A stretch of DNA of 64,000 bases, taken from Pantoea trifolii (GTDB lineage Bacteria > Pseudomonadota > Gammaproteobacteria > Enterobacterales > Enterobacteriaceae). This document shows, piece after piece, positions 1 through 64,000 of the stretch (its first letter is position 1; each line of letters begins with the position of its first letter). The stretch covers positions 124,001-188,000 of the forward strand of contig NZ_JANIET010000002.1 of NCBI RefSeq assembly GCF_024506435.1. Reading direction: 5' to 3'. The position numbers were made by a program, and so were the translations under genes. Below the pieces are notes generated by a model, which was not told the DNA's origin, did no database searches, and worked only from the letters and a program-made list of their open reading frames with translations.

Positions 1-2
1 CG

Positions 3-116
3 CCGCAGGTGCTGTTGTTCTATCAGGATGATCTCTATGCCGCACGTAAAAATATCAGCGGCGTAGTGATGCAGCCCGGCGGACAAATCGTCGTACGCGA
101 CGCGGTGAAGCAATAA
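3..116 (+). CDS. C-terminal end of a peptide-type ABC substrate-binding protein (partial)
   Basis: Only the last 37 codons are in the window, reading to a TAA at 114-116. The residues (QDDLYAARKNISG, then VVMQPGGQIVVRDAVKQ) resemble the C-terminus of family 5 periplasmic solute-binding proteins (DppA/OppA/GsiB type). It lies 18 bases upstream of two DppB/DppC-like permeases, which is the usual operon order, and would deliver substrate to them in the periplasm. Too little is left to judge substrate. The assignment rests mainly on context. Confidence 0.65.
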   Translation, partial: PQVLLFYQDDLYAARKNISGVVMQPGGQIVVRDAVKQ

Positions 117-134
117 CCCAATGGTTGATGTGAT

Positions 135-1055
135 ATGAAAGCGTACGTCGCAAAAAAGGTGCTTTCGCTGCCGTTAATCATTTTCGGCGTGTCGATTATC
201 GTGTTTATCGCCATCCGCGCGCTGCCGGGCGATCCGGCGCGGCTGATGGCGGGACCAGAAGCGCCGCAGGAAGCGGTGGACCATATGCGCGTGCGGCTGG
301 GGCTGGATCGGCCGCTGCCGCTGCAATATGTCAAATTCGCGGCGGAAGCACTGCACGGCAACCTTGGCTTGTCGTTGCAGTCGCAGCGTCCGGTGATGAC
401 CGAGATCAGCGAGCGGTTGCCGTACACCTTATCGCTGGCTGCACTGGCGTATCTGTTGGCGATTGCGATTGGTGTGCCGGCAGGCATGACCGGCGCCATC
501 TATCGCCAGCGCATTCCCGATCAAATTGTGATGGTGCTGACCATTGCCGGTGCGTCGATTGCCAACTTCTGGCTGGCGCTGCTGGCGTTGAATTACTTCG
601 CCGTTGAGCTGGGCTGGTTACCGCTGTTAGGTGCTGATTCGTGGAAAAACTACATCATGCCGACTGTCACGCTGGCGATTTTGCCGATGGCGATGATTGC
701 GCGCATGACGCGTTCCAGCATGCTGGATGTGCTGAGCCAGGATTACATCCGCACCGCCAAAGCCAAGGGATTATCCTCTGCCAGCATTAACTGGAAGCAC
801 GCGCTGCGTAATGCGCTGATCCCGATTGTGACCATCGTGGCGCTCAACTTCGGCAGCCTGATTGGCGGCGCGGTGGTGACCGAATCGGTGTTCAACTGGC
901 CTGGCATTGGCCGCTTGTTGGTGGATTCGGTGCGCTACCGCGATTATCCGGTGATTCAGGGCGTGACGCTGGTGGCGGTTACCGGCGTGGTGCTGATGAA
1001 TCTGGCCGGCGAAATCCTGATTGGCCTGCTCAATCCAAAAATAAGGTTCGACTGA
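135..1055 (+). CDS. DppB-type ABC transporter permease
   Basis: 306-residue inner-membrane permease of the dipeptide/oligopeptide/nickel ABC family. It begins with the conserved N-terminal membrane helix (ending FIAIRALPGDPA) and carries the ATPase-coupling EAA loop near residues 200-225 (DYIRTAKAKGLS, then HALRNALIPIVT). It forms the translocation pore with the next gene, whose ATG at 1055 overlaps this stop by one base. No ATPase gene is visible; it must lie upstream or elsewhere. A downstream ROK kinase hints that the cargo may be a sugar or aminosugar rather than a peptide, which is inference only. Confidence 0.9.
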   Translation: MKAYVAKKVLSLPLIIFGVSIIVFIAIRALPGDPARLMAGPEAPQEAVDHMRVRLGLDRPLPLQYVKFAAEALHGNLGLSLQSQRPVMTEISERLPYTLSLAALAYLLAIAIGVPAGMTGAIYRQRIPDQIVMVLTIAGASIANFWLALLALNYFAVELGWLPLLGADSWKNYIMPTVTLAILPMAMIARMTRSSMLDVLSQDYIRTAKAKGLSSASINWKHALRNALIPIVTIVALNFGSLIGGAVVTESVFNWPGIGRLLVDSVRYRDYPVIQGVTLVAVTGVVLMNLAGEILIGLLNPKIRFD

Positions 1056-1921
1056 TGAACAGCATTGAAACTTCTGTGCTGCCGCCGCGTTCGCGCAGCC
1101 GACACCTGCTCAGCATCCTGATAGCCAATCCATCCATTGCCATCGGCGGTGCGCTGGTGCTGCTGGTGGTGCTCGCCGCCGCGCTGGCTCCGCTGATTAC
1201 GCATTGGGATCCGGTGGAGCAGGATTTGCTTAATACCTTGCAAGCGCCGTCGGCCGCGCACTGGTTTGGCACCGACGATTATGGCCGCGACATTTTCTCG
1301 CGCGTGATTTTCGGCGCGCGCATTACGTTGTTTGAAGTGAGCTTGAGCGTAGCAATTTCAATGGTTATCGGCATTCCGCTTGGCATCATTTCTGGCTTAG
1401 CCGGACGCAAAATTGATGCGCTGATCATGTGGGTGATGGATATCATCTTCGCCTTTCCCGGCATCGTGCTGGCGATTTTGATTGTTAGCGTGCTCGGCGA
1501 AGGACTGACCAATATGCTGATCGCCATCTCGTTGTTCTCGATTCCTGTCTATGCGCGTTTGAGCCGTAACCTGACGCTGGGCCTGAAGAACATGGAGTAC
1601 ATCGAAGCGGCGCACATGCTCGGCGTGCGCTATCCGCGCATCATTACCCATTATATTCTGCGCAACTCGATTGGCCCGCTGATTGTGCAATCGACGCTGA
1701 CGGCGGGCGCGGTGGTGTTGTCTGCCGCCAGCCTGTCATTCCTCGGTTTAGGCGTGCAGCCACCGATGCCAGAGTGGGGCACCATGATGAGCGATGGGCG
1801 CAACTTCCTCGGCCTGAATATTTATGTGTCACTCTTCCCCGGATTGGCGATTTTGATTACCGTGCTGGGCTTCAATGTGCTGGGCGACGGTTTGCGCGAT
1901 GTGATGGATAAACGTTTATGA
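1055..1921 (+). CDS. DppC-type ABC transporter permease
   Basis: 288-residue second permease of the same transporter. A hydrophilic N-terminus precedes the first helix (about residues 28-50), then comes the DppC hallmark HWFGTDDYGRDIFSRV and, near residues 180-200, the EAA-type loop (EAAHMLGVRYPRIITHYILRN split across the cytoplasmic loop). Start overlaps the previous stop as TGATG and its own stop overlaps the next ATG (ATGA at 1918-1921), so the three genes are translationally coupled. DppB/DppC heterodimers import di- or oligopeptides, nickel, or in some bacteria chito- or cello-oligosaccharides. Confidence 0.9.
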   Translation: MNSIETSVLPPRSRSRHLLSILIANPSIAIGGALVLLVVLAAALAPLITHWDPVEQDLLNTLQAPSAAHWFGTDDYGRDIFSRVIFGARITLFEVSLSVAISMVIGIPLGIISGLAGRKIDALIMWVMDIIFAFPGIVLAILIVSVLGEGLTNMLIAISLFSIPVYARLSRNLTLGLKNMEYIEAAHMLGVRYPRIITHYILRNSIGPLIVQSTLTAGAVVLSAASLSFLGLGVQPPMPEWGTMMSDGRNFLGLNIYVSLFPGLAILITVLGFNVLGDGLRDVMDKRL

Positions 1922-2862
1922 GTAAACAATCTGCGGTGATTTGCCTCGATCTGGGTGGTTCTTTTATTAAGCTAGGCGTGATGAACGCGCAGGGTGAATT
2001 AACTCTTCTCGATCAGCAAAAAATCCCGGCGACAAGCTGGGACGAGTTCACCGCGCTGGTGAGCCGTATGATTGCCCAACATCACCTGCATTTTACTACC
2101 AGCAGTCCGGTGGCGATCTCTACCGCCGGCATTGTGGCACCCGATTCCGGCGAGATGTTTGCCAGCAATATTCCCGCGTTTCATCAGCGCAGTTTGGCAA
2201 AAGAGCTTGGCGCGATCCTGCAACGCGAGGTGATTGTGCATAACGATGCCGACTGTTTCACGCTGGCGGAAGCGCTGGCGGGAGCGGGCAAAGGGCACAA
2301 AGTGGTGTTTGGCGCGATTCTCGGTTCGGGCGTTGGCGGCGGATTGGTGGCGGATGGCCGCATCATCACCGGGCAGAACGGTTTGACCGGCGAATGGGGA
2401 CATGGGCCGATCACGCTAACCGAAGTGGAGATCGATGGCGTCACGCGTCGATTGCCGCGCAAGGCCTGTCCGTGCGGCCAAAAAGGCTGTCTTGACAGCT
2501 ACGGTGGCGCACGTGGGCTGGAAAATCTGCATCAAACGCTGCATGACCGCACGGCAAGCAGCGTAGAAATCATTGAAAGCTGGCAGCAGCAGGAGGCGCA
2601 GGCGCAGCAAACCATTCAGGCATGGCTGCAAATTGTCGGGCAGCCGCTGGCGTACAGCATCAACATCACCGGCGCGTCACGCGTGGCGGTTGGCGGCGGA
2701 TTGGCATCGGTGGCTCCGTTGATCGCGGCGTTAGATGAGGTGGTGCAGGGCTGCGTGCTTAGCCGCACCGCGCATCGCTTAGTGGTGCCAGGCGAGTTCG
2801 CGCATCACGGCGGCATGATGGGCGCGGCCCTGTTGGCGCGTGATTTAACCAGGCGCGCATAA
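1918..2862 (+). CDS. ROK family sugar kinase
   Basis: 314-residue ROK protein. The N-terminal phosphate loop CLDLGGSFIKLG (about residues 9-20), the catalytic Asp region HNDADC, the adenosine-site GSGVGGG and the ROK zinc signature (GEWGH, then CPCGQKGCLDSYGG) are all present, so an active ATP-dependent sugar kinase is expected (glucose, N-acetylglucosamine or N-acetylmannosamine type). It has no N-terminal helix-turn-helix, so it is an enzyme and not a ROK repressor. Coupled by ATGA to the permease gene, it probably phosphorylates what the transporter brings in. Exact substrate is not readable from the sequence. Confidence 0.88.
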   Translation: MSKQSAVICLDLGGSFIKLGVMNAQGELTLLDQQKIPATSWDEFTALVSRMIAQHHLHFTTSSPVAISTAGIVAPDSGEMFASNIPAFHQRSLAKELGAILQREVIVHNDADCFTLAEALAGAGKGHKVVFGAILGSGVGGGLVADGRIITGQNGLTGEWGHGPITLTEVEIDGVTRRLPRKACPCGQKGCLDSYGGARGLENLHQTLHDRTASSVEIIESWQQQEAQAQQTIQAWLQIVGQPLAYSINITGASRVAVGGGLASVAPLIAALDEVVQGCVLSRTAHRLVVPGEFAHHGGMMGAALLARDLTRRA

Positions 2863-2876
2863 ACGCACCAATCCTT

Positions 2877-2900
2877 GTAGGGTCGCCATTCATGGCGACC
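2877..2900. repeat. Family A palindromic repeat with GTAG tail
   Basis: GTAG followed by GGTCGCCATTCATGGCGACC (2881-2900), a 20-base palindrome with two central unpaired bases. It sits 14 bases after the ROK kinase stop, where it could stabilise the 3' end of the transcript. One of many copies in this window. Confidence 0.9.
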
Positions 2901-3046
2901 TCTGCCAAAGCGCTGCCGCACCGTAACGCCAACCCTTCACCCATATTTGCGCTATCATATGCCGCTCACTCTTCTCAGTCCTGACGATGATTGTTTCAGG
3001 CAATCACGATCCTGACTGAGTTCTTCACTTGCGGTTCGGAAAACTC

Positions 3047-4279
3047 ATGTCATCAGTACAACCTCAACTTACTCAGCTGCCGGATGAGGCATCGCTGCCG
3101 CGTCAGAGCGTGCTAAAAGCCTTGTTCGCGCTCGGCACCGGCGGCTTTGCCATTGGTACCGGCGAATTCGTCATCATGGGCCTGCTGCCCGATGCAGCCA
3201 AGGGCCTCAACGTATCGATCCCCTCAGCCGGGCATCTCATCAGTATCTATGCGCTTGGCGTGGTGATTGGTGCGCCGCTGCTGGCAGTGCTGGGCGCACG
3301 CGCCTCACGCCGTAATTTCCTGATGACGCTGATGGGCCTGTTTGCTGCGGGCAACCTGCTGAGCGCCATTGCGCCGGGTTACTACTCAATGCTGCTGGCG
3401 CGTTTCCTCGCCGGTTTCCCGCACGGCACTTTCTTTGGCGTGGCGGCTTTAGTCGCAGCGGGTTTGGTGGAACGGCGCAAACGCGCGCAAGCGGTATCGA
3501 TGGTGCTGTTTGGCCTGACCATCGCCAACTTACTCGGCGTGCCCGCCGTGACGGCGATCGGCCAATGGTTTGGCTGGCGCGATGCCTTCGCCATTGTCGG
3601 CGGTCTGGCGTTGGTGACCTTACTGCTGATTTGGTTGTGGGTGCCAAACGTGGCGGGCGACAAAAATGCCAGCCCGCTGCGCGAATTGTCGGCGCTGACG
3701 CGCAAACAGGTATTGCTGACGCTGGCGATTGGCGCGGTAGGCAGCGGCGGTTTGTTCTCGGTGTTTAGCTACGTGAAACCGACCATGACCGAACTGGCGC
3801 AGATGCCGGTAAGCTGGATTCCGGCGGTGCTGGCGCTGTTTGGTTTGGGCATGATCATCGGCAACATCGCCGGTGGTCGTCTGGCCGATCGCGGCATTGA
3901 AAAGACCATTCGCATTTTGCTGATTTGGTCATTTCTGGTGCTCAGCGCCTTCGTGTTTGCCGCGCACTGTGCGCTGGCAGGCGCCATCAACGTGATGCTG
4001 GTGGGCACCATGGTGGCGCTGGCAGCGGTGCTGCAGATCCGTTTGATGGATGTCGCCGGTGATGCGCAAACCATGGCGGCGGCGATGAACCATTCGGCGT
4101 TTAACCTCGCCAACGCACTGGGCGCGTGGCTGGGCGGCGTGACCATTTCCGCTGGTTTAGGATGGCAATCCACCGGTTGGGTGGGCGCGATTCTTGCGGT
4201 GTTGGGTCTGCTGATTCATACGGTGGCGATGCGCGATGCACGCCGTAAATCGATTACCTTTGCGCACGAAAGCCATTAA
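3047..4279 (+). CDS. MFS efflux transporter, AraJ/YdhP-like (DHA1 family)
   Basis: Inner-membrane major facilitator protein of about 410 residues with 12 predicted helices. Early in the protein is the GTGEFVIMGLLP motif typical of AraJ/YdhP/NepI-like drug and sugar efflux proteins; a motif-A-like loop (GARASRRNFL) follows helix 2 and FLAGFPHGTFFG marks helix 4. A longer reading from a TTG at 3029 exists, but ATG 3047, preceded by GGA at 3037-3039, is the more likely start. Substrate is unknown. It is monocistronic, flanked by family A repeats on both sides, and ends before a convergent LysR gene. Confidence 0.88.
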   Translation: MSSVQPQLTQLPDEASLPRQSVLKALFALGTGGFAIGTGEFVIMGLLPDAAKGLNVSIPSAGHLISIYALGVVIGAPLLAVLGARASRRNFLMTLMGLFAAGNLLSAIAPGYYSMLLARFLAGFPHGTFFGVAALVAAGLVERRKRAQAVSMVLFGLTIANLLGVPAVTAIGQWFGWRDAFAIVGGLALVTLLLIWLWVPNVAGDKNASPLRELSALTRKQVLLTLAIGAVGSGGLFSVFSYVKPTMTELAQMPVSWIPAVLALFGLGMIIGNIAGGRLADRGIEKTIRILLIWSFLVLSAFVFAAHCALAGAINVMLVGTMVALAAVLQIRLMDVAGDAQTMAAAMNHSAFNLANALGAWLGGVTISAGLGWQSTGWVGAILAVLGLLIHTVAMRDARRKSITFAHESH

Positions 4280-4287
4280 CACGTTAA

Positions 4288-4307
4288 GGTCGCCATGGAT
4301 GGCGACC
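4288..4307. repeat. Family A palindromic repeat
   Basis: GGTCGCCATGGATGGCGACC, lying between two convergent genes (MFS stop at 4279, LysR stop at 4315). The right tail CAACAA is a variant of the usual CTACAA tail. Its location suits a shared 3'-end hairpin. Confidence 0.88.
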
Positions 4308-4314
4308 CAACAAA

Positions 4315-5190
4315 TCACGCCAACTTCTGCTGCAAAAACGCCATAAACACCCGATTGATCTCACTGCGTTGGCGATGCTGCGGATAGAGCGCATTGAGAT
4401 GCAGCGAGGTCGGTTGCCACTCTTCTAACACCGTCACCAGCTCACCGCTTGCCAGCGCCGGTGCCACGATAAACTCCGGCAACAGAATCAGCCCCAATCC
4501 GGCCACCGCCGCGTCACGTAACATTTCCCCGTTATTACTCACCATCGGCCCATGCACGCTAATCACTTTGCGCTGGTCGCCGTTAAACAGTTCCCAGCCG
4601 GTTTGGCTTTCGCGTCCGTAGCGTAAACACAAATGCTCGCTCAATTCTTCTGGCGTACGCGGCGCTCCTGCGCCTTGCAGGTATGATGGGCTGCCGCAAA
4701 TCACGCGGCGAAACTCGCCCAGCCGCTTAGCGATCAGGCTCGAATCGGGCAGCGTACCGATGCGGATCGCCATATCAAATCCTTCGCCGACCATATCGAC
4801 ATGCCGATCCGCCAGCTCAACCTGAAACTGCAAGCCCGGATGCAGGCTAAGAAACTCGGCGATAAACGGCGACAGATGGCTGATACCAAACGACATCGGC
4901 ACGCTCAGGCGGAAGCTGCCTTGCAGCACTTGCCGACGCCCCGATACCGCCAGTTCGGCTTCCTGCACATCATCCAGAATGCGCTGCGCGTGCTGCGAAA
5001 ACAGCTGACCGTTATCGGTCACCGAAAGCTTACGCGTGTTGCGATTCAGCAGCCGCGCGCCGAGCGACTCCTCCAGCGCGGCGATGCGGCGACTGACATA
5101 CTGCTTCGACAGCATCAGCTGTTCAGCGGCGGCGGTGAAGTTACCGGCTTTGATCACGGCTACATAAATGCGGAGATCTTCAATCTGCAT
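4315..5190 (-). CDS. LysR-type transcriptional regulator
   Basis: 291 residues, normal LysR length. The N-terminal winged helix-turn-helix covers residues about 2-60 (GNFTAAAEQLMLSKQYVSRRIAALEESLG), followed by a LysR substrate-binding domain. ATG at 5190 (MQIEDLR) is preferred over an upstream GTG at 5199 because GTGGA lies 6 bases before it. It is divergent from the pirin gene at 5314, with a palindrome in the shared intergenic region, so it probably controls that gene. Effector unknown. Confidence 0.9.
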   Translation of the reverse strand: MQIEDLRIYVAVIKAGNFTAAAEQLMLSKQYVSRRIAALEESLGARLLNRNTRKLSVTDNGQLFSQHAQRILDDVQEAELAVSGRRQVLQGSFRLSVPMSFGISHLSPFIAEFLSLHPGLQFQVELADRHVDMVGEGFDMAIRIGTLPDSSLIAKRLGEFRRVICGSPSYLQGAGAPRTPEELSEHLCLRYGRESQTGWELFNGDQRKVISVHGPMVSNNGEMLRDAAVAGLGLILLPEFIVAPALASGELVTVLEEWQPTSLHLNALYPQHRQRSEINRVFMAFLQQKLA

Positions 5191-5206
5191 ATTGTCCACT
5201 TATCGG

Positions 5207-5221
5207 TGACAGTCATTGTCA
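5207..5221. promoter_or_regulatory. Palindrome in LysR/pirin intergenic region, possible operator
   Basis: TGACAGTCATTGTCA, two TGACA arms in inverted orientation around five bases, lying 17 bases upstream of the LysR start and 93 bases upstream of the pirin start. Position fits an operator for the divergent LysR protein; no experimental motif is known to me. Confidence 0.4.
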
Positions 5222-5231
5222 TTATCACGCA

Positions 5232-5259
5232 TTGTTAGGCAGATCAGTTTACGTATACT
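5232..5259 (+). promoter_or_regulatory. Candidate sigma70 promoter for the pirin gene
   Basis: TTGTTA (5232-5237) and TATACT (5254-5259) are separated by 16 bases and sit about 55 bases upstream of the pirin ATG. Reasonable matches to the -35 and -10 consensus. Confidence 0.5.
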
Positions 5260-5313
5260 TATCTGCAACGGGAAGGGCAATCGCCCCCCAACAGCAAATT
5301 TGAGGAGCAGACC

Positions 5314-6039
5314 ATGATTGAACAACGCCTGTCAGAACAACGCGGAGTGGGTGACCACGGTTGGTTGAATTCGCATCATACGTTCTCTTTCGCCAGTTAT
5401 TGGGATCCAAAACAAACCGGCTTCTCAGACTTGCTGGTGATCAATGATGACCGCGTTGCACCGGGTCGCGGCTTTGGTGCGCATCCGCACAACAACATGG
5501 AGATCATCTCCTATGTGCTGGAAGGCGCGCTGGAGCATAAAGATTCTATGGGCACCGGTTCGGTGATTGTGCCGGGTGATGTGCAGCTGATGAGCGCCGG
5601 TAGCGGCGTTACGCACAGCGAGTTTAACCACTCGAAAACCGACAATGTGCACTTCCTGCAGATCTGGATCGTGCCTGGCGAACGCAATTCGCCTCCGGGT
5701 TATCAGCAGATTTCGGTGGCGGAAAGTGACAAACGCGGTCAGCTGCGTCTGATTATTTCGCCGGAAGGGGAAAACGGATCGCTTAGCGTGCGTCAGGATA
5801 TCCGCATTTATGCCGGACTGTTCGACGGTGTTGAGCAGCAAACCCTCGCGCTGGATGCCGATCGTTACGCCTATATTCACGTGGCACGCGGCAGCATCGA
5901 AGTGAACGGCGTGAAGTTTAAAGAGGGCGACGGCGCACGTGTACGCAACGAAAGCGTGCTGGAGTTTGCTAACGGCGAAGATGCGGAAGTGCTGGTGTTT
6001 GATTTGCGTCCGCTGGAAGTGAATCATCCGCAGCGTTAA
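5314..6039 (+). CDS. Pirin family protein (YhhW-like bicupin)
   Basis: 241 residues, close to E. coli YhhW (quercetin 2,3-dioxygenase activity in vitro). The N-terminal pirin cupin holds the metal-site histidines in GAHPHNNMEI (about residues 57-66) and the later H/E ligands in SGVTHSEFNHS (about 100-110). It lacks a signal peptide and is cytosolic. RBS GAGGAG lies 9 bases before the ATG. It ends in a strong terminator and is transcribed alone, divergently from a LysR gene. The physiological substrate of this family is uncertain. Confidence 0.92.
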   Translation: MIEQRLSEQRGVGDHGWLNSHHTFSFASYWDPKQTGFSDLLVINDDRVAPGRGFGAHPHNNMEIISYVLEGALEHKDSMGTGSVIVPGDVQLMSAGSGVTHSEFNHSKTDNVHFLQIWIVPGERNSPPGYQQISVAESDKRGQLRLIISPEGENGSLSVRQDIRIYAGLFDGVEQQTLALDADRYAYIHVARGSIEVNGVKFKEGDGARVRNESVLEFANGEDAEVLVFDLRPLEVNHPQR

Positions 6040-6059
6040 TGATTAAAAAGCGGTCAAAG

Positions 6060-6090
6060 AGCAGTGCGAGCCATCGCGCTGCTTTTTTTT
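6060..6090 (+). terminator. Rho-independent terminator after pirin
   Basis: A 10-base stem (AGCAGTGCGA with TCGCGCTGCT, one G-T pair) and the loop GCCA are followed by a run of eight T. Confidence 0.9.
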
Positions 6091-6226
6091 ATGCGCGATC
6101 ACAGCGGTTGTAACACTTTTTCTTAACATTAATTGCAGTGATTAAGATCGCAATAATTATTTCCATACTCTCTTTAATAGTTAGCCAATGAACCTAAGCA
6201 TCACGGCTTAACATGAAGAGGGCAGC

Positions 6227-7540
6227 ATGCAAGAAAAAATCCCCGGAACGCGCTGGTATCGCGTCATCGCCCCGATTCTCATCACCTGCATTGTCTCATT
6301 CATGGATCGCGTCAATATCAGCTTTGCGCTGCCTGGCGGTATGGATCAGGATTTGGCGATCACCAGCCAAATGGCTGGCGTAGTAAGCGGTATCTTCTTT
6401 ATTGGTTATCTGTTTTTACAGGTGCCGGGCGGACGTATCGCGGTGAATGGCAGCGGCAAACGCTTTATCGCCTGGTCGTTGGTAGCGTGGATGGTGGTGT
6501 CGATCGCCACCGGTTTTGTCACCAATCACTATCAGCTGCTGGCGCTGCGTTTTGTGCTGGGGATTTCCGAAGGCGGCATGCTGCCGGTGGTGTTAACCAT
6601 GGTCAGCAACTGGTTCCCGGAAAAAGAGCTGGGTCGCGCCAACGCCTTTGTCATGATGTTCGCGCCGTTAGGTGGCATGTTTACTGCGCCGATATCGGGT
6701 TACATCATCAATGTGCTGGACTGGCGCTGGCTGTTCATAATCGAAGGCCTGCTTTCAGCGGTGGTGCTGCTGGTGTGGTGGCTGGTGATCGCCGATCGTC
6801 CTGAAGAGGCGCGCTGGTTACCGGCGCGAGAAAAGGAGTATTTGCTGCGCGAACTGGCGCGCGAAAAGGCTCAGCATCTGCAAAAGGAACCGGTCAGCAA
6901 AGCGCCGTTGAAAGCGGTGTTTCGCAACTCGGGCCTGATGAAGTTAGTGGCGCTCAACTTCTTCTATCAAACCGGCGATTACGGTTACACGCTGTGGCTG
7001 CCGAGTATCCTGAAAAATCTCACCGGTACCAACATGGCGGGCGTTGGTCTGCTGGCGGCGATTCCTTTTGTCGCGACGGTACTCGGCATCTACGCTATTT
7101 CGTGGTTAAGCGATCGCACCGGCAAGCGCCGTTTGTGGGTGATGGTGTCGCTGTTCTGTTTTGCCGCTGCCTTGCTGGCATCGGTGGTGCTGCATAATAA
7201 CGTCGTCGCCGCCTATATCGCGCTGGTGGTGTGCGGCTTCTTCCTCAAAGCGGCAACCAGCCCGTTCTGGTCGATTCCCGGACGTATCGCTGCGCCGGAA
7301 GTGGCGGGTAGCGCGCGTGGCGTGATCAATGGCTTGGGTAATCTGGGTGGATTCTGCGGACCGTACTTAGTAGGGATCATGACACTGCTGTATAGCCAAA
7401 ACGTGGCGATCTGCTGGCTGGCGGGTTCACTGGTGATTGCGGGAATCTTTACGCTGTTACTGCCGAAAGCGTGCGATATCAATCCATCTGAAACGCGCCG
7501 ACATATGAAAAGTAATCATTTGATGAGTGTGAAACATTAA
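6227..7540 (+). CDS. MFS transporter, anion:cation symporter family (ExuT/GudP-like)
   Basis: 437-residue inner-membrane permease. N-terminal residues around FMDRVNISFALP match the signature of the ACS family (hexuronate, glucarate, phthalate and similar organic anions), followed by FIGYLFLQVPGG and the helix 4-5 region RFVLGISEGGMLP. Start ATG 6227 has GAGGGC 7 bases upstream. It has no adjacent catabolic genes, so the organic acid carried cannot be named. A bidirectional terminator separates it from the convergent lumazine synthase gene. Confidence 0.88.
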   Translation: MQEKIPGTRWYRVIAPILITCIVSFMDRVNISFALPGGMDQDLAITSQMAGVVSGIFFIGYLFLQVPGGRIAVNGSGKRFIAWSLVAWMVVSIATGFVTNHYQLLALRFVLGISEGGMLPVVLTMVSNWFPEKELGRANAFVMMFAPLGGMFTAPISGYIINVLDWRWLFIIEGLLSAVVLLVWWLVIADRPEEARWLPAREKEYLLRELAREKAQHLQKEPVSKAPLKAVFRNSGLMKLVALNFFYQTGDYGYTLWLPSILKNLTGTNMAGVGLLAAIPFVATVLGIYAISWLSDRTGKRRLWVMVSLFCFAAALLASVVLHNNVVAAYIALVVCGFFLKAATSPFWSIPGRIAAPEVAGSARGVINGLGNLGGFCGPYLVGIMTLLYSQNVAICWLAGSLVIAGIFTLLLPKACDINPSETRRHMKSNHLMSVKH

Positions 7541-7594
7541 GTGAAGCGAGGCTGGCACTATTCTGAATATTAATAGTAGAAAGTCAGATTAAAT

Positions 7595-7628
7595 AAAAAG
7601 GGAGCGCCTGATGAGGTGCTCCCTTTTT
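7595..7628. terminator. Bidirectional terminator
   Basis: AAAAAGGGAGCGCCT pairs with AGGTGCTCCCTTTTT around the loop GATG. A-rich and T-rich arms on both sides make it work for the MFS gene (+) and for ribH (-). Confidence 0.9.
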
Positions 7629-7634
7629 AATGCA

Positions 7635-8072
7635 TTAATCAATCGACAGATTGTGAATAGCCAGCGCAGCGCGCGCGGCTTCTTTACCTTTCTTAATGAA
7701 ATGCTCGGTATAGAAGTTTTCGATAACATCAACCGGCTGGAAATTATGCGGCGTTAATGACACGGAGAACACCGGCACGTTGGTGGTCAGCTGCACATTC
7801 ATCAAGCCATCAACCACCGCAGCGGCAACGAAATCATGGCGATAGATACCGCCGTCAACCACCAGCGCCGCGCAGACAATCGCATCGTATTTACCGGTTT
7901 CAGCCAGACGCTTAGCCAGCAGCGGCATTTCAAATGCGCCAGGCACTTCCAGCACTTTTAATTCCGCTTCAACGGATTGATCGGCTAATTCTTTTTCAAA
8001 TCCCACCAGGGCATTATGGACAATTTCTTTGTGCCAGCCGGCTTTAATAAATGCAATTTTAATATTCTTCAT
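7635..8072 (-). CDS. ribH: 6,7-dimethyl-8-ribityllumazine synthase, type II (RibH2)
   Basis: Condenses 5-amino-6-ribitylaminouracil with dihydroxybutanone phosphate in riboflavin synthesis. The 145-residue protein starts KNIKIAFIKAGWH and carries the active-site strings EVPGAFEMPLLAKRL, VVDGGIYRHDFVAAAVVDG (with the catalytic-type His) and VPVFSVSLTPHNF. The YRHDF and LTPH variants are typical of the decameric type II enzymes known from Brucella and rhizobia rather than the icosahedral housekeeping enzyme (which has GGTAHFEY and LTTENIEQA). ATG 8072 is chosen; a longer reading to 8153 lacks family similarity. It is an orphan, not next to other rib genes. Confidence 0.88.
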   Translation of the reverse strand: MKNIKIAFIKAGWHKEIVHNALVGFEKELADQSVEAELKVLEVPGAFEMPLLAKRLAETGKYDAIVCAALVVDGGIYRHDFVAAAVVDGLMNVQLTTNVPVFSVSLTPHNFQPVDVIENFYTEHFIKKGKEAARAALAIHNLSID

Positions 8073-8254
8073 GGATATTCCGACATCACCTGTAATTGGT
8101 TCTTGCGCATAAAATAATGTGTTTGTATACCATATGTTACGTTTGTGATCCACAAAGCCCAGGTAGCGATAAATGCCTTGCTGCTTATTTCCCTGTAAAC
8201 CATCTGGTTATTCCGCGCTTGACGGCGACCATCGCCTGCAATACAAATAGACGC
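8073..8254. other. Divergent ribH2/thiamine-operon promoter region
   Basis: About 180 bases between the ribH2 start and the TPP riboswitch. It must hold the promoters for both directions. I saw no RFN element (FMN riboswitch) upstream of ribH2 and no clear operator. Confidence 0.5.
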
Positions 8255-8353
8255 GTCGGGGGAGTCTCGCCAAAGAGACTGAGAGGCTAATAGCGCACTG
8301 CGCGGCTTAGCGACCCTTTGAACCTGACCCAGTTGATACTGGCGTAGGAAGAC
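8255..8353 (+). ncRNA. TPP riboswitch (THI box)
   Basis: The conserved core is intact: CTGAGA at 8279-8284, ACCCTTTGAACCTGA (pyrophosphate and pyrimidine-binding region), and CTGGCGTAGGAA near the 3' end. The closing stem pairs GTC-GGGG at 8255-8262 with the GGAAGAC end at 8347-8353. An extra stem (P3a type) lies between CTGAGA and ACCCTT. It precedes the thiazole synthesis and pyrimidine transport genes and should switch them off when thiamine pyrophosphate is abundant. Confidence 0.95.
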
Positions 8354-8451
8354 TGACAGTCTTGTTCATTGGGCTGTCTGGCGCTCAGGCTAGCTTGATG
8401 GTTGCGCCATTTCCCTTCTCCTGTATCTGCGGGTCTCAGCTAACACTGAGA
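8349..8451 (+). promoter_or_regulatory. Probable expression platform of the TPP riboswitch
   Basis: AAGACT-GAC-AGTCTT (8349-8363) forms a perfect hairpin that uses the same bases as the 3' side of riboswitch stem P1, so the two are mutually exclusive. GACAG (8355-8359) can also pair with CTGTC (8374-8378). Further on, TCTCAG (8434-8439) pairs with CTGAGA (8446-8451). The region lies between the aptamer and the thiO start. Which fold terminates or blocks translation cannot be decided by eye. Confidence 0.5.
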
Positions 8452-8496
8452 GGCCGATGTGAATTCCCCCTTTTTGAACATCCCGGAACCGGCGCT

Positions 8497-9441
8497 GTGA
8501 GCCGCTGGAGCGTGCTCGGCTGCGGCGTGGCGGGCTTGTGCGTGGCTACGTTGCTGGCGGAACGCGGCGAAGACGTCGAGGTGATTGGCGATGACGCGCG
8601 CCGCCCGGCATCGTGGTTTGCTGGCGGCATGCTGGCACCCTGGTGTGAAGCCGAAAGTGCGCCGCGCGACGTCATCACCCTTGGACAACACGCCGCCGCA
8701 TGGTGGCAACAGCGCGTCAGCAGCGTAAAGCATCAGGGCACGTTGGTGGTTGCGCCGCCGCGCGATAGCCAGGAACTCAACCGTTTCGCCCGTATGACCG
8801 AGCAGCACCAATGGGTCGATCCCGCCGACATCGAACCGGCGCTGGAAGGGCGCTTTGCACGCGGTCTGTTTTTCGCCGGGGAAGCGCATCTCGATCCGCG
8901 TCTGGCGTTGCAGGAGATGCGAGACACGCTGATCGCACGCGGCGTACCATTCAACAATCGTGCGCCGAGCGGCCAGATTATCGATTGTCGCGGCATCCAC
9001 GCCGCGCCACAACTGCCGCGCCTGCGTGCGGTGCGCGGCGAAATGCTGATTCTGCACAGCGAAGACGTGCAGTTTTCCCGCCCGATTCGTCTGCTGCATC
9101 CGCGTTTTCCCTGCTATCTGGTGCCGCGACGCGGCGGCCACTTTATGCTCGGCGCCACCATGATCGAGAGCGACGACGCCAGCGCCATCAGCGCGCGCGC
9201 CATGATGGAGTTGCTCAGCGCCGCCTACGCCATTCATCCGGCTTTAGCCGAAGCGCGCGTCATTGAGAGCGGCAGCGGGCTGCGTCCGGCTTATCCGGCG
9301 AATCTGCCGGAAATCCACTATCACAACCACACCTTTTATCTCAACGGCATGTATCGCCACGGTTTTCTGCTGGCACCGATGCTGGCAGAGCAGCTGATGC
9401 AGCGTCTTTCTGGGGAACTTAAAAATGAACATTCAGCTTAA
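8497..9441 (+). CDS. thiO: Glycine oxidase ThiO
   Basis: FAD-dependent oxidase that converts glycine to the iminoacetate (dehydroglycine) needed for thiazole assembly, the aerobic alternative to ThiH. The dinucleotide-binding motif VLGCGVAGLC lies at the very N-terminus when the GTG at 8497 is used; an in-frame TTG at 8362 would add 45 unrelated residues, so it is rejected. DAO-family C-terminal motifs are present (SGLRPAYPANLPEI, YHNHTFYLNGMYRHGFLLAP). First gene of thiOSGF-thiZXY; its end overlaps thiS by 17 bases. Confidence 0.9.
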   Translation: MSRWSVLGCGVAGLCVATLLAERGEDVEVIGDDARRPASWFAGGMLAPWCEAESAPRDVITLGQHAAAWWQQRVSSVKHQGTLVVAPPRDSQELNRFARMTEQHQWVDPADIEPALEGRFARGLFFAGEAHLDPRLALQEMRDTLIARGVPFNNRAPSGQIIDCRGIHAAPQLPRLRAVRGEMLILHSEDVQFSRPIRLLHPRFPCYLVPRRGGHFMLGATMIESDDASAISARAMMELLSAAYAIHPALAEARVIESGSGLRPAYPANLPEIHYHNHTFYLNGMYRHGFLLAPMLAEQLMQRLSGELKNEHSA

Positions 9442-9622
9442 CGGCCGCCTCATCAGCACGCAGGCAAACAGCCTGAGCGAATTGCTGATCGAGCAGCAAA
9501 TTGACGCGGCCTGCGTCGCCACCGCCTACAACGGTGCGTTTGTGCCAAAAAGCCAGTACTACACGCAGCTGCTGGATGAAGGTTGCCAGCTTGAAGTGCT
9601 GTCACCGATGCAGGGAGGTTAA
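9425..9622 (+). CDS. thiS: Sulfur carrier protein ThiS
   Basis: 65-residue ubiquitin-fold carrier ending in the required Gly-Gly (LSPMQGG). ThiF adenylates this C-terminus, which is then converted to a thiocarboxylate that donates sulfur to ThiG. Length is normal. The ATG lies inside the end of thiO, and its own GGG-AGG codons serve as the ribosome binding site for thiG. Confidence 0.95.
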   Translation: MNIQLNGRLISTQANSLSELLIEQQIDAACVATAYNGAFVPKSQYYTQLLDEGCQLEVLSPMQGG

Positions 9623-9625
9623 GCG

Positions 9626-10384
9626 ATGTTTTACGATTTTGACCCGCAATCGCGCTTCCTGCTCGGCACCGCCGGTTATCCTTCGCCCGCCATTTTGCAG
9701 CAGGCGATTGCCGCCTCCGGCACCGACATCATCACCGTCAGTTTACGGCGCGAAGGCGCGGCGGGCGCGGCTTTCCGTGAACTGCTGACCGGCCTCAACA
9801 TCCGCGTGTTACCCAATACCGCCGGTTGTCACACGGTGAAAGAAGCCGTCACCACCGCGCACATGGCGCGCGAACTGTTCAACACCGCGTGGATCAAGCT
9901 GGAAGTGATTGGTCACGCCGACACGCTGCAGCCCGATCCTTTCGCGCTGGTGGAAGCCGCGCGCATCCTCAGCGCAGAGGGTTTTCAGGTGTTTCCTTAC
10001 ACCACTGAAGATCTGATCGTCGGCGAAAAACTGCTGGCGGCGGGCTGCGAACTGTTGATGCCGTGGGGCGCGCCGATTGGTTCCGGTCAGGGTTTACGTA
10101 ACATCGACGGCCTGCGTGCCATGCGCGCGTGGTTCAGCGACATTCCGCTGATCATTGATGCCGGCATTGGCGCGCCGTCGCAGGCGGCGCAGGCGATGGA
10201 GATGGGCTTTGATGGCATTCTGCTCAACACCGCCGTCGCCAAAGCGGGCGATCCGATCGGCATGGCCAACGCCTTCCGTCTGGCGATTGAAGCCGGGCAA
10301 GCCGCTCGCGCTGCCGGACTGATGGAGAAGCGCGATATGGCCGCTGCGTCCACGCCGATTTTTGGCCTGGCAAATCTGAGTTGA
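9626..10384 (+). CDS. thiG: Thiazole synthase ThiG
   Basis: 252-residue TIM-barrel enzyme that forms the thiazole phosphate from deoxyxylulose phosphate, dehydroglycine and ThiS thiocarboxylate. Recognisable segments are [14 protein letters not shown] at the N-terminus, [20 protein letters not shown], the Schiff-base lysine in [10 protein letters not shown] (about residue 95), [34 protein letters not shown] in the central barrel, and [18 protein letters not shown] with [11 protein letters not shown] in the phosphate-binding end. Starts 3 bases after thiS with an overlapping strong RBS. Confidence 0.97.
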
Positions 10385-10395
10385 GGCAGGCAAAT

Positions 10396-11361
10396 ATGCA
10401 ACGTTATCAACGCCAGATGATGCTGGCGGAAATCGGCGAAGCAGGGCAGCAGAAGCTGCTCGACGCGCGCGTGCTGGTGGCGGGCGCGGGTGGATTAGGT
10501 GCCACGCTACTGCCGCAGCTGGTGGGCGCGGGCGTCGGCCATATTCGGCTGTATGACGACGATGTGGTGGCGCTGCATAACCTGCATCGGCAAACGCTGT
10601 TTACTGAGCAGGATATCGACCAGCCCAAAGTGCTGCGCGCGCAACAGGCGTTGCATCAGCGTAATTCGCAAGTGCAGATTGAAGCATTGCAGCAGTCGCT
10701 GAGCGCCAGCAACGTGCAGCAGGCGCTGGCGGGATGCGATCTGGTGATCGACGCCGCCGATAACTTTGCCGTCACCTACCAACTTTCGGATGCTTGCATG
10801 AAGGCGGGCATGCCGCTGATCAGCGCCTCGGTGCTGGGACGGCAAGGTTACATTGGCGGATTCTGTGGCGGCGCGCCGAGCTACCGCGCCGTGTTCCCGC
10901 GTTTGCCGTCATCGGCGGCGAACTGCAACACCGCGGGCGTGATGGGCCCAGCGGTGGCGACGCTTGGCGCGATGCAGGCGCAGATGGCGCTCAGCGTGCT
11001 GCTGGAATTGCAGCCATCACCGCTCGGTTGTCTGGTGAACTGCGACTTCGTGAACTGGCATTTTCGCCCGTTCCGCTTTGATGATGCGGAAGAGCCGGAA
11101 CATGCAGTGCCGTTTATCGACCCGTCAATGCTTGCCGCCGATGACTGCATTGTCGAGTTGCGCAGTTGTGAGGAAGCGCCGGTCAGCGTGGCGGATGGCG
11201 TTGAGCGCATCTTGCCGCAGGCGATTGCGGCATGGCAGCCGCCCGCCCAGCAGCGCATCGTGCTGGTGTGCGCCAGCGGCATCCGCGCCGCGCAGGCCGC
11301 TAGCGCGCTGGCGCAGCGCGGATTTCTTCAGCTGGCGATTCTGGCGGCCAATCGCCCATGA
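10396..11361 (+). CDS. thiF: ThiS adenylyltransferase ThiF with C-terminal rhodanese-like domain, zinc site lost
   Basis: 321 residues from ATG 10396 (GAGG 9 bases upstream); E. coli ThiF is about 250. The E1-like ATP site is intact (VLVAGAGGLGATLLPQL, DDDVVALHNLHRQTLF, DAADNF) and the conserved cysteine is in NCNTAGVMGP. The two CxxC pairs that bind zinc in E. coli ThiF are gone: CYRC aligns with SYRA, and the C-terminal CPVC pair has no counterpart. About 75 extra residues follow, beginning IVELRSCEE and holding a rhodanese-type loop CASGIRAAQAASAL with a candidate persulfide cysteine. The fusion suggests built-in sulfur transfer to ThiS. Ends ATGA into thiZ. Confidence 0.9.
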   Translation: MQRYQRQMMLAEIGEAGQQKLLDARVLVAGAGGLGATLLPQLVGAGVGHIRLYDDDVVALHNLHRQTLFTEQDIDQPKVLRAQQALHQRNSQVQIEALQQSLSASNVQQALAGCDLVIDAADNFAVTYQLSDACMKAGMPLISASVLGRQGYIGGFCGGAPSYRAVFPRLPSSAANCNTAGVMGPAVATLGAMQAQMALSVLLELQPSPLGCLVNCDFVNWHFRPFRFDDAEEPEHAVPFIDPSMLAADDCIVELRSCEEAPVSVADGVERILPQAIAAWQPPAQQRIVLVCASGIRAAQAASALAQRGFLQLAILAANRP

Positions 11362-12074
11362 ATCAGGACATTCTCTTCAACCATGTAAGCTTTAGCTGGG
11401 GCGATAAACCGCTGTGTCAGCGGCTGAATCTGCAACTGCGCGGCGGCAAAACCACGGTGATGCTGGGACGCAGCGGCATCGGCAAAAGTACGCTGCTGCG
11501 GCTGGTGGCCGGATTACTCAAGCCGCAGCAGGGCGCGGTGCAGGGCTTAAGCGGCAACGTGGCGTGGATGGGCCAGCAGGATCTGCTTTATCCATGGCTG
11601 ACGGTGCTCGACAACGTGATGCTGTCGGCGCGGCTCAGCGGCGAAAAGCCGGATCGTCCGCGCGCGCTGGCACTGCTGGAGCAGGTGAAACTCAGCGACG
11701 TGGCGCATGCGCCGCCGCAGCAACTTTCGGGCGGCATGCGGCAACGCGTGGCGCTGGCACGCACGCTCTATGCGCAGCGCGACGTAGTGCTGATGGATGA
11801 ACCTTTCGCCACGCTGGATGTGATGACCAAACTCAGCCTGCAAACGCTGACTGCCGAATTACTGCAAGGCAAAACCGTGCTGCTGGTGACGCACGATCCG
11901 CTGGAAGCGTGCCGCATGGCCGATGACATTCTGCTGCTGCAAGGCCAGCCGCTGGCCATCGAAAGCTGGCCGGTTCCCGGCGGTGACGCGCCGCGTGCGT
12001 TTGATCATCCCGACGTGCTGCAGGCGCAGGCTCAACTCTTCTCCCGACTGAATACCCATGAAAACACTGTTTAG
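11358..12074 (+). CDS. thiZ: ABC transporter ATP-binding protein ThiZ-like
   Basis: 238-residue ATPase of the NitT/TauT/Ssu class. Walker A GRSGIGKST (about residues 38-46), Q-loop AWMGQQDLLYPWLTV, signature LSGGMRQRVALAR, Walker B VVLMDEPFATLD and the switch His in LLVTHDPLEA are all intact. It is coupled to thiF by ATGA and overlaps the permease gene by 17 bases. The position downstream of a TPP riboswitch supports the ThiXYZ assignment: uptake of the thiamine pyrimidine (HMP) or its precursors. Confidence 0.88.
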   Translation: MNQDILFNHVSFSWGDKPLCQRLNLQLRGGKTTVMLGRSGIGKSTLLRLVAGLLKPQQGAVQGLSGNVAWMGQQDLLYPWLTVLDNVMLSARLSGEKPDRPRALALLEQVKLSDVAHAPPQQLSGGMRQRVALARTLYAQRDVVLMDEPFATLDVMTKLSLQTLTAELLQGKTVLLVTHDPLEACRMADDILLLQGQPLAIESWPVPGGDAPRAFDHPDVLQAQAQLFSRLNTHENTV

Positions 12075-12792
12075 CGCGATTTACCTGATCGTGGTGCTGC
12101 TGTGCGGTTGGCTGCTGGCGCGTCACAGCGGCGTGCCAACTTTCCTGCTGCCCGCGCCGCAGGCAGTGCTTGAAGCGCTGTGGTTGCATCGTCAACTGCT
12201 GTGGCATCACGCGCTCTATACGCTGGCGGAAATTGTGCTGGCGCTGCTGCTGGGCATCGGCGCGGGCGTGACGTTGGCGGTGCTGATGGCGGCCAGTCCG
12301 CTGCTGCGTCGCGTGCTGTTTCCGCTGGTCACCGCCAGCCAGGCGATTCCGGTGTTTGCCCTCGCGCCGCTGCTGGTGCTGTGGCTCGGCTTTGGTATCG
12401 CCTCGAAAGTAGTGGTGGCGGCCTTGATCCTGTTCTTCCCGCTGTGCTTATCGCTGTTCGATGGGCTGTGTCGCACGCCCAGCGGCTGGCTGGAACTGGC
12501 GCAAACCAGCACGTCATCGCGCTTTCGCATCTTCTGGCGCGTGCGCTGGCCCGCCGCGTTACCGCAATTTTTCTCTGGCCTGCAGATGGCGGTGGTGCTG
12601 GCGCCGATTGGCGTGGTGATTGGTGAATGGGTCGGTGCCAGCGAAGGGCTTGGCTATCTGATGATGCAATCCAACGCGCGCCTGGAAACCGCCACCAGCT
12701 TCGCAGCACTGCTGCTGTTACTGATTCTGGCGCTGCTGCTTTCGGGCAGCGTGGCGCTGATGCGTAAGAAACTCCTCTGGCAATCTACATAA
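12058..12792 (+). CDS. thiX: ABC transporter permease ThiX-like
   Basis: 244-residue inner-membrane permease of the NitT/TauT type with about six helices and a conserved cytoplasmic loop (ASQAIPVFALAPLLVLWLG in the membrane portion and RVRWPAALPQFFSGL in the coupling loop). Begins inside the end of thiZ and is followed by thiY after 9 bases. Together with thiZ and thiY it would import a pyrimidine moiety, complementing the thiazole made by thiOSGF. Confidence 0.87.
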   Translation: MKTLFSAIYLIVVLLCGWLLARHSGVPTFLLPAPQAVLEALWLHRQLLWHHALYTLAEIVLALLLGIGAGVTLAVLMAASPLLRRVLFPLVTASQAIPVFALAPLLVLWLGFGIASKVVVAALILFFPLCLSLFDGLCRTPSGWLELAQTSTSSRFRIFWRVRWPAALPQFFSGLQMAVVLAPIGVVIGEWVGASEGLGYLMMQSNARLETATSFAALLLLLILALLLSGSVALMRKKLLWQST

Positions 12793-12801
12793 GGAAGTAC
12801 C

Positions 12802-13731
12802 GTGAATACCCTACGAATCGCATTGACCGCGTTGCTGCTGCTGGCGACCGCTAACGTCCAGGCGGCGGAGAAAGTTCGTCTGCTGCTCGACTGGTTTATT
12901 AACCCCAACCACGCGGCGATTTTTGCTGCCCAGCACAGCGGCGCGTTTAAGAAAGAGGGGCTGGATGTGGAGATGATCGCGCCGGCCGATTCTGCTTCGG
13001 TGCCGTTGCTGCTGGCGGCGGGTAAAGTCGATCTCGCCATCAGCTACCAGCCGCAGCTCTACACGCTGGTGGATAAAGAGGTGCCGGTGATCCGCGTCGG
13101 CACGTTGATTAATCAGCCGCTGAATACGCTGACCACGGTGTCAGGCGATATCCACTCGCTGAAAGATTTCGCGGGCAAAACCATCGGTTATGCGGTGCCG
13201 GGCACCGAAGATGTGGCGATTCGCAATATGCTGAAATCACAGGGCGTTGATGCTGACTCGGTGAAGCTTATCAACCTGAATATGGATGGCACCTCCGCGC
13301 TCCTTACGCACAAGATTGATGGCGCGATGACCATCTTCCGCAACTACGAGCTGCTGGACCTGAAAGACAAAGGTGCCAAGCCAACGGTGTTTAAACCGGA
13401 AGATTATGGCGTGCCTGCTTATGATGAGCTGATCATTGTGGCAAACCAGAAAACTGCCGCGCAGGATAGACGCATTCCGGCGTTTTTAAGTGGTCTGGAT
13501 GCCGGTGTGGCGTGGCTGCGTGCACATCCGCAGGAAGCGTGGCAGGCGTTTATTAAGCAATATCCCGAGCTGAATACGCCGCTCAATCACGAGGCGTGGC
13601 AGGCAACGCTGCCGTATTTCGCCGCGCACAGTGCGGAGTTTGATCAGGCGCGCTATCAGGCGTTTGGTGAATATATGAAGGCCAATGGCGTGATTAAAGT
13701 TGTGGCACCTATGGCGCGATATTCGTTGTAG
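12802..13731 (+). CDS. thiY: Thiamine-pyrimidine precursor binding protein ThiY-like
   Basis: 309-residue periplasmic protein of the NMT1/THI5-like family. A signal peptide covers residues 1-21 (NTLRIALTALLLLATANVQA, cut before AEK). The mature start VRLLLDWFINPNHAAIFAA is characteristic of ThiY/NMT1 pyrimidine binders. The GTG start has AAGGAAG 6 bases upstream. In characterised ThiY the ligand is formylaminopyrimidine; whether HMP or formylaminopyrimidine is bound here cannot be read from the sequence. Last gene of the thiamine operon, followed by a large family C hairpin element. Confidence 0.88.
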   Translation: MNTLRIALTALLLLATANVQAAEKVRLLLDWFINPNHAAIFAAQHSGAFKKEGLDVEMIAPADSASVPLLLAAGKVDLAISYQPQLYTLVDKEVPVIRVGTLINQPLNTLTTVSGDIHSLKDFAGKTIGYAVPGTEDVAIRNMLKSQGVDADSVKLINLNMDGTSALLTHKIDGAMTIFRNYELLDLKDKGAKPTVFKPEDYGVPAYDELIIVANQKTAAQDRRIPAFLSGLDAGVAWLRAHPQEAWQAFIKQYPELNTPLNHEAWQATLPYFAAHSAEFDQARYQAFGEYMKANGVIKVVAPMARYSL

Positions 13732-13744
13732 GTTGGTGCGTTGT

Positions 13745-13841
13745 CCCTCACCCCAACCCTCTCCCGCGCGCGGGAGAGGGAGCTGACCGCGCCCACCTCC
13801 ACATTCCCTCTCCCGCCTGCGGGAGAGGGCCAGGGTGAGGG
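13745..13841. repeat. Family C inverted repeat element (two hairpins)
   Basis: CCCTCACCCCAACCCTCTCCC begins an element with two strong palindromes (13757-13780 and 13806-13829, each CCCTCTCCC...GGGAGAGGG) and ends CCAGGGTGAGGG, the complement of its start. The whole element is therefore an imperfect inverted repeat of about 97 bases between thiY and fepB. It may also terminate the thiamine operon. Confidence 0.85.
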
Positions 13842-13879
13842 AAACCACGCACAATTCCCTTGCACCCGCACTTATTTTT

Positions 13880-13898
13880 GATAATGATATTTATTCTC
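13880..13898. promoter_or_regulatory. Fur box upstream of fepB
   Basis: GATAATGATATTTATTCTC matches the 19-base Fur consensus GATAATGATAATCATTATC at 16 of 19 positions and lies 25 bases before the chosen fepB start. Iron-dependent repression is expected. Confidence 0.85.
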
Positions 13899-13922
13899 AA
13901 CTATCAAGTGATGGACAACCTG

Positions 13923-14873
13923 ATGCGTTTCCCCGCTCTTTCTCTGCTACTTAGCCTGTTTTTCATTTGCACCCATGTACATGCCGACGCCGCCTGGCCG
14001 CGCACTCTCGCCACACCTAAAGGCCCGTTCACTCTCCAACAGCCGCCGCAGCGTATTGTCTCTACCAGCGTGACGTTGAGTGGCACTTTGCTGGCGATTA
14101 ACGCGCCGCTGGTGGGATCCGGGGCTACCAGTCGCAGCAGCAGCGTGTCGGATGCGCAGGGTTTTTTCACGCAATGGAGCGCAGTGGCAAAAGCGCGACA
14201 GGTTAAGCCGCTCTATATCTCGCAGCCGAATGCCGAAGCGATTGCCGCCGAAGCGCCAGATTTGATCGTGATGGCTGCCACCGGCGGCGATTCGGCGCTA
14301 CGCTTGTACGATCAGCTGCAAACCATCGCTCCGGTGTTAGTGATCGACTACGGCGACAAGAGCTGGCAGGCATTGACCTTGCAGCTGGGCGAGATTACCG
14401 GCCATGAAGCCGATGCTAAAAAGGTGATTGCAGCGTTCGACCAACGGGTAGACGCGGTGCGTCACAAGATCACGCTGCCGCCGCAGCCGACCTCTGCGCT
14501 GGTCTATTACGAAGATGGACGCGGAATGAACTTGTGGACGCCAGCATCGGCGCAGGGCGAGCTGTTGCAGGATTTGGGCTTCACGCTGGCCGCGCCGCCC
14601 GCCAGTTTTCAGGGCAGCACCAGCATGGGCAAGCGCAATGACATTATTCAGCTGAACGGCGAAAACATGGCCGATGGTATTACCGGCAACACGCTGTTAC
14701 TGTTCGCCGCCGATGAAAAAACCGTGCCGCAGGTGGCGAAGAATCCGTTCCTCGCCCATCTGCCTGCAGTACAGCAGCACGACATCTTTGCCGTAGGTAA
14801 CGACACCTTCCGCCTCGATTACTACAGCGCCAGCAATATGCTCAGCAGCATCGAGCGGCAGTTTAGCCGTTAA
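13923..14873 (+). CDS. fepB: Periplasmic ferric-catecholate binding protein FepB
   Basis: 316-residue binding protein that hands ferric catecholate siderophore to an inner-membrane FepCDG-type ABC transporter. The first 20 or so residues (RFPALSLLLSLFFICTHVHA) form a signal peptide from ATG 13923; an upstream in-frame reading from 13860 runs through the Fur box and is rejected. It follows E. coli FepB closely: PQRIVSTSVTLSGTLLAINAP, LIVMAATGGDSALRLYDQL, ITGHEADAKKV, LWTPASAQGELLQDLGFTLA and TFRLDYYSASNML. FepC, FepD and FepG are not in the window. Its stop overlaps the convergent exporter gene by 4 bases. Confidence 0.93.
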   Translation: MRFPALSLLLSLFFICTHVHADAAWPRTLATPKGPFTLQQPPQRIVSTSVTLSGTLLAINAPLVGSGATSRSSSVSDAQGFFTQWSAVAKARQVKPLYISQPNAEAIAAEAPDLIVMAATGGDSALRLYDQLQTIAPVLVIDYGDKSWQALTLQLGEITGHEADAKKVIAAFDQRVDAVRHKITLPPQPTSALVYYEDGRGMNLWTPASAQGELLQDLGFTLAAPPASFQGSTSMGKRNDIIQLNGENMADGITGNTLLLFAADEKTVPQVAKNPFLAHLPAVQQHDIFAVGNDTFRLDYYSASNMLSSIERQFSR

Positions 14874-16132
14874 GCATCGGCGGTGGCGGGTTGTGGCGCG
14901 TCCGGTTGTTCACCGAGGCGCGCCGAGCGCAGACCGCGCGCCGCCAGCGACAGCAGCACCAGCAATCCCGCCGCCAATCCGCCAAACCACAGTACGCTGC
15001 TCAGCGGTGCCAGCGCGCGAGCCAGCGCACCTAAACCTAATGCACCAACGGAATCGCCGGTGACATCCTGCGCGGTACCGAGGCTGTTGACGCGTCCCAG
15101 CAGCGCATCCGGCGTGTGATGCTGCGTCAGCATAAACTGCAACAGCGAGGCGATGGCGTTGCTGTAGCCGTAACACACCAGCGCCAGCAGCGCGGGCAGA
15201 AGATGGCTAAAAAGGCCGAGCGAGGCGATGCAGGCAAACGCCAGCAGCGCACAGCCAATCAGCACGAATCCCGGACGCGCCAACTGCCGCACCCAGCCGC
15301 TGGTAAAGGCACCGATCATCGCGCCCAGCGGCACCGCCGAGTACATCAATCCTAATGCGGACGCATCGGCGTGATAGGTCAGCGCCAGCGCCGGGAACAG
15401 AATACGCACCGCGCCAACCATGCTGAGCAGCAAGCCAACCAGCACTACCGCGCCAACCACTTTATGCTGGCAGACAAACTGCATGCCGCTTGCCAGCGCA
15501 CGCAGCGGATGCTCCGGTTCCTGCTGTTCGGGCTTCATCGACGGTAAACGCACCAGCGGAATCAGCGTCGCCAGCGTGCCCATCGCGGCGACCGCAAAGG
15601 CCCAGCCGACACCTGCCGCGACGATGATCATACCGCCGAGCGCGGGTGACAAAATCGCGCCGAGGCGCACCGTTAGCATGCTGAGCGCACCGGCTTCTGC
15701 CAGATGTTCACGTCCAACGATTAATGGGATCACCGCCATCAGCGCAGTCATGCCGAGCGCGCCAAAGAAGCCATCCCAAAAGGCGAGGAAGTAGAGCGCC
15801 AGTAACGACGGCGCTGGGCTGAAGGCGTTGAGGCTGAGCAGCACAAAGCCGATGCCGCAGGTGCCGCGTGCGAACAGGATTAGCTTGCGGCGATCGTAGC
15901 GATCGGCCAGCACGCCGCCGAGCAGCAGGCCGATAAACATGCCGATGCCGTCGAGCATGACCGCCACGCCGACCTGCAGCGTGGATCCGGTCATCGCCTG
16001 AATTTGCACCGGCACGCCAACCGCCAGCATGCCAAGGGCGAATACCGAGAGCATGCGCGCGCAGAATATCGCGCGGAACGATGCGTTGTTTTTGAGCAAA
16101 CTGAAATCTAAGAATATCGAGGGCTTAGCCAT
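14870..16132 (-). CDS. entS: Catecholate siderophore exporter, EntS-like MFS
   Basis: 420-residue 12-helix MFS protein, near in length to E. coli EntS (416) and aligned from end to end: FRAIFCARMLSVFALGML, GVPVQIQAMTGSTLQVG, GGVLADRYDRRKLILFARG, TCGIGFVLLSLNAF, FWDGFFGALGMTALMA, MLTVRLGAILSPALGG and LLGRVNSLGTAQDVTGD all have direct counterparts. It secretes the newly made siderophore to the periplasm. It is the last gene of the fes-ybdZ-NRPS-entS transcription unit, 63 bases after the NRPS. Confidence 0.92.
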   Translation of the reverse strand: MAKPSIFLDFSLLKNNASFRAIFCARMLSVFALGMLAVGVPVQIQAMTGSTLQVGVAVMLDGIGMFIGLLLGGVLADRYDRRKLILFARGTCGIGFVLLSLNAFSPAPSLLALYFLAFWDGFFGALGMTALMAVIPLIVGREHLAEAGALSMLTVRLGAILSPALGGMIIVAAGVGWAFAVAAMGTLATLIPLVRLPSMKPEQQEPEHPLRALASGMQFVCQHKVVGAVVLVGLLLSMVGAVRILFPALALTYHADASALGLMYSAVPLGAMIGAFTSGWVRQLARPGFVLIGCALLAFACIASLGLFSHLLPALLALVCYGYSNAIASLLQFMLTQHHTPDALLGRVNSLGTAQDVTGDSVGALGLGALARALAPLSSVLWFGGLAAGLLVLLSLAARGLRSARLGEQPDAPQPATADA

Positions 16133-16155
16133 GATTCTCCAGTGTATGTGAACGA

Positions 16156-16175
16156 GGTCGCCATAAATGGCGACC
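16156..16175. repeat. Family A palindromic repeat
   Basis: GGTCGCCATAAATGGCGACC with tail CTACAAAAA, in the 63-base gap between the NRPS stop and the entS start (both minus strand). Here it is inside a presumed operon, where it may tune relative transcript stability rather than end transcription. Confidence 0.88.
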
Positions 16176-16195
16176 CTACAAAAAGGTATCTAACC

Positions 16196-19100
16196 TCAAC
16201 CCGCCAACAAACGATTAATCAACGGTCCCAACACCTTCAACGAATCCGCCGAAAGAATATCGGCGTGCTCGCAATCCAGCGGGAAAATGGTTAATTCATC
16301 AACGAACGGTGCCCAACTGGCGCGCACATCCATATCCGGCGGCAGCGTTTTTTCCGCCATAAACAGCGTGGCGTTGCCGGCATAACGCGGGGTGCGCGCT
16401 TCGGCGAGGCGCGCCACGGCGTCTTTGTAGTTGGCGACGATGGTGCTAAACATCGCCGCCTTCTCTTCACGCAGCAGCGGATCGCGCTCATCCTCGGTCG
16501 CAGCCATAAATTCAGCCTGCTCTCGCGCCACTTCCTGTTCCGCCTCATCGGCATCTGGCGTGCGCCAGTCCTGACCTTCTGCCGGATAGGTATCCAACAG
16601 GCCAAGGAATGCCACCGTTTCACCCTGCGCCTGCAAACGTGCCGCGATGCCTTGCGCCAGCGTGCCGCCGAGTGAATAGCCGAGCAGGAAATAAGGGCCG
16701 CTCGGCTGCTGCTGGCGAATCGCCTGCAGATGGTGATCGCACATCGCTTCCACGCTGTGACACGCGGCAATCACGCCATGTGGACGCGGCGATTGCAGGC
16801 CGACAATCGGGAAGTCGCCGTCGAGATAATGCAGCAGGGCGCTGTACTGCCAGGCGAAGCCGGATGCCGGATGGATGCAGAACAGCGTCGGGCCGTGACC
16901 AGCGCGCAGCGGCAGCAGTTCGCCGTTACCACCGCTTTCACTGTTGGCACCGCCGTCGAGCAGCGCCGCCAGTTTCTCCACGCTGCGCGCGGCGATGATC
17001 TGCCCGACGCTGAGCGGCGGCACCTCGCGACGACGCAGTTCCGCCGCCAGACGCATTGCCAGCAGCGAATGACCACCGAGCGCGAAGAAATCATCGTCGG
17101 CAAATACGCTGTCGCAACCGAGCAGCTGCTGGAACAGATCCGCCAGCAGACGCTCGTTGGCGCTGTGCGGCAGGCGACCGCTGCGCGCGCTGAGCTGCGG
17201 CATCGGCAGCGCTTTACGATCCAGCTTGCCGTTGGCGCTGAGTGGCAGATGGTCGAGCAGCAGATAGCTGACCGGCTGCATATGCGCCGGCAGACGTTCA
17301 CCCAGCTGCTGCTTCACCGTTTCGATATCCAGCGCTGCGCCCGCTTCGGCCACCAGCCAGCCGAGCAGCTGACGGTTATCGACGCCCGGCGTGGCGTGCT
17401 GCGTCAGCGTACGCGCCGCGACCACTGCCTGTGCTACGCCCGGCAGCGCCACTAACGCCTGTTCGATTTCACCTGGCTCGATACGCTGTCCGCGCATCTT
17501 CAGCTGATCGTCGCTGCGGCCGAGATACTCCACCGCACCGTCAGCGCGCCAGCTGGCGATATCACCGGTGCGATACATGCGCTCGCCTTCGGCAAACGGC
17601 GCGGCGACAAAGCGCTGTGACGTGAGGTCGGCGCGATGCAAATAGCCATCGGCCAGCTGCACGCCGCTGAGATAGAGATCGCCTGGCACGCCAACTGGCA
17701 CCGGACGCAGCAGGCTATCGAGAATATGCAGCTGCGTGTTCCACACTGGACGGCCAATCGGCACGCCCGGCCCGTTGAGGCCGTCCAGCGCGCTGCCGCT
17801 GGCCGGTTGCCAGGTGACATCGACGGCGGCTTCGGTTGGGCCATACAGATTGTGCAGCGGCGCGGCGATAACCGCCTCATAGCTGCGCGCCAAATCGCAC
17901 GCCAACGCTTCACCGCTGCAGAATACGCGGCGCAGCGTCGGGCAAGCCCGATCGGTTTGCGCGGCGAGATGGCCGACAAAGGCCGCCAGCATCGACGGCA
18001 CGAAGTGCATGGTGGTCACACGATAATCGTCGATCAGCTGCCACAGCGCCTGCGGATCGCGATGCGCTTCCGGCGGTGCCATCATCAGCTGCGCGCCGGT
18101 CATCAGCGGCCAGAAGAATTCCCACACCGAAACATCAAAGCTGCACGGCGTCTTCTGCAACACAACGTCGTCAGCGCGCAGCGGATAGCTGGCCTGCATC
18201 CAGCGCAGGCGGTTGACGATGGCGCGTTGATTCACCACCACGCCTTTCGGTTTGCCGGTTGAGCCGGAGGTATAAAGCACGTAAGCCGGGCGACTGGCAT
18301 CCGCCTGCGGCAAAGCGTGGCGCGGCTGAATGTGTTCAGCGGCTAAGCCATCAAACATCATCAGCGTGCCAAACGCAGCGAAGCGGGTTTCCAGCGCGGA
18401 TTCGGTGATCAACACCCAAGGCCGCGCATCTTCTACCATGTAAGCCAGACGTTCATCGGGATAACCGATATCCAGCGGCAAGTACGCCGCGCCCGCCTGC
18501 AGGATGGCAGTGAGCGCAATGCTGAGACGCACCGAGCGCGGCAGCGCCACGGCAACGATATCGCCCGGCATCACGCCCGCTTCAATCAGGCGATCCGCCA
18601 GCAGCATGGCCTGACGCTGCATTTCGCCGTAGCGCAGACGATGCTCCATATCCATTAGCGCCAGCGCGTCTGGCGTGCGGGCTGCCTGCTGAGCAATCGC
18701 CTGTTGCAGGGTTTCATTTTCCAACTGCACGCCGGTGTTGTTGACCCAGGCGAGCAGCGATTGCTCGGCCAGCGTTTGCAACTTCCACTGCGTCAGCGGC
18801 AGATCCGGCGTGCTGACCAGCTGTTGCAGTAGCAATTGCAGCCGCTCGGCCAGACGTTCCGGCTCGCTGACGCAGTCGCGATACTCCATCAGCAACGTCA
18901 GCTGTTCGCCCGGCAGCACCAGCAGCGTCAGCGGATAGTGCGTGTAACCACGATTGTGAATCGCTTCGCAGCGTACGGCGGCGTTGGCATCCAGCAGCAT
19001 TTGGTTGTCCGGATAGTTCTCCACCACCAGCAAGGTATCGAACAGCGTACCCACGCCGACCAGCTGCTGGATCTCGGCGAGACCGAGGCAATCCTGCTCA

Positions 19101-22100
19101 ATCAGCTGGATTTGCTGCGCCTGATGATCGGCGAGCTGTGCCAGCAAAGGACGTTGATGATCGAAGCGCAGGCGCACCGGCAACGTGTTGCTGAACAGGC
19201 CAACGTGCTGATCGATGCCGTCAATCTGGCCAAAACGGCCAGAAACCGGCGCACCAAACACCACGTCTTGCTGGCCGCTGGCGACCGACAACATTAAGCC
19301 CCACAATCCCTGCATCACGGTGTTCAGGGTTAAGCCGCGCGTCCGGCACAGCGCGTAGAGCTCCCGCTCCAGCGTGACATCCAGCGTAATGCGCTTTTCG
19401 TTGACCGCGCTGTCGGCGGCCTGCGGATAGAGCAGCGTCGGACGCACCTCTTGCAGGCATTCCTGCCACTGCTGCCGCGCTTCATCGCTGTCGCGCTGGC
19501 TGAGCTGACGCACAATGTCGGCGTAGCTGCTGCTGTGTGCGGGCAAGGTTTGCTGACGCAGTGCGCTGAGCAGATCGTTGAGGATCACTGGCGTTGACCA
19601 GCCGTCCACCACCAGATGATGCGCGTTGAGCAGCAGCGTCCAGCGCATGCCATCGCGATGGGCGATCAGCGTGGCGTGCAGCATGATCGGCTGGCTAAAC
19701 AGATCCTGCGCCAGCGCCTGATGTTCCAGCGCCACAATGTCATCGTCGTCGGCTAGCTGATGCAGTGTTAGCGGCCAGTGCAATTGCGTTTCAGGTATCA
19801 GCTGTAGCGGCTGCAGGCTGAGTTCAGCGTCGAAGCGCGCCGCCAGCTGTGGATGGCGCTGTAACACCGCGTCGAGCGCGGTTTGTACCGCTGCGGGGCT
19901 GATATCGCCGCTGATTGTCAGGCGGGTTAACGAGTTATAGCTGCCTTGCTGCGCGGTGGTTTGCGCGTGGAACAGCAGACCTTTCTGCAAGGGCAACAGC
20001 GGCAGCACATGGCTGAACGTGCCGTGACGCGCAAGCAGTTGTTGCAGCAGCGCATCATCAACGCCTTCCAGCGCCACCTCGGCGGCCACCAGCGTATTGG
20101 CGGCGTGCTGCGGCTGCTGTTGTGCTAGCGTGATCAGCGCCTGCGCGGCAGCGGCCATTGCCTGATGTAAATCGGCAATCGCCTCGGCGTTGAGTACGCC
20201 TTCCGCCCAGCTCCAGTTCAGCGCCAGCTGCGCCGCGTTTGGCTGCTCCTCAACGAAAACGTTGAGTTCCAGCGCGTGCTGCAGCGGCAGCGCCTGATCC
20301 TGCAACACCGCAAAGGTGTCGCGGAACTGCCGCGCGGTGCGCTGTGGCGACCAGTCACCGCTGCGCTGCGTGAAGCGTCCAAGGTAGTTAAACAGCACCT
20401 GCGGCGCGTGTTGTGCTGCCAGTTTTTCCATCGTCACGCCGCGATGCGCATCAAGCCAGCGCAGCTGACCGTAGCCAATACCGCGATCCGGCACCGCACG
20501 CAGCACCGCTTTCACTGCGCGTACGCACTCATTGAGCGGCGCGTGGGGATTTTCGGGTAACGGCAGCAGCAGCGGGAATTCCGCCGTCAGCCAGCCGACG
20601 GTGCGCGCCAGATCCTGCTGTGCATGCAGTTCGGCACGACCATGCGACTCCAGCGTGACGCGCTGCTGTGCGCTGCCGTTGAGTTGGCGCAATGCCATCG
20701 TCAGCAGCGTCAGCAGCAGCTCTTCGCTGGTGGCGCGATAGTGTTGCGGCAGCGTGTTGAGTAGCGCGTGGGTAGTCGAGGCATCCAGCAGCGTGCGTTG
20801 ATGCTGGTGGCGATTGCTGGGCTTAATTGGTCGTTCACCGACAAGTGGCAGCGGTTCTGCCAGCATCTGTTGCCAGAACGGTAATTCCGAGGCGCGCGCC
20901 GAGAGATTTGCCAGCAGCGCCGCTGACCAGTCATGTAGCGAGGTTTCCTCGGAGGGGATCACCAGCGGCGTGTTATTGATCAGCGCGTCACCGGCCTGTT
21001 GCAGCTCATCCAGCAATACGCGCCACGATACGCCATCAACAATCAGGTGATGCAGCGTCAGCACCAAACCACAGCTGATACCGTCTTGCTGAAGCAGCGT
21101 GGCGCGAAGCAGCGCGCCGTTTGCCGGATCGAGCGCCTCCGCATCTTCGCTAAACGCCTGTTCCGCTGCGCGGTCGCGATCCTGCACCTCAAGCACACGC
21201 ACGCGGGCAGGGCGCGACGCCAGCGCTTCGCCAACAAATAGCTGATCGCCGCGCGTGAAGGCGTTGAGCGCCGGATGCGCCTGCGCCAGCTGATCGATCA
21301 ACTGTTCCAGCTGTGCGAGTTGCAACTGCGGCGGCACCGACAGCAGCACGCCGTGCGCAAAGCGCGCATTGATGCCCGCCTGGGCGTTGAACCAGTGCAG
21401 AATCGGCAAGCCGCCAATCGCGCCCTGTTGCGCTACGCGCACGCCAGTGTGGTGCTGCGCCAGCGGCTGCAAATCCCGCGCCATGCGTGCGGCGGTGCGT
21501 TCGGCAAAGATTTCGCGTGGACGCAGCAGATAACCGGCGCGACGTGCGGCGGTGCTGAGCCCCATCGCTGAGATGCTGTCGCCGCCGAGTGCGAAGAAAT
21601 CATCTTCTGCACCAACGCTCTCCAGCCCCAGCAGGCTGGCAATCGCGTGGCAAATCAGCTGCTCCTGCGGCGTGCTGGCGGCGCGACTCTGGCTCTGCTG
21701 CGCCTGTTGTGGCTTCGGCAGCGCCTGGCGATCAATCTTGCCGTTAACGTTGAGTGGCAATTCGTCCATCACCATCAATACCGCAGGCACCATGTAATCC
21801 GGCAGCTGCGTGGCCAGTTGCGCCAGCAAACGGGCGCTGAGATCGGCATCGGCGCGCAACGCGTCATCCTGCACCGAGCAGTAACCAATCAGGCGATGCG
21901 TGGCACCTATCACTTCGGCGATCACCACGGCGGTGCTGACTTCCGGCAGCGCCACCAGCGCGTTTTCCACTTCACCGAGTTCAACGCGGAAGCCGCGCAC
22001 TTTAATCTGGTGATCGGTACGGCCAATAAACGCCAGCTGACCATCCTGCCGCCAGCGCATCAGGTCGCCGCTGCGGTACATCACATCGCCGTCGCGGAAG

Positions 22101-24598
22101 GGGTTGGCGACGAAGCGTCCGCTGGTGAGATCGGGACGGCGCAGATAACCGCGCGCGATGCCGGTTCCGGCGATATACAGCTCGCCAGCGCAGCCAATCG
22201 GAACCTGACGCAGCTGGTTATCCAGCAGATAGACGTCGCTGTTGCCCACCGGACGACCAATTATCGGCTGCGGTGACGCCATGACGCTGGCGCCCAGCGT
22301 ATCGATGGTGTATTCCGACGGGCCATAATAGTTGTGGATCTCCATCTGCTGCTGTTGCTGCATCAGCTTCCACAGCGTTGGCGTGGCGGCTTCCCCGCCA
22401 ATCATCACGAAGGAGGGACGATGGTTATCGGCTTCCAGCAGACCGCTGTCGATCATCTGCGAGAAGAACGACGGGGTGATATCCAGCAAGTCAACCGGCA
22501 CCGCGTTCATCTGCTGAATCAGCCCCCACGCATCGCGGCGCAGCTCTTCGTCGAAGATATTCAGCTCGCAGCCCATCAGCATGCAGAACAGCGGTTCCCA
22601 TGAAGAATCGAACGAGAAGGAGGCGGTGTGACCGGCGCGCATGCGGCGCGGGCTGTTGGCAGTGAAGCGCGCAATCGCCGGGCCGAACAAATGCTCGCGG
22701 TGCGACAGGTACAGATTGAGCAAACCTTGATGGGTGCTCATCACGCCTTTCGGGCGGCCGGTCGAACCTGAGGTGTAAATCATGTAGGCCAGATCGTCGC
22801 CGCACAGTTGGGTATCAGGTCGTGCGGTGGAATAATCGCTCAATACAAGCTGGTCAATGCGCAGATGCGGCAACTCAGGCATTTGCGCCAGCGTGCTGGA
22901 GTGCGTCAGCAGCAGCTTAGGCTGCGCGTCATCACACATCAGCGCCAGGCGTTCGCGTGGATAATCGAGATCGAGCGGCATATAGGCCGCGCCGCTCGCC
23001 AGCACGCCGAATATCGCCACCAGAGAATCCACTGAACGTGGAATACCAATCGCCACTACGTCGTCCGCTTGTAAACCGCGTGCGATCAGCAGGTGCGCCA
23101 GTTGCATCGCGCGATCGGCGAGCTGGCGATAGCTGAGGCTGCGCTCGGCGCACACCACCGCAGTTTGCGCGCCGTATTGCTCCGCAGCTTGCAACAGGAT
23201 ATCGACGATGGTGCAGGTATCGGCAGGCGGCACGATGGTGGGGCCGGTCGACCAGCGTTGCAGATCGATCTGCTCCTGCGGCGCCAGCAATGACAGCGCG
23301 CCCAGGCTCATGTTGGCATCCGCCGCGAACTGCGTGAGCAGATGGCTGATACGCTCGGCGTGACGTTGTAGCGTTTGCGCATCGTAGCGGCGCGGGTTAG
23401 CCACCAGTGTGAGCTGTAATACGCCATCGCGGAAGCCGACTTCAAACTCCAGATCGTCTACCGGGCCCATCGCCAGCGTGTGGGTTGGGGCAGCATGGCC
23501 GTCGAATTGCAGATCGTCGTGGTAAACCTTGACGTTAATCACCGGGCCATACAGCGTCTGGCTGCTGCCGACCAGGCCGAGATCGCGGCGCAGCTGTTCT
23601 GCTTCATAGCGCTGATGACGGCGCGCTTTGCGGATTTCGCCTTGCACCTGCTGCACCAGCATCGGCAACGTCATCTCATCGCTAACGGTGAAAATCAGCG
23701 GCAACACGTTGACCACCGGGCCGAGCGTGGAAATCGCCGCCGAACCCATGCGGCGCATAAACGGGAAGCCAATCGACAAACGTTGGCTGTTGCTGAAGCG
23801 GGCCAGATAAGCCACCAACAGCGCGCTGACGATATCGCCTTCGCTACTGTCGGCCAGTTGTTGTTGCTGACGCAGCGTGGCCAGTTGCGGCAGCGTGACC
23901 TGACAGCTGATCGGACGATCGCCATGATCGCTCACATTTTCGCTGGACAGCGTCAGCGTCTCTGGCAGATCCGCTGCGTAGCTTTGCCAGTGGCTAGCGG
24001 AGCGCGCATATGCAGGTGAATCCTGCCACTGCTGAATCTCTTCAATCACCGTGGTGAACGGGGTAAACGGCGAGGGCGCGGGCGTTGCTCCGGCGCAAAG
24101 GGCGGCATAGATCGCCGCGACGCGTTGGGTCAGCGCTTCAAAACTGAAACCATCCACCAGCAAATGGTGATAGCGCTGATACCACAGCCAGCTGCCGTCG
24201 CCGATGCGCATCAGCGCGTGACGATAAAGCGGTTTGTCGCCGTCGGCGGGCAGCTCGGCGGCGAGATCGGCCTGCATTAGTTTGTGCGCCTGGCTGCTCG
24301 CATCGGCACGCTGGCTGAAATCGTGCCATTCCGGCGCGACCGGCGCTTGCGCATCAAACCACTGCGCCGGATTGCCATTATCGTCAAGGCCGAAGCGCGC
24401 CTGCACAGTATCGGCTTCCGCCATCGCTTGCTGAATGGCGCTGTCCAGCGCCGCCCGATTGATGTTGCCGTGCAGCACGCTGTAGTGCGCCACGGTAAAT
24501 TGGTTGCGCGGCTGCGCAATGCTGTCAGCGATCCAGATGCCGGGCTGCGCCGCGACTAAAGGATAGGCCGCTGAAGGGGCCGGATTAAACGTTGCCAA
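16196..24598 (-). CDS. Two-module siderophore NRPS, C-A-T-E-C-A-T-TE (CbsF/VabF type)
   Basis: 2800 residues, against about 1290 for one-module EntF. Order read from motifs: C1 (HHLLVDGFSF near 146); A1 (YTSGSTGRPKG near 613, NYYGPSEYTID, IKVRGFRVELGEVE); T1 (LGGDS near 1005); epimerization domain (PILHWF, HHLIVDGVSW near 1186, LESHGR, RTVGWLT, FNYLG near 1403); C2 (HHLVVDGWS near 1663); A2 (YTSGSTGKPKG near 2114); T2 (LGGHS near 2508); TE (GYSLGG near 2641, Asp in LLDTYP, His in DCEHADI). A2 residues D-V-W-H-F-S-L-V-D equal the EntF serine code. A1 residues D-S-E-D-M-G-Y-I-D are acidic at 239 and 278, which suggests a cationic amino acid made D by the E domain. The start is TTG with AGGA 8 bases upstream. 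The likely product is DHB-D-cationic-L-Ser, oligomerised by the TE. Confidence 0.92.
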   Translation of the reverse strand: MATFNPAPSAAYPLVAAQPGIWIADSIAQPRNQFTVAHYSVLHGNINRAALDSAIQQAMAEADTVQARFGLDDNGNPAQWFDAQAPVAPEWHDFSQRADASSQAHKLMQADLAAELPADGDKPLYRHALMRIGDGSWLWYQRYHHLLVDGFSFEALTQRVAAIYAALCAGATPAPSPFTPFTTVIEEIQQWQDSPAYARSASHWQSYAADLPETLTLSSENVSDHGDRPISCQVTLPQLATLRQQQQLADSSEGDIVSALLVAYLARFSNSQRLSIGFPFMRRMGSAAISTLGPVVNVLPLIFTVSDEMTLPMLVQQVQGEIRKARRHQRYEAEQLRRDLGLVGSSQTLYGPVINVKVYHDDLQFDGHAAPTHTLAMGPVDDLEFEVGFRDGVLQLTLVANPRRYDAQTLQRHAERISHLLTQFAADANMSLGALSLLAPQEQIDLQRWSTGPTIVPPADTCTIVDILLQAAEQYGAQTAVVCAERSLSYRQLADRAMQLAHLLIARGLQADDVVAIGIPRSVDSLVAIFGVLASGAAYMPLDLDYPRERLALMCDDAQPKLLLTHSSTLAQMPELPHLRIDQLVLSDYSTARPDTQLCGDDLAYMIYTSGSTGRPKGVMSTHQGLLNLYLSHREHLFGPAIARFTANSPRRMRAGHTASFSFDSSWEPLFCMLMGCELNIFDEELRRDAWGLIQQMNAVPVDLLDITPSFFSQMIDSGLLEADNHRPSFVMIGGEAATPTLWKLMQQQQQMEIHNYYGPSEYTIDTLGASVMASPQPIIGRPVGNSDVYLLDNQLRQVPIGCAGELYIAGTGIARGYLRRPDLTSGRFVANPFRDGDVMYRSGDLMRWRQDGQLAFIGRTDHQIKVRGFRVELGEVENALVALPEVSTAVVIAEVIGATHRLIGYCSVQDDALRADADLSARLLAQLATQLPDYMVPAVLMVMDELPLNVNGKIDRQALPKPQQAQQSQSRAASTPQEQLICHAIASLLGLESVGAEDDFFALGGDSISAMGLSTAARRAGYLLRPREIFAERTAARMARDLQPLAQHHTGVRVAQQGAIGGLPILHWFNAQAGINARFAHGVLLSVPPQLQLAQLEQLIDQLAQAHPALNAFTRGDQLFVGEALASRPARVRVLEVQDRDRAAEQAFSEDAEALDPANGALLRATLLQQDGISCGLVLTLHHLIVDGVSWRVLLDELQQAGDALINNTPLVIPSEETSLHDWSAALLANLSARASELPFWQQMLAEPLPLVGERPIKPSNRHQHQRTLLDASTTHALLNTLPQHYRATSEELLLTLLTMALRQLNGSAQQRVTLESHGRAELHAQQDLARTVGWLTAEFPLLLPLPENPHAPLNECVRAVKAVLRAVPDRGIGYGQLRWLDAHRGVTMEKLAAQHAPQVLFNYLGRFTQRSGDWSPQRTARQFRDTFAVLQDQALPLQHALELNVFVEEQPNAAQLALNWSWAEGVLNAEAIADLHQAMAAAAQALITLAQQQPQHAANTLVAAEVALEGVDDALLQQLLARHGTFSHVLPLLPLQKGLLFHAQTTAQQGSYNSLTRLTISGDISPAAVQTALDAVLQRHPQLAARFDAELSLQPLQLIPETQLHWPLTLHQLADDDDIVALEHQALAQDLFSQPIMLHATLIAHRDGMRWTLLLNAHHLVVDGWSTPVILNDLLSALRQQTLPAHSSSYADIVRQLSQRDSDEARQQWQECLQEVRPTLLYPQAADSAVNEKRITLDVTLERELYALCRTRGLTLNTVMQGLWGLMLSVASGQQDVVFGAPVSGRFGQIDGIDQHVGLFSNTLPVRLRFDHQRPLLAQLADHQAQQIQLIEQDCLGLAEIQQLVGVGTLFDTLLVVENYPDNQMLLDANAAVRCEAIHNRGYTHYPLTLLVLPGEQLTLLMEYRDCVSEPERLAERLQLLLQQLVSTPDLPLTQWKLQTLAEQSLLAWVNNTGVQLENETLQQAIAQQAARTPDALALMDMEHRLRYGEMQRQAMLLADRLIEAGVMPGDIVAVALPRSVRLSIALTAILQAGAAYLPLDIGYPDERLAYMVEDARPWVLITESALETRFAAFGTLMMFDGLAAEHIQPRHALPQADASRPAYVLYTSGSTGKPKGVVVNQRAIVNRLRWMQASYPLRADDVVLQKTPCSFDVSVWEFFWPLMTGAQLMMAPPEAHRDPQALWQLIDDYRVTTMHFVPSMLAAFVGHLAAQTDRACPTLRRVFCSGEALACDLARSYEAVIAAPLHNLYGPTEAAVDVTWQPASGSALDGLNGPGVPIGRPVWNTQLHILDSLLRPVPVGVPGDLYLSGVQLADGYLHRADLTSQRFVAAPFAEGERMYRTGDIASWRADGAVEYLGRSDDQLKMRGQRIEPGEIEQALVALPGVAQAVVAARTLTQHATPGVDNRQLLGWLVAEAGAALDIETVKQQLGERLPAHMQPVSYLLLDHLPLSANGKLDRKALPMPQLSARSGRLPHSANERLLADLFQQLLGCDSVFADDDFFALGGHSLLAMRLAAELRRREVPPLSVGQIIAARSVEKLAALLDGGANSESGGNGELLPLRAGHGPTLFCIHPASGFAWQYSALLHYLDGDFPIVGLQSPRPHGVIAACHSVEAMCDHHLQAIRQQQPSGPYFLLGYSLGGTLAQGIAARLQAQGETVAFLGLLDTYPAEGQDWRTPDADEAEQEVAREQAEFMAATEDERDPLLREEKAAMFSTIVANYKDAVARLAEARTPRYAGNATLFMAEKTLPPDMDVRASWAPFVDELTIFPLDCEHADILSADSLKVLGPLINRLLAG

Positions 24599-24648
24599 AG
24601 GACAATTCCTGTCGAGAAAAACGATTAAAAAAAGAGAAAGTTAAAAAA

Positions 24649-24870
24649 TTAATGCGCGGTAGACGACGTCTGTTGCGTCGCTGGCCGCATGTCGTGCCAG
24701 TTTGCTTCGATAAACTCAATGGCGGCGCTGCGCGTCAGCGGTCCCGCCACGTTGTGCCAGCCTGCCGGAACCGGAGCAAAAGCCGGCCACAGGCTGTATT
24801 GCTGACGCGCGTTGAGCAGCACCAGAAAATCGAGCGTGTCGTTATCAAACGGATTCTGTTGTTCAGACAT
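24649..24870 (-). CDS. ybdZ: MbtH-like NRPS accessory protein (YbdZ)
   Basis: 73-residue MbtH family protein that binds and activates adenylation domains. NPFDN at residues 6-10, QQYSLWPAFAPVPAGWHNV and the C-terminal EFIEANWHDMRP carry the conserved Trp and Pro residues of the family. The ATG overlaps the fes stop by 8 bases (translational coupling), and the NRPS starts 50 bases later. Same order as fes-ybdZ-entF in E. coli. Confidence 0.96.
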   Translation of the reverse strand: MSEQQNPFDNDTLDFLVLLNARQQYSLWPAFAPVPAGWHNVAGPLTRSAAIEFIEANWHDMRPATQQTSSTAH

Positions 24871-26233
24871 GGTTATTACCTTCAGAAGGTGAGGTTGTAG
24901 GGAGAAAATCGGCCAGCAGCCAGCGGCAGCCGTCGATCAGACCGCCGCGCCAGCACAACGCATCGTGCCCTCCGGCGAAGCGGCGAAAATGTAATTCATG
25001 GCCTGCGGCTTGCAGCGCCGGGACGATCTGCTGGTTGACGTACACCATGTCTGCCTCGCGATCGCCCACTTCCTGGAAAATCTTCAGCTTGCCCGGCGGT
25101 AAATCGCCCTGTTGCAGCCGTTCCAGTATCAAACCCGGCGCGTGCTGCTCGCGGTTGGCGTAGTCGCGGATGTATTGCAGATGCGGCCACCAGAAGGAGC
25201 CGGATTGCGTGAGAATGCGGCCAAAACGCTGCGGCCAGTGCAAACCCGCATACAACGCGGCAAGTCCGCCATAGCTTTGTCCGGCCACCAGCGTGCGATC
25301 GGCGTCGCCGCTGAACGCTGCGTGCTGGCGTGCCAGCGGTAACAGTTCCTGCTGCACCGCCTGCCAGAAGGTTTCATTGCACGGCAATTCGGCTTCGCGA
25401 TGCTGGCTATCGATGACATCGATAAACAGCCAACAGGCGGGCGGAAGTTCGCCATCGGCGGTGACCTGATCCAGCGCGCTGAAAATCGGTTGGCCGTACA
25501 CCCAGTTTTGTCCGTCGAGTAGGATCGCCAGCGGACGCTGTTCGGGCTGAGTTGTTGTGCCGGTGCTGTAGAGCCAGACGTTACGCGTGACGTTGAGCAA
25601 CGTGCTGTGCCACTGCAGGGTTTGCAGCGTATCTGGCCAGGTTTCCGCCATGCCGGCATCCAGCGCGCGCCAGGCGGATTGATCCGGCGCATCCGGCATG
25701 TGCGCATTGCTTAAGGCAAAACGGCGGCTGCTGAGAAACGGCGGCGTGGGATTGAATTTGTCGGGGATCGCCAGCGGCATCAGCGAGATCCACCACTTGC
25801 GCTGTAGCGCGCGACAGGCGGCATCGTCGCCACAAAACTGCGGCGGCAACTGCTGTGCGGTGGCGGGAATCAGGCTGTAACTGCCGCGCCAATCAGATTC
25901 AATGGCGGTCAACCAATGCCAGACGTTGCTGTCGCCCACGCGAACCAGACTTTCTGGCGCTTCGCTGTGGTGATCGGTGACGCCGTTAATATCGACGTAA
26001 ACCCGTTCGGTGGAAGAAACTGCGGAATGTCCTTCGGGATCGCGCCAGAAGAAGTGCATGGTCGTTTGGCCATTTTCGTCACGCTCAACCAGCGGCGTAC
26101 CGACCGCATAAAGCCGCTGCCACCAGCCTTCGCTACCCAAATCCGCCTGCTGCAACCATTGCGCAACTGTCCCGGCGGGCAACCACGTCTGCGTCGTTTT
26201 TTCTGCGCTTGTTAGAAACATCCTGCAACCCAT
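24863..26233 (-). CDS. fes: Ferric-enterobactin-type esterase Fes
   Basis: About 456-residue cytoplasmic esterase that cleaves serine trilactone siderophores to release iron. N-terminal Fes domain (VYVDINGVTDHH, WHWLTAIESDWRGSYSLIP) and C-terminal esterase D-like domain (AILLDGQNW, nucleophile in AGQSYGGLAALYAGL, LTQSGSFWW, FRRFAGGHDALCWRGGL with the catalytic His) are complete. Start is uncertain: ATG 26233 (used), ATG 26221 or GTG 26237. First gene of the fes-ybdZ-NRPS-entS operon, behind a probable Fur site. A trilactone-type esterase suggests the NRPS product is a macrolactone. Confidence 0.93.
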   Translation of the reverse strand: MGCRMFLTSAEKTTQTWLPAGTVAQWLQQADLGSEGWWQRLYAVGTPLVERDENGQTTMHFFWRDPEGHSAVSSTERVYVDINGVTDHHSEAPESLVRVGDSNVWHWLTAIESDWRGSYSLIPATAQQLPPQFCGDDAACRALQRKWWISLMPLAIPDKFNPTPPFLSSRRFALSNAHMPDAPDQSAWRALDAGMAETWPDTLQTLQWHSTLLNVTRNVWLYSTGTTTQPEQRPLAILLDGQNWVYGQPIFSALDQVTADGELPPACWLFIDVIDSQHREAELPCNETFWQAVQQELLPLARQHAAFSGDADRTLVAGQSYGGLAALYAGLHWPQRFGRILTQSGSFWWPHLQYIRDYANREQHAPGLILERLQQGDLPPGKLKIFQEVGDREADMVYVNQQIVPALQAAGHELHFRRFAGGHDALCWRGGLIDGCRWLLADFLPTTSPSEGNNHV

Positions 26234-26271
26234 CTCCACATTTTGTTCACTGTCTTTACTTAACCAAAGCT

Positions 26272-26305
26272 AATGCAAATGCTATTGATAACGATTTACA
26301 TTTGC
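26272..26305. promoter_or_regulatory. Probable Fur site in fes/receptor divergent promoter
   Basis: GATAACGATTTACATTTGC (26287-26305) matches 13 of 19 bases of the Fur consensus, and the adjoining AATGCAAATGCTATTGATAAC (split as AATGCAAATGC and TATTGATAAC) gives an overlapping second site. It lies in the only intergenic region shared by fes (-) and the receptor gene (+), so both would be iron-repressed. Confidence 0.65.
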
Positions 26306-26490
26306 AATATGATTTTTCGCGCCTAATAAACCTTCGGATTATCAGTGGATTATTTTGTGAAGGACGTCACGCAGGGAGATTAGGACCGTAAATAACGCAA
26401 GCGAGTAATATTTCAATCCGTTACAGCCATTGTCGTTGGGCGAGGGCGACTGAACGGATTATTTCATCTACAAGGCAGTTTGAAATAGAG

Positions 26491-28686
26491 ATGGCAACTA
26501 TGTCCGTTAAAGCAAGAAATTCAGCAATACCTGCTGTGGCACGTCAATTCAGACTTAATCCTCTGTACCTTTCTCTGGCCTCAATTCTGTTGGTGGCACC
26601 GGCTGCCTTCAGCGTGGCCGCCGAAGAGACCCTTACCGTAAACGCCGACACGCGTGAAAGCGTGACCTCGCCGCTGCAAGGTTATGTGGCGAAAGAGAGC
26701 GCGGCGGGCACCAAAACGTCCACGCCTCTGCGCAAAACCCCGCAATCCATTTCGGTGATTACCCGTGAGCAGATGGACGATCAAGCCGCGGCTTCTGTTG
26801 CCGATGCGTTGAGCTACAGCAGCGGCGTGCTGACCAACTATCGCGGTAACTCCAACCGAAACGATGAGATCATCGCGCGCGGTTTCCGCTATGCGCCGAA
26901 ATTCCTCGATGGCCTGAGCTACGGTTTATCCGGCCAGGCGGGCGCAGCGGGGCAGATCGATCCTTGGTTGCTGGAGCGCGTAGAGATGATCCACGGCCCA
27001 GCATCTGTGCTGTATGGCCAGGTGAATCCAGGCGGCATTGTGGCGATGACCAGCAAGCGCCCAACCGCGCAGAGCATTCACAAAGTACAGCTCAGCACCG
27101 GCAACCAGCATTTGGGTGAAGCGGCGTTTGATTTCGGCGGCAAGCTGAATGATGACAACACGCTGTTCTACCGCCTGAACGGTATCGCCAGCACCAAACA
27201 TGAGTTCGTGAAGGACAATAAACAGCAGCGTATGGCGATTGCGCCAGCGATGACCTGGCTGCCAAACGCGGATACCAGCTTTACGCTGCTGACCATGTAC
27301 CAGAACGAGCCGAAAGCGGGTTATCGTAACTTCCTGCCGGCCAGCGGTACGTTGAAAGAGAGCAGCGCGGGTTACATTCCTTACGATTTCAACGTCAGCG
27401 ATCCGAGCTTCAACGAAGCCAAACGCGAACAGACCTCGATCGGCTATATCTTCGAGCACAATCTCAACGACAACCTGAGCTTCACGCAGAATCTGCGCTA
27501 CAGCAACATGGACGAATCGTACAAATATCTGGTGTATACCTTTGATGCGGATAACGATCACTCAATCAACCGTCGTCCGCAGCATGACAAGATCAAGTCG
27601 AAAGAGTTGGGCCTGGATAACCAGCTGAAAGCCACTTTTGAAACCGGCAACATCGCGCACACCGTGCTCGGCGGGCTCGATTACAAGTGGAGCGACGTGG
27701 ATAACAAACTGTGGCTCGACAGAGGCGATCAATACATTCTCGATTGGGCCAATCCAACGCGTATCAGCATCAACGAGAGTGATTTGACGTTGACTACCAG
27801 CACGCGCAAGAAGCTCGATCAGGTGGGCGTGTATTTGCAGGATCAGCTGGAGTGGAATCAGTGGAACCTGCTGCTCTCCGGACGTCACGACTGGAGCGAA
27901 GTGCGCACTCAGGATCGCACCGATAACAGCCAAACCCAGCAGAATGACAACAAGTTCACCGGCCGTGCAGGTCTGCTGTATGCCTTCGATAACGGCATTT
28001 CACCGTACGTCAGCTACAGCACCTCGTTCGAGCCCAACCTCAACAGCGGCGCGCCAGGCACCGATCCGTTCAAACCGACTACCGGCGAACAGACCGAAGT
28101 GGGCGTGAAGTATCAGCCGGTCGGTTGGGATGCGGTGTTCACCGTGTCGGCATTTGATATCACGCAAAAAAACATCACGGCGTATAACAGCGTGACCGGC
28201 TACAACGAACAGATTGGTAAAGTGCGTTCGAAGGGTATCGAAACCGAAGCGCATGCGCAGATTACGCCGGAGATCAAACTGTTAGCGGCTTATACCTATA
28301 CGGATGCGGTGACCAAAGAGAGCAGCATTACGGAGCGTATCGGTCATTCACCATCGAGCATTCCGCGTCATGCGGCGTCGGCGTGGGGCAGCTACACCTT
28401 CCTCGATGGCGTGCTGAGCGGCTTTACGCTGGGCAGCGGCGTGCGTTACACCGGCACCGCGCCAGCGGACGAAATTGGCGTCGACAAAGTCCCGCATTAC
28501 ACCTTGTATGATGCGATGGCCAAGTATGAGCTGGGCGAAGCGGCGAATTCGCTGCGCGGCACCACGCTGCAACTGAACGTCAACAATATCGCGGATAAGC
28601 ATTACGTAGCGTCATGCAGTAACGAAAGCGCCTGCTTCTACGGCAGCGGTCGCACCATCGTAGCGTCCGTCAGCTACAGCTGGTAA
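26491..28686 (+). CDS. TonB-dependent siderophore receptor (FhuA/Fct/FoxA-like)
   Basis: 731-residue outer-membrane receptor. An extended signal sequence ends near AAFSVAAEE, then comes a TonB box (EETLTVNAD, about residues 46-54), a plug domain ([42 protein letters not shown] string split at residues 165-185) and a 22-strand barrel ending in the aromatic residue W (VASVSYSW). The plug resembles FhuA/FoxA/FcuA-type receptors rather than FepA. The chrysobactin receptor Fct is, as I recall, also of this branch. ATG 26500 is an alternative start. Divergent from fes and probably takes up the product of the local NRPS. Confidence 0.9.
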
Positions 28687-28694
28687 TTCCCACT

Positions 28695-28721
28695 GGCGGC
28701 CTCTCTGGCCGCCATTTCTTT
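28695..28721 (+). terminator. Terminator after the TonB receptor
   Basis: GGCGGCC-TCTCT-GGCCGCC stem-loop followed by ATTTCTTT, 9 bases after the receptor stop. Confidence 0.75.
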
Positions 28722-28858
28722 CGCATTCCGTGCGGCTCGCTTGCCACTAAGACACTTCTTAGCCGGTTTTCGGAAAATACTGTATTTGTGTGACTGTCAT
28801 CACTCTGCAAGGCGCGTTAAAATGAACGCTTCTCATTTAGCAGGGGTTTTTCGTCACG

Positions 28859-29344
28859 ATGTTATCGCGCTTCACATTAGCCACTTTGATGGCAACAATC
28901 ATGCTTACCGGCTGCGCCCGCCTTGCCGCCGTAACAGGTACATCACATGACAGCACTGCGACTGCGGATGCGTCCGCCGCTCAGCCTGCAACCGGCGCGC
29001 CAATCGACAACAACGATTCGCCTTCACCGTTCGAAACCGGCCCAACGGTAATCAACATTTCGCATGTGGTGACGCGTACCGATGACGGTTCTACTATTTA
29101 TGTGACGGTAGATGGCCAGGATGCAGGTCTGCTGAAGAAGGGTGAGAAGAGAGAAATTCGCGTTTCGCCTGGTAAACACCAGATTGGAGGTTACGTGCAG
29201 ACGCTGTTTGGTTTTGGCAAAGTGACCATCGCCTCTGTGGATGTCACCACCGATCCCAAAAGCCCGAAAAACGTGGTCTATTCTGTGACGCGCCAGAAGC
29301 CCGCGTTCAGCGAAACCGACGCCACGCCGCCAAATAATTCGTGA
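28859..29344 (+). CDS. Predicted lipoprotein of unknown function
   Basis: 161 residues. Residues 1-18 form a lipoprotein signal peptide with lipobox LTGC (lipidated Cys19; the next residues AR do not signal inner-membrane retention, so an outer-membrane location is plausible). A Ser/Thr/Ala/Pro-rich linker (about 25-60) is followed by a compact beta-rich domain (TVINISHVVTRTDDGSTIYVTVDGQ, KGEKREIRVSPGKHQIGGYV split around residues 62-115) that looks PEGA- or DUF-like. I do not recognise a named family. A single gene between the receptor and a repeat cluster; AGGGG lies upstream of the ATG. Confidence 0.75.
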   Translation: MLSRFTLATLMATIMLTGCARLAAVTGTSHDSTATADASAAQPATGAPIDNNDSPSPFETGPTVINISHVVTRTDDGSTIYVTVDGQDAGLLKKGEKREIRVSPGKHQIGGYVQTLFGFGKVTIASVDVTTDPKSPKNVVYSVTRQKPAFSETDATPPNNS

Positions 29345-29350
29345 TGTTTG

Positions 29351-29370
29351 GGTGCGTAAATATGCGCACC
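29351..29370. repeat. Family B palindromic repeat (degenerate)
   Basis: GGTGCGTAAATATGCGCACC, a slightly decayed copy of GGTGCGCATTTATGCGCACC, 6 bases after the lipoprotein stop and directly upstream of a family A copy. Confidence 0.75.
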
Positions 29371-29381
29371 AGCAAGGTTTT

Positions 29382-29405
29382 GTAGGGTCGCCATTCATGG
29401 CGACC
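29382..29405. repeat. Family A palindromic repeat with GTAG tail
   Basis: GTAG then GGTCGCCATTCATGGCGACC (29386-29405), between the convergent lipoprotein and LysE-type genes. Confidence 0.9.
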
Positions 29406-29413
29406 TCTAAACA

Positions 29414-30043
29414 TCAACTCCGGCTAAACACCAACTTCAATCCGGCAACTGTAAAGCAACAAGCCAGCAGCGCATCCAGCCCACGACGGATGCGGCGATA
29501 AAATGTCGCCATCACCGCAGTGGAAAACAACACCGCATAACCGCCAAACACCAGCACGCAAATCGCCGCGCAGCCTGCAATAATCATCGGCAAGGTTGAT
29601 GCCGCTGCACCCGGTTTTAACGCCACCGACATAATCGCCACCCACGTCAAAATCGCTTTAGGATTGCCGACGTGCATCAACATGCCCTGACGAAACATTT
29701 TGCCGAAGTGCGCTTTTTCGCTGCCCGGCGCGAATTCGCTGGCATCTGGCTTACGCAGCGCCGATTTCCCCGCCTTAAACGCCAGCCACAGCAGATACAA
29801 TCCGCCGCCAATCTTCAGCACAATCAGCAGTTGTGCGAAAGTGGCCAGCACGGTGAGCACGCCGCAGGCCGCCAGCAGCGCCCACATCATCGAACCGCCA
29901 ATCACGCCGCTGGCTAATGCCAGCGCCGCGCCGCGTCCCTGTTTCATCGCCGTACCCATAATCGCCATGTTGCTCGGGCCAGGACTGGCGGTGGCGACGA
30001 AATAGGTGGTGTAGATCAGAATCAGTTCATGTGACAGCGCCAT
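29414..30043 (-). CDS. LysE/RhtB family exporter
   Basis: 209-residue inner-membrane exporter with six hydrophobic segments. The family signature near residues 14-30 (TYFVATASPGPSNMAIMG) and the helix 4 motif MLMHVGNPKAILTWVA are clear. The family exports amino acids or homoserine lactones and related compounds; substrate is unknown. AGAGGAAC lies 5 bases upstream of the ATG. Monocistronic. Confidence 0.9.
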   Translation of the reverse strand: MALSHELILIYTTYFVATASPGPSNMAIMGTAMKQGRGAALALASGVIGGSMMWALLAACGVLTVLATFAQLLIVLKIGGGLYLLWLAFKAGKSALRKPDASEFAPGSEKAHFGKMFRQGMLMHVGNPKAILTWVAIMSVALKPGAAASTLPMIIAGCAAICVLVFGGYAVLFSTAVMATFYRRIRRGLDALLACCFTVAGLKLVFSRS

Positions 30044-30136
30044 AGGTTCCTCTACGATGGCGGAAGGGAACTCACGTTATATCGCCTGAAACTGGATTCT
30101 TCCAGAATGGTTTAGCGATTTATCTCTGCTGCACGA

Positions 30137-30448
30137 TTAATTCCCGTGCAACTCCTTCCGTAACAGCACCAACTCGCCCGCCAGGTCGCGGCACAGCATC
30201 GCCGTCATCAGATGATCCTGCGCATGCACTAAAATCAGCGTGACCGGCACTTTGCCGCAGCCTTCATCGGCGCCAATCAATGCGGTCTGGATTTTATGCG
30301 CCGCTTTGGCGGCCTCATCTGACGCCGCCAACGCCTCATCGGCACCTTGCCAGTCAGCTTTGCGCGCCTGCTGAATCGCCATCATGGCTTGCGATCTTGC
30401 CTCACCAGCATTAATCAGCAACTCCATCATCGTTTGTTCAAAATCCAT
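30137..30448 (-). CDS. PTS IIA component, lactose/cellobiose family
   Basis: 103-residue ChbA/LacF-type IIA phosphocarrier: three-helix bundle with MMELLINAGEARSQAMMAIQQA at the N-terminus (split across residues 7-28), then LVHAQDHLMTA (about residues 73-83) holding the phosphorylated His. It passes phosphate from HPr to the IIB encoded at 33398. Unusually for a chb-like set, this gene is transcribed away from its IIC/GH1/IIB partners, with shared operators in between. Confidence 0.93.
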   Translation of the reverse strand: MDFEQTMMELLINAGEARSQAMMAIQQARKADWQGADEALAASDEAAKAAHKIQTALIGADEGCGKVPVTLILVHAQDHLMTAMLCRDLAGELVLLRKELHGN

Positions 30449-30462
30449 ATTCGCCTCACTTA

Positions 30463-30567
30463 TTGGTATGCCAAAATGGTGGTAACGATGCTACCGGAAT
30501 ACCAAAAAGGAGTTACGCGAGCATGATCACAGAAATTAAGCGCGAATATCGCCATTTTGGTATGCCA
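30463..30567. promoter_or_regulatory. Three probable repressor operators in the PTS divergent promoter
   Basis: TTGGTATGCCAA (30463-30474), TTGGTATTCCGG on the minus strand (30494-30505) and TTGGTATGCCA (30557-30567) recur within 105 bases. They resemble the ExuR/UxuR operator TTGGTATACCAA, and the operon ends with an ExuR-like GntR regulator. They would control both the IIA gene and the IIC-GH1-IIB-regulator genes. Confidence 0.7.
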
Positions 30568-30616
30568 CGAACTATCAAGCTGATGCATAACACCTAAAAC
30601 CGCTGAGGGTTGACCA

Positions 30617-31951
30617 ATGTCTCTACAGGAACGTCTTATCGATTCGCTGGGTAGCTTTGCCACGCGATTCAATAGCTACCGCTACATCATGGCGATAAAA
30701 GCCTCGTTCATCACGCTGATGCCGGTGATCATTGTCGGCGCGTTTTCGGTGCTGATTTCCAACATGGTGCTGGACCCGAAAAATGGACTCGCCAGTTTCT
30801 CTGCGCTGTCGTTTCTCGCCGATTTAAAACCGATCACCAGCAGCATTAACTACGCCACGCTGAGTTTTCTGAATATTGGCGCGGTGTTTCTGATTGGTAT
30901 CGAACTGGGCCGCATCAACGGTATCAAAACGTTGTTTCCCGGCCTGTTGGCGATCATCTGCTTCATCTCGGTGACGCCCACCACGCTGCAAATGCTGGTG
31001 GATGGCCAGATGCATGTGGTCACCGATGTGCTGGCGAAACAGTTCTCCGATACCAAAAGTCTGTTCCTCGGCATGTTTATCGCCATTCTGTCGGTAGAGA
31101 TTTACTGCCGGCTGGAGCAGGTTGAACGGCTAAAAATCAAAATGCCGGATACCGTGCCGCCGAACGTTGCTGCGTCATTTTCCGCGCTGATCCCGTCGAT
31201 CATCACCGTCTCGCTGGTCGCTACGTTTGGCTTTATCTTCCATCAGATCACCGGCATGTACCTGTACGACGCGGTGTACAAAGTGGTGCAGCAGCCACTG
31301 GAATCGGTGGTGCAGAGCTTGTGGGGCATTCTGTTGCTGATGTTTGTTGCCCAGCTTTTTTGGGTGATTGGTATTCACGGCAACCAGATGGTGAAACCGA
31401 TTCGTGAGCCGCTGCTGCTGGGGGCGATTCTGGTCAACATGAACGCCTTCGAGCAGGGCAAGGAAGCGCCGAACATCATCACCATGCCGTTCTGGGATGT
31501 GTACATGAGCATCGGCGGTTCCGGCCTGACGATTGGATTGTTAACCGCGGTGATGATTGCCACCAAACGCAAAGAGATGCGGGAAATCGCCAAGCTGTCG
31601 TTTGGACCTGGCTTATTCAACATCAATGAGCCGGTAATTTTTGGTATGCCGATCATGCTGAATCCTATTCTCGCCATTCCTTTCATTATTACGCCGTTAG
31701 TCACCGGTTCAATTGGCTATTTCGCCACGGTGATGGGCTTCGCCGGTAAAGCGGTGGTGATGGTTCCCTGGACCACGCCGCCAATTATCAACGCGTGGCT
31801 TTCTACCGCCGGTTCGATGGGCGCGGTAGTGACGCAAATTATCTGCATCGTGGTTTCGGTATTGATTTATCTGCCGTTTGTCAAAGTGGCGGCACGTCGC
31901 GCCGAAGCGGCGGAAGCAAAAAATCTGCAAGCCGAGCTGGCACAAAATTAA
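30617..31951 (+). CDS. PTS IIC permease, lactose/cellobiose family
   Basis: 444-residue membrane component that transports and phosphorylates a beta-glucoside or similar disaccharide. The family marker regions are visible: the NPGG-like sugar site region FGPGLFNINEPVIFGMPIMLNPIL (split across residues 332-356) and WIGIHG-like VIGIHGNQM. GAGGGT precedes the ATG. It is followed by the GH1 gene after 9 bases, then IIB and the regulator. Confidence 0.93.
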   Translation: MSLQERLIDSLGSFATRFNSYRYIMAIKASFITLMPVIIVGAFSVLISNMVLDPKNGLASFSALSFLADLKPITSSINYATLSFLNIGAVFLIGIELGRINGIKTLFPGLLAIICFISVTPTTLQMLVDGQMHVVTDVLAKQFSDTKSLFLGMFIAILSVEIYCRLEQVERLKIKMPDTVPPNVAASFSALIPSIITVSLVATFGFIFHQITGMYLYDAVYKVVQQPLESVVQSLWGILLLMFVAQLFWVIGIHGNQMVKPIREPLLLGAILVNMNAFEQGKEAPNIITMPFWDVYMSIGGSGLTIGLLTAVMIATKRKEMREIAKLSFGPGLFNINEPVIFGMPIMLNPILAIPFIITPLVTGSIGYFATVMGFAGKAVVMVPWTTPPIINAWLSTAGSMGAVVTQIICIVVSVLIYLPFVKVAARRAEAAEAKNLQAELAQN

Positions 31952-31960
31952 GGAGATTCG

Positions 31961-33388
31961 ATGAGTAAGCACACCATTGCGCTGCCGCAGGGCTTTATCC
32001 TCGGCGCGGCGGCATCGGCCTGGCAAACCGAAGGCTGGAGCGGCAAAAAAGCCGGGCAGGATTCCTATCTGGATGCCTGGTACCAGCAGGATCGTCATGT
32101 CTGGCACAACGGTTATGGACCGGCGGTGGCGACCGATTTTATCAACCGCTTCCGCGAAGACGTGGCGCTGATGAAAGCGGCAGGGCTGACGCACTATCGC
32201 ACCTCAATCAACTGGTCTCGTTTTCTCACCGACTATGAAAACGCGGTGGTTGATGAAGGGTACGCGGCCTATTACGACCAGTTGATTGATGAGATGCAAC
32301 GTCAGGGCATTGAACTGATGTTGTGCCTCGAACATTACGAACTGCCGCTGCAGTTGCTGGAAGAGTACGGCGGCTGGCAATCAAAACATGTGGTGGAGTT
32401 GTTTATCCGCTATGTCGAAAAAGTGTTTGCCCGCTACGCCGGAAAAGTGACGCGCTGGTTTGTTTTCAATGAGCCGATTGTGGTGCAGACGCGCGTCTAT
32501 CTTGATGCGCTGCGCTGGCCGTATGAGCAGAACACGCATAAGTGGATGCAGTGGAATCATCATAAAAATCTCGCCACGGCGAAGGTGGTGAAACTGTTCC
32601 GCCAGCAGGGTTATGCTGGCACGGTGGGCACCATTCTTAATCCTGAGGTGACCTATCCGCGCTCGTCGGCGGCGCACGATGTGAAAGCCGCGAAAATCTA
32701 CGATCTGTTCTACAACCGGGTATTCCTCGACCCGGCGATCAAAGGCGTTTATCCAGCTGAATTGTTGCAGCTGCTGGATAAACATGAAGTGCAGTGGGAC
32801 GTCACCGAGGAAGAGCTGGCGATCATTGCCGCCAACACCGTCGATGAAGTGGGGCTAAATCTTTACTATCCGCATCGCGTAAAAGCGCCGTCTCGTGCGT
32901 GGCATCCGGAGACGCCGTTCCATCCGGCCTTTTACTACGAACATTTTGAGCTGCCGGGCCGCCGCATGAACAGCTCGCGTGGCTGGGAAATTCAACCGCG
33001 CATTGTCTTCGACATGGCGCAGCGCATGAAAGAGGAGTATGGCAATCTGCCGTGGTTTGTGGCCGAGAGCGGCATGGGCATCGAAAACGAAGCGCAATTT
33101 AAGAATGCACAGGGGGAAATCCAGGACGACTACCGCATCAACTTTATTGCTGAACACCTTTACCAGGCGGTGCGTGCGCGTGAAGCGGGCAGCAACTGTC
33201 TGGGCTACATGTTGTGGGCGTTTACCGACAATGTTTCGCCAATGAACGCCTTCAAAAATCGTTACGGACTGATCGAGATCGACCTCGACAACCAGCGGCA
33301 GCGGCGCATGAAGAAATCCGCGCACTGGTTCCGTCAGTTGCGTGACACTCAGCAATTGACCCTCAACATTGACGATGAAGCCAAATAA
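31961..33388 (+). CDS. 6-phospho-beta-glucosidase, GH1 family
   Basis: 475-residue (beta/alpha)8 retaining glycosidase that hydrolyses the phosphorylated disaccharide delivered by the PTS. The acid/base Glu is in FVFNEPIV (about residue 170) and the nucleophile Glu in WFVAESGMG (about residue 370; most GH1 enzymes have TENG at this site). The N-terminus QGFILGAAASAWQTEG fits the GH1 FLWGAATAAYQVEG pattern. No signal peptide. GH1 can also act on 6-phospho-galactosides, so the sugar is uncertain. Confidence 0.92.
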   Translation: MSKHTIALPQGFILGAAASAWQTEGWSGKKAGQDSYLDAWYQQDRHVWHNGYGPAVATDFINRFREDVALMKAAGLTHYRTSINWSRFLTDYENAVVDEGYAAYYDQLIDEMQRQGIELMLCLEHYELPLQLLEEYGGWQSKHVVELFIRYVEKVFARYAGKVTRWFVFNEPIVVQTRVYLDALRWPYEQNTHKWMQWNHHKNLATAKVVKLFRQQGYAGTVGTILNPEVTYPRSSAAHDVKAAKIYDLFYNRVFLDPAIKGVYPAELLQLLDKHEVQWDVTEEELAIIAANTVDEVGLNLYYPHRVKAPSRAWHPETPFHPAFYYEHFELPGRRMNSSRGWEIQPRIVFDMAQRMKEEYGNLPWFVAESGMGIENEAQFKNAQGEIQDDYRINFIAEHLYQAVRAREAGSNCLGYMLWAFTDNVSPMNAFKNRYGLIEIDLDNQRQRRMKKSAHWFRQLRDTQQLTLNIDDEAK

Positions 33389-33397
33389 GGACCACCG

Positions 33398-33715
33398 ATG
33401 AAACGCATTATTTTGGCCTGCGCAGCAGGCATGTCGACTTCGATGTTAGTTACCCGCATTGAGAAAGAGGCGGTAGCACGCGGTCTTGAATACCAGATCT
33501 ACGCCATCCCGGAACAGAACCTGCGTGAAGAGTTACAAAATTACGGTCAGGACGTGGTAGTGGTGCTGCTGGGACCGCAGGTGCGCTTTAAGCTTGAGGA
33601 GAATAAAAAGCTGACCGACAGCTATCAACTGCCGATTGCGGTGATCGATACCGTGGCTTACGGTACGTTGAATGGTGCAAAGGTACTCGATCAGGCGCTG
33701 GCTTTGGTACACTAG
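33398..33715 (+). CDS. PTS IIB component, lactose/cellobiose family
   Basis: 105-residue IIB. The phospho-accepting cysteine is Cys8 in the loop ACAAGMSTSMLV at the N-terminus, the usual place in ChbB. Later QVRFKLEE and IDTVAYGTLNGAKVLDQAL match the family. It lies 9 bases after the GH1 gene with AGGA before the ATG. Confidence 0.93.
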   Translation: MKRIILACAAGMSTSMLVTRIEKEAVARGLEYQIYAIPEQNLREELQNYGQDVVVVLLGPQVRFKLEENKKLTDSYQLPIAVIDTVAYGTLNGAKVLDQALALVH

Positions 33716-33772
33716 CGCCCAGATAGCAGTCAGGTTCCGGCTCGCACAGGACGCGGCCGGGCCGAATGCACC

Positions 33773-34567
33773 ATGATGCAAAAGGGTGAGAGCGTGGAAA
33801 AAGCCGAAGCGCCACAAGAGAAAAAGCAGTATCAGGAAATTGGTCAGCATCTGCGTCAGCAAATCCTCGATGGCAATTACCCGGTTGGCTCACGACTGCC
33901 GCCAGAGCGCCAGTTGGCGGAAACCTGGGGCGTGAGCCGCACCATTGTGCGTGAAGCGTTGCTGATGCTGGAGCTGGAAGGCACTGTGGATATACGTCAA
34001 AGTTCCGGCGTTTACGTGATGCGCATTCCTTCGGAAAGCGAGGATGCGGAAGAGGCGTTTTTCCGCAGCGATGTCGGCCCGTTTGAGATGTTGCAGGCGC
34101 GTCAATTGCTGGAGAGCAATATCGCCGCCTTTGCTGCGAAAATGGCCACCAAAGCCGATATCGAAAACCTGCGCCGCACGCTGGAACAGGAGCAGCGCGC
34201 CATCGCGCTCAACGACAGCAGCCAGGATAATGACAAGTTATTTCATTTGCTGCTGGCGGGCGCGACGCAAAATCAGATGCTGCTCGATACGGTCACCAGC
34301 GTCTGGCGCCACCATGAAGCCAGCCCGCTGTGGCAGCAGCTGCGGCCGCAGTATGAGACCCGCGCCTATCGCCTGAAGTGGCTGGGCGATCATCAAACCA
34401 TTCTGGCCGCGCTACGACGTCGTGATGTGATGGGTTCCTGGCAGGCGATGTGGCAGCACCTGGAAAACGTCAAGAACACGCTGCTGGAGTTATCCGATGC
34501 CGATGCGCCGGACTTTGATGGCTATCTGTTCGAATCGGTACCGATTTTTCAGGGTAAATTGATGTGA
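33773..34567 (+). CDS. GntR/FadR family regulator, ExuR/UxuR-like
   Basis: 264 residues. The N-terminal winged helix (QEIGQHLRQQILDGNYPVGSRLPPERQLA then TWGVSRTIVREALLMLELEG, about residues 22-78) is followed by a FadR-type C-terminal domain whose GPFEMLQARQLLESNIAAFAA closely follows E. coli ExuR ([21 protein letters not shown]); the late MWQHLENVKNTL also matches. In E. coli, ExuR and UxuR repress hexuronate genes; here the neighbour is a PTS/GH1 set, so effector specificity has probably changed. GTG 33794 is an alternative start. Confidence 0.88.
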   Translation: MMQKGESVEKAEAPQEKKQYQEIGQHLRQQILDGNYPVGSRLPPERQLAETWGVSRTIVREALLMLELEGTVDIRQSSGVYVMRIPSESEDAEEAFFRSDVGPFEMLQARQLLESNIAAFAAKMATKADIENLRRTLEQEQRAIALNDSSQDNDKLFHLLLAGATQNQMLLDTVTSVWRHHEASPLWQQLRPQYETRAYRLKWLGDHQTILAALRRRDVMGSWQAMWQHLENVKNTLLELSDADAPDFDGYLFESVPIFQGKLM

Positions 34568-34570
34568 TGA

Positions 34571-34630
34571 GGTCGCCATAAATGGCGCCCCTACAAACCC
34601 GCTGTCGTAGGGTCGCCATTCATGGCGACC
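34571..34630. repeat. Paired family A palindromes, tails facing each other
   Basis: GGTCGCCATAAATGGCGCCC (34571-34590, one mismatch) with tail CTACAAACCC, then CGTAG and GGTCGCCATTCATGGCGACC (34611-34630). The two tails face inward, giving a BIME-like pair. Confidence 0.88.
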
Positions 34631-34631
34631 A

Positions 34632-34651
34632 GGTGCGCATTTATGCGCACC
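34632..34651. repeat. Family B palindromic repeat
   Basis: GGTGCGCATTTATGCGCACC, a perfect copy, one base after the paired family A element. Confidence 0.88.
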
Positions 34652-35073
34652 GCCACGGTGCAATGTAACATTGCCCCCAATTATTTAACCGCTGAAAACT
34701 GAAGCCTTTATTTATTTTCTTATGGCTCCGCATTAATTACTGCACCAAATTGTGACGCGCATCGCTCTATTTAATCATTAATGCACTTAATTTGTGCCTC
34801 TTCTCATAAAACAGATATAAGAAAACACTATATCAGCGTGAAATCCGATTTATTGCAGCATTTAACTGATCCATGTATTAATAATTAAGTTGATATTGTG
34901 GTTATTAATCATATGTTTAATTCGCCATCTTCCGTATAAAACCCCCATTTTTTCGTTAATTTAAAACCTCGCACCTGTCATATTCATGTAAAAAAGACGT
35001 TGCACACCCAATTTTTAAAATGATAAAAGTTTCTCACTTGATAATACTTTTTCATTTTAAAAGGTGACCAATA
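34652..35073. other. AT-rich intergenic region upstream of the RraA/HyuAB operon
   Basis: About 420 bases with no convincing gene, clearly richer in A and T than its surroundings. It must carry the promoter of the following operon. RBS AAGGTG lies just before the RraA-like ATG. I see no clean palindromic TetR operator. Confidence 0.6.
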
Positions 35074-35706
35074 ATGGCTCTTGAAACGGCTGAAGTGCGT
35101 ATTTCGACATCCTGGCAGCGCCCGGAAAATAAATGGCTGGCGGCATTTGCCGAATTTCCGGTTGCCAACATTGGCGATGCGATGGAAAGGCTCAATATGT
35201 GCGATGGCGGCATTGTTCCGGTCTCCTCCAACACGGCATTTGTCGGCTTTGCCTTTCCGGTTCAGGTCACGGCTGGCGACAACGCGGCGGTGATCCGCGC
35301 GCTGGATCACATCCAACCGGGCGACGTGATGATGATTAACGGCCAGGGTCACATCGATCGGGCGCTAGTGGGTGAGCAGCTGACGCAGCGTTTTCAGCAT
35401 GCCGGTGCGGTGGCACAGGTGATCGACGGCGCAGTTCGCGATCGTAGCGTGATTGAATCCACCGGTTTACCCACGTTCTGTCGCGGCACCACACCGGCGG
35501 GTCCATTCAAAAACGGTCCGGGCGTGATTGGTGAACCGGTGGCGATTGGCGGCGTAGTGTGCTGCGCGGGTGACATCGTGGTCGGCGACGATGATGGCGT
35601 GATCATCATTCCCTTCTGGCGCGCCGAAGCGGTATTAACGGCGGTACAGGAAGTGGCGCGCCGTGAAGCAGAAATGACGGCAGAAGTGACGCGTCAGTAT
35701 AAATAA
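35074..35706 (+). CDS. RraA-like aldolase/decarboxylase
   Basis: 210-residue RraA fold protein (HMG/CHA aldolase, oxaloacetate decarboxylase and RNase E inhibitor superfamily). The active-site Arg-Asp is present in VIDGAVRDRS, with GDVMMINGQGHIDRALVGEQL before it and GDIVVGDDDGVIIIP after it, so a metal-dependent retro-aldolase or beta-keto acid decarboxylase is more likely than an RraA RNase regulator. First gene of the RraA-MHS-HyuAB-SDR-aminotransferase unit. Substrate unknown. Confidence 0.87.
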   Translation: MALETAEVRISTSWQRPENKWLAAFAEFPVANIGDAMERLNMCDGGIVPVSSNTAFVGFAFPVQVTAGDNAAVIRALDHIQPGDVMMINGQGHIDRALVGEQLTQRFQHAGAVAQVIDGAVRDRSVIESTGLPTFCRGTTPAGPFKNGPGVIGEPVAIGGVVCCAGDIVVGDDDGVIIIPFWRAEAVLTAVQEVARREAEMTAEVTRQYK

Positions 35707-35761
35707 GCCGCTGGCTTAGCGCATTCCGGGGATGTTTTCACCACACTTTCAGGGCAAACCA

Positions 35762-37102
35762 ATGACGAAATCACATGCGGTAACTTTGGATTACGCTTTG
35801 CCGAAGGACGGAACAACCAAGAATAACGTCGTCCGCCGCGCCTCGCTGGCGGGCGGCGTCGGATCCTTTGTCGAGTGGTATGACTACGGCATTTACGGCT
35901 TATTGGTCAGTTCACTGGTGCTGGTGTTTTCCGCCAGTGACATGAGCACCACCGATTCCGGCCTGATGTTGACCTACCTCGGCTTCACCGTAAGCTTCTT
36001 TGTGCGCCCGTTCGGCGGCGTCATTTGCGGCTATCTTGGCGACAAAATGGGCCGTCAGAAGCTGCTGGCGATTCTTTTGCTGATGATCTCGCTGGCGACG
36101 GCGGCGATTGGCCTGCTGCCAAGTTACGCCAGCATTGGCTGGGCGGCACCGGCGCTGCTGATTTTGCTGCGCATCGTCCAGGGGTTCTCTGCTGGTGGCG
36201 AAGTTTCGGGCGCCGGTTCGTTCGTGGCGGAATATGCCGAAGATCATCGCCGCGCGGTGGTGATGTCGCCGCTGGTGATGGGATCGTTTATCGCGTTGCT
36301 GTTCGGCAGCCTGCTGATCAGCGGATTGATCAACGTATTCGGCACGGAGGCGATGACCGCTTGGGTGTGGCGCGTGCCGTTCCTGCTGGCGATTCCAATG
36401 GCCTTGATTGGTGTCTACATCCGCACCCGTATTGAGGACACGCCCCATTTTCAGATGGTAAAAGCCAACAAGCGCGTGGTACGCAATCCATTGCGTGAAG
36501 TGCTTTCCTCTAAGCGCCATCTGAAAGCGATTGGACTGGCGATCACGCTGCCAGCGGTCAACGGTCCGGGCTATTACATTCTGTTTGTCTACATGCCGAC
36601 CTACCTGAACAAAGTGATGCACTTTCAGCAGATTCAAAGCCTGATGGTCACCGCCTGCGGGTTGATCACCATTATCGCCACCATTCCGATGATGGCGTGG
36701 CTGTCGGATCGTCTGGGACGCAAGCCGCTGCTGGTGGCGTCGGCGATTGCGATGGCGCTGCTGGCGTGGCCCTGTTTCTGGCTGCTGACGCTCGGCATGT
36801 TCCCGCTGGCGTGCATGGCGGCCGTTCTGCTGGCGTTTGCCTTCGCCGGACATGCCGGTGTGATTCAGGCGACGCTGGCCGAAATGTTCCCCACCAACGT
36901 GCGTTACAGCGCCTACAGCATCGGCTTCAACCTCTCAACGGTGATCTTTGGCGGCTCCGCGCCATTACTGATGACGTGGCTGATTGGCCTGACCGGCATC
37001 GCCAGCATTCCCAGCTATATGGTGATTTTCACCGCCGCGTTAACGCTCATCAGCACGCTGTATCTGAAAGAAACCGCCGGTAAGCCACTCGCTGCCGAGT
37101 GA
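35762..37102 (+). CDS. MFS transporter, metabolite:H+ symporter family (KgtP/ShiA-like)
   Basis: About 446-residue 12-helix symporter. ASLAGGVGSFVEWYDYGIYG near the N-terminus, RPFGGVICGYLGDKMGRQKLL, and the conserved RIVQGFSAGGEVSGAGSF (split around residues 140-160) are family hallmarks. Members take up alpha-ketoglutarate, shikimate, citrate, proline or betaine. ATG 35762 (AGGG 7 bases upstream) is chosen over ATG 35732. Its position suggests that it imports the substrate of the HyuAB pathway. Confidence 0.88.
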   Translation: MTKSHAVTLDYALPKDGTTKNNVVRRASLAGGVGSFVEWYDYGIYGLLVSSLVLVFSASDMSTTDSGLMLTYLGFTVSFFVRPFGGVICGYLGDKMGRQKLLAILLLMISLATAAIGLLPSYASIGWAAPALLILLRIVQGFSAGGEVSGAGSFVAEYAEDHRRAVVMSPLVMGSFIALLFGSLLISGLINVFGTEAMTAWVWRVPFLLAIPMALIGVYIRTRIEDTPHFQMVKANKRVVRNPLREVLSSKRHLKAIGLAITLPAVNGPGYYILFVYMPTYLNKVMHFQQIQSLMVTACGLITIIATIPMMAWLSDRLGRKPLLVASAIAMALLAWPCFWLLTLGMFPLACMAAVLLAFAFAGHAGVIQATLAEMFPTNVRYSAYSIGFNLSTVIFGGSAPLLMTWLIGLTGIASIPSYMVIFTAALTLISTLYLKETAGKPLAAE

Positions 37103-37144
37103 ACGCCGTAGCAATCTGCCCACATTCTGGATTTCGAGGTCATT

Positions 37145-39232
37145 ATGAAAAACGCGTCACCCTGGCGGATAGGGTTTGATATTGGCGGCACCTTTACCGA
37201 TCTGGTGCTGTTAAATGACATCTCTGGCGAGGCGATTCGGCATAAAACCCTGACCACGCCGGAGGATCCTTCGGAAGGGGCGTACACCGGCTTAACCCAA
37301 TTGGTGGAGCTGGCCGGGCTCAAAGCCAGCGACATTCACACCATCACGCACGGCACGACGCTGGCCATCAACGCGCTGCTGGAGCGGCGCGGCGCGAAAA
37401 CCGCCTTCGTGGTGACGCGCGGCTTCCGTGACGTCTTGGTGCTGGGGCGTGAATACCGTTATGACATCTACGATCTGAATGGCGCACCGGCGCAGCCGCT
37501 GCTGCCGCGTTCACAGTCGTACGAAATCAGCGAACGCGTGACGGCGCGCGGCGAGGTGATAACGCCGCTCGACGAAGCCGAAGTGGTGCGGCTGGCCGCT
37601 GAGCTGCGCGACCAAGGCTATGAAGCCGTCGCCGTGCTCTGTATGCATGCCTATGCGTGGCCGGAACATGAGAATCGCATCGAAGCGATTTTGAGCCGCG
37701 AACTGCCGGGCGTATCCATCTCGGTGTCGCACAAAGTGTCGCGGGAAATCCGCGAATACGATCGCGGCGTGCTAACCGCCATGAACGCCTTTGTGCAGCC
37801 GAAAGCGCGCCGCTATATGGCACGACTTGAGACCAAATTGCGCGAGGGCGGCTTCACCTGCGACTGGCTGGTGATGGGATCGAACGGCGGCCTGATGGCA
37901 CCGCAAGTGGCGGCGGATTATCCCACGCGCATCATTGAATCCGGCCCGGCAGGCGGCATCGTCGCCACCGCCGCCTTTGCGCGGAAAAATGCCGAACGTC
38001 AGGTGCTGGCGTTTGATATGGGCGGCACCACCGCAAAAGCGTGCGTAGTGCGCGATGGCGAACCCTCCATCACCATCGATTACGAAGTGGGGCGCGCGGA
38101 TCGCCTGCTGAAAGGCAGCGGCTTGCCGGTGAAGTTGCCGGTGGTGGACATGATTGAGATTGGCGCGGGCGGCGGCAGTATTGCGCGCGTCGATTCCCTC
38201 GGCCTGCTGGAAATCGGCCCGGAAAGTGCCAGCGCCTGGCCGGGTCCAGCCTGCTACGCACGCGGCGGCGAGCAGCCAACCGTCACCGACGCCAATCTGG
38301 TGCTGGGCTTGCTCGATCCCGATGCCTTCCTTGGTGGCCGCATGCCGCTCGACGTAGAAGCCGCGCGCCAGGCGATTCGCCGCATCGCCGAACCGCTGGG
38401 GCTGAGCATTGAAGACGCCGCGTGGGGCATTCACGAAGTAGCCAACAGCAAAATGTCTGAAGCGCTGCGCACCCATTCGGTGGAGAAAAACGTCAGCCCA
38501 GCGCAAATGACTATGCTGGCGTTTGGTGGCGCGGGCCCAAGCCACGCCTGGTCGCTGGCGAAGCAGCTAAGCGTTAAGCGCGTTTACTTCCCGAACGGAG
38601 CGGGCGTTTACTCGGCCTTCGGCTTATTGACCGCGCCGCCCAGCGCTGACTTTGTACGCAGCGATCGCTGCCGCCTGCAGCCTGGCATTGATGTAAAACG
38701 CATTGCGGCGCTGTTCGCCGAAGGCTTTGACGAAGCGATCACCACGCTGGCGGCGGCCAACGCCGATCCGAATACCGCGATTCAGCAGAAGCTTGCGGGC
38801 GTGCGCTATGTCGGCCAGGGATCGGAGCTCACCGTCACGCTGCCGGAAAGCTTCCTTGCGCAGGGCGATGTGCAAGCCCTGATCGACAGTTTTGAAGCCG
38901 CCCATCTGGCGCGCTTTGGTCGCACCTTGCCGGGACAAGGCGTGGAAGTGGTTAACTGGCGCGGTCGCGTGCAGACCACGCCACCCGCGCTGAATACCAC
39001 CGATCAACTCAGCCATCCTGAACCCGACGCGCGCGAGAAGAGCTTGCAAGTCTATCTGGGCCGCGAGCAGGGCTTCAGCAGCTGCCGCGTCATCCCGCGC
39101 AGCTTACTGATCACCGGCGAAGCTATTCACGGCCCGGCGCTGCTGCAGGAGAAAGAGTGCGCGATTTATGTCGGTCCCGGCGCATCCGCGCAGCTGGACG
39201 CGCAAGGTAATATTTTGATGGAGCTGAACTGA
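37145..39232 (+). CDS. Hydantoinase/oxoprolinase family protein, A subunit (HyuA)
   Basis: 695 residues. The N-terminal ATP-grasping motif FDIGGTFTDLVL (about residues 10-21), THGTTLAINALLERRGAKTAF, the second phosphate loop AFDMGGTTAKACVV (near 297), ESGPAGGIVATAAFA and IGAGGGSIARVD are all typical. HyuA-type subunits with HyuB hydrolyse cyclic amides (hydantoins, 5-oxoproline) or carboxylate ketones at the cost of ATP. GAGG lies 7 bases before the ATG. The next gene overlaps its stop as TGATG. Confidence 0.92.
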   Translation: MKNASPWRIGFDIGGTFTDLVLLNDISGEAIRHKTLTTPEDPSEGAYTGLTQLVELAGLKASDIHTITHGTTLAINALLERRGAKTAFVVTRGFRDVLVLGREYRYDIYDLNGAPAQPLLPRSQSYEISERVTARGEVITPLDEAEVVRLAAELRDQGYEAVAVLCMHAYAWPEHENRIEAILSRELPGVSISVSHKVSREIREYDRGVLTAMNAFVQPKARRYMARLETKLREGGFTCDWLVMGSNGGLMAPQVAADYPTRIIESGPAGGIVATAAFARKNAERQVLAFDMGGTTAKACVVRDGEPSITIDYEVGRADRLLKGSGLPVKLPVVDMIEIGAGGGSIARVDSLGLLEIGPESASAWPGPACYARGGEQPTVTDANLVLGLLDPDAFLGGRMPLDVEAARQAIRRIAEPLGLSIEDAAWGIHEVANSKMSEALRTHSVEKNVSPAQMTMLAFGGAGPSHAWSLAKQLSVKRVYFPNGAGVYSAFGLLTAPPSADFVRSDRCRLQPGIDVKRIAALFAEGFDEAITTLAAANADPNTAIQQKLAGVRYVGQGSELTVTLPESFLAQGDVQALIDSFEAAHLARFGRTLPGQGVEVVNWRGRVQTTPPALNTTDQLSHPEPDAREKSLQVYLGREQGFSSCRVIPRSLLITGEAIHGPALLQEKECAIYVGPGASAQLDAQGNILMELN

Positions 39233-40914
39233 TGAGTGCGACAACCCACGATCATCTGCGTTTTCTCGACGATCCGATTAGCCTGCGCATCACCTGGGAT
39301 CGGCTGGTCAGCATCTCGGAAGAGGCGGCAGCCACGCTGGTTAACATGGCGTTCTCCAGCATTATCCGCGAAGTGGGCGATTACTCGTGCCTGCTGATGG
39401 ATGCCAGCGGCAGCTCGCTGGCACAACCGAAAACCAGCGTACCGGTGTTTATTGGCACCTTGCCCGCCACGGTGCGCCATCTGCTGGCGAAATTCCCGGC
39501 GGAGACGCTGAAACCCGGCGATGCGCTGATCACTAACGATCCCTGGCTCGGCACCGGCCACCTCAATGACGTGACGGTGGTGACGCCAGTGTTCCGCGCT
39601 GGCAAGCTGGTGGCGTTTACCGGCGCGGCGGCGCACATGTCCGATATCGGCGGCTCGCTGAATATGGGCTCATCGCGCGACATGTTTGAAGAGGGATTCC
39701 TCATCCCGCCGAGCAAACTGATGATCGCGGGCGAGGTGAACCAGCAGTTGCTGGATCTGTTCCTTGCCAACGTGCGCTCGCCGGATCAGGTGGAAGGCGA
39801 TCTACACGCCATGCTGGCGGCTAACCAAATTGGCGCTAACGGCTTACTCGGCTTGATGGAGGATTTGCAGTTGGAATCGGTAACGCCGCTGGCGGAGAAG
39901 ATTCACTCGCTGACCGAAATCGCCATGCGCAAAGCCATTGAGGCGGTGCCGGATGGTCGCTATGAAGCGGCGGTGGATATTGGCGATTACGAAGGCGATA
40001 TCCATCTCAATGTGGCGGTGATTGTTGATGGCAGCAACATCACCATTGATTATGCCGGTTCGTCGGCGGAGTCGCTGTTTGGCAGCAACTGCCCAATGTC
40101 ATTCACCTATGCCTACAGCGTCTATCCGCTGAAATGCCTGCTTGAGCCGCATCTGCCGAATAACGAAGGCTGCTTTAAATCCATCACCGTCACCGCGCCC
40201 GAAGGCTCGATTGCCAATGCGCGGCCGCCTTGTGCGGTGGAGATGCGTAACCGCGTCGGACACATGGCGCACGCCGCCATTTTCACTGCGCTGGCCGATA
40301 TCATGCCGGATCGCGTAATGGGCCACTCGGGCAGCGCGCCGGTCACCTGCGACGTGTTCGCCGGACAATTTGATGACGGACGCCGCTTTGTCGAAAGCCT
40401 GTGCGTCAACGGCGGCACCGGCGCGCGTCCTGCCGCCGACGGTATCGTCACCGGCTTCCCCGGCAACATGTCCTCCACGCCGGTTGAGCTGATTGAATCC
40501 GCCACGCCGCTGCTGTTCCTGCAGAAATCCATCGTGCCCGATTCGGGCGGTGCCGGGCGTTATCGCGGCGGCGTGGCGCAGCGCATGGTGATTCGCAACA
40601 CCAGCAAATATCCGCTCTCGCACAGCATGTTCTATTCGCGGCAAAAACACGCGGCAGAGGGCGTGTTAGGCGCGGCGGCGGGTGCACCGAACGTTGTGGC
40701 GATTAATGGCGCATCGCTGGCGAAACCGGTGGGACGCCATGATGTGTTACCCGGCGACGAAGTCACCATTCAAATGCCGGGCGGCGGCGGCAAGATGCCG
40801 GTGGCCGAACGCGATCTCAACGCCATCCTGTGGGATGTGCAGGAAGGTTACATCACTGAAGCGGGCGCGTTGCGTGATTACGGCGTGAACCTGCATGACC
40901 TTAAAAGAGGCTAA
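39232..40914 (+). CDS. Hydantoinase B/oxoprolinase family protein (HyuB)
   Basis: 560 residues, full length. Recognisable are SSIIREVGDYSCLLMDASG, the DPWLGTGHLNDVTVV metal-site region (about 103-117), AAHMSDIGG, MEMRNR-like CAVEMRNRVGHMAHA and the glycine-rich PDSGGAGRYRGGVAQR and MPGGGGKMP near the C-terminus. It is the partner of HyuA, co-translated through a 1-base stop/start overlap. The exact ring or ketone substrate cannot be decided from the pair alone. Confidence 0.92.
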   Translation: MSATTHDHLRFLDDPISLRITWDRLVSISEEAAATLVNMAFSSIIREVGDYSCLLMDASGSSLAQPKTSVPVFIGTLPATVRHLLAKFPAETLKPGDALITNDPWLGTGHLNDVTVVTPVFRAGKLVAFTGAAAHMSDIGGSLNMGSSRDMFEEGFLIPPSKLMIAGEVNQQLLDLFLANVRSPDQVEGDLHAMLAANQIGANGLLGLMEDLQLESVTPLAEKIHSLTEIAMRKAIEAVPDGRYEAAVDIGDYEGDIHLNVAVIVDGSNITIDYAGSSAESLFGSNCPMSFTYAYSVYPLKCLLEPHLPNNEGCFKSITVTAPEGSIANARPPCAVEMRNRVGHMAHAAIFTALADIMPDRVMGHSGSAPVTCDVFAGQFDDGRRFVESLCVNGGTGARPAADGIVTGFPGNMSSTPVELIESATPLLFLQKSIVPDSGGAGRYRGGVAQRMVIRNTSKYPLSHSMFYSRQKHAAEGVLGAAAGAPNVVAINGASLAKPVGRHDVLPGDEVTIQMPGGGGKMPVAERDLNAILWDVQEGYITEAGALRDYGVNLHDLKRG

Positions 40915-40917
40915 AAC

Positions 40918-41724
40918 ATGGACAGATTAACAGGAAAGGTGGTGCTGATTACCGGCGCGGGCAGCGGAATTGGTAAAGCGGCGGCAGCCGGTTTTGCCGC
41001 GCGCGGGGCGCAGGTGATTTTGGTAGGACGACGTCAGGCGGTGCTGGATGAGGTGGCGGCGAGCCTGATCGCGCAGGGCGGTAAAGTGTCGGCTTATGCG
41101 GCAGATATCGCGCAAAAAACCGAGGTTGAGGCGCTGGTGGCGTGGGCGATAGCCGAACGGGGCCAGGTCGATATTCTGGTTAACAACGCCGGCAGCGCCA
41201 GCAAGACGCTGAATGCGCGCTGGATTGCCGAAGAGGAGTGGGATCAGGTACAGGACGTCAACATGAAAGCGGTATTCCTGCTGACGCAAGCGCTGCTGCC
41301 GGACATGCTGGCGCGCAAAAACGGCACCATCATCACCGTATCCTCACTGGCGGCGCTGCGGCCAAATCTGCTGGGTGGCGCGGCCTACGGCGCAGCGAAA
41401 GCCGCGGTGCGCAACTTTATGACCTATCTGCACAACACCTTCCGCAACGACGGCATCCGCTCAACCTGCATTTTACCGGGTGAAGTGAACACGCCGATCA
41501 TGGATAACCGCGCCAATCCGCCGGATCAGGCGATTCGTGATGGCATGGTGCAGCCGGAAGATGTGGCTGAAGCCATTCTGCTGTGCGCCAGCTTACCGGC
41601 GCGCACCGTGGTGGAAGAACTGATTGTCGCGCCGACGGTGCTGCGCGATCTCTCCGGCGATCTGGAGATCAGCCGCTGGAAAAATGCCCCGGCAGCGTGC
41701 CAGGCCGAACGTGAAAAATCGTAA
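40918..41724 (+). CDS. Short-chain dehydrogenase/reductase (SDR)
   Basis: 268-residue classical SDR. Cofactor motif TGAGSGIGKA (about residues 12-21), NNAGSAS (about 88), catalytic Ser in TVSSLAALRP and the YxxxK pair in AAYGAAKAAVRNF are intact. The basic RRQ after the second strand suggests NADP use. Starts 4 bases after HyuB, so it is part of the same transcript. Confidence 0.93.
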   Translation: MDRLTGKVVLITGAGSGIGKAAAAGFAARGAQVILVGRRQAVLDEVAASLIAQGGKVSAYAADIAQKTEVEALVAWAIAERGQVDILVNNAGSASKTLNARWIAEEEWDQVQDVNMKAVFLLTQALLPDMLARKNGTIITVSSLAALRPNLLGGAAYGAAKAAVRNFMTYLHNTFRNDGIRSTCILPGEVNTPIMDNRANPPDQAIRDGMVQPEDVAEAILLCASLPARTVVEELIVAPTVLRDLSGDLEISRWKNAPAACQAEREKS

Positions 41725-41735
41725 TAGGAATCCTT

Positions 41736-42887
41736 ATGTCGAGCCAAAATTTTAAAGCCGCCGAGGCGGTATTACGTGTAGAGCGCACCTCGCTGCGTGT
41801 GCAGCAACCTGCGTCGAGCGGCGATATGGTTTCTCTGGCGATGGGCGAACCGGATTTCGATACCCCGCCGCGCATCGTGCAAGCCGCGGTTGAAGCACTG
41901 CAAGCCGGTTACACCCATTACGCGCCGCTGCTCGGTGACAAAGCCTTGTGCAGCGCGCTGGCGGACGAGGTATCCGCGCAAAGCGGCAACGCGGTGAAAG
42001 CCGGTGAAATTCTGGTCACGCACGGCGGCACCGCCGGTCTTGCGGCGGCGATTCTCTCCATCGTCAATCCAGGCGATCGCGTGGTGATCCCCGATCCAAC
42101 CTATTCGCTGTACGCGGATTTGGTCAATATGGCCGGCGGCATCTGCGTGCCGATGCCGTGCCGCGCGGATCTGCACTGGGATCTGGAACGTCTGGATCGT
42201 GCGCTCGACGGCGCCAAACTGTTTGTGTTCTGCAATCCCGGCAATCCCACCGGCATTGTGCACAGCCGCGCCGAAATTGAAGCGCTAGGCCAACTGGTGA
42301 ACCAGCACGATACGCTGGTGATCGCTGATGAAGCTTATAGCGATCTGGTATTTACCGATCGTCCCTTTACCTCGGTGCTGCACATTCCCGCCTTTGCCGG
42401 ACGCACGCTGTTCTGTCAGACTTTCTCTAAAAGTTACGCCATGACCGGCTGGCGCGTGGGTTATCTGGCGGGACCGGCGGAGATGATCGCCGCCGCCGCG
42501 CGCGTACACAATACGGTGAACGGATCGGTGAACAGCGCGGTGCAGCGTGCGGCGCTGATGGCGCTGACGCAGTGTAAAGATGACGTAAAACGTATGTATG
42601 ATGTCTACCGCCAGCGTCGCGTGCTGATGATGGAAGGATTGTCGGCGATTCCAGAGTTGAAACTGAATGAACCCGAAGGCGCGTTTTACTGCTTCCCGGC
42701 CTATTCGTTGCCGATTCCGGCGATTGATATGGTGTCGTTGCTGCGCGAACAGGGCATCGCGGTGCGGCCTGGCAGTGAATTTGGCGCGGCGGGCGAAGGG
42801 CATTTGCGCCTCTCTTACGCTGCCAGCAGTGAAGCCATTACTGAAGGTGTGCGCCGTTTGAAGCGCGGCCTGGCCAGTTTCAAGTAA
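41736..42887 (+). CDS. Class I/II PLP-dependent aminotransferase
   Basis: 383-residue fold type I aminotransferase. PLP lysine in TFSKSYAMTGWRVGYLAG (near residue 233), CNPGNPTGIV, ADEAYSDLVF and the carboxylate-binding Arg in GHLRLSYAAS are present. It would interconvert an amino acid and a keto acid, linking the HyuAB product to central metabolism. 11 bases after the SDR, AGGAA before the ATG. Confidence 0.93.
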   Translation: MSSQNFKAAEAVLRVERTSLRVQQPASSGDMVSLAMGEPDFDTPPRIVQAAVEALQAGYTHYAPLLGDKALCSALADEVSAQSGNAVKAGEILVTHGGTAGLAAAILSIVNPGDRVVIPDPTYSLYADLVNMAGGICVPMPCRADLHWDLERLDRALDGAKLFVFCNPGNPTGIVHSRAEIEALGQLVNQHDTLVIADEAYSDLVFTDRPFTSVLHIPAFAGRTLFCQTFSKSYAMTGWRVGYLAGPAEMIAAAARVHNTVNGSVNSAVQRAALMALTQCKDDVKRMYDVYRQRRVLMMEGLSAIPELKLNEPEGAFYCFPAYSLPIPAIDMVSLLREQGIAVRPGSEFGAAGEGHLRLSYAASSEAITEGVRRLKRGLASFK

Positions 42888-42917
42888 CATCAGCACGTTT
42901 AAGGAAGCATACCCACA

Positions 42918-43538
42918 ATGACGGGAAAACCGATGCGCAGTGATACCGAAAGAAACCGCAAGAACCTGATTCAGGCAGCTGCCCGCTTGTTCGAGCGCTC
43001 CGAAACCCCGATAAGCATGACGGAAATCGCCGCGGAAGCTGGCGTCTCCGTGGCCACCGCCTATCGTCAGTTTACGTCGGTTGAAGAAGTGCTGAATGCT
43101 TATCGTCAGGACGTGGGGCAACTGCTGCTGGATTACAGTCTCGAGCAAAGCTGCAGCGGCTTACTGAAGCTGGAAAAAGTCAGCCGTTACTGGATCAAAC
43201 TGGTGCGTGAGCGCGGCGCGGCGATGGTGCCGATGCGTAACCGCCGCGGCTATCTGGAACGTTTATGGGAAGGCGCGGAATACCTGTTAGTGCAGGCCGA
43301 CGCGCTGCGCCCGGCGTTGCGTGAAGCGATGGAGGAGATGGAGCTGCCGGATATTGGCGATAAGGCGGTGTTCCTGTGGAATATCCTGTTCGATCCGCGC
43401 GAAATCTTTGATTTGCTCGACACGGTAGGGCTGACGGAAAAACAGGTCGGCACCCAGCTGATGTCGGTTCTGGTCGGCGGTTTACGCGGCTTCGCTACCG
43501 CGAATGAATTCATCGCCGAAGCCAGCCGCAGTAAATAG
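42918..43538 (+). CDS. TetR family transcriptional regulator
   Basis: 206 residues. N-terminal helix-turn-helix MTEIAAEAGVSVATAYRQF (about residues 35-53) followed by an all-helical ligand domain with no named family. Lies 30 bases after the aminotransferase and probably regulates the preceding operon. ATG 42933 with GGGA upstream is a possible shorter start. Confidence 0.88.
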   Translation: MTGKPMRSDTERNRKNLIQAAARLFERSETPISMTEIAAEAGVSVATAYRQFTSVEEVLNAYRQDVGQLLLDYSLEQSCSGLLKLEKVSRYWIKLVRERGAAMVPMRNRRGYLERLWEGAEYLLVQADALRPALREAMEEMELPDIGDKAVFLWNILFDPREIFDLLDTVGLTEKQVGTQLMSVLVGGLRGFATANEFIAEASRSK

Positions 43539-43549
43539 TTTATGTGCCA

Positions 43550-43608
43550 GGTCGCCATGAATGGCGACCCTACAAAACCCGCTCGTAGGGTCGCCATTCA
43601 TGGCGACC
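43550..43608. repeat. Paired family A palindromes, tails facing each other
   Basis: GGTCGCCATGAATGGCGACC (43550-43569) with tail CTACAAAACCC, and GTAG plus GGTCGCCATTCATGGCGACC (43589-43608). Same inward-facing arrangement as at 34571-34630; these two pairs bracket the HyuAB module. Lies between convergent TetR and LysR genes. Confidence 0.9.
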
Positions 43609-43612
43609 TGCC

Positions 43613-44533
43613 TTAAAGCTTCGCGGTTAACGCCCGCAGAGGGGGCCGCAAAACCTCATGCAGCGCGCGGATCGCCGGGGAAAACTGTTTGCGATGCGGG
43701 CAGATAAGGTGCAGTGGCGTGCTTTCTCCCGGCATCTCCGGCATTACGCGCTCCAGCCTGCCGGCCAGCACGTCGTCACACACATCAATCCACGATTTAT
43801 AGGCGATGCCCATACCGGCAATGGCCCAGCGCCGCGCCACTTCGGCGTCATCACATAGCATGCGGCTTTTCACCGTGATCTGGCGGCGCATGCCATCCTG
43901 CGGAAATGTCCATTTGTCGTAAACGTGGCCGCCCATAATAAACAGCAGGCCATGATGATGCTGCGCGATCTCCTCCAGCATCTGTGGGCGACCGTGACGA
44001 TCGAGGTAATCCGGCGACGCCACCATCACGCGGCGATTGTCTTCTGCCAGCGGCAACGCCACGTAGCTGCTGTCTTCCAGCTTGCCGTAGCGAATGGCAA
44101 TATCCACGGGATCGCGGAACACGTCGCTGATCTGGTCGGAAAACGAGAGACGCACCGCCAGCGCTGGATGCTCGCGGCAAAAATCGGTGATCAGCGGCAG
44201 GAGAATATTGCGGCCAATGTCTGATGGCAGCGCGATTTTAAGCTCGCCGCTCAGCGCATCTTCATCGCTCTGCAAGCTGTCGGCACCGGCATGCATCAGC
44301 GCCAGCATCTCCTGCGCATAGGGCAGATACTTTTCCCCTTCGGCGGTTAAGCGCAGGCTGCGGGTGGAACGGGCAAACAAGCGCCGGTCCAGTTCCCGTT
44401 CCAGCCGCTGGATCGCCGCGCTGACCTGTCCGGGCAGCAAATTCACCTCGCGCGCCGCGCGTGAAAAGCTGCCGAGTGCGGCGGAACGCACAAACAGGGT
44501 GACATCTTCCAGTCGGATCATCTTCTTATACAT
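43613..44533 (-). CDS. LysR-type transcriptional regulator
   Basis: 306 residues. Helix-turn-helix around residues 20-65 (SFSRAAREVNLLPGQVSAAIQRLERELD split), then a full effector domain. MIRLEDV at 44521 is an alternative start. Divergent from the zinc-type alcohol dehydrogenase-like gene at 44664, with a perfect 19-base palindrome in between, so it probably controls that gene and nfsB. Confidence 0.9.
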   Translation of the reverse strand: MYKKMIRLEDVTLFVRSAALGSFSRAAREVNLLPGQVSAAIQRLERELDRRLFARSTRSLRLTAEGEKYLPYAQEMLALMHAGADSLQSDEDALSGELKIALPSDIGRNILLPLITDFCREHPALAVRLSFSDQISDVFRDPVDIAIRYGKLEDSSYVALPLAEDNRRVMVASPDYLDRHGRPQMLEEIAQHHHGLLFIMGGHVYDKWTFPQDGMRRQITVKSRMLCDDAEVARRWAIAGMGIAYKSWIDVCDDVLAGRLERVMPEMPGESTPLHLICPHRKQFSPAIRALHEVLRPPLRALTAKL

Positions 44534-44552
44534 CGTGGTAGTCGGCAGGGAT

Positions 44553-44571
44553 TTTCACTCTAAGAGTGAAA
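44553..44571. promoter_or_regulatory. Perfect 19-base palindrome, likely operator
   Basis: TTTCACTCTAAGAGTGAAA, perfectly symmetric around A at 44562, 20 bases upstream of the LysR gene and 93 bases upstream of the oxidoreductase gene. Best explained as the LysR binding site. Confidence 0.6.
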
Positions 44572-44663
44572 GTGTTCACCTGCAACTGGCATTTTTCATT
44601 GCGCTGCGGCCCGCTATGCTGAATTCACTTCACGAAACCTGCTGATGAATAAGGATCTGCCTG

Positions 44664-45665
44664 ATGAAAGCCATTGTTTATAGCCAAAACGGTTTACCGA
44701 TTTCCGATGAAAATGCGCTGTTTGAGCTGGAGGTTGATAAGCCAACGCCGGGCGCGCGCGATCTGTTGGTAAAAATTCACGCCATCGCGGTGAATCCGGT
44801 CGACACCAAAGTGCGCGCCGGTGCGCCAACCGATAAGCCGCGCATTCTGGGTTGGGATGCGGTAGGCGTGGTGGAAGCGGTGGGCGCAGAGGTCACGCTA
44901 TTCCAGCCGGGCGACGAAGTGTTCTACGCCGGTGATATCACTCGCGCCGGCAGCTATGCCGAATATGGTCTGGTGGATGAACGCATCGCCGGGCACAAAC
45001 CGCGTTCGCTGAATGACGCCGATGCCGCCGCGCTGCCGCTGACCTCACTCACCGCGTGGGAACTGCTGTTTGATCGTCTGGAGGTGCAGGCCGATGACAA
45101 CGCCGCGCTACTGATTATTGGCGCAGGCGGCGGCGTTGGCTCCATGCTGACGCAGCTTGCCAGCAAATTGACCAGGTTGACGGTGATCGGTACCGCATCC
45201 CGCCTGGAAACGGCAGATTGGGTGCGTTCACTCGGCGCGCATCACGTGATTGATCATTCTCAACCGCTGGGCGAACAGCTGGCGGCAATTGGGCATAAAG
45301 AGGTGCGCTATGTCGCCTCGCTGACGCACACCGACAGCTATTACGATCAGCTGATTGATGCCCTTGCGCCACAGGGCAAGCTGGCGTTGATCGACGATCC
45401 CGAGACGCTGGATGCGGTGCCGCTGAAGCGCAAAGCGATTTCGCTGCACTGGGAATTGATGTTTACCCGCTCGTTGTTCCATACCGCCGATATGCAGCGC
45501 CAGCATGAGATTCTTCAGCGCGTGAGCCAGTTGATTGATGACCAAACCCTGCAAACCACCGCGGGTGAACATCATGGCGTCATCAGTGCCGCCAATCTGC
45601 GCAAGGCGCATGCGTTGATCGAGAGCGGTCGCGCACGCGGTAAGATTGTGTTGAGCGGGTTTTAA
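44664..45665 (+). CDS. Zinc-binding alcohol dehydrogenase/quinone oxidoreductase family protein (MDR)
   Basis: 333 residues of the medium-chain dehydrogenase superfamily. NPVDTKVRAGA and GWDAVGVVEAVG in the catalytic domain and the Rossmann motif LIIGAGGGVGSMLTQLA (near residue 152) are clear. The zinc-ligand cysteines of true alcohol dehydrogenases are not evident, so it is more likely a zinc-free NADPH quinone reductase-like enzyme. It is followed 28 bases later by nfsB, suggesting a shared role in quinone or electrophile reduction. Confidence 0.87.
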   Translation: MKAIVYSQNGLPISDENALFELEVDKPTPGARDLLVKIHAIAVNPVDTKVRAGAPTDKPRILGWDAVGVVEAVGAEVTLFQPGDEVFYAGDITRAGSYAEYGLVDERIAGHKPRSLNDADAAALPLTSLTAWELLFDRLEVQADDNAALLIIGAGGGVGSMLTQLASKLTRLTVIGTASRLETADWVRSLGAHHVIDHSQPLGEQLAAIGHKEVRYVASLTHTDSYYDQLIDALAPQGKLALIDDPETLDAVPLKRKAISLHWELMFTRSLFHTADMQRQHEILQRVSQLIDDQTLQTTAGEHHGVISAANLRKAHALIESGRARGKIVLSGF

Positions 45666-45693
45666 GTATTTTAAATAAATCAGGAGATCTCAC

Positions 45694-46347
45694 ATGACAC
45701 TCAATGATGCAGTCGCTCGTCGTCACACCGTCAAAGCGTTTGAGGGCGGTAAAAGCCTGCCGCAGGATGAAATCGACACCTTGCTAAACGTGCTGCGCAA
45801 CAGCCCGTCATCGGTGAACTCGCAGCCGTGGCATTTTGTGGTGGCGTCCACCGCCGCCGGTCGCGAGCAGATGGCCAAATCCACCGAGGGCGCCTTTGTC
45901 TACAACAGCCCGAAAGTGTTGAACGCCTCGCACGTTATCGCGCTGTGCATGCGTACCGATCTCGATGAAGCGCATTTACAGAATGTGCTGGCGCAGGAAG
46001 AGAAAGATGGTCGTTTCGCCAAACCAGAAGGCAAAGCGGGGCAGGATAAGAGCCGTCGCAGCTACGTGGATATGCACCGTTACGAGCAGCGCGATGTGCC
46101 GCAGTGGATGGAAAAACAGGTTTACCTGGCGTTAGGTGGATTGTTGCTGGGTGCGGCGATGTTGGGCATTGATGCCACGCCGATGGAAGGTTTTGACCAG
46201 CGTGCGCTGGATCAGGCGCTGGGCCTGCGCGAGAAGGGCTTTACCAGCGTGGTGCTGGTGTCGCTGGGCTATCGCAGCGAGGCGGATTTCAACGCTGCAT
46301 TGCCGAAATCACGCTTGCCGCGTGAAGAGATTTTTACCTTTATTTAA
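45694..46347 (+). CDS. nfsB: Oxygen-insensitive NAD(P)H nitroreductase NfsB
   Basis: 217 residues, identical in length to E. coli NfsB and similar throughout (RRHTVKAFEGGKSLP, NSPSSVNSQPWHFVVAS, ASHVIALCMRTDLDEA, EKQVYLALGGLLLGAAMLGIDATPMEGFD across 136-165, FNAALPKSRLP). FMN-dependent two-electron reductase of nitroaromatics and quinones. GGAG precedes the ATG. Pairs with the preceding oxidoreductase, consistent with electrophile detoxification. Confidence 0.95.
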   Translation: MTLNDAVARRHTVKAFEGGKSLPQDEIDTLLNVLRNSPSSVNSQPWHFVVASTAAGREQMAKSTEGAFVYNSPKVLNASHVIALCMRTDLDEAHLQNVLAQEEKDGRFAKPEGKAGQDKSRRSYVDMHRYEQRDVPQWMEKQVYLALGGLLLGAAMLGIDATPMEGFDQRALDQALGLREKGFTSVVLVSLGYRSEADFNAALPKSRLPREEIFTFI

Positions 46348-46370
46348 AATTTGCGGTCGCGATTTCGTAG

Positions 46371-46390
46371 GGTGCGCATTTATGCGCACC
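46371..46390. repeat. Family B palindromic repeat with CGTAG tail
   Basis: GGTGCGCATTTATGCGCACC preceded by CGTAG, the same tail used by family A. Lies between the convergent nfsB and histidine kinase genes, 3 bases from the kinase stop. Confidence 0.9.
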
Positions 46391-46393
46391 GTT

Positions 46394-47773
46394 TCAATGG
46401 CCGCACCCAACCGATGGAAACCGCAAGGTAAAACGATTCACGCCATCTTCGCTGTGCACCTCACAACGTCCCTGATGCAGCCGCATAATGCTGCGTACAA
46501 TCGATAATCCCAAACCGCTGCTGCCCTGATGCCGTGACGCGTCGGCGCGCCAGAAGCGATCAAAGATGCGCGCCTGCTGTTCGGCACTCAGCGGCGAACC
46601 CTGATTTTCCACCATCAAACTGTTGCCCTGATTGAAAACTCGTACGGTGGAATCTCGATCGCCATAGCGCAAGGCATTCGCCATCAGATTCGCCAGCGCG
46701 CGTTGCAGCAGTTGCGGATCGGCGCGAAGTTCGCCGTGCAGCGTCATCTCCAGCCGCATCGACTGCTCTTCTGCCATGCCGTCAAAGTAGTCCTGCAACT
46801 TCTCGCCAAGCTGCGCCAGATCGATGTCCTGCAGATCCATTGCCTGGCTGGCATCTTCCGCTTTGGCGAGAAACAGCATGTTGTCGATCATCTTCGCCAG
46901 CCGGTCCAGCTCCTCGTAATTGGAGCCGAGCAGCGCCTGATAATCGCCGACGCTGCGCGTCTGACTCAGCGCCACTTCGGTTTGGCCGATCAGCGTGCTA
47001 ATCGGCGTACGCAGATCGTGCGCCATATCGGCAGAAACCTGGCTCAGCTGGTGATAACCCATTTCAAGGCGGCTCAGCATCTGATTAAAAGCCGCCACCA
47101 GCGGCTGCAGTTCCGCAGCTGCCTGTTCAGGCATGCGCTGCGCCAAATGGCGCACGTCAATGGCATCCGCCTGCGCCGCCAACCGACGCAGCGGTGTTAA
47201 AGCGCGCCGCACCAGCCAGACGCTGATCGCCGCCACCAGCAACGCCGCCAGCGCGGTGGCGAGGATGATTTGATCGCGATAACTGTTGAGCGTTTGCGTG
47301 CGGTCGCTCATCAGGCGACCGGTGATGATCTCAATCTGGCCGTTGCCATCGCGCGTTGGCGCCAGCGCGGCTGCCGAGATAAACGGCGTGCCGTCTGCGG
47401 CGGCGAGATGATGTACCGAGGACAGCGCCAGCGGTTGATCGGCTGGAACCGGCGTAATCGCAGGAATCGGGCGCTGGCCAGGATTGACCACAATCAGCGG
47501 CGGCTGGCCGGGAAAACGCAGCACCAATAACGATTCGGTATTACCGAGCATGTTGGCGAACAGACGCGGTTTTTGCTGAATCAACGTAATCGCATCTTCA
47601 TCGCGCAGCAGCGTGCGAATCTGATCGATACGCGTCAGCAGCGCCGCGTCATCGCGCACGCCAATTTGTGTCGCCAGCGAGTGATAAAGCGCAATACCGC
47701 TGAGGGAAAAGATGACGATCACTGTGGCGCTGAGCAGCAGCGACAGGCGGGCGGCGAGCGAACGGGTCTTCAT
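46394..47773 (-). CDS. Sensor histidine kinase, heavy-metal/CusS-HprS type
   Basis: 459-residue inner-membrane kinase. TM1 about 8-30, periplasmic sensor about 31-165, TM2 about 170-192, HAMP around 193-245, H-box [11 protein letters not shown] (about residue 253), N-box [11 protein letters not shown]-box IFDRFWRAD and G2 box [10 protein letters not shown]. The G1 box is atypical (ENQGSPL). Organisation and length match CusS/CopS/HprS-type kinases, but no metal efflux genes are nearby. ATGA overlap with the response regulator gene. Confidence 0.9.
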
Positions 47774-48444
47774 GATTCGGCTTCGCAGCGATATCCCACG
47801 CCGTACACGGTGTGAATCAGCGGCTGGACAAACGGGCCATCAATTTTCTGTCGCAGACGTTTCACCGCTACATCCACCACGTTGGTGTCGCTGTCAAAAT
47901 TCATGTCCCACACGCGTGAGGCAATCAGGGTGCGCGTCAGCACTTCGCCGGGATGCAGTAGGAACAAGTGCAGCAGGTTGAACTCTTTATTGGTGAGATC
48001 GATACGCTGGCCGCCGCGCTCAACGCGACGTTTCAGGATATCCAGTTGCAGATCGGCCAGTTGCAGCACATCCGGCAACTTCTGCTGCCCGCCGCGCCGC
48101 AATTGGGTACGCACGCGCGCCAGCAGCTCGGCGAATGAAAAGGGCTTCACCAGATAATCATCGGCGCCCAGCTCCAGCCCTTTGATGCGATCCTCCAGCG
48201 TGCCTTTGGCGGTGAGGAAAATCACTGGCGTATGGATCTGCTTATCCAGCGCCGCCATCACTTGCCAGCCGTCCATGCCGGGCATCATTACGTCCAGCAG
48301 AATCAAATCGTAATGATGCTCCTGCGCATAGAACAAACCATCCTGACCGTTTTCCGCCACATCGACGATAAATCCCGCTTCGGTCAATCCTTTGCGCATG
48401 TAATCGCGCGCTTTGGCTTCATCTTCAATCACCAAAATTTTCAT
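47770..48444 (-). CDS. OmpR family response regulator, CusR/HprR type
   Basis: 224 residues. Receiver with acidic pocket EDE (9-11), phospho-acceptor Asp in [13 protein letters not shown] (about residue 51), Thr in FLTAKG and Lys in [17 protein letters not shown]-terminal winged-helix domain ([32 protein letters not shown] split). Upstream of and coupled to its kinase. Tandem TTATGACA-like repeats upstream of the neighbouring hydrolase are candidate targets. Confidence 0.93.
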
Positions 48445-48467
48445 GCGCTTCTCCGCGGGATAGGGTT

Positions 48468-49229
48468 TCAGGGCTGGGCGTGTAACGCGGCTTGCTCGAT
48501 CAACTTCGCGACGTCATCAGGATGCGATTGATACACCGAATGGCTGGCTCCGGCAATCTCCACCGTGTGGCTGTGCGCGCGTTTGGCGTACATGCGCTCC
48601 AGATCGGGACTGATGATTTTGTCAGCTTTCGCCACCATGTACCAGCTAGGCTTGGTCTTCCACGCCGGGTCAGGAATGTTGGCGGTGAACACGGCTGAGT
48701 TGGTTGGCATCTGCGCGTGCGCTTCAAAATCAACCTGCGCCGCCGGTAAATCGGCAGCGAAATCACTGTGGTAATTTTCCGGCGCGATGGTTAGATAACC
48801 GTCGCTGGATTTAGCAAACGGATGCGCGCTGTTGGGGAATTTTTTGCCGTTGCTGGCTTCGGTTTCGCCGTTATCCAGCGCATGCGCTGCGATATAAACC
48901 AGCCCAGCCACTTTCGCGTCGTTACCGGCTTCAGTGATGATCGCACCGCCGTAACTGTGGCCGACCAGAATCACCGGGCCATTTTGCTGATCGATAATGC
49001 GGCGCGTCGCCGTCACATCTTCCGGGAAGCCGGTCAGCGGTTCTTGTACCAGCGTCACGTTGTAGCCGTCATGCGTCAAACGGTCATACACCGGACGCCA
49101 TCCCGCACCGCCGACGAACGCGCCATGCACCAGCACAATATTCTTCACCGGCTGCGCCTGAACCTGTGCCGCGCCGCCTGCGATAGCCAACAGCATGCCC
49201 GCTGCAAAAGTAAGTTTGTTCAATTTCAT
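48468..49229 (-). CDS. Secreted alpha/beta hydrolase
   Basis: 253 residues from ATG 49229 (GGAG 7 bases upstream); a longer reading to 49271 is rejected. Residues 1-25 or so ([24 protein letters not shown]) are a signal peptide, so the enzyme is periplasmic or secreted. Nucleophile elbow VGHSYGGAI, oxyanion region [12 protein letters not shown], acid in [10 protein letters not shown] and His in [12 protein letters not shown] complete the triad. This hydrolase branch (AB hydrolase_6) includes esterases of unknown substrate. It lies next to the two-component genes on the same strand. Confidence 0.88.
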
Positions 49230-49297
49230 CGTAATGCTCCTGATGGGAAGGTAGGCCATCAGGATATGCAATCGGCTCTGACATCAGCGTGAGCGAG

Positions 49298-49316
49298 TTA
49301 TGACAAAAGAATGACA
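49298..49316. promoter_or_regulatory. Tandem direct repeat upstream of the hydrolase, possible response-regulator site
   Basis: TTATGACA (49298-49305) and GAATGACA (49309-49316) repeat with an 11-base period, the spacing used by OmpR-type regulators. About 70 bases upstream of the hydrolase start. The rest of the 49230-49488 intergenic region is AT-rich with nothing else I can name. Confidence 0.35.
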
Positions 49317-49488
49317 TGCAACTGGCGAGCATTAAGTAAAACTTAATGGGGCATCAATAAAAGCTAACCTACTAACAATTATAAGTATTTACTCTGCATT
49401 AAATCCGTAATTTCTGTAGTGGGATCATGTCCACCATGTTATTAACTCTGTATGACGTTGTGAATTTAGCTACCTGCCGGAGAGAACA

Positions 49489-50259
49489 ATGAAGAAAAGT
49501 TTGTCCTTTGCCTTACTGCTTTCACTGAGCGCGTTTAGCCACGCTTCTTTTGCTCAGGAAACCTTGCGTTTCGGCGTCGATCCCACGTTCCCGCCGTTTG
49601 AATCCAAAGCCAGCGACGGTTCGCTGCAGGGCTTTGATATCGATCTGGGTAACGCCATTTGTGCCCAGGCGAAAGTGAAGTGCCAATGGGTGCAGATTGG
49701 TTTTGATGGCAGCATTCCGGCACTGCAGGCGAGAAAGTTTGATGCCATTCTCTCGGCGATGTCGATGACCGAAAAACGTCGCGAGCAGGTGGCCTTCAGC
49801 GACATGCTTTATGTCACGCCGAGCGCGTTACTCACACCGGCCAACGCGCCGCTAACCGGAGACATTAACGCGCTGCGTGGCAAAAGAATTGGCGTCGCGC
49901 AGGGCACCATTCAGGAAACTTACGCCAAAGCGCAATGGGCAACCAAAGGCGTGAGTGTGGTTTCTTACCCCAATCAGATGGAGATCTATCCGGACTTGGT
50001 GGCAGGACGTCTCGACGCCAGCCTGGCAAATGCGGTTTCGGCAGAACAAGGTTTCCTTAACACGCCAGCAGGCAAAGACTACGTCATCAGCGCCACGCTG
50101 GTGGATAAAGAAGTGTTGGGCAATGGCGTGGGCATTGGATTGCGGAAAGACGATGCGGCCAATCTGAAGTTGATCAACACCGCGCTGGCGGAACTGCACA
50201 GCAACGGCACTTACGATCAACTGGCGAAGAAGTACTTCAAATTTAAGGTTTATCCATAA
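49489..50259 (+). CDS. Periplasmic amino-acid binding protein (ArgT/HisJ family), orphan
   Basis: 256 residues. Signal peptide 1-22 (KKSLSFALLLSLSAFSHASFA), then family 3 binding protein features: LRFGVDPTFPPFESK, GFDIDLGNAICAQ, DGSIPALQARKFDAILSAMSMTEKRREQVAFSD (split), GKRIGVAQGT, YPNQMEIYPDLVAGRLDA. Closest to lysine/arginine/ornithine/histidine binders. No permease or ATPase gene is adjacent, so it presumably shares a transporter encoded elsewhere. Confidence 0.9.
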   Translation: MKKSLSFALLLSLSAFSHASFAQETLRFGVDPTFPPFESKASDGSLQGFDIDLGNAICAQAKVKCQWVQIGFDGSIPALQARKFDAILSAMSMTEKRREQVAFSDMLYVTPSALLTPANAPLTGDINALRGKRIGVAQGTIQETYAKAQWATKGVSVVSYPNQMEIYPDLVAGRLDASLANAVSAEQGFLNTPAGKDYVISATLVDKEVLGNGVGIGLRKDDAANLKLINTALAELHSNGTYDQLAKKYFKFKVYP

Positions 50260-50284
50260 TCTACCCGCGTCGCACCTGACTGCT

Positions 50285-50318
50285 CCCTCTCCCGCGCGGG
50301 AGAGGGTTGGGGTGAGGG
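50285..50318. repeat. Family C inverted repeat element
   Basis: CCCTCTCCCGCGCGGGAGAGGG hairpin (halves CCCTCTCCCGC and GCGGGAGAGGG) followed by TTGGGGTGAGGG. A half-length copy compared with the two-hairpin elements at 13745 and 55868. Confidence 0.85.
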
Positions 50319-50341
50319 CGCTATCATCGTCAGGAATCAAC

Positions 50342-51415
50342 ATGTCAGCTCTACCTCACTACCCAACTCAACGCGCCCGTTTTCTCGCTGCCGTTAAACG
50401 ACAAAACGGCGCATTAACGTCTTACGCGCATCCGTTACCCGGTCCGCAAGGAGAGGAACTTTTCACCGATGTGGCGGTGATCGGCGATGCTAAGGCATCC
50501 CGTCTGATGCTGGTGATTTCCGGTACGCACGGCGTGGAAGGCTATTACGGCTCCGATTGCCAAATCGCCTGGCTGGATACCTTCAACCTCACGGCGCTGC
50601 CCGCTGACACCGCCATCGTGATGCTGCATCTGCTCAATCCGTGGGGCGCAGCGCATTTACGCCGCGTCAATGAAGACAACATCGATCTCAATCGCAACTT
50701 CATCGATTTTTCACAGCCCGCACCCGCCAATCCGGATTACGCCGCGTGGCATGGCATTTATCATGGCGATCGCGCCAGCGCCGATAAGCTGTTAACGGAA
50801 ACGCTCAACAGCGCCGGTTGGCCAGCGGTAAAACGCGTGGTGGAAGCGGGGCAATATGGTGCGGCGGACGGTTTCTTTTACGGCGGCCAACAGCCAAGCT
50901 GGTCGTATCGCACGCTGGAAACCATCATCGCCCATCATTTATCGCAGGCCAAAACCATCATCAGTTTCGATTTGCATACCGGCGCGGGCGCATGGGGACA
51001 TCCGATGCTGCTGTCGATTGCCGAGCAGCGCTTCGCTGCGCATGACTGGGGCAAAGCGATTTACGGCGAATGGTTAACGCTGCTGTTCACCGGCGCGGGA
51101 CGCGACAGCGAAACCGGCGTCACCGCGACGGCCACCGGCTATGTCTCGCAATTCCTGCTGACCTCGCTTCCGAACACGCAGATTTTGCCGCTGGTGGTGG
51201 AGTGCGGTACTTATCCCGGCGAGGAGATGCATCGCCGCGTGCGCGACGATCACTGGCTGCATCTGCAAGGCGATCCAGCCAGTGAAAGCGGGCAGGCGAT
51301 TAAGCAGGAACTGGTGGAAGGATTCTGGCCCGCCGACGCTGACTGGCGGGCGCTGGTGGCCTTTCGCACTCAGCAAATCTTCGTGCGCGGCTGGCGGGCA
51401 TTAATCGATTTATAA
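50342..51415 (+). CDS. DUF2817/M14-like zinc carboxypeptidase family protein
   Basis: 357 residues from ATG 50342 (AGGA 7 bases upstream; a reading from 50312 starts in the family C repeat). Metal-binding His and Glu in SGTHGVEGYYGSD, the Asn-Arg pair in NIDLNRNFIDF and the third ligand in SFDLHTGAGAWGH match the M14/AstE-aspartoacylase-like DUF2817 group. Likely hydrolyses an acyl-amino acid or peptide; substrate not established. Its end overlaps the convergent oxygenase gene by 6 bases. Confidence 0.85.
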   Translation: MSALPHYPTQRARFLAAVKRQNGALTSYAHPLPGPQGEELFTDVAVIGDAKASRLMLVISGTHGVEGYYGSDCQIAWLDTFNLTALPADTAIVMLHLLNPWGAAHLRRVNEDNIDLNRNFIDFSQPAPANPDYAAWHGIYHGDRASADKLLTETLNSAGWPAVKRVVEAGQYGAADGFFYGGQQPSWSYRTLETIIAHHLSQAKTIISFDLHTGAGAWGHPMLLSIAEQRFAAHDWGKAIYGEWLTLLFTGAGRDSETGVTATATGYVSQFLLTSLPNTQILPLVVECGTYPGEEMHRRVRDDHWLHLQGDPASESGQAIKQELVEGFWPADADWRALVAFRTQQIFVRGWRALIDL

Positions 51416-52180
51416 GCGTCCGTAAAACGTCATGCGGGCGGTTTCCGACAGCGCAATGCCCGGCTCGGTGTTGTACGCCAGCACCGCCAGCATGCGCGTG
51501 ATATCGCCTTCGGTTGGCGTGACGCGATGCAGCGAATTGCGGCCACGGAATAGCACCAAATCCCCGGCATCAATCGCCAGCGCTTCCACTGGCTGGCGCT
51601 GATCCAGCACCGCTGCCACGCCGTCGAAATTCATCTCGCCGGCATCGGCATCGCGCAGATCCTTCACGTACTGGAACACCGCGCCGGCGCGCGGCTTCTG
51701 CACCAGCAGCGTGATGGCGAACGACGAGTTATCAAAGTGCCAGCCCAGTTCCTGACCGTCGGGCGCGTAGTGCAGATTGATCGACGACAGCGGATCGGCA
51801 TACGGATAGAGCGCCTCTTCACCCAACACATCGCACAGGAAGCTTTTAAACAGTTCATCGTTATAGAGCTGGCGCAGCGGCGAATCGGCGGCAATCACAT
51901 CATCGGTGATGCAGCCTTTGGTGCTGATGACATCGCGATTGCGCGGATGATCGGCGCTAAAAGCCTCATCTTTCTTCATCAGATAAACATTGTGTTTGCT
52001 GGCGGTATGATACGCCAGATGGCGCTGCGCCTCACCTTCGGCAATGATGGCTTGCAGCGCGGCGGGCTGCAGAAACTGACGCAAAACTAACGCGCCGTGC
52101 TGATTAAGTTGCTCACGGCAGGCGCGACGCCAGTCGGCATCGGCCAGCGGATGCAGTTCGAAACGAATCAAGGCAGACAT
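51410..52180 (-). CDS. 2-oxoglutarate/Fe(II) oxygenase-like protein
   Basis: 256 residues from ATG 52180. A jelly-roll iron site is readable: HFD in ELGWHFDNSSFAITLLVQ (about residues 150-167), distal His in RNSLHRVTP (about 219), and an Arg in GDITRMLAVLAYN that would bind 2-oxoglutarate. The middle holds KHNVYLMKKDEAF. I recognise the fold but not the subfamily; it may hydroxylate an amino acid or small metabolite. Divergent from a LysR gene at 52280, which may regulate it. Confidence 0.75.
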   Translation of the reverse strand: MSALIRFELHPLADADWRRACREQLNQHGALVLRQFLQPAALQAIIAEGEAQRHLAYHTASKHNVYLMKKDEAFSADHPRNRDVISTKGCITDDVIAADSPLRQLYNDELFKSFLCDVLGEEALYPYADPLSSINLHYAPDGQELGWHFDNSSFAITLLVQKPRAGAVFQYVKDLRDADAGEMNFDGVAAVLDQRQPVEALAIDAGDLVLFRGRNSLHRVTPTEGDITRMLAVLAYNTEPGIALSETARMTFYGRL

Positions 52181-52279
52181 AGTTTCACTTCTCATGTGTT
52201 ACAGGTGTGTAAAGACTGTAACTCGCTGATATGTTAATACGTAATGATAAAAATTTAACACCTTGCTAAGGAAACCTTA

Positions 52280-53179
52280 ATGCCCGCGCCATCACCGCGT
52301 TTGCCCAAAATCAGCGTTATTCAATCGTTCAAAGTGGCGGCGGAACTCGGCAGCCTGGCGAAAGCGGCTGCGCAACTGGCGTTAACGCCCGCTGCGGTGA
52401 GCCAGCAAATTCGCCAGTTGGAAGAACAATTAGGCAGCGCGCTGTTTGTGCGCACGCAAAGCGGTGTGATGCTGACGGAGATGGGCAAAGAGTATCTGCG
52501 TTATGTCACCGAAGCGTTTGACATTCTGCATCTCGGTCAGCAAAACCTGCGTCATGCGGCATCAACACCGCGTTTAACGCTCTATTCGCTGCCGGCGCTG
52601 GCCTCAAAATGGCTGCTGCCGAATATTGCGCAGTGGCGCGAGCAATGTCCTGATATCGATTTAGCGTTGCACGGCACGCATACGCAGGTGGATTTCAACG
52701 CCACGCCCGCCGATTTTGTTATCTGTTTCGGCGAAGATCGTTATCCGCAGTTGGATAAGCAGTTGCTGTTCCTGGATGAAGTGTTGCCGGTGGCGAGTCC
52801 GGCGCTACTGCAACGTTTTGCTGATCAGGATGTGTTGCAGCATGCGCCGCTGATCCACCTTGACTGGGGCAACGAAGGGCGCTTTTTACCCGACTGGCGC
52901 AGCTGGTTTCAGGCGAAGGGCATTGACGATCCGCCACCGCAGCCGTCGTTCAGTTTCAATCTCACCTCGCTGGCGATTGATGCCGCCGTGGCAGGCGCGG
53001 GCTTGCTGCTCGGTCAGCGGCGTTTGATTGCCAACGAACTGGCGTGTGGCGATTTAGTCATCGTCGATCCACTTAGCCTGCCGCTCAGCAAACCCTATTT
53101 CCTTGCCTGGCCGCAGCGTTCGCTCAGCCAGCCGGGCAGCGACGCGCTGATCCGCTGGCTCACGCAGCTAGCGGGTTAA
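52280..53179 (+). CDS. LysR-type transcriptional regulator, GcvA-like
   Basis: 299 residues. Helix-turn-helix GSLAKAAAQLALTPAAVSQQIRQLEEQLG (split, residues about 21-50) followed by GSALFVRTQSGVMLTEMGKEYL and a complete effector domain. The pattern of GcvA-branch regulators is visible (SKWLLPNIAQWREQCPDIDL). AAGGAAA precedes the ATG. It lies between the oxygenase (divergent) and an SLC13 transporter (downstream). Confidence 0.9.
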   Translation: MPAPSPRLPKISVIQSFKVAAELGSLAKAAAQLALTPAAVSQQIRQLEEQLGSALFVRTQSGVMLTEMGKEYLRYVTEAFDILHLGQQNLRHAASTPRLTLYSLPALASKWLLPNIAQWREQCPDIDLALHGTHTQVDFNATPADFVICFGEDRYPQLDKQLLFLDEVLPVASPALLQRFADQDVLQHAPLIHLDWGNEGRFLPDWRSWFQAKGIDDPPPQPSFSFNLTSLAIDAAVAGAGLLLGQRRLIANELACGDLVIVDPLSLPLSKPYFLAWPQRSLSQPGSDALIRWLTQLAG

Positions 53180-53190
53180 CGCAACCACTC

Positions 53191-53214
53191 GTAGGGTCGC
53201 CATTCATGGCGACC
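53191..53214. repeat. Family A palindromic repeat with GTAG tail
   Basis: GTAG then GGTCGCCATTCATGGCGACC (53195-53214), 11 bases after the LysR stop. Confidence 0.9.
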
Positions 53215-53237
53215 TGGAAAAGAAAGGGAGTTCACCA

Positions 53238-54536
53238 ATGACCACAGATCTCAACTTCTGGCTTACCGCGCTGGTGGTCGGCATCACCATTTTGCTGTGG
53301 GCCAGCGCGCGTTTGCCGGAATACGTCACCGCGCTGCTGTTTTTCGCGGCGGCGATGTTGCTACAGCTGGCGCCCGCCAGCAGCGTATTCAGCGGCTTTG
53401 CCTCATCGGCGTTCTGGCTGGTGCTCAGCGGTTTTGTGCTGGGCGCAGCGATCCGCAAAGTCGGCCTTGCACAGCGCTGGGCCAACTGGCTGGTGGTGCC
53501 GCTCAGCCAAAGCTGGCCGCGTATGATTGCAGGCACCGTGCTGCTGACGTATTTGCTGGCGTTCGTCATGCCCTCAAATATGGGACGTATCGCGCTGCTG
53601 ATGCCGGTGGTGCTGGCGATGGGCGAACGCGCGGGAATCAAAGCGGGCAGTCGCGGCAGTATTGGCCTGGCGCTGGCGGTGGGATTTGGCACCTTCCAGC
53701 TCTCCGCCAGTATTTTGCCCGCCAACGTGCCTAATCTGGTGCTGAGCGGCGCGGCGGAGAGCGCGTATCAGCTACATCTGCAATGGCTGCCATGGTGGTT
53801 GCTGCACATGCCGGTGGTGGGCATCGCTAAAGGATTGTTGTTGATTGCTTGCCTGCTGTTGCTGTTTCGTGCTCAACCCAAAGCGGTGCTACAGCGCGAT
53901 AGCTTAAGCGCGCTCAGCCGCAGCGAGTGGCGCTTGATTGGCCTGCTGGCGGTCACCTTGCTGCTGTGGATGACCGACAGCGTGCACGGCTTACCGGCTG
54001 CATGGGTAGGATTGGCCGCCGCCTGCATCTGTTTGCTGCCGCGCGTGGGGTTTATCTCCAGCGAGGACTTCGCCAGCGGGGTGAATTTCCGCACCTGCAT
54101 CTACATTGCCGGGATTCTCGGCGTCGCCACGCTGGTGGTGGATTCCGGTCTGGGACGGATGATCGCCAACGCGCTGCTTAGCGTATTGCCGCTGCAGGAT
54201 CATCCCTCCTTTAGCAATTTCGCGGTGCTTAATGCGCTGGTATCGCTGCTAAATTTTGTGCTCACCGCCAACGGCGTGCCGGCGATGGTGACGCCGATGG
54301 CGCAAGAGCTGGCGAACGCGTCCGGTTTTCCGCTGCTCACCGTGATCATGTTGCAGGTGTTTGCCTACGCTACGCCGCTGCTGCCGTATCAGGCATCGCC
54401 GGTGGTGGTGGCGATGGGGCTCGGCAATGTTCCGGCGAAGGCCGGTTTGCAGCTGTGCGCGCTGATTTTTCTGCTTAGCGTGGTGTTGCTGTTACCGCTG
54501 GATTACCTGTGGTTTCGGCTGCTAGGCTATGCCTGA
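53238..54536 (+). CDS. SLC13/DASS-type anion transporter
   Basis: 432-residue inner-membrane carrier with about 11 helices. The features SASILPANVPNLVLSGAAESAYQLH and the late VTPMAQELANASGFPLLTVIMLQV resemble the two substrate-site loops of the divalent anion:Na+ symporter family (CitT, TtdT, YbhI). A dicarboxylate or other organic anion is likely. Start ATG 53238 with GGGAG 9 bases upstream. The AraC regulator begins just after it. Confidence 0.82.
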   Translation: MTTDLNFWLTALVVGITILLWASARLPEYVTALLFFAAAMLLQLAPASSVFSGFASSAFWLVLSGFVLGAAIRKVGLAQRWANWLVVPLSQSWPRMIAGTVLLTYLLAFVMPSNMGRIALLMPVVLAMGERAGIKAGSRGSIGLALAVGFGTFQLSASILPANVPNLVLSGAAESAYQLHLQWLPWWLLHMPVVGIAKGLLLIACLLLLFRAQPKAVLQRDSLSALSRSEWRLIGLLAVTLLLWMTDSVHGLPAAWVGLAAACICLLPRVGFISSEDFASGVNFRTCIYIAGILGVATLVVDSGLGRMIANALLSVLPLQDHPSFSNFAVLNALVSLLNFVLTANGVPAMVTPMAQELANASGFPLLTVIMLQVFAYATPLLPYQASPVVVAMGLGNVPAKAGLQLCALIFLLSVVLLLPLDYLWFRLLGYA

Positions 54537-54557
54537 TATCTCTGCGTGAGAATGCTT

Positions 54558-55415
54558 ATGCCAGCCAATAACGATTGGGTTGATTTTCGTCGTGACGATG
54601 AGACCGGAATAGAAAGCGTCAACGCGCATTTTCGCGGACATGCTTACGATCCGCACGATCACAACGAACTGCTGGTGGGCGTGACGCAGCAAGGTTTACA
54701 ACGCTTCAACTGCCACCGTTCGCTGCACACCAGCACACCGGGTCGGGCGATTTTGATCGAGCCGGGCGCGGTTCACGATGGACACGCGCCGGACGCCGAG
54801 GGTTTCACCTACGTGATGCTTTATCTGCCGCAGAGTTGGGTGGCGGAGATGATGCAGCGTCGCGGATTGGGCGATGTGTCGAATATCGAAGGCGCTTTTC
54901 GCCACACATTGACGGACGATGCGCTGTTAGCCAGCGCCATTCAGCAAGCCTGGTTTGCGGTGCATCAGGGCGAAGGGCGGTTGGCGCGCGATCAAAGTCT
55001 CGATCACTTGCTTACCATGCTATCGCGCCATCTGGATACCAAACCCAGCGTGCAGCACAGCGAAGCGATGCGTCAGATGCAGCTGCTGCGCGACTATCTG
55101 CACGATTTTATGGCGCAGGATATTGGACTGGATGAGCTTTCGCGCCTTTCCGGCATCGATCGTTTCCGCCTGACGCGCCAGTTCAAACAGGCGTTCGGTC
55201 AATCGCCGCATGCTTATCTGGTTCGTTTACGCTTACGCAGCGCACGCACCTTGCTGGCGCAGGGCATTGAACCGGTAAACGTTGCAGCGCAGGTAGGATT
55301 TGCCGATCAAAGCCATCTCGGCCGCTGGTTCCAGCGTGCCTATCGCATGACGCCCGCCGCTTATCAACGTCAGTGCACAAACGTTCTATACGCTTCCCCG
55401 TCCGCTCTTAGATGA
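54558..55415 (+). CDS. AraC family transcriptional regulator
   Basis: About 285 residues. N-terminal cupin-like sensor (AYDPHDHNELLVGVTQQGLQRF, split, about residues 30-52) and C-terminal double helix-turn-helix (DIGLDELSRLSGIDRFRLTRQFKQAFGQSP, split; GFADQSHLGRWFQRAYRMTPAAYQ). ATG 54558 is used; GTG 54546 and ATG 54552 are possible. It directly follows the SLC13 transporter and precedes a DUF2000 gene, suggesting regulation of both. Confidence 0.9.
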   Translation: MPANNDWVDFRRDDETGIESVNAHFRGHAYDPHDHNELLVGVTQQGLQRFNCHRSLHTSTPGRAILIEPGAVHDGHAPDAEGFTYVMLYLPQSWVAEMMQRRGLGDVSNIEGAFRHTLTDDALLASAIQQAWFAVHQGEGRLARDQSLDHLLTMLSRHLDTKPSVQHSEAMRQMQLLRDYLHDFMAQDIGLDELSRLSGIDRFRLTRQFKQAFGQSPHAYLVRLRLRSARTLLAQGIEPVNVAAQVGFADQSHLGRWFQRAYRMTPAAYQRQCTNVLYASPSALR

Positions 55416-55449
55416 TGAGGTTTTCGTTGTCATTGGAGAGTTGTTGCAG

Positions 55450-55857
55450 ATGTTTGATACCAAAATCGCCCTGATCGTACGTGATGATTTAGCCACCTGG
55501 CAGCGCCTGAATGTGGTGGCGTTTCTCGCCACTGGCGTAGCGTCCGCCGCGCCCGAGATGATGGGCGAACCCTATGTTGATGCCAAAGCGCGTCACTACG
55601 GCAACATGGCGGGCCAGCCGATGCTGGTGTTCGCCGGGGATTTAGCCGGTTTGCAGCGCGCGCATCGTCAGGGATTAGAGCGAGAGTTAACCATTATTCC
55701 TTATGTGGAAGCGATGTTCTCCACCGGCCACGACGCGGCGAACCGCGAAGTGTTTATGGCGGAGGATGCCGATAATTTGAATCTGGTCGGCATTGCGCTG
55801 CGCGGTCCAAAGAAAGCGGTGGATAAGGCGATCAAGGGATTGGCGTTGCACGGGTAG
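55450..55857 (+). CDS. DUF2000 family protein
   Basis: 135 residues from ATG 55450 (GGAGAG about 11 bases upstream; TTG 55441 is an alternative). KIALIVRDDLATWQRLNVVAFLATG at the N-terminus and MEYY-independent VEAMFSTGHDAANREVF match the DUF2000 (peptidyl-tRNA hydrolase fold) family, which often sits next to AraC regulators. No biochemical function is established to my knowledge. Same strand as the AraC gene, 34 bases after it. Confidence 0.82.
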   Translation: MFDTKIALIVRDDLATWQRLNVVAFLATGVASAAPEMMGEPYVDAKARHYGNMAGQPMLVFAGDLAGLQRAHRQGLERELTIIPYVEAMFSTGHDAANREVFMAEDADNLNLVGIALRGPKKAVDKAIKGLALHG

Positions 55858-55867
55858 TGCGGGTTTT

Positions 55868-55968
55868 CCCTCACCCTAACCCTCTCCCGCATGCGGGAGA
55901 GGGAACCGAATGTGCAGTTTAGCGGCTAATCATCCCCTCTCCCTCTCGGAGAGGGCCAGGGTGAGGGC
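55868..55968. repeat. Family C inverted repeat element (two hairpins)
   Basis: CCCTCACCCTAACCCTCTCCC, hairpin closing GGGAGAGGG by 55903, then a second hairpin (CCCTCTCCCTCTCGGAGAGGG split, 55935-55955) ending CCAGGGTGAGGG at 55968. Same architecture and length as the copy at 13745. Lies between convergent DUF2000 and amidase genes. Confidence 0.85.
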
Positions 55969-55972
55969 GGCG

Positions 55973-57298
55973 CTAGCAAACAAACCTATCCGCCGCGCTC
56001 AGCAACAAATCTTCCCGTCCTCGCAGCGCCAGCAGCTCCAGCCCAATCGGCAAACCCTCATTGCTAAATCCTGCTGGAATGCTGATCGCTGGCGCACCGG
56101 TCACCGCTGAAATCAGCGCGTTGCTGCCTTCCTGCATCTCACCGTGCTTAACCGGCGCACGACGCACTACTGGATAAGCCAGCAGATTGATCTGGTGCGC
56201 AGCGAAAAATTCAGCCAGCTGCTGATACAGATCGCGCTGACGCTGCTGTACCTGCTGATAACCTTCACTCGCTACGCCCGGATGCTGCGCCCGCGTGGTA
56301 AACACCGTTTCCAGCTGAGGATGGTAGCGCTTTGACGCCACCACTTCTGCCAGCGTGCGACTCTGTGCCTGCGGTTTATCTTCCAGATATGCCGCCAGCG
56401 CTCCGGCAAATTCGTAGCCGATGATATTGGCGTCAGCCGCCAACGTCTCCAGCTGCGGATAACTCACCTCACGCGGCGCGAAATCCGCCAGCGCCGCGCG
56501 CACCGTCTGATTAATCTCGGCTTCATCGGCAGCAAAACCTTCCTGCCAGATGCCGATGCGCAGCGGCTCATCGCTCTTCGCAAACTGTTGCCCGCTCAAA
56601 ATCTCAGAGGCTAAACGCAGATCCGCCGCCGAACGCGCCAGCGGGCCGGGAATATCCTGAGTTGGCGACAGCGGCACAATACCGTTGGTGCTGATGGCGC
56701 CGCGCGTCATGCGCAGTCCGAACAGATTATTAAACGCCGCCGGAATGCGCACTGAACCGGCGGTATCGCTGCCGATCGCCAGCGGCACATAACCGGCCGA
56801 GACCGCTACGGCGGAACCGCTGCTCGATCCACCCGGCGAGCGGCCTTCAACCCACGCATTGTGGGTAAAACCGCTCAACGACGACGCGCCGGTAATGCCC
56901 GCCGCCAGCTCATGCATGGCGGTTTTGCCGATCAGAACCGCGCCTGCCTTTCTTAGTCGGGTCACCAGCGCCGCATCGTCGCTGGCGATAACCTCACGTA
57001 GCAGCACCGAACCGGCGCTGGTCGGCCAGCCTTGCACTTCGATATTGTCTTTGATCAGCACCGGAATCCCTTCCAAAGGTCCCGCCACTTCTCCGTGCTG
57101 ACGACGCGCATCGCTGGCGTCCGCCGCTGCCAGGGCTTGTTCGGCAAACAGCCAGGTAATGGCGTTGTAGCGCGGTTGATCCACCTCGCCAATGCGCTGC
57201 AGCGCGTAGGTGGCTAACTGGCGAGCGCTCACCGTGCGCTGCGTCAGCGCCTGCTGTAAATCGTTAATCGACGCGGTGAGATAATCGGCGTATTGCAT
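55973..57298 (-). CDS. Amidase signature family hydrolase
   Basis: 441 residues from ATG 57298, preceded by GGAGGT at optimal distance; an N-terminal extension to 57493 reads through the neighbouring gene and is rejected. The Ser-cisSer-Lys triad is present: Lys in GIPVLIKDNIEV, cis-Ser and nucleophile Ser in GRSPGGSSSGSAVAVS and GSDTAGSVRIPAAF. Hydrolyses an amide, possibly allophanate-, indoleacetamide- or acyl-amide-like. Lies 5 bases after the MBL gene, so the two form an operon. Confidence 0.92.
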   Translation of the reverse strand: MQYADYLTASINDLQQALTQRTVSARQLATYALQRIGEVDQPRYNAITWLFAEQALAAADASDARRQHGEVAGPLEGIPVLIKDNIEVQGWPTSAGSVLLREVIASDDAALVTRLRKAGAVLIGKTAMHELAAGITGASSLSGFTHNAWVEGRSPGGSSSGSAVAVSAGYVPLAIGSDTAGSVRIPAAFNNLFGLRMTRGAISTNGIVPLSPTQDIPGPLARSAADLRLASEILSGQQFAKSDEPLRIGIWQEGFAADEAEINQTVRAALADFAPREVSYPQLETLAADANIIGYEFAGALAAYLEDKPQAQSRTLAEVVASKRYHPQLETVFTTRAQHPGVASEGYQQVQQRQRDLYQQLAEFFAAHQINLLAYPVVRRAPVKHGEMQEGSNALISAVTGAPAISIPAGFSNEGLPIGLELLALRGREDLLLSAADRFVC

Positions 57299-57302
57299 CA
57301 GG

Positions 57303-58124
57303 TTAAACCTCCAGCGGAATCCATTGCCCGTCGCGCGTGACGCGTCCGCACGAGCTGCCATTAAAGTGGGTGCTGAACCAGATTGCCTGATGTTGTGCGC
57401 ACCAGTCCACCACGCGTTGCCGCGACGTTGCCGCCAGCGCTTTATCCTCGCAAAACAGTGAGTTCCAGTGCGGATACTGAAACTGGATGGCATTGTGCAT
57501 CACGTCGCCGGCAAAGATGGCCGATTCACCGGCGCTTTCCAGCACGATTGAGGCATGATCGCCACTGTGACCCGGCGTGGAGAGATAGCGCAGCACGCCC
57601 GCAAACAGCGGGGAATCCTGCACGTTGATGGTCTCAAGCTGTCCGCTCTCCATCAGCGGCAGAATGCTATCGCGATAGAGTTCCTGCGCCGCTGGATTCT
57701 GCTGGCAATGCGCCAGTTCCCGCGCCGAGCAGATATAGCGTGCATTCGGGAACATCGGTTGCCATTCACCGTCTTGTTGATGCGTATTCCAGCCAACGTG
57801 GTCGGTATGAATATGTGTCATCAGCACCAGCGTCACTTCTGCCGGATCAACGCCCGCGCGCGCTAGATTTTCGGCATACGGCGTATTCAGCTGATGAAAC
57901 AGCGGTTTGTTATCGCGATTGCGGCCGTTGCCGGTGGCGGTATCGATGATGATGGTGTTTTCGCCGGTGCGTATTACCCAGCTATGAATCGACATTTCAG
58001 CGGGTTGATTAGCTAATTCGTCACTCATTTCCCCGCGATGCGGCGTAAACAGCACGCCGATTGGGAAGATGGCGGTTTGTTCGCTCACTTTGGTAATCAG
58101 GCAATCGCCGACGCGAGTCATCAT
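57303..58124 (-). CDS. Metallo-beta-lactamase fold hydrolase (lactonase-like)
   Basis: 273 residues. Dinuclear metal motif THIHTDHVGW (about 107-116), second His in LSTPGHSGDHASI, bridging Asp in IFAGDVMH and final His in FSTHFNGSSCGRV. Overall order matches MBL lactonases such as AHL lactonases, but also other MBL hydrolases. GGAG lies 6 bases before the ATG. Operon with the amidase; the pair could open a lactone or ester and then cleave an amide. The residues of a divergent LysR gene lie just upstream. Confidence 0.88.
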   Translation of the reverse strand: MMTRVGDCLITKVSEQTAIFPIGVLFTPHRGEMSDELANQPAEMSIHSWVIRTGENTIIIDTATGNGRNRDNKPLFHQLNTPYAENLARAGVDPAEVTLVLMTHIHTDHVGWNTHQQDGEWQPMFPNARYICSARELAHCQQNPAAQELYRDSILPLMESGQLETINVQDSPLFAGVLRYLSTPGHSGDHASIVLESAGESAIFAGDVMHNAIQFQYPHWNSLFCEDKALAATSRQRVVDWCAQHQAIWFSTHFNGSSCGRVTRDGQWIPLEV

Positions 58125-58205
58125 GAGGTGCTCCTTATTGCCTGGTTGCAGCGAAGAAGCCTCACTATACTGGCGGCACGATCATTATTTAAATCGATTA
58201 AAATT

Positions 58206-58375
58206 ATGCAAAGCATCAACGAAAATGATTTTGCCCGCATCGACCTGAATTTACTGCCTGAGTGCCGCGCCCGTACCAATCAGCATGCCGGATTATGAAG
58301 TGTCGCTGCTGTGGCATAACGCGCGCAGAGAAGATGCCGCTGGCTGCGGGATGTGCTGCGCGGGTTGATAATGAA
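58206..58375 (+). pseudogene. Remnant of a LysR regulator gene (internal deletion and frameshift)
   Basis: ATG 58206 opens MQSINENDFARIDLNLL, a typical LysR N-terminus, which loses homology after about 17 codons. In another frame the following bases read PVPISMPDYEVSLLWHNARREDAA (split across frames) and then RWLRDVLRGLI, a typical LysR C-terminus, with a further frame change. About 250 codons are missing. The gene would have been divergent from the MBL/amidase operon and probably its regulator. Confidence 0.7.
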
Positions 58376-58391
58376 TAAGCCGATTGGATAA

Positions 58392-58451
58392 GGTCGCCAT
58401 GAATGGCGACCCTACGACAGGGCGGCGGGAATTCCGTAGGGTCGCCATTTA
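58392..58451. repeat. Paired family A palindromes, second copy interrupted by the IS element
   Basis: GGTCGCCATGAATGGCGACC (58392-58411), then inward tails CTACGAC and CCGTAG, then GGTCGCCATTTA (58439-58450, with A at 58451) where the IS begins. The other half TTTATGGCGACC resumes at 59899-59910. Confidence 0.9.
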
Positions 58452-58482
58452 TGAACTGAACCCCATAACCTGGACCGTTTAG

Positions 58483-59322
58483 TTAAAGCGCTGCGTAATG
58501 CTGAGTCCTGTACGCTACCGGACTCAGCCCACCCAGCCCCATTTTTATCCGCTTAGTATTCCAGAAGTGGATATAGTCTCCGATGTCCTTCTCCAGCTCC
58601 TCTACGTCACGGTATTTCTTCAGGTAAAACATTTCCGACTTCAGATGACCGAAGAAGTTTTCCATCACCGCGTTGTCCAGGCAGTTTCCTCTGCGCGACA
58701 TGCTCTGTTTTATCCCGTTTTCCGCCAGGCGCCGCTGATACTCCGGCATCTGATACTGCCAGCCCTGATCGCTGTGAAGAAGCGGACGCTGCTCGCCCGT
58801 CAGATGCTGTAAGGCTCTGCTCAGCATACCGTTTATCATCGGCATCAGCGGCTTACGCGCCGTTTCCCAGCCCACGATTTCGCCGTTATACAGGTCCAGA
58901 ACCGGGGACAGGTAGCATTTTTCACCCGCAACGCTGAACTCCGTTACGTCCGTTACCCACTTCTCGTTCGGTGCCTGTGCCCGGAAGTTGCGCTGCAGCA
59001 CGTTGCCGGCTGTCCGCCCCTCGGGCCCGCGACAGGACCGGTATCTCTTCTTTCTTACCGGCGACTGCAGACCCAGCGCCGACATCAGCTTCAGCACGGT
59101 TTTCCCGCTCAGCGCCCAGCCGTGCTGCCTGAGCAGGCAGCCCATGCGCCGGTAGCCATAAACACTGCGATGCTCCTCTGACAGCCTGACGATAAGCGTC
59201 TTCACCTCTGCGTACTTATCCGCTGCCTGCTGGCGGGCAAGCTGATAAAAAAAAGTGCTTTTTGGCAGCCGCGATACGCTCAGCAGCACCGGCAGGCGAT
59301 GCCGCGTGCGCAGCAGCGTCAC
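58483..59322 (-). CDS. IS3-family transposase OrfB (DDE catalytic part)
   Basis: 279 residues. Integrase core rve with Asp in WVTDVTEF (about residue 124), Asp in LLHSDQGWQY (about 184) and Glu in AVMENFFGHLKSE (about 220), preceded by HTH_21 region (SEEHRSVYGYRRM). GTG start at 59322 overlaps the orfA stop (GTGA). It is probably made mainly as an OrfAB fusion by -1 frameshifting at 59352-59358. Confidence 0.95.
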   Translation of the reverse strand: MTLLRTRHRLPVLLSVSRLPKSTFFYQLARQQAADKYAEVKTLIVRLSEEHRSVYGYRRMGCLLRQHGWALSGKTVLKLMSALGLQSPVRKKRYRSCRGPEGRTAGNVLQRNFRAQAPNEKWVTDVTEFSVAGEKCYLSPVLDLYNGEIVGWETARKPLMPMINGMLSRALQHLTGEQRPLLHSDQGWQYQMPEYQRRLAENGIKQSMSRRGNCLDNAVMENFFGHLKSEMFYLKKYRDVEELEKDIGDYIHFWNTKRIKMGLGGLSPVAYRTQHYAAL

Positions 59323-59846
59323 GGCTGCGGCTTTTTCTCCCGCTCCCGGCGCTTTTTTTCCAGGATAATCTCCTGCATGACCTTCAGATAGTCGTTTTCG
59401 GCACGCAGGTATTCGAGCTCCTTAAGCAGCTCTTCCGGCGTCATTGACCCGACTGGTTTTGGTGATTTTTCTTTGCCTGACATTGGTGTTCTCCGCGTGC
59501 TGTTTTCGGGCGGGAAAGCATAGTGACCTTTAAGGCTGTACTGGCGGACCCAGGATTCAACCGTTTTGTGTGAGCTGATATTAAAACGCGCCGCAACCGC
59601 AGCGTATGACTCACCGGTATGAGCCAGAGCATAATGCGCCACCTGGACCCTGAAGTCAGAAGAATAACGCCGGTGCCCGCGGGGAAGCAAAGCCTGCTCA
59701 CCGTGATGCTGATAGCGCGCAACCCAGCGGCGGAGGTTAGTAGGGGCAATGCTGAAGTGCTTAGCCGTTCCATCAATACCGGCATGGCCGCTAAGAAAAT
59801 AGTGAATGGCCGAGAGTTTAAATTCGATGGGATATTTTGTTGTCAT
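59319..59846 (-). CDS. IS3-family transposase OrfA (DNA-binding part)
   Basis: 175 residues. Two helix-turn-helix segments (GIDGTAKHFSIAPTNLRRWVARY, split, and SYAAVAARFNISSHKTVESWV) and a C-terminal leucine-zipper region (TPEELLKELEYLRAENDYLKVM, split) as in IS150-group OrfA. Binds the terminal inverted repeats. Contains the frameshift heptamer near its end. Confidence 0.95.
   Translation of the reverse strand: MTTKYPIEFKLSAIHYFLSGHAGIDGTAKHFSIAPTNLRRWVARYQHHGEQALLPRGHRRYSSDFRVQVAHYALAHTGESYAAVAARFNISSHKTVESWVRQYSLKGHYAFPPENSTRRTPMSGKEKSPKPVGSMTPEELLKELEYLRAENDYLKVMQEIILEKKRREREKKPQP
59352..59358 (-). promoter_or_regulatory. Programmed -1 frameshift slippery heptamer
   Basis: On the minus strand AAAAAAG in frame A-AAA-AAG of orfA; slipping back one base enters the orfB frame, which stays open. 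Typical of IS3-family OrfAB production. Confidence 0.85.
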
Positions 59847-59898
59847 AGAGCTGCACCTTCAATGTCAGATTATGGTCCAACATTTGGGGTGCAGTTCA

Positions 59899-59910
59899 TT
59901 TATGGCGACC
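59899..59910. repeat. Right half of the family A palindrome split by the IS
   Basis: TTTATGGCGACC, the continuation of 58439-58451 after the IS. The TTTA is the duplicated target. Confidence 0.9.
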
Positions 59911-59929
59911 GTTATGCAGACCTGCTCGC

Positions 59930-60610
59930 TTACCACGGCACCACGCGCCCTAAATAATCCAGATAATGGATCCCGCGCCGTCCGGCGTAACTTTCCATGG
60001 TATTCAGCAGATTCGGGATGCTCTCCTCTATGGTCAGGCGCGCTTCCGGGCCGCCCATATCGGTGCGCACCCAGCCGGGCGCCATCAGCAACAATGTGCG
60101 CTCGCCGCTACTGCGCGCGGCGAAGCTACGCATAAACATATTCAGCGCCGCTTTGCTGCCGCGATACACCTCGTAATTACCGTTGGTGTTGTTGGTCAAA
60201 CTGCCCTGGCCGGAAGACATTACGGCGATGGTGCCGCTGGGCGTGACGCAATCCTTGAAGGTCTCGATCACCCGCAGCGGACTCAGCGCGTTGGTCACCA
60301 TCACACGAGTAAACTCACTGGTTGAGACATCGGCGATGGTTTCGCGATCGTCATTTTTCACGCCCGCGTTAACAAACAGCATGTCGAATTGGCGATCTGC
60401 CAGTCGCGCATGTAGCGCCTTGACCTGTTCGGGTTCATTGATATCCACGCTTTCTACCGTAAGTTGTGCGGGGAAGCGATCGGCCAGTTGCTGTAAATTC
60501 CCTGTCGAATTTTCACGTCCGGTGGCGACCACCTGATTACCCCGCTGCAGCATGGTTTCCGCCAGTGCCAAACCCAATCCACGCGATGCGCCAATCAGTA
60601 AAATGTTCAC
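59930..60610 (-). CDS. Short-chain dehydrogenase/reductase
   Basis: 226 residues from GTG 60610, which has GAGGAG 6 bases upstream; an ATG at 60679 would add 23 unrelated residues. Cofactor motif LIGASRGLGLALAE, FVNAGVK (NAG), Ser in VMSSGQG and Tyr-Lys in YEVYRGSKAALNMF are present, so it is a catalytically complete SDR. Substrate unknown. Divergent from a LysR gene, which may regulate it. Confidence 0.9.
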   Translation of the reverse strand: MNILLIGASRGLGLALAETMLQRGNQVVATGRENSTGNLQQLADRFPAQLTVESVDINEPEQVKALHARLADRQFDMLFVNAGVKNDDRETIADVSTSEFTRVMVTNALSPLRVIETFKDCVTPSGTIAVMSSGQGSLTNNTNGNYEVYRGSKAALNMFMRSFAARSSGERTLLLMAPGWVRTDMGGPEARLTIEESIPNLLNTMESYAGRRGIHYLDYLGRVVPW

Positions 60611-60742
60611 GTTGTTCTCCTCGGTGTTTGCGATGGATAGAGTGTAGCGCCGGGTGAGGGCAGGCGGAACGCGCAGCATTGACAGTATTAACCTGCGCCA
60701 AACGCCTTGTCTCGATGCGTCGAATCGGCGAGGATAAACCGC

Positions 60743-61678
60743 ATGAATGATGCCGATCTCAACCTGTTAATTGCTTTGGATGCGCTGCTGATTGAAGGCA
60801 GCGTGATTGGCGCTGCGCGTCGCTTAGGCTTAAGCGAATCGGCGATGAGCCGCACGCTGGGACGCTTACGCGCCACCACCGGCGATGCGCTGTTAGTGCG
60901 CGCCGGGCGCCAAATGGTACTGACACCTTATGCCGAAGCGATCCGCGAGCGCACGCATCACACGGTAAGTGAAGCGCGTGCGGTGTTAAGCCCGACGGCG
61001 CAATCGCTGGATTTGCGTCAGCTGGATCGCTGCTTTACCCTGCGCACCAATGAAGGATTCATCGAAGCGTTTGGCAGCGCACTGATCGCTGCCGTGGCGG
61101 AACAAGCGCCGCACGCGTGGCTCAGTTTTGTGCCCAAGCCAGAGAAAAGCGCGCGCGATTTGCGCGAAGGCAACATCGATTTGGAGATTGGCGTGCTGGG
61201 CAATATGGGCCCGGAGATTCGTTTGCAGGCGCTGTTTCGCGATGACTTTGTCGGCGTGGTGCGCGCCGGACATCCGCTCATGCAGCAGCTGGATATCGCA
61301 CAGTTTGCCGCTTTTGGTCATATCGTGGCGTCACGGCGCGGTGAGCTGGGTGGGCCGGTTCATGATGCGCTGCGGCAGGCCGGATTAACGCGCAAGGTCG
61401 CGGCGCTGGTACCGGCATTTTCCAGCGCGGTGGCGCTGGCGCAGGATTCAGATCTTGTCGCCTTAGTGCCGCGTTCGCTGTTTCTGCACCATCCGCTGAT
61501 CAAAAACAGCACCACCTTAGCGATGTTTGAATTGCCGTTCGCCACGCCGGAAATGACCGTGTCACAGCTGTGGCATCCGCGACTGGAAAACGACGCCGCG
61601 CACCGCTGGCTGCGTGGCATGGTAAAAGACGTTTGTCAGCCGCCGCGCACCGAACCGCGCCACACCACATCGGCCTGA
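60743..61678 (+). CDS. LysR-type transcriptional regulator
   Basis: 311 residues from ATG 60743 (AGGA upstream). NDADLNLLIALDALLIEGSV then AARRLGLSESAMSRTLGRLRATTGDALL forms the winged helix, followed by a LysR effector domain of the type with basic Phe-rich C-terminus. Divergent from the SDR at 59930. Its 3' end overlaps the convergent LacI gene by 43 bases, an unusual depth of overlap. Confidence 0.9.
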   Translation: MNDADLNLLIALDALLIEGSVIGAARRLGLSESAMSRTLGRLRATTGDALLVRAGRQMVLTPYAEAIRERTHHTVSEARAVLSPTAQSLDLRQLDRCFTLRTNEGFIEAFGSALIAAVAEQAPHAWLSFVPKPEKSARDLREGNIDLEIGVLGNMGPEIRLQALFRDDFVGVVRAGHPLMQQLDIAQFAAFGHIVASRRGELGGPVHDALRQAGLTRKVAALVPAFSSAVALAQDSDLVALVPRSLFLHHPLIKNSTTLAMFELPFATPEMTVSQLWHPRLENDAAHRWLRGMVKDVCQPPRTEPRHTTSA

Positions 61679-62670
61679 TACAGCAGACTGTCGTGCTGCT
61701 GTTCACCTTGCGGCGTGAAGCCGGTTTCCTCCTGCTCGGTTTGTATCAGCCACTTCACTGCATCCTGCGCGAACTGCTCAACCGGCTGGGAAAAGGTGGT
61801 GAGATTATAGGAAGACCAGCCAGCCTGCGCGATGTTGTCGTAGCCGATCAAACAGAGATCTTCCGGCACGCGCAGGGCAAAGCGGTGACGCGCTTCATCC
61901 ATAAAGCCGCAGGCCACCAAATCGGTGACGCAAAACACGCCGTCTGGCCGCTGATGACGCGTCAGCAAGCGGTGCGCCAGAATCTGGCCGCTCTCATACG
62001 ATGTGGTGCCAAAGCGTTCCACCGTCACGCGTAATCCCGCACGTTCCGCAGTCGCGACAAAGGTGTCTTCACGCTTTTTTAGGCTCGGCGTGCCCGCCAG
62101 CGAATTGGCAAACGCCAGATGCTGACAACCGGCGCGCTGAAACGCCATCACCGCCGTTTGTGCAGCGCTCTCTGCATCGAGATTAATGCTAAGCGAACCC
62201 GGCAGCGCTTCATCGCGGTTGATCAAAATGATGCGCTGGCCGTGCTTATAACACTGGCGAGTGATGGTGCGATCCGGCATGCCGGAGAGAATGATCGAGG
62301 CATCGGCGCGGAAATTGATTGCCTGCTGCAGTGCCGCTGAAACGCTGTTATCCGAGCGATCGGTGTTGATCAGCATCGCCACTTTGCCCGCTTCCTGCAA
62401 AAACTGCGTCAGCCAGCGCACCAGGCTGGCGCGATAGGGCGTGGCGATCTCCGAGACGATCAGGCAGACAATGCTGCTGCGATTGCTTACCAGACCGCGC
62501 GCCAGATGATTGACGTGATAACCCAACTCTTCCGCCGCTTTCATTACCCGTTCACGCGTTGCCGGTGACACGCTGGCGCCCGGCGTAAAGGCGCGCGACA
62601 CCGCCGAGCGCGAAACGCCCGCGCGCTCGGCGACATCCTGCGCACTGACCACCGCTTTCTCATGCTGCAT
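61636..62670 (-). CDS. LacI family transcriptional regulator
   Basis: 344 residues from ATG 62670 (GAGG 8 bases upstream). Helix-turn-helix plus hinge at residues about 8-60 (VSAQDVAERAGVSRSAVSRAF, split; GYHVNHLARGL), then a periplasmic-binding-protein-like effector domain (IVCLIVSEIATPYRASLVRWL, split; VFCVTDLVACGFMDE; LIGYDNIAQAGWSSYNLTT). Divergent from the binding-protein gene at 62888, with a symmetric operator between. Probably represses that transporter. Confidence 0.93.
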   Translation of the reverse strand: MQHEKAVVSAQDVAERAGVSRSAVSRAFTPGASVSPATRERVMKAAEELGYHVNHLARGLVSNRSSIVCLIVSEIATPYRASLVRWLTQFLQEAGKVAMLINTDRSDNSVSAALQQAINFRADASIILSGMPDRTITRQCYKHGQRIILINRDEALPGSLSINLDAESAAQTAVMAFQRAGCQHLAFANSLAGTPSLKKREDTFVATAERAGLRVTVERFGTTSYESGQILAHRLLTRHQRPDGVFCVTDLVACGFMDEARHRFALRVPEDLCLIGYDNIAQAGWSSYNLTTFSQPVEQFAQDAVKWLIQTEQEETGFTPQGEQQHDSLLYQADVVWRGSVRGG

Positions 62671-62795
62671 GCTCAACACCTCTTCACAATCTGGCTGCCA
62701 CTGAGTCTGCCTCAGATTGCAAAGCTGTGCAAACCGCTTTAGATCTCATTTGTTGCATTTTTGTGACATCGCCTAACAATTGCGCAGTATGGTGT

Positions 62796-62841
62796 TTGAC
62801 AGGACATTTCTTGTTCATTACTACTTTGCACACACGTGCAA
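62796..62841 (+). promoter_or_regulatory. Promoter and LacI-type operator of the binding-protein gene
   Basis: TTGACA (62796-62801) has a weak -10 (TACTAC, 62819-62824) at 17-base spacing. TTGCAC (62826-62831) and GTGCAA (62836-62841) form a 16-base inverted repeat around ACAC, at the expected transcription start, so bound LacI protein would block initiation. Confidence 0.55.
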
Positions 62842-62887
62842 TAAAAGGTGCCAATGAAGCACCCACCCTACAATCCAGGAGAACACT

Positions 62888-63916
62888 ATGCGAGTCACCT
62901 CAATGGCCATCGCGCTATCCCTCTGTTGCACTGCACTGCCGTTTGCCGCCTCTGCAGCGGGCAATCTGAATATGGTTTGCTCCGCCGATGTGGTGGTGTG
63001 CGAGCACATGACCAACATCTTCAGCAAGGCGCATCCGGATATCAAAGTCAGTATGGTGCGCCTCTCAGCGGGCGAAGCCTATGCACGTCTGCGCAGCGAA
63101 GCACGCAATCCGCGCACCGATATATGGTGGGCGGGCACCGGCGATCCGCATATGCAGGCGGCGGAAGAGGGGCTGACGCAGCCATACAAATCGCCGCTGC
63201 TCGATCAGCAACAGGATTGGGCGCAGAAGCAGGCGGAAAACTCCAATTACCGTACGGTGGGCATTTATGCTGGCGCGCTTGGTTGGGGTTATAACACCAA
63301 ACTGCTGGAATCGAAAAAGCTGAAAGAGCCGAAATGCTGGGCCGATCTGCTGGACCCAAGCTTCAAAGGAGAAATTCAGATAGCCAACCCGAATTCGTCG
63401 GGTACCGCCTACAACACGCTGGCGACGCTGGTGCAGATCATGGGTGAGGATGAGGCCTTTGATTACCTGAAAAAGCTTAATGCCAATATTTCGCAGTACA
63501 CCAAATCGGGCTCGGCGCCGGTGAAATCCGCAGCGCGCGGTGAAACCACCGTCGGCATCGTGTTTATGCATGATGCGGTGGCGATGGAAGTGGACGGTTT
63601 CCCGATCAAGACCGTCGCGCCGTGCGAAGGCACCGGCTATGAGATTGGCTCGATGTCGATTGTCAAAGGGGCGCGCAACCTCGCTAACGCTAAAGTCTGG
63701 TACGACTGGGCGCTAAGCGCTGAAGCGCAATCACATATGAAAGAGGCCAAATCTTTCCAGCTGCCGTCGAACCGTAACGCGGAGATTTCTGAGTACGCGC
63801 CGCGCTTTGAGAACATCAAACTGATCGATTACGACTTCAAAACTTACGGCGATTCGGCCAAACGTAAAGCGTTGCTGGGACGTTGGGACAAAGAGATCGG
63901 TGCCAGCGCGCAGTGA
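62888..63916 (+). CDS. Extracellular solute-binding protein (AfuA/iron- or phosphate-ester-type), ABC transporter
   Basis: 342-residue periplasmic protein. Signal peptide about 1-24 (ends ASAAG). LNMVCSADVVVCEHM at the mature start, DIWWAGTGDPHMQAAEEG, GYNTKLLESKKLKEPKCWADLLDPSFKGEIQIANP (split), SSGTAYNTLATLVQIMGEDEAFDYL (split) and KVWYDWALSAEAQ fit the AfuA/FbpA-like cluster, which includes sugar-phosphate, phosphonate and iron binders. The LacI neighbour favours an organic, sugar-like ligand. Permease and ATPase genes presumably follow beyond the window. AGGA 7 bases before the ATG. Confidence 0.87.
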   Translation: MRVTSMAIALSLCCTALPFAASAAGNLNMVCSADVVVCEHMTNIFSKAHPDIKVSMVRLSAGEAYARLRSEARNPRTDIWWAGTGDPHMQAAEEGLTQPYKSPLLDQQQDWAQKQAENSNYRTVGIYAGALGWGYNTKLLESKKLKEPKCWADLLDPSFKGEIQIANPNSSGTAYNTLATLVQIMGEDEAFDYLKKLNANISQYTKSGSAPVKSAARGETTVGIVFMHDAVAMEVDGFPIKTVAPCEGTGYEIGSMSIVKGARNLANAKVWYDWALSAEAQSHMKEAKSFQLPSNRNAEISEYAPRFENIKLIDYDFKTYGDSAKRKALLGRWDKEIGASAQ

Positions 63917-63937
63917 GATCGGTGTGGTTTGTGGGAA

Positions 63938-64000
63938 GGTCGCCATAAATGGCGACCCTACAAAACCCAATGAATTCCGTAGGGTCGCCATTTATGGCGA
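63938..64000. repeat. Paired family A palindromes (second truncated by the window end)
   Basis: GGTCGCCATAAATGGCGACC (63938-63957) with tail CTACAAAACCC, then CCGTAG and GGTCGCCATTTATGGCGA (63983-64000) cut by the end of the window. Same inward arrangement as at 34571, 43550 and 58392. Confidence 0.9.

Follow-up and report, generated by a model that had tools for sequence, protein, structure and literature searches.

The 64-kb window, meaning the whole stretch of DNA analysed here, carries a gene for a two-module nonribosomal peptide synthetase (NRPS) of the chrysobactin synthetase (CbsF) type (16196–24598, minus strand), which would most likely make chrysobactin, built from dihydroxybenzoate (DHB), D-lysine and serine. 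In our preferred reading, to which we assign a probability of roughly 80%, this synthetase would be fed with DHB by EntE and EntB encoded on another contig of the same genome (C1), would be served by private export, uptake and release genes, and would probably share the FepDGC transporter of C1. The system is of a known kind; its decoupled layout is the noteworthy part, and similar layouts are partly in print.

Results

The window encodes a complete two-module synthetase

In the ORF list of the window, the gene forms one open reading frame of 2800 aa with a TTG start codon. Pfam searches returned three Condensation-type stretches, two AMP-binding and two AMP-binding_C domains, two PP-binding domains and one thioesterase (TE) and, together with motif scans, define the layout C(starter)-A(Lys)-T-E-C-A(Ser)-T-TE in a single protein, the epimerization (E) domain being scored by Pfam as one of the three Condensation-type stretches. 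The motif scan placed HHxxxDG motifs at residues 144, 1183 and 1660, A3 at 608 and 2109, A5 at 756 and 2250, A8 at 859 and 2360, A10 at 952 and 2456, the carrier serine motif at 1001 and 2504, and the TE motif GYSLGG at 2640. These data confirm the C-A-T-E-C-A-T-TE order with intact core motifs claimed by an earlier note on this DNA. A frame of such length, with every motif in order, excludes chance: the ORF is real and complete.

The E domain with its flanks (residues ~1050–1520; 20039–21451, minus strand), which served as the search key for NRPS relatives, retains the HHLIVDGVSW and ESHGR motifs. It is predicted to epimerize lysine to D-Lys, so that the D-configuration proposed earlier holds as a prediction from an intact-looking domain. 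The putative TE triad, which we take from EntF biology to be Ser2642/Asp2669/His2778, is present and invariant across a nine-sequence alignment.

The adenylation pockets point to lysine and serine

The A-domain pockets were read by eye from sequence blocks in the TnbF register, with nine positions read and the tenth (Lys) assumed; A1 is one residue shorter than A2 around position 239, so the automatic pocket alignment is misplaced there. The A1 pocket, DSEDMGYID, is identical at 9/9 positions to that of the Dickeya protein P0087, which carries the database label chrysobactin synthetase. The A1 pocket of the vanchrobactin synthetase VabF (P0155, D-Arg), DAEDLGFVD, agrees with it at five of nine positions and differs at four. 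With the final Lys, both pockets match the TnbF code DSDDGGLVDK at 6/10, which supports the register, since the turnerbactin paper gives a 60% match to that code for CbsF and VabF (PMC3795760). Over the whole domain, A1 is 68.5% identical to P0087, 42% to VabF and 35% to the strain's own EntF. At the correctly aligned positions, the printed pockets of the two-module relatives have D, M, G, Y, (I or V) and D in common, with the sole exception of P0069. The A2 pocket, DVWHFSLVD, is a serine code, identical to the published one (PMC3795760). The cationic first residue of the earlier proposal is thus narrowed to a predicted lysine, and serine as the second residue is upheld by the Ser-type pocket. 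Our best prediction for the product is DHB-D-Lys-L-Ser (chrysobactin) and its oligomers.

Pocket codes alone do not separate Lys from Orn or Arg, and the name of P0087 is a database label only. Module 1 might therefore activate another cationic residue (D-Arg, D-Orn or a mixture) and yield a chrysobactin analogue: the acidic pocket residues suit any basic side chain, and several positions are common to the Arg- and Orn-type pockets of this family. We consider this unlikely, because every position read fits the chrysobactin pocket, whereas VabF departs from it at four, and because A1 is much closer to the Dickeya protein than to VabF. A vanchrobactin-type D-Arg residue was rejected on the same pocket difference.

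Compatible with chrysobactin as the product, but the less probable of the two outcomes, is that the strain makes mainly the monomer and no trimer. We know of no sequence feature that tells a monomer from a trimer outcome. Excerpts of PMC8480324 contrast D. dadantii 3937 with D. chrysanthemi EC16, a maker of both the cyclic trimer and chrysobactin, in line with a monomer. By contrast, the TE of the window's NRPS is 69% identical to that of P0087, a Fes-type esterase is encoded beside the NRPS, and a Chromobacterium cluster with an E domain yields viobactin, which is cyclic trichrysobactin, according to the available part of PMC13251462. The adjoining Fes had been read earlier as a sign of a cyclic trimer. 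This argument is weak, because fes lies beside the NRPS in each of the related clusters examined and because related triscatechols were found only in linear form, as reported in excerpts of PMC8480324. That paper lists [M+H]+ values of 370.17, 721.31 and, for the linear trimer, 1072.44 in the Lys series; subtraction of water gives about 1054.43 for a cyclic trimer, compared with 670.15 for enterobactin (PMC13251462).

Neighbouring genes are those of a chrysobactin-type locus

The gene order at the locus is receptor, fes, mbtH, NRPS, entS, fepB. A second FepB-type periplasmic binding protein (13923–14873, plus strand; 57% identical to the FepB of C1) was given the start of an annotated relative (951 bp in the plasmid pSOD02), the ORF list having 13860. 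It is followed by a second EntS-type MFS exporter (14870–16132, minus strand), 55% identical to the EntS of C1. On the other side of the NRPS lie a 73-aa MbtH-like protein, homologous to YbdZ (24649–24870, minus strand; PF03621, 4.8e-22), and a second Fes-type ferric-siderophore esterase (24863–26239, minus strand; PRK10439.1, 2.3e-165; motif GQSYGG), 46% identical to the chromosomal Fes, whose true start may lie further inside, the pSOD02 relative measuring 1359 bp. Profile and sequence searches thus verified the four neighbours named in the earlier note (fepB, entS, mbtH/ybdZ and fes), whose list lacked the TonB-dependent receptor. This receptor (26491–28686, plus strand), divergent from fes, resembles FhuA/FoxA in profile matches, unlike FepA, and is 59–70% identical to the NRPS-side receptors of 15 linked chrysobactin-type loci, that is, loci with the DHB genes nearby. 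The shell had been attributed to enterobactin; since linked chrysobactin-type clusters have the same genes around their NRPS, it is better assigned to a chrysobactin locus.

With a Fur consensus taken from general knowledge, a Fur-box-like site matching at 16 of 19 positions was detected directly upstream of the fepB start (13880–13898, plus strand), and overlapping sites, the best matching at 14 of 19, between fes and the receptor gene (26281–26305). When the 16.3-kb region was Markov-shuffled 40 times, no copy reached a score of 16; the real sequence has two positions scoring at least 14, compared with a mean of 0.075 in the shuffled copies. We infer that the cluster may be iron-regulated.

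Upstream of fepB lies a thiamine-related cluster (8362–13731, plus strand) with a ThiO-like oxidase, ThiG, a ThiF-like protein and an ABC transporter with an NMT1/THI5-like binding protein. Thiamine-type genes are also found near the siderophore cluster on pSOD02, where a LuxR-type regulator and an inverse autotransporter gene (L030:24765–29149) separate fepB from the thiamine-transporter binding-protein gene; the window has only about 130–190 bases at that place. On the other flank, ORFs at 30617–33715 (plus strand) match, by order and length, the PTS transporter and glycoside hydrolase family 1 genes of pSOD02. Further upstream on the same contig (105561–110412; L007:1561–6412) lies a protein of 1308 aa that matches AMP-binding, carrier and thioesterase domains but no condensation domain, and an Indigoidine_A-like protein comes next; the pair looks like an indigoidine-type pigment synthetase.

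The DHB genes lie on another contig

As stated in the earlier note, the DHB genes are absent from the window: no match to entA, entB or entC was found in its 64 kb, and the entE search returned only the A domains of the NRPS, at 23–25%. The genome measures 5.06 Mb and is in three contigs; the window belongs to C2 (776 kb), and C1 has 4.16 Mb. The plasmid records closest to C2 are from Pantoea and span 729–927 kb, and pSOD02 is circular, so C2 is most likely a megaplasmid, and we take C1 to be the chromosome.

C1 carries an enterobactin locus with entC, E, B, A, F and S, fepA, B, C, D and G, and fes. The genome has four condensation-domain matches, three in the NRPS and one in the single-module EntF frame of this locus (1321–1324 aa). 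Because a separate EntF lies there, the NRPS is an additional synthetase; the earlier idea that it replaces EntF was rejected. One DHB-AMP ligase and one isochorismate synthase score above curated cut-offs in the whole genome, both in the C1 locus, and its entCEBA is the only DHB operon found. The presence of DHB genes elsewhere in the genome, as anticipated, is thereby established, the charging itself being predicted. The notion that a lack of nearby DHB genes means a lack of product was likewise discarded in view of this operon. EntB of C1 has both isochorismatase and carrier domains and keeps the GLDS carrier motif, and all three PPTase-family genes of the genome are on C1. In tblastn searches, no MbtH match was found around the C1 enterobactin locus (stretches L005 and L006) or the corresponding locus of G024 (L188); the MbtH of the plasmid might therefore act for the two synthetases alike. 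We predict that the strain produces enterobactin as well as the second siderophore. Consequently, a mass spectrum of plain enterobactin, which the earlier note had regarded as refuting its proposal, would not do so.

We propose that the NRPS locus most likely borrows the DHB part of its product from the chromosomal enterobactin genes. The entCEBA operon of C1 would supply EntE and EntB, with EntE loading the aryl carrier domain of EntB with 2,3-dihydroxybenzoate, and the starter C domain would pass DHB to the lysine held on the first carrier. The E domain would convert Lys to D-Lys, the second module would add L-Ser, and the TE would free DHB-D-Lys-L-Ser or link such units through serine esters. 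The EntS-type exporter, the FhuA/FoxA-like receptor, the second FepB and the second Fes would be dedicated to this siderophore. The inner-membrane step would probably go through FepDGC of C1, because C2 has no strong FepDG-like permeases: FecCD-type permease searches gave seven strong matches on C1 and two weak ones on C2 (37 and 30.5 bits).

Separation of DHB genes from the pathway that uses them has precedents. In V. anguillarum, the DHB genes are split between plasmid and chromosome (available sections of PMC5524678); acinetobactin cannot be made without an entA that lies outside its own cluster (excerpts of PMC3343012); and Kushneria and Paracoccus, with entF far from the DHB genes, still have enterobactin (available part of PMC13251462). 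Sharing of a carrier protein between synthetases is nevertheless not guaranteed: according to the same sections of PMC5524678, the carrier domain of AngB could not be substituted by that of VabB.

Related loci and co-occurrence with DHB genes

In Brenneria alni (L032) and Xenorhabdus bovienii (L031), the locus reads entA-B-E-C, receptor, fes, mbtH, NRPS, fepG, fepD, entS, fepB. The window and ten other same-genus stretches of 20 kb each share the order receptor, fes, mbtH, NRPS, entS, fepB, with no match to entCEBA or fepDG. Judged by its gene content, the window cluster is a chrysobactin locus without entCEBA and fepDG. Both sets are also missing from the viewed 36 kb of a 150-kb Serratia grimesii plasmid, typed as conjugative, and an Erwinia aphidicola plasmid lacks entCEBA and keeps fepDG (36 kb viewed of 83 kb). 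A 92% identical NRPS (over the searched region; P0006) comes from a plasmid labelled Enterobacter ludwigii, which reflects either a recent transfer or a mislabelled Pantoea. In Pantoea YR343, the NRPS copy is 96% identical over the region searched. The same cluster as in the window, at ~79% DNA identity, is found on a plasmid labelled Pseudomonas silvicola (CP093281.1, L107).

These relatives bear on whether the NRPS might be a surplus gene, silent or in decay, from which this strain obtains no product. It has no DHB genes at its side, and some relatives are broken or split: the frame of G221 has 569 aa, the P. silvicola copy is annotated in several pieces, and the receptor and fes of G036 align piecewise over several frames. 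However, the window holds a full-length frame with its motifs, ten other same-genus genomes have full-length frames (2805–2816 aa) with 76–95% E-domain identity, the MbtH, Fes, receptor, exporter and binding-protein genes are all kept, and Fur-like sites are present. We therefore consider decay very improbable and retain the reading of a functional synthetase fed from C1.

Co-occurrence was scored in 61 genomes of the genus, the window's included, with an E-domain match at E ≤ 1e-60 as the mark of the NRPS. The NRPS was found in 11/61, entE in 42/61 and an EntF-type match in 43/61. All 11 NRPS genomes have the window layout, and carry entE and a full-length EntF (single-module frames of 1324–1367 aa, with no internal stops) on contigs other than that of the NRPS; the association between NRPS and entE gives a one-sided Fisher p = 0.010, phylogeny ignored. 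Across 392 genomes of the family (E domain at E ≤ 1e-100; entE at E ≤ 1e-180, with at most three candidates per genome, so that further copies may be missed), the NRPS occurs in 25 and entE in 178, and each of the 25 has entE (p = 1e-9, phylogeny again ignored). The entCEBA genes lie near the NRPS in 15 of these 25 and not near it in nine, G350 being cut by a contig end. In G424, entB adjoins the receptor gene, with entC, E and A about 1.6 Mb distant. On the far side of the NRPS, no entCEBA match was found in the seven unlinked genomes outside the genus or in G024.

A separate EntF at 56–100% identity is present in 6/9 unlinked versus 1/15 linked genomes (p = 0.0037), but this contrast depends on the definition of EntF: G177, G280, G350 and G409, all of one genus, encode proteins of 1293–1313 aa that align with most of EntF at 32–33% identity, and counting these gives 6/9 versus 4/15 (p = 0.067, G350 left out). 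The sole linked genome with EntF in the strict count, G074, has two entE copies. Two of the nine unlinked genomes, G410 and G424, have no separate EntF, so the NRPS need not strictly be accompanied by a complete enterobactin locus in the host; in G221, the only EntF match in the ent locus is partial, cut by the end of the stretch. G410 carries entCEBA on another contig, 62–80% identical to the Pantoea genes, and has no EntF-like match (E ≤ 1e-150) outside the NRPS, so its unlinked DHB operon plausibly serves the distant NRPS; this is the best sequence evidence in our analysis for such service. With regard to the resident loci, entA was not seen in the ent-locus stretches of G378, G434 and G312, and EntF matches in G060, G025 and G076 are interrupted by a TGA, which may mean that some resident copies of EntF are damaged or wrongly assembled.

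In a 38-row tree of the E-C2 region, built by a quick method, the 11 same-genus copies form one clade. G410 pairs with E. aphidicola, both unlinked, and this pair, like an unlinked group that includes the S. grimesii plasmid, stands apart from a mostly linked clade that contains Dickeya. The linkage label changes at least twice on this tree, and the unlinked state is clustered. With the Vibrio outgroup, a history of three losses and one of a single loss plus a regain would fit similarly, by reasoning rather than computation; the forks that decide between them have SH-aLRT values of only 82 and 87.

Discussion

Our results correct two likely misreadings of this locus, one as an altered EntF that replaces enterobactin, the other as a frederiksenibactin cluster. 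By our prediction, these Pantoea draw on one DHB pool for two catechol siderophores that differ chemically. More broadly, we lean towards a recurring plug-in, in which a chrysobactin synthetase with its private export, uptake and release genes sits on plasmids or at separate loci in Pantoea, Erwinia-like and Serratia-like lineages and would work only with EntB-bound DHB of the host, and often its FepDGC. One DHB operon would then yield two siderophores, and in G410, where EntF is apparently gone, the operon would have been kept for the plug-in alone. If such borrowing is true, a plasmid with about six genes could confer a second catechol siderophore, and mining that requires DHB genes beside the NRPS would overlook such clusters. 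In the literature searched, mostly outside subscription journals, we found no chemical demonstration that Pantoea makes a chrysobactin-type product, and the available parts of the Pantoea YR343 proteomics literature yielded nothing on this NRPS. Chrysobactin-type clusters named by antiSMASH, with no chemistry in the portions available, are reported from Erwinia rhapontici and an Enterobacteriaceae bin (PMC13188922, PMC12215834).

Among known systems, EntF shares the second module with the NRPS (A2 62% and TE 51% identical to the strain's own EntF), but is a single C-A-T-TE module, whereas the NRPS has an additional C-A-T-E module in front. The NRPS scores below the curated EntF cut-off (1903 versus 2400 bits), and so does the EntF of C1 (1989 bits). 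Vanchrobactin synthetase VabF has the same C-A-T-E-C-A-T-TE order and the logic of DHB, a D-cationic residue and L-Ser, but its Arg-type pocket is not found in the NRPS. In a related type of locus from Vibrio sp. MEBiC08052 (L033), unlike in the window, matches to entB, entE and entC lie close by.

Frederiksenibactin, made by FreF of Yersinia, combines DHB, Lys and Ser, as predicted for the NRPS, and excerpts of PMC10834434 show that antiSMASH named a frederiksenibactin cluster in P. trifolii and some other Pantoea. However, in the available text of PMC8480324, which also gives Lys-series masses, CbsF has an E domain and FreF has none; frederiksenibactin was rejected, as the window NRPS has an E domain with its motifs. 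Y. frederiksenii FreF was not among the matches listed for the Yersinia query (120 of 7972).

In S. marcescens Db10, a chrysobactin-like NRPS, 64% identical to chrysobactin synthetase, lies apart from an enterobactin-like cluster and is flanked by export, uptake and iron-release genes. According to the available extracts of that study (PMC4117218), the product of this NRPS was not determined, and a note in proof ties the enterobactin-like cluster to serratiochelins.

Also among the closest systems is the cbs locus of Dickeya. CbsF has the domain order, the E domain and both the A1 and A2 pockets of the NRPS, and the divergent fes and TonB receptor of hydroxamate-receptor type are present in the window as expected of a cbs locus, the Fct receptor of Dickeya, we assume, resembling hydroxamate receptors. 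The linked chrysobactin-type loci of Brenneria and Xenorhabdus have MbtH, Fes, the divergent receptor, EntS and FepB as in the window. In contrast to the cbs locus, the window has no entCEBA and fepDG beside the NRPS, and its cluster lies on a megaplasmid-like contig of a genome with a resident enterobactin locus.
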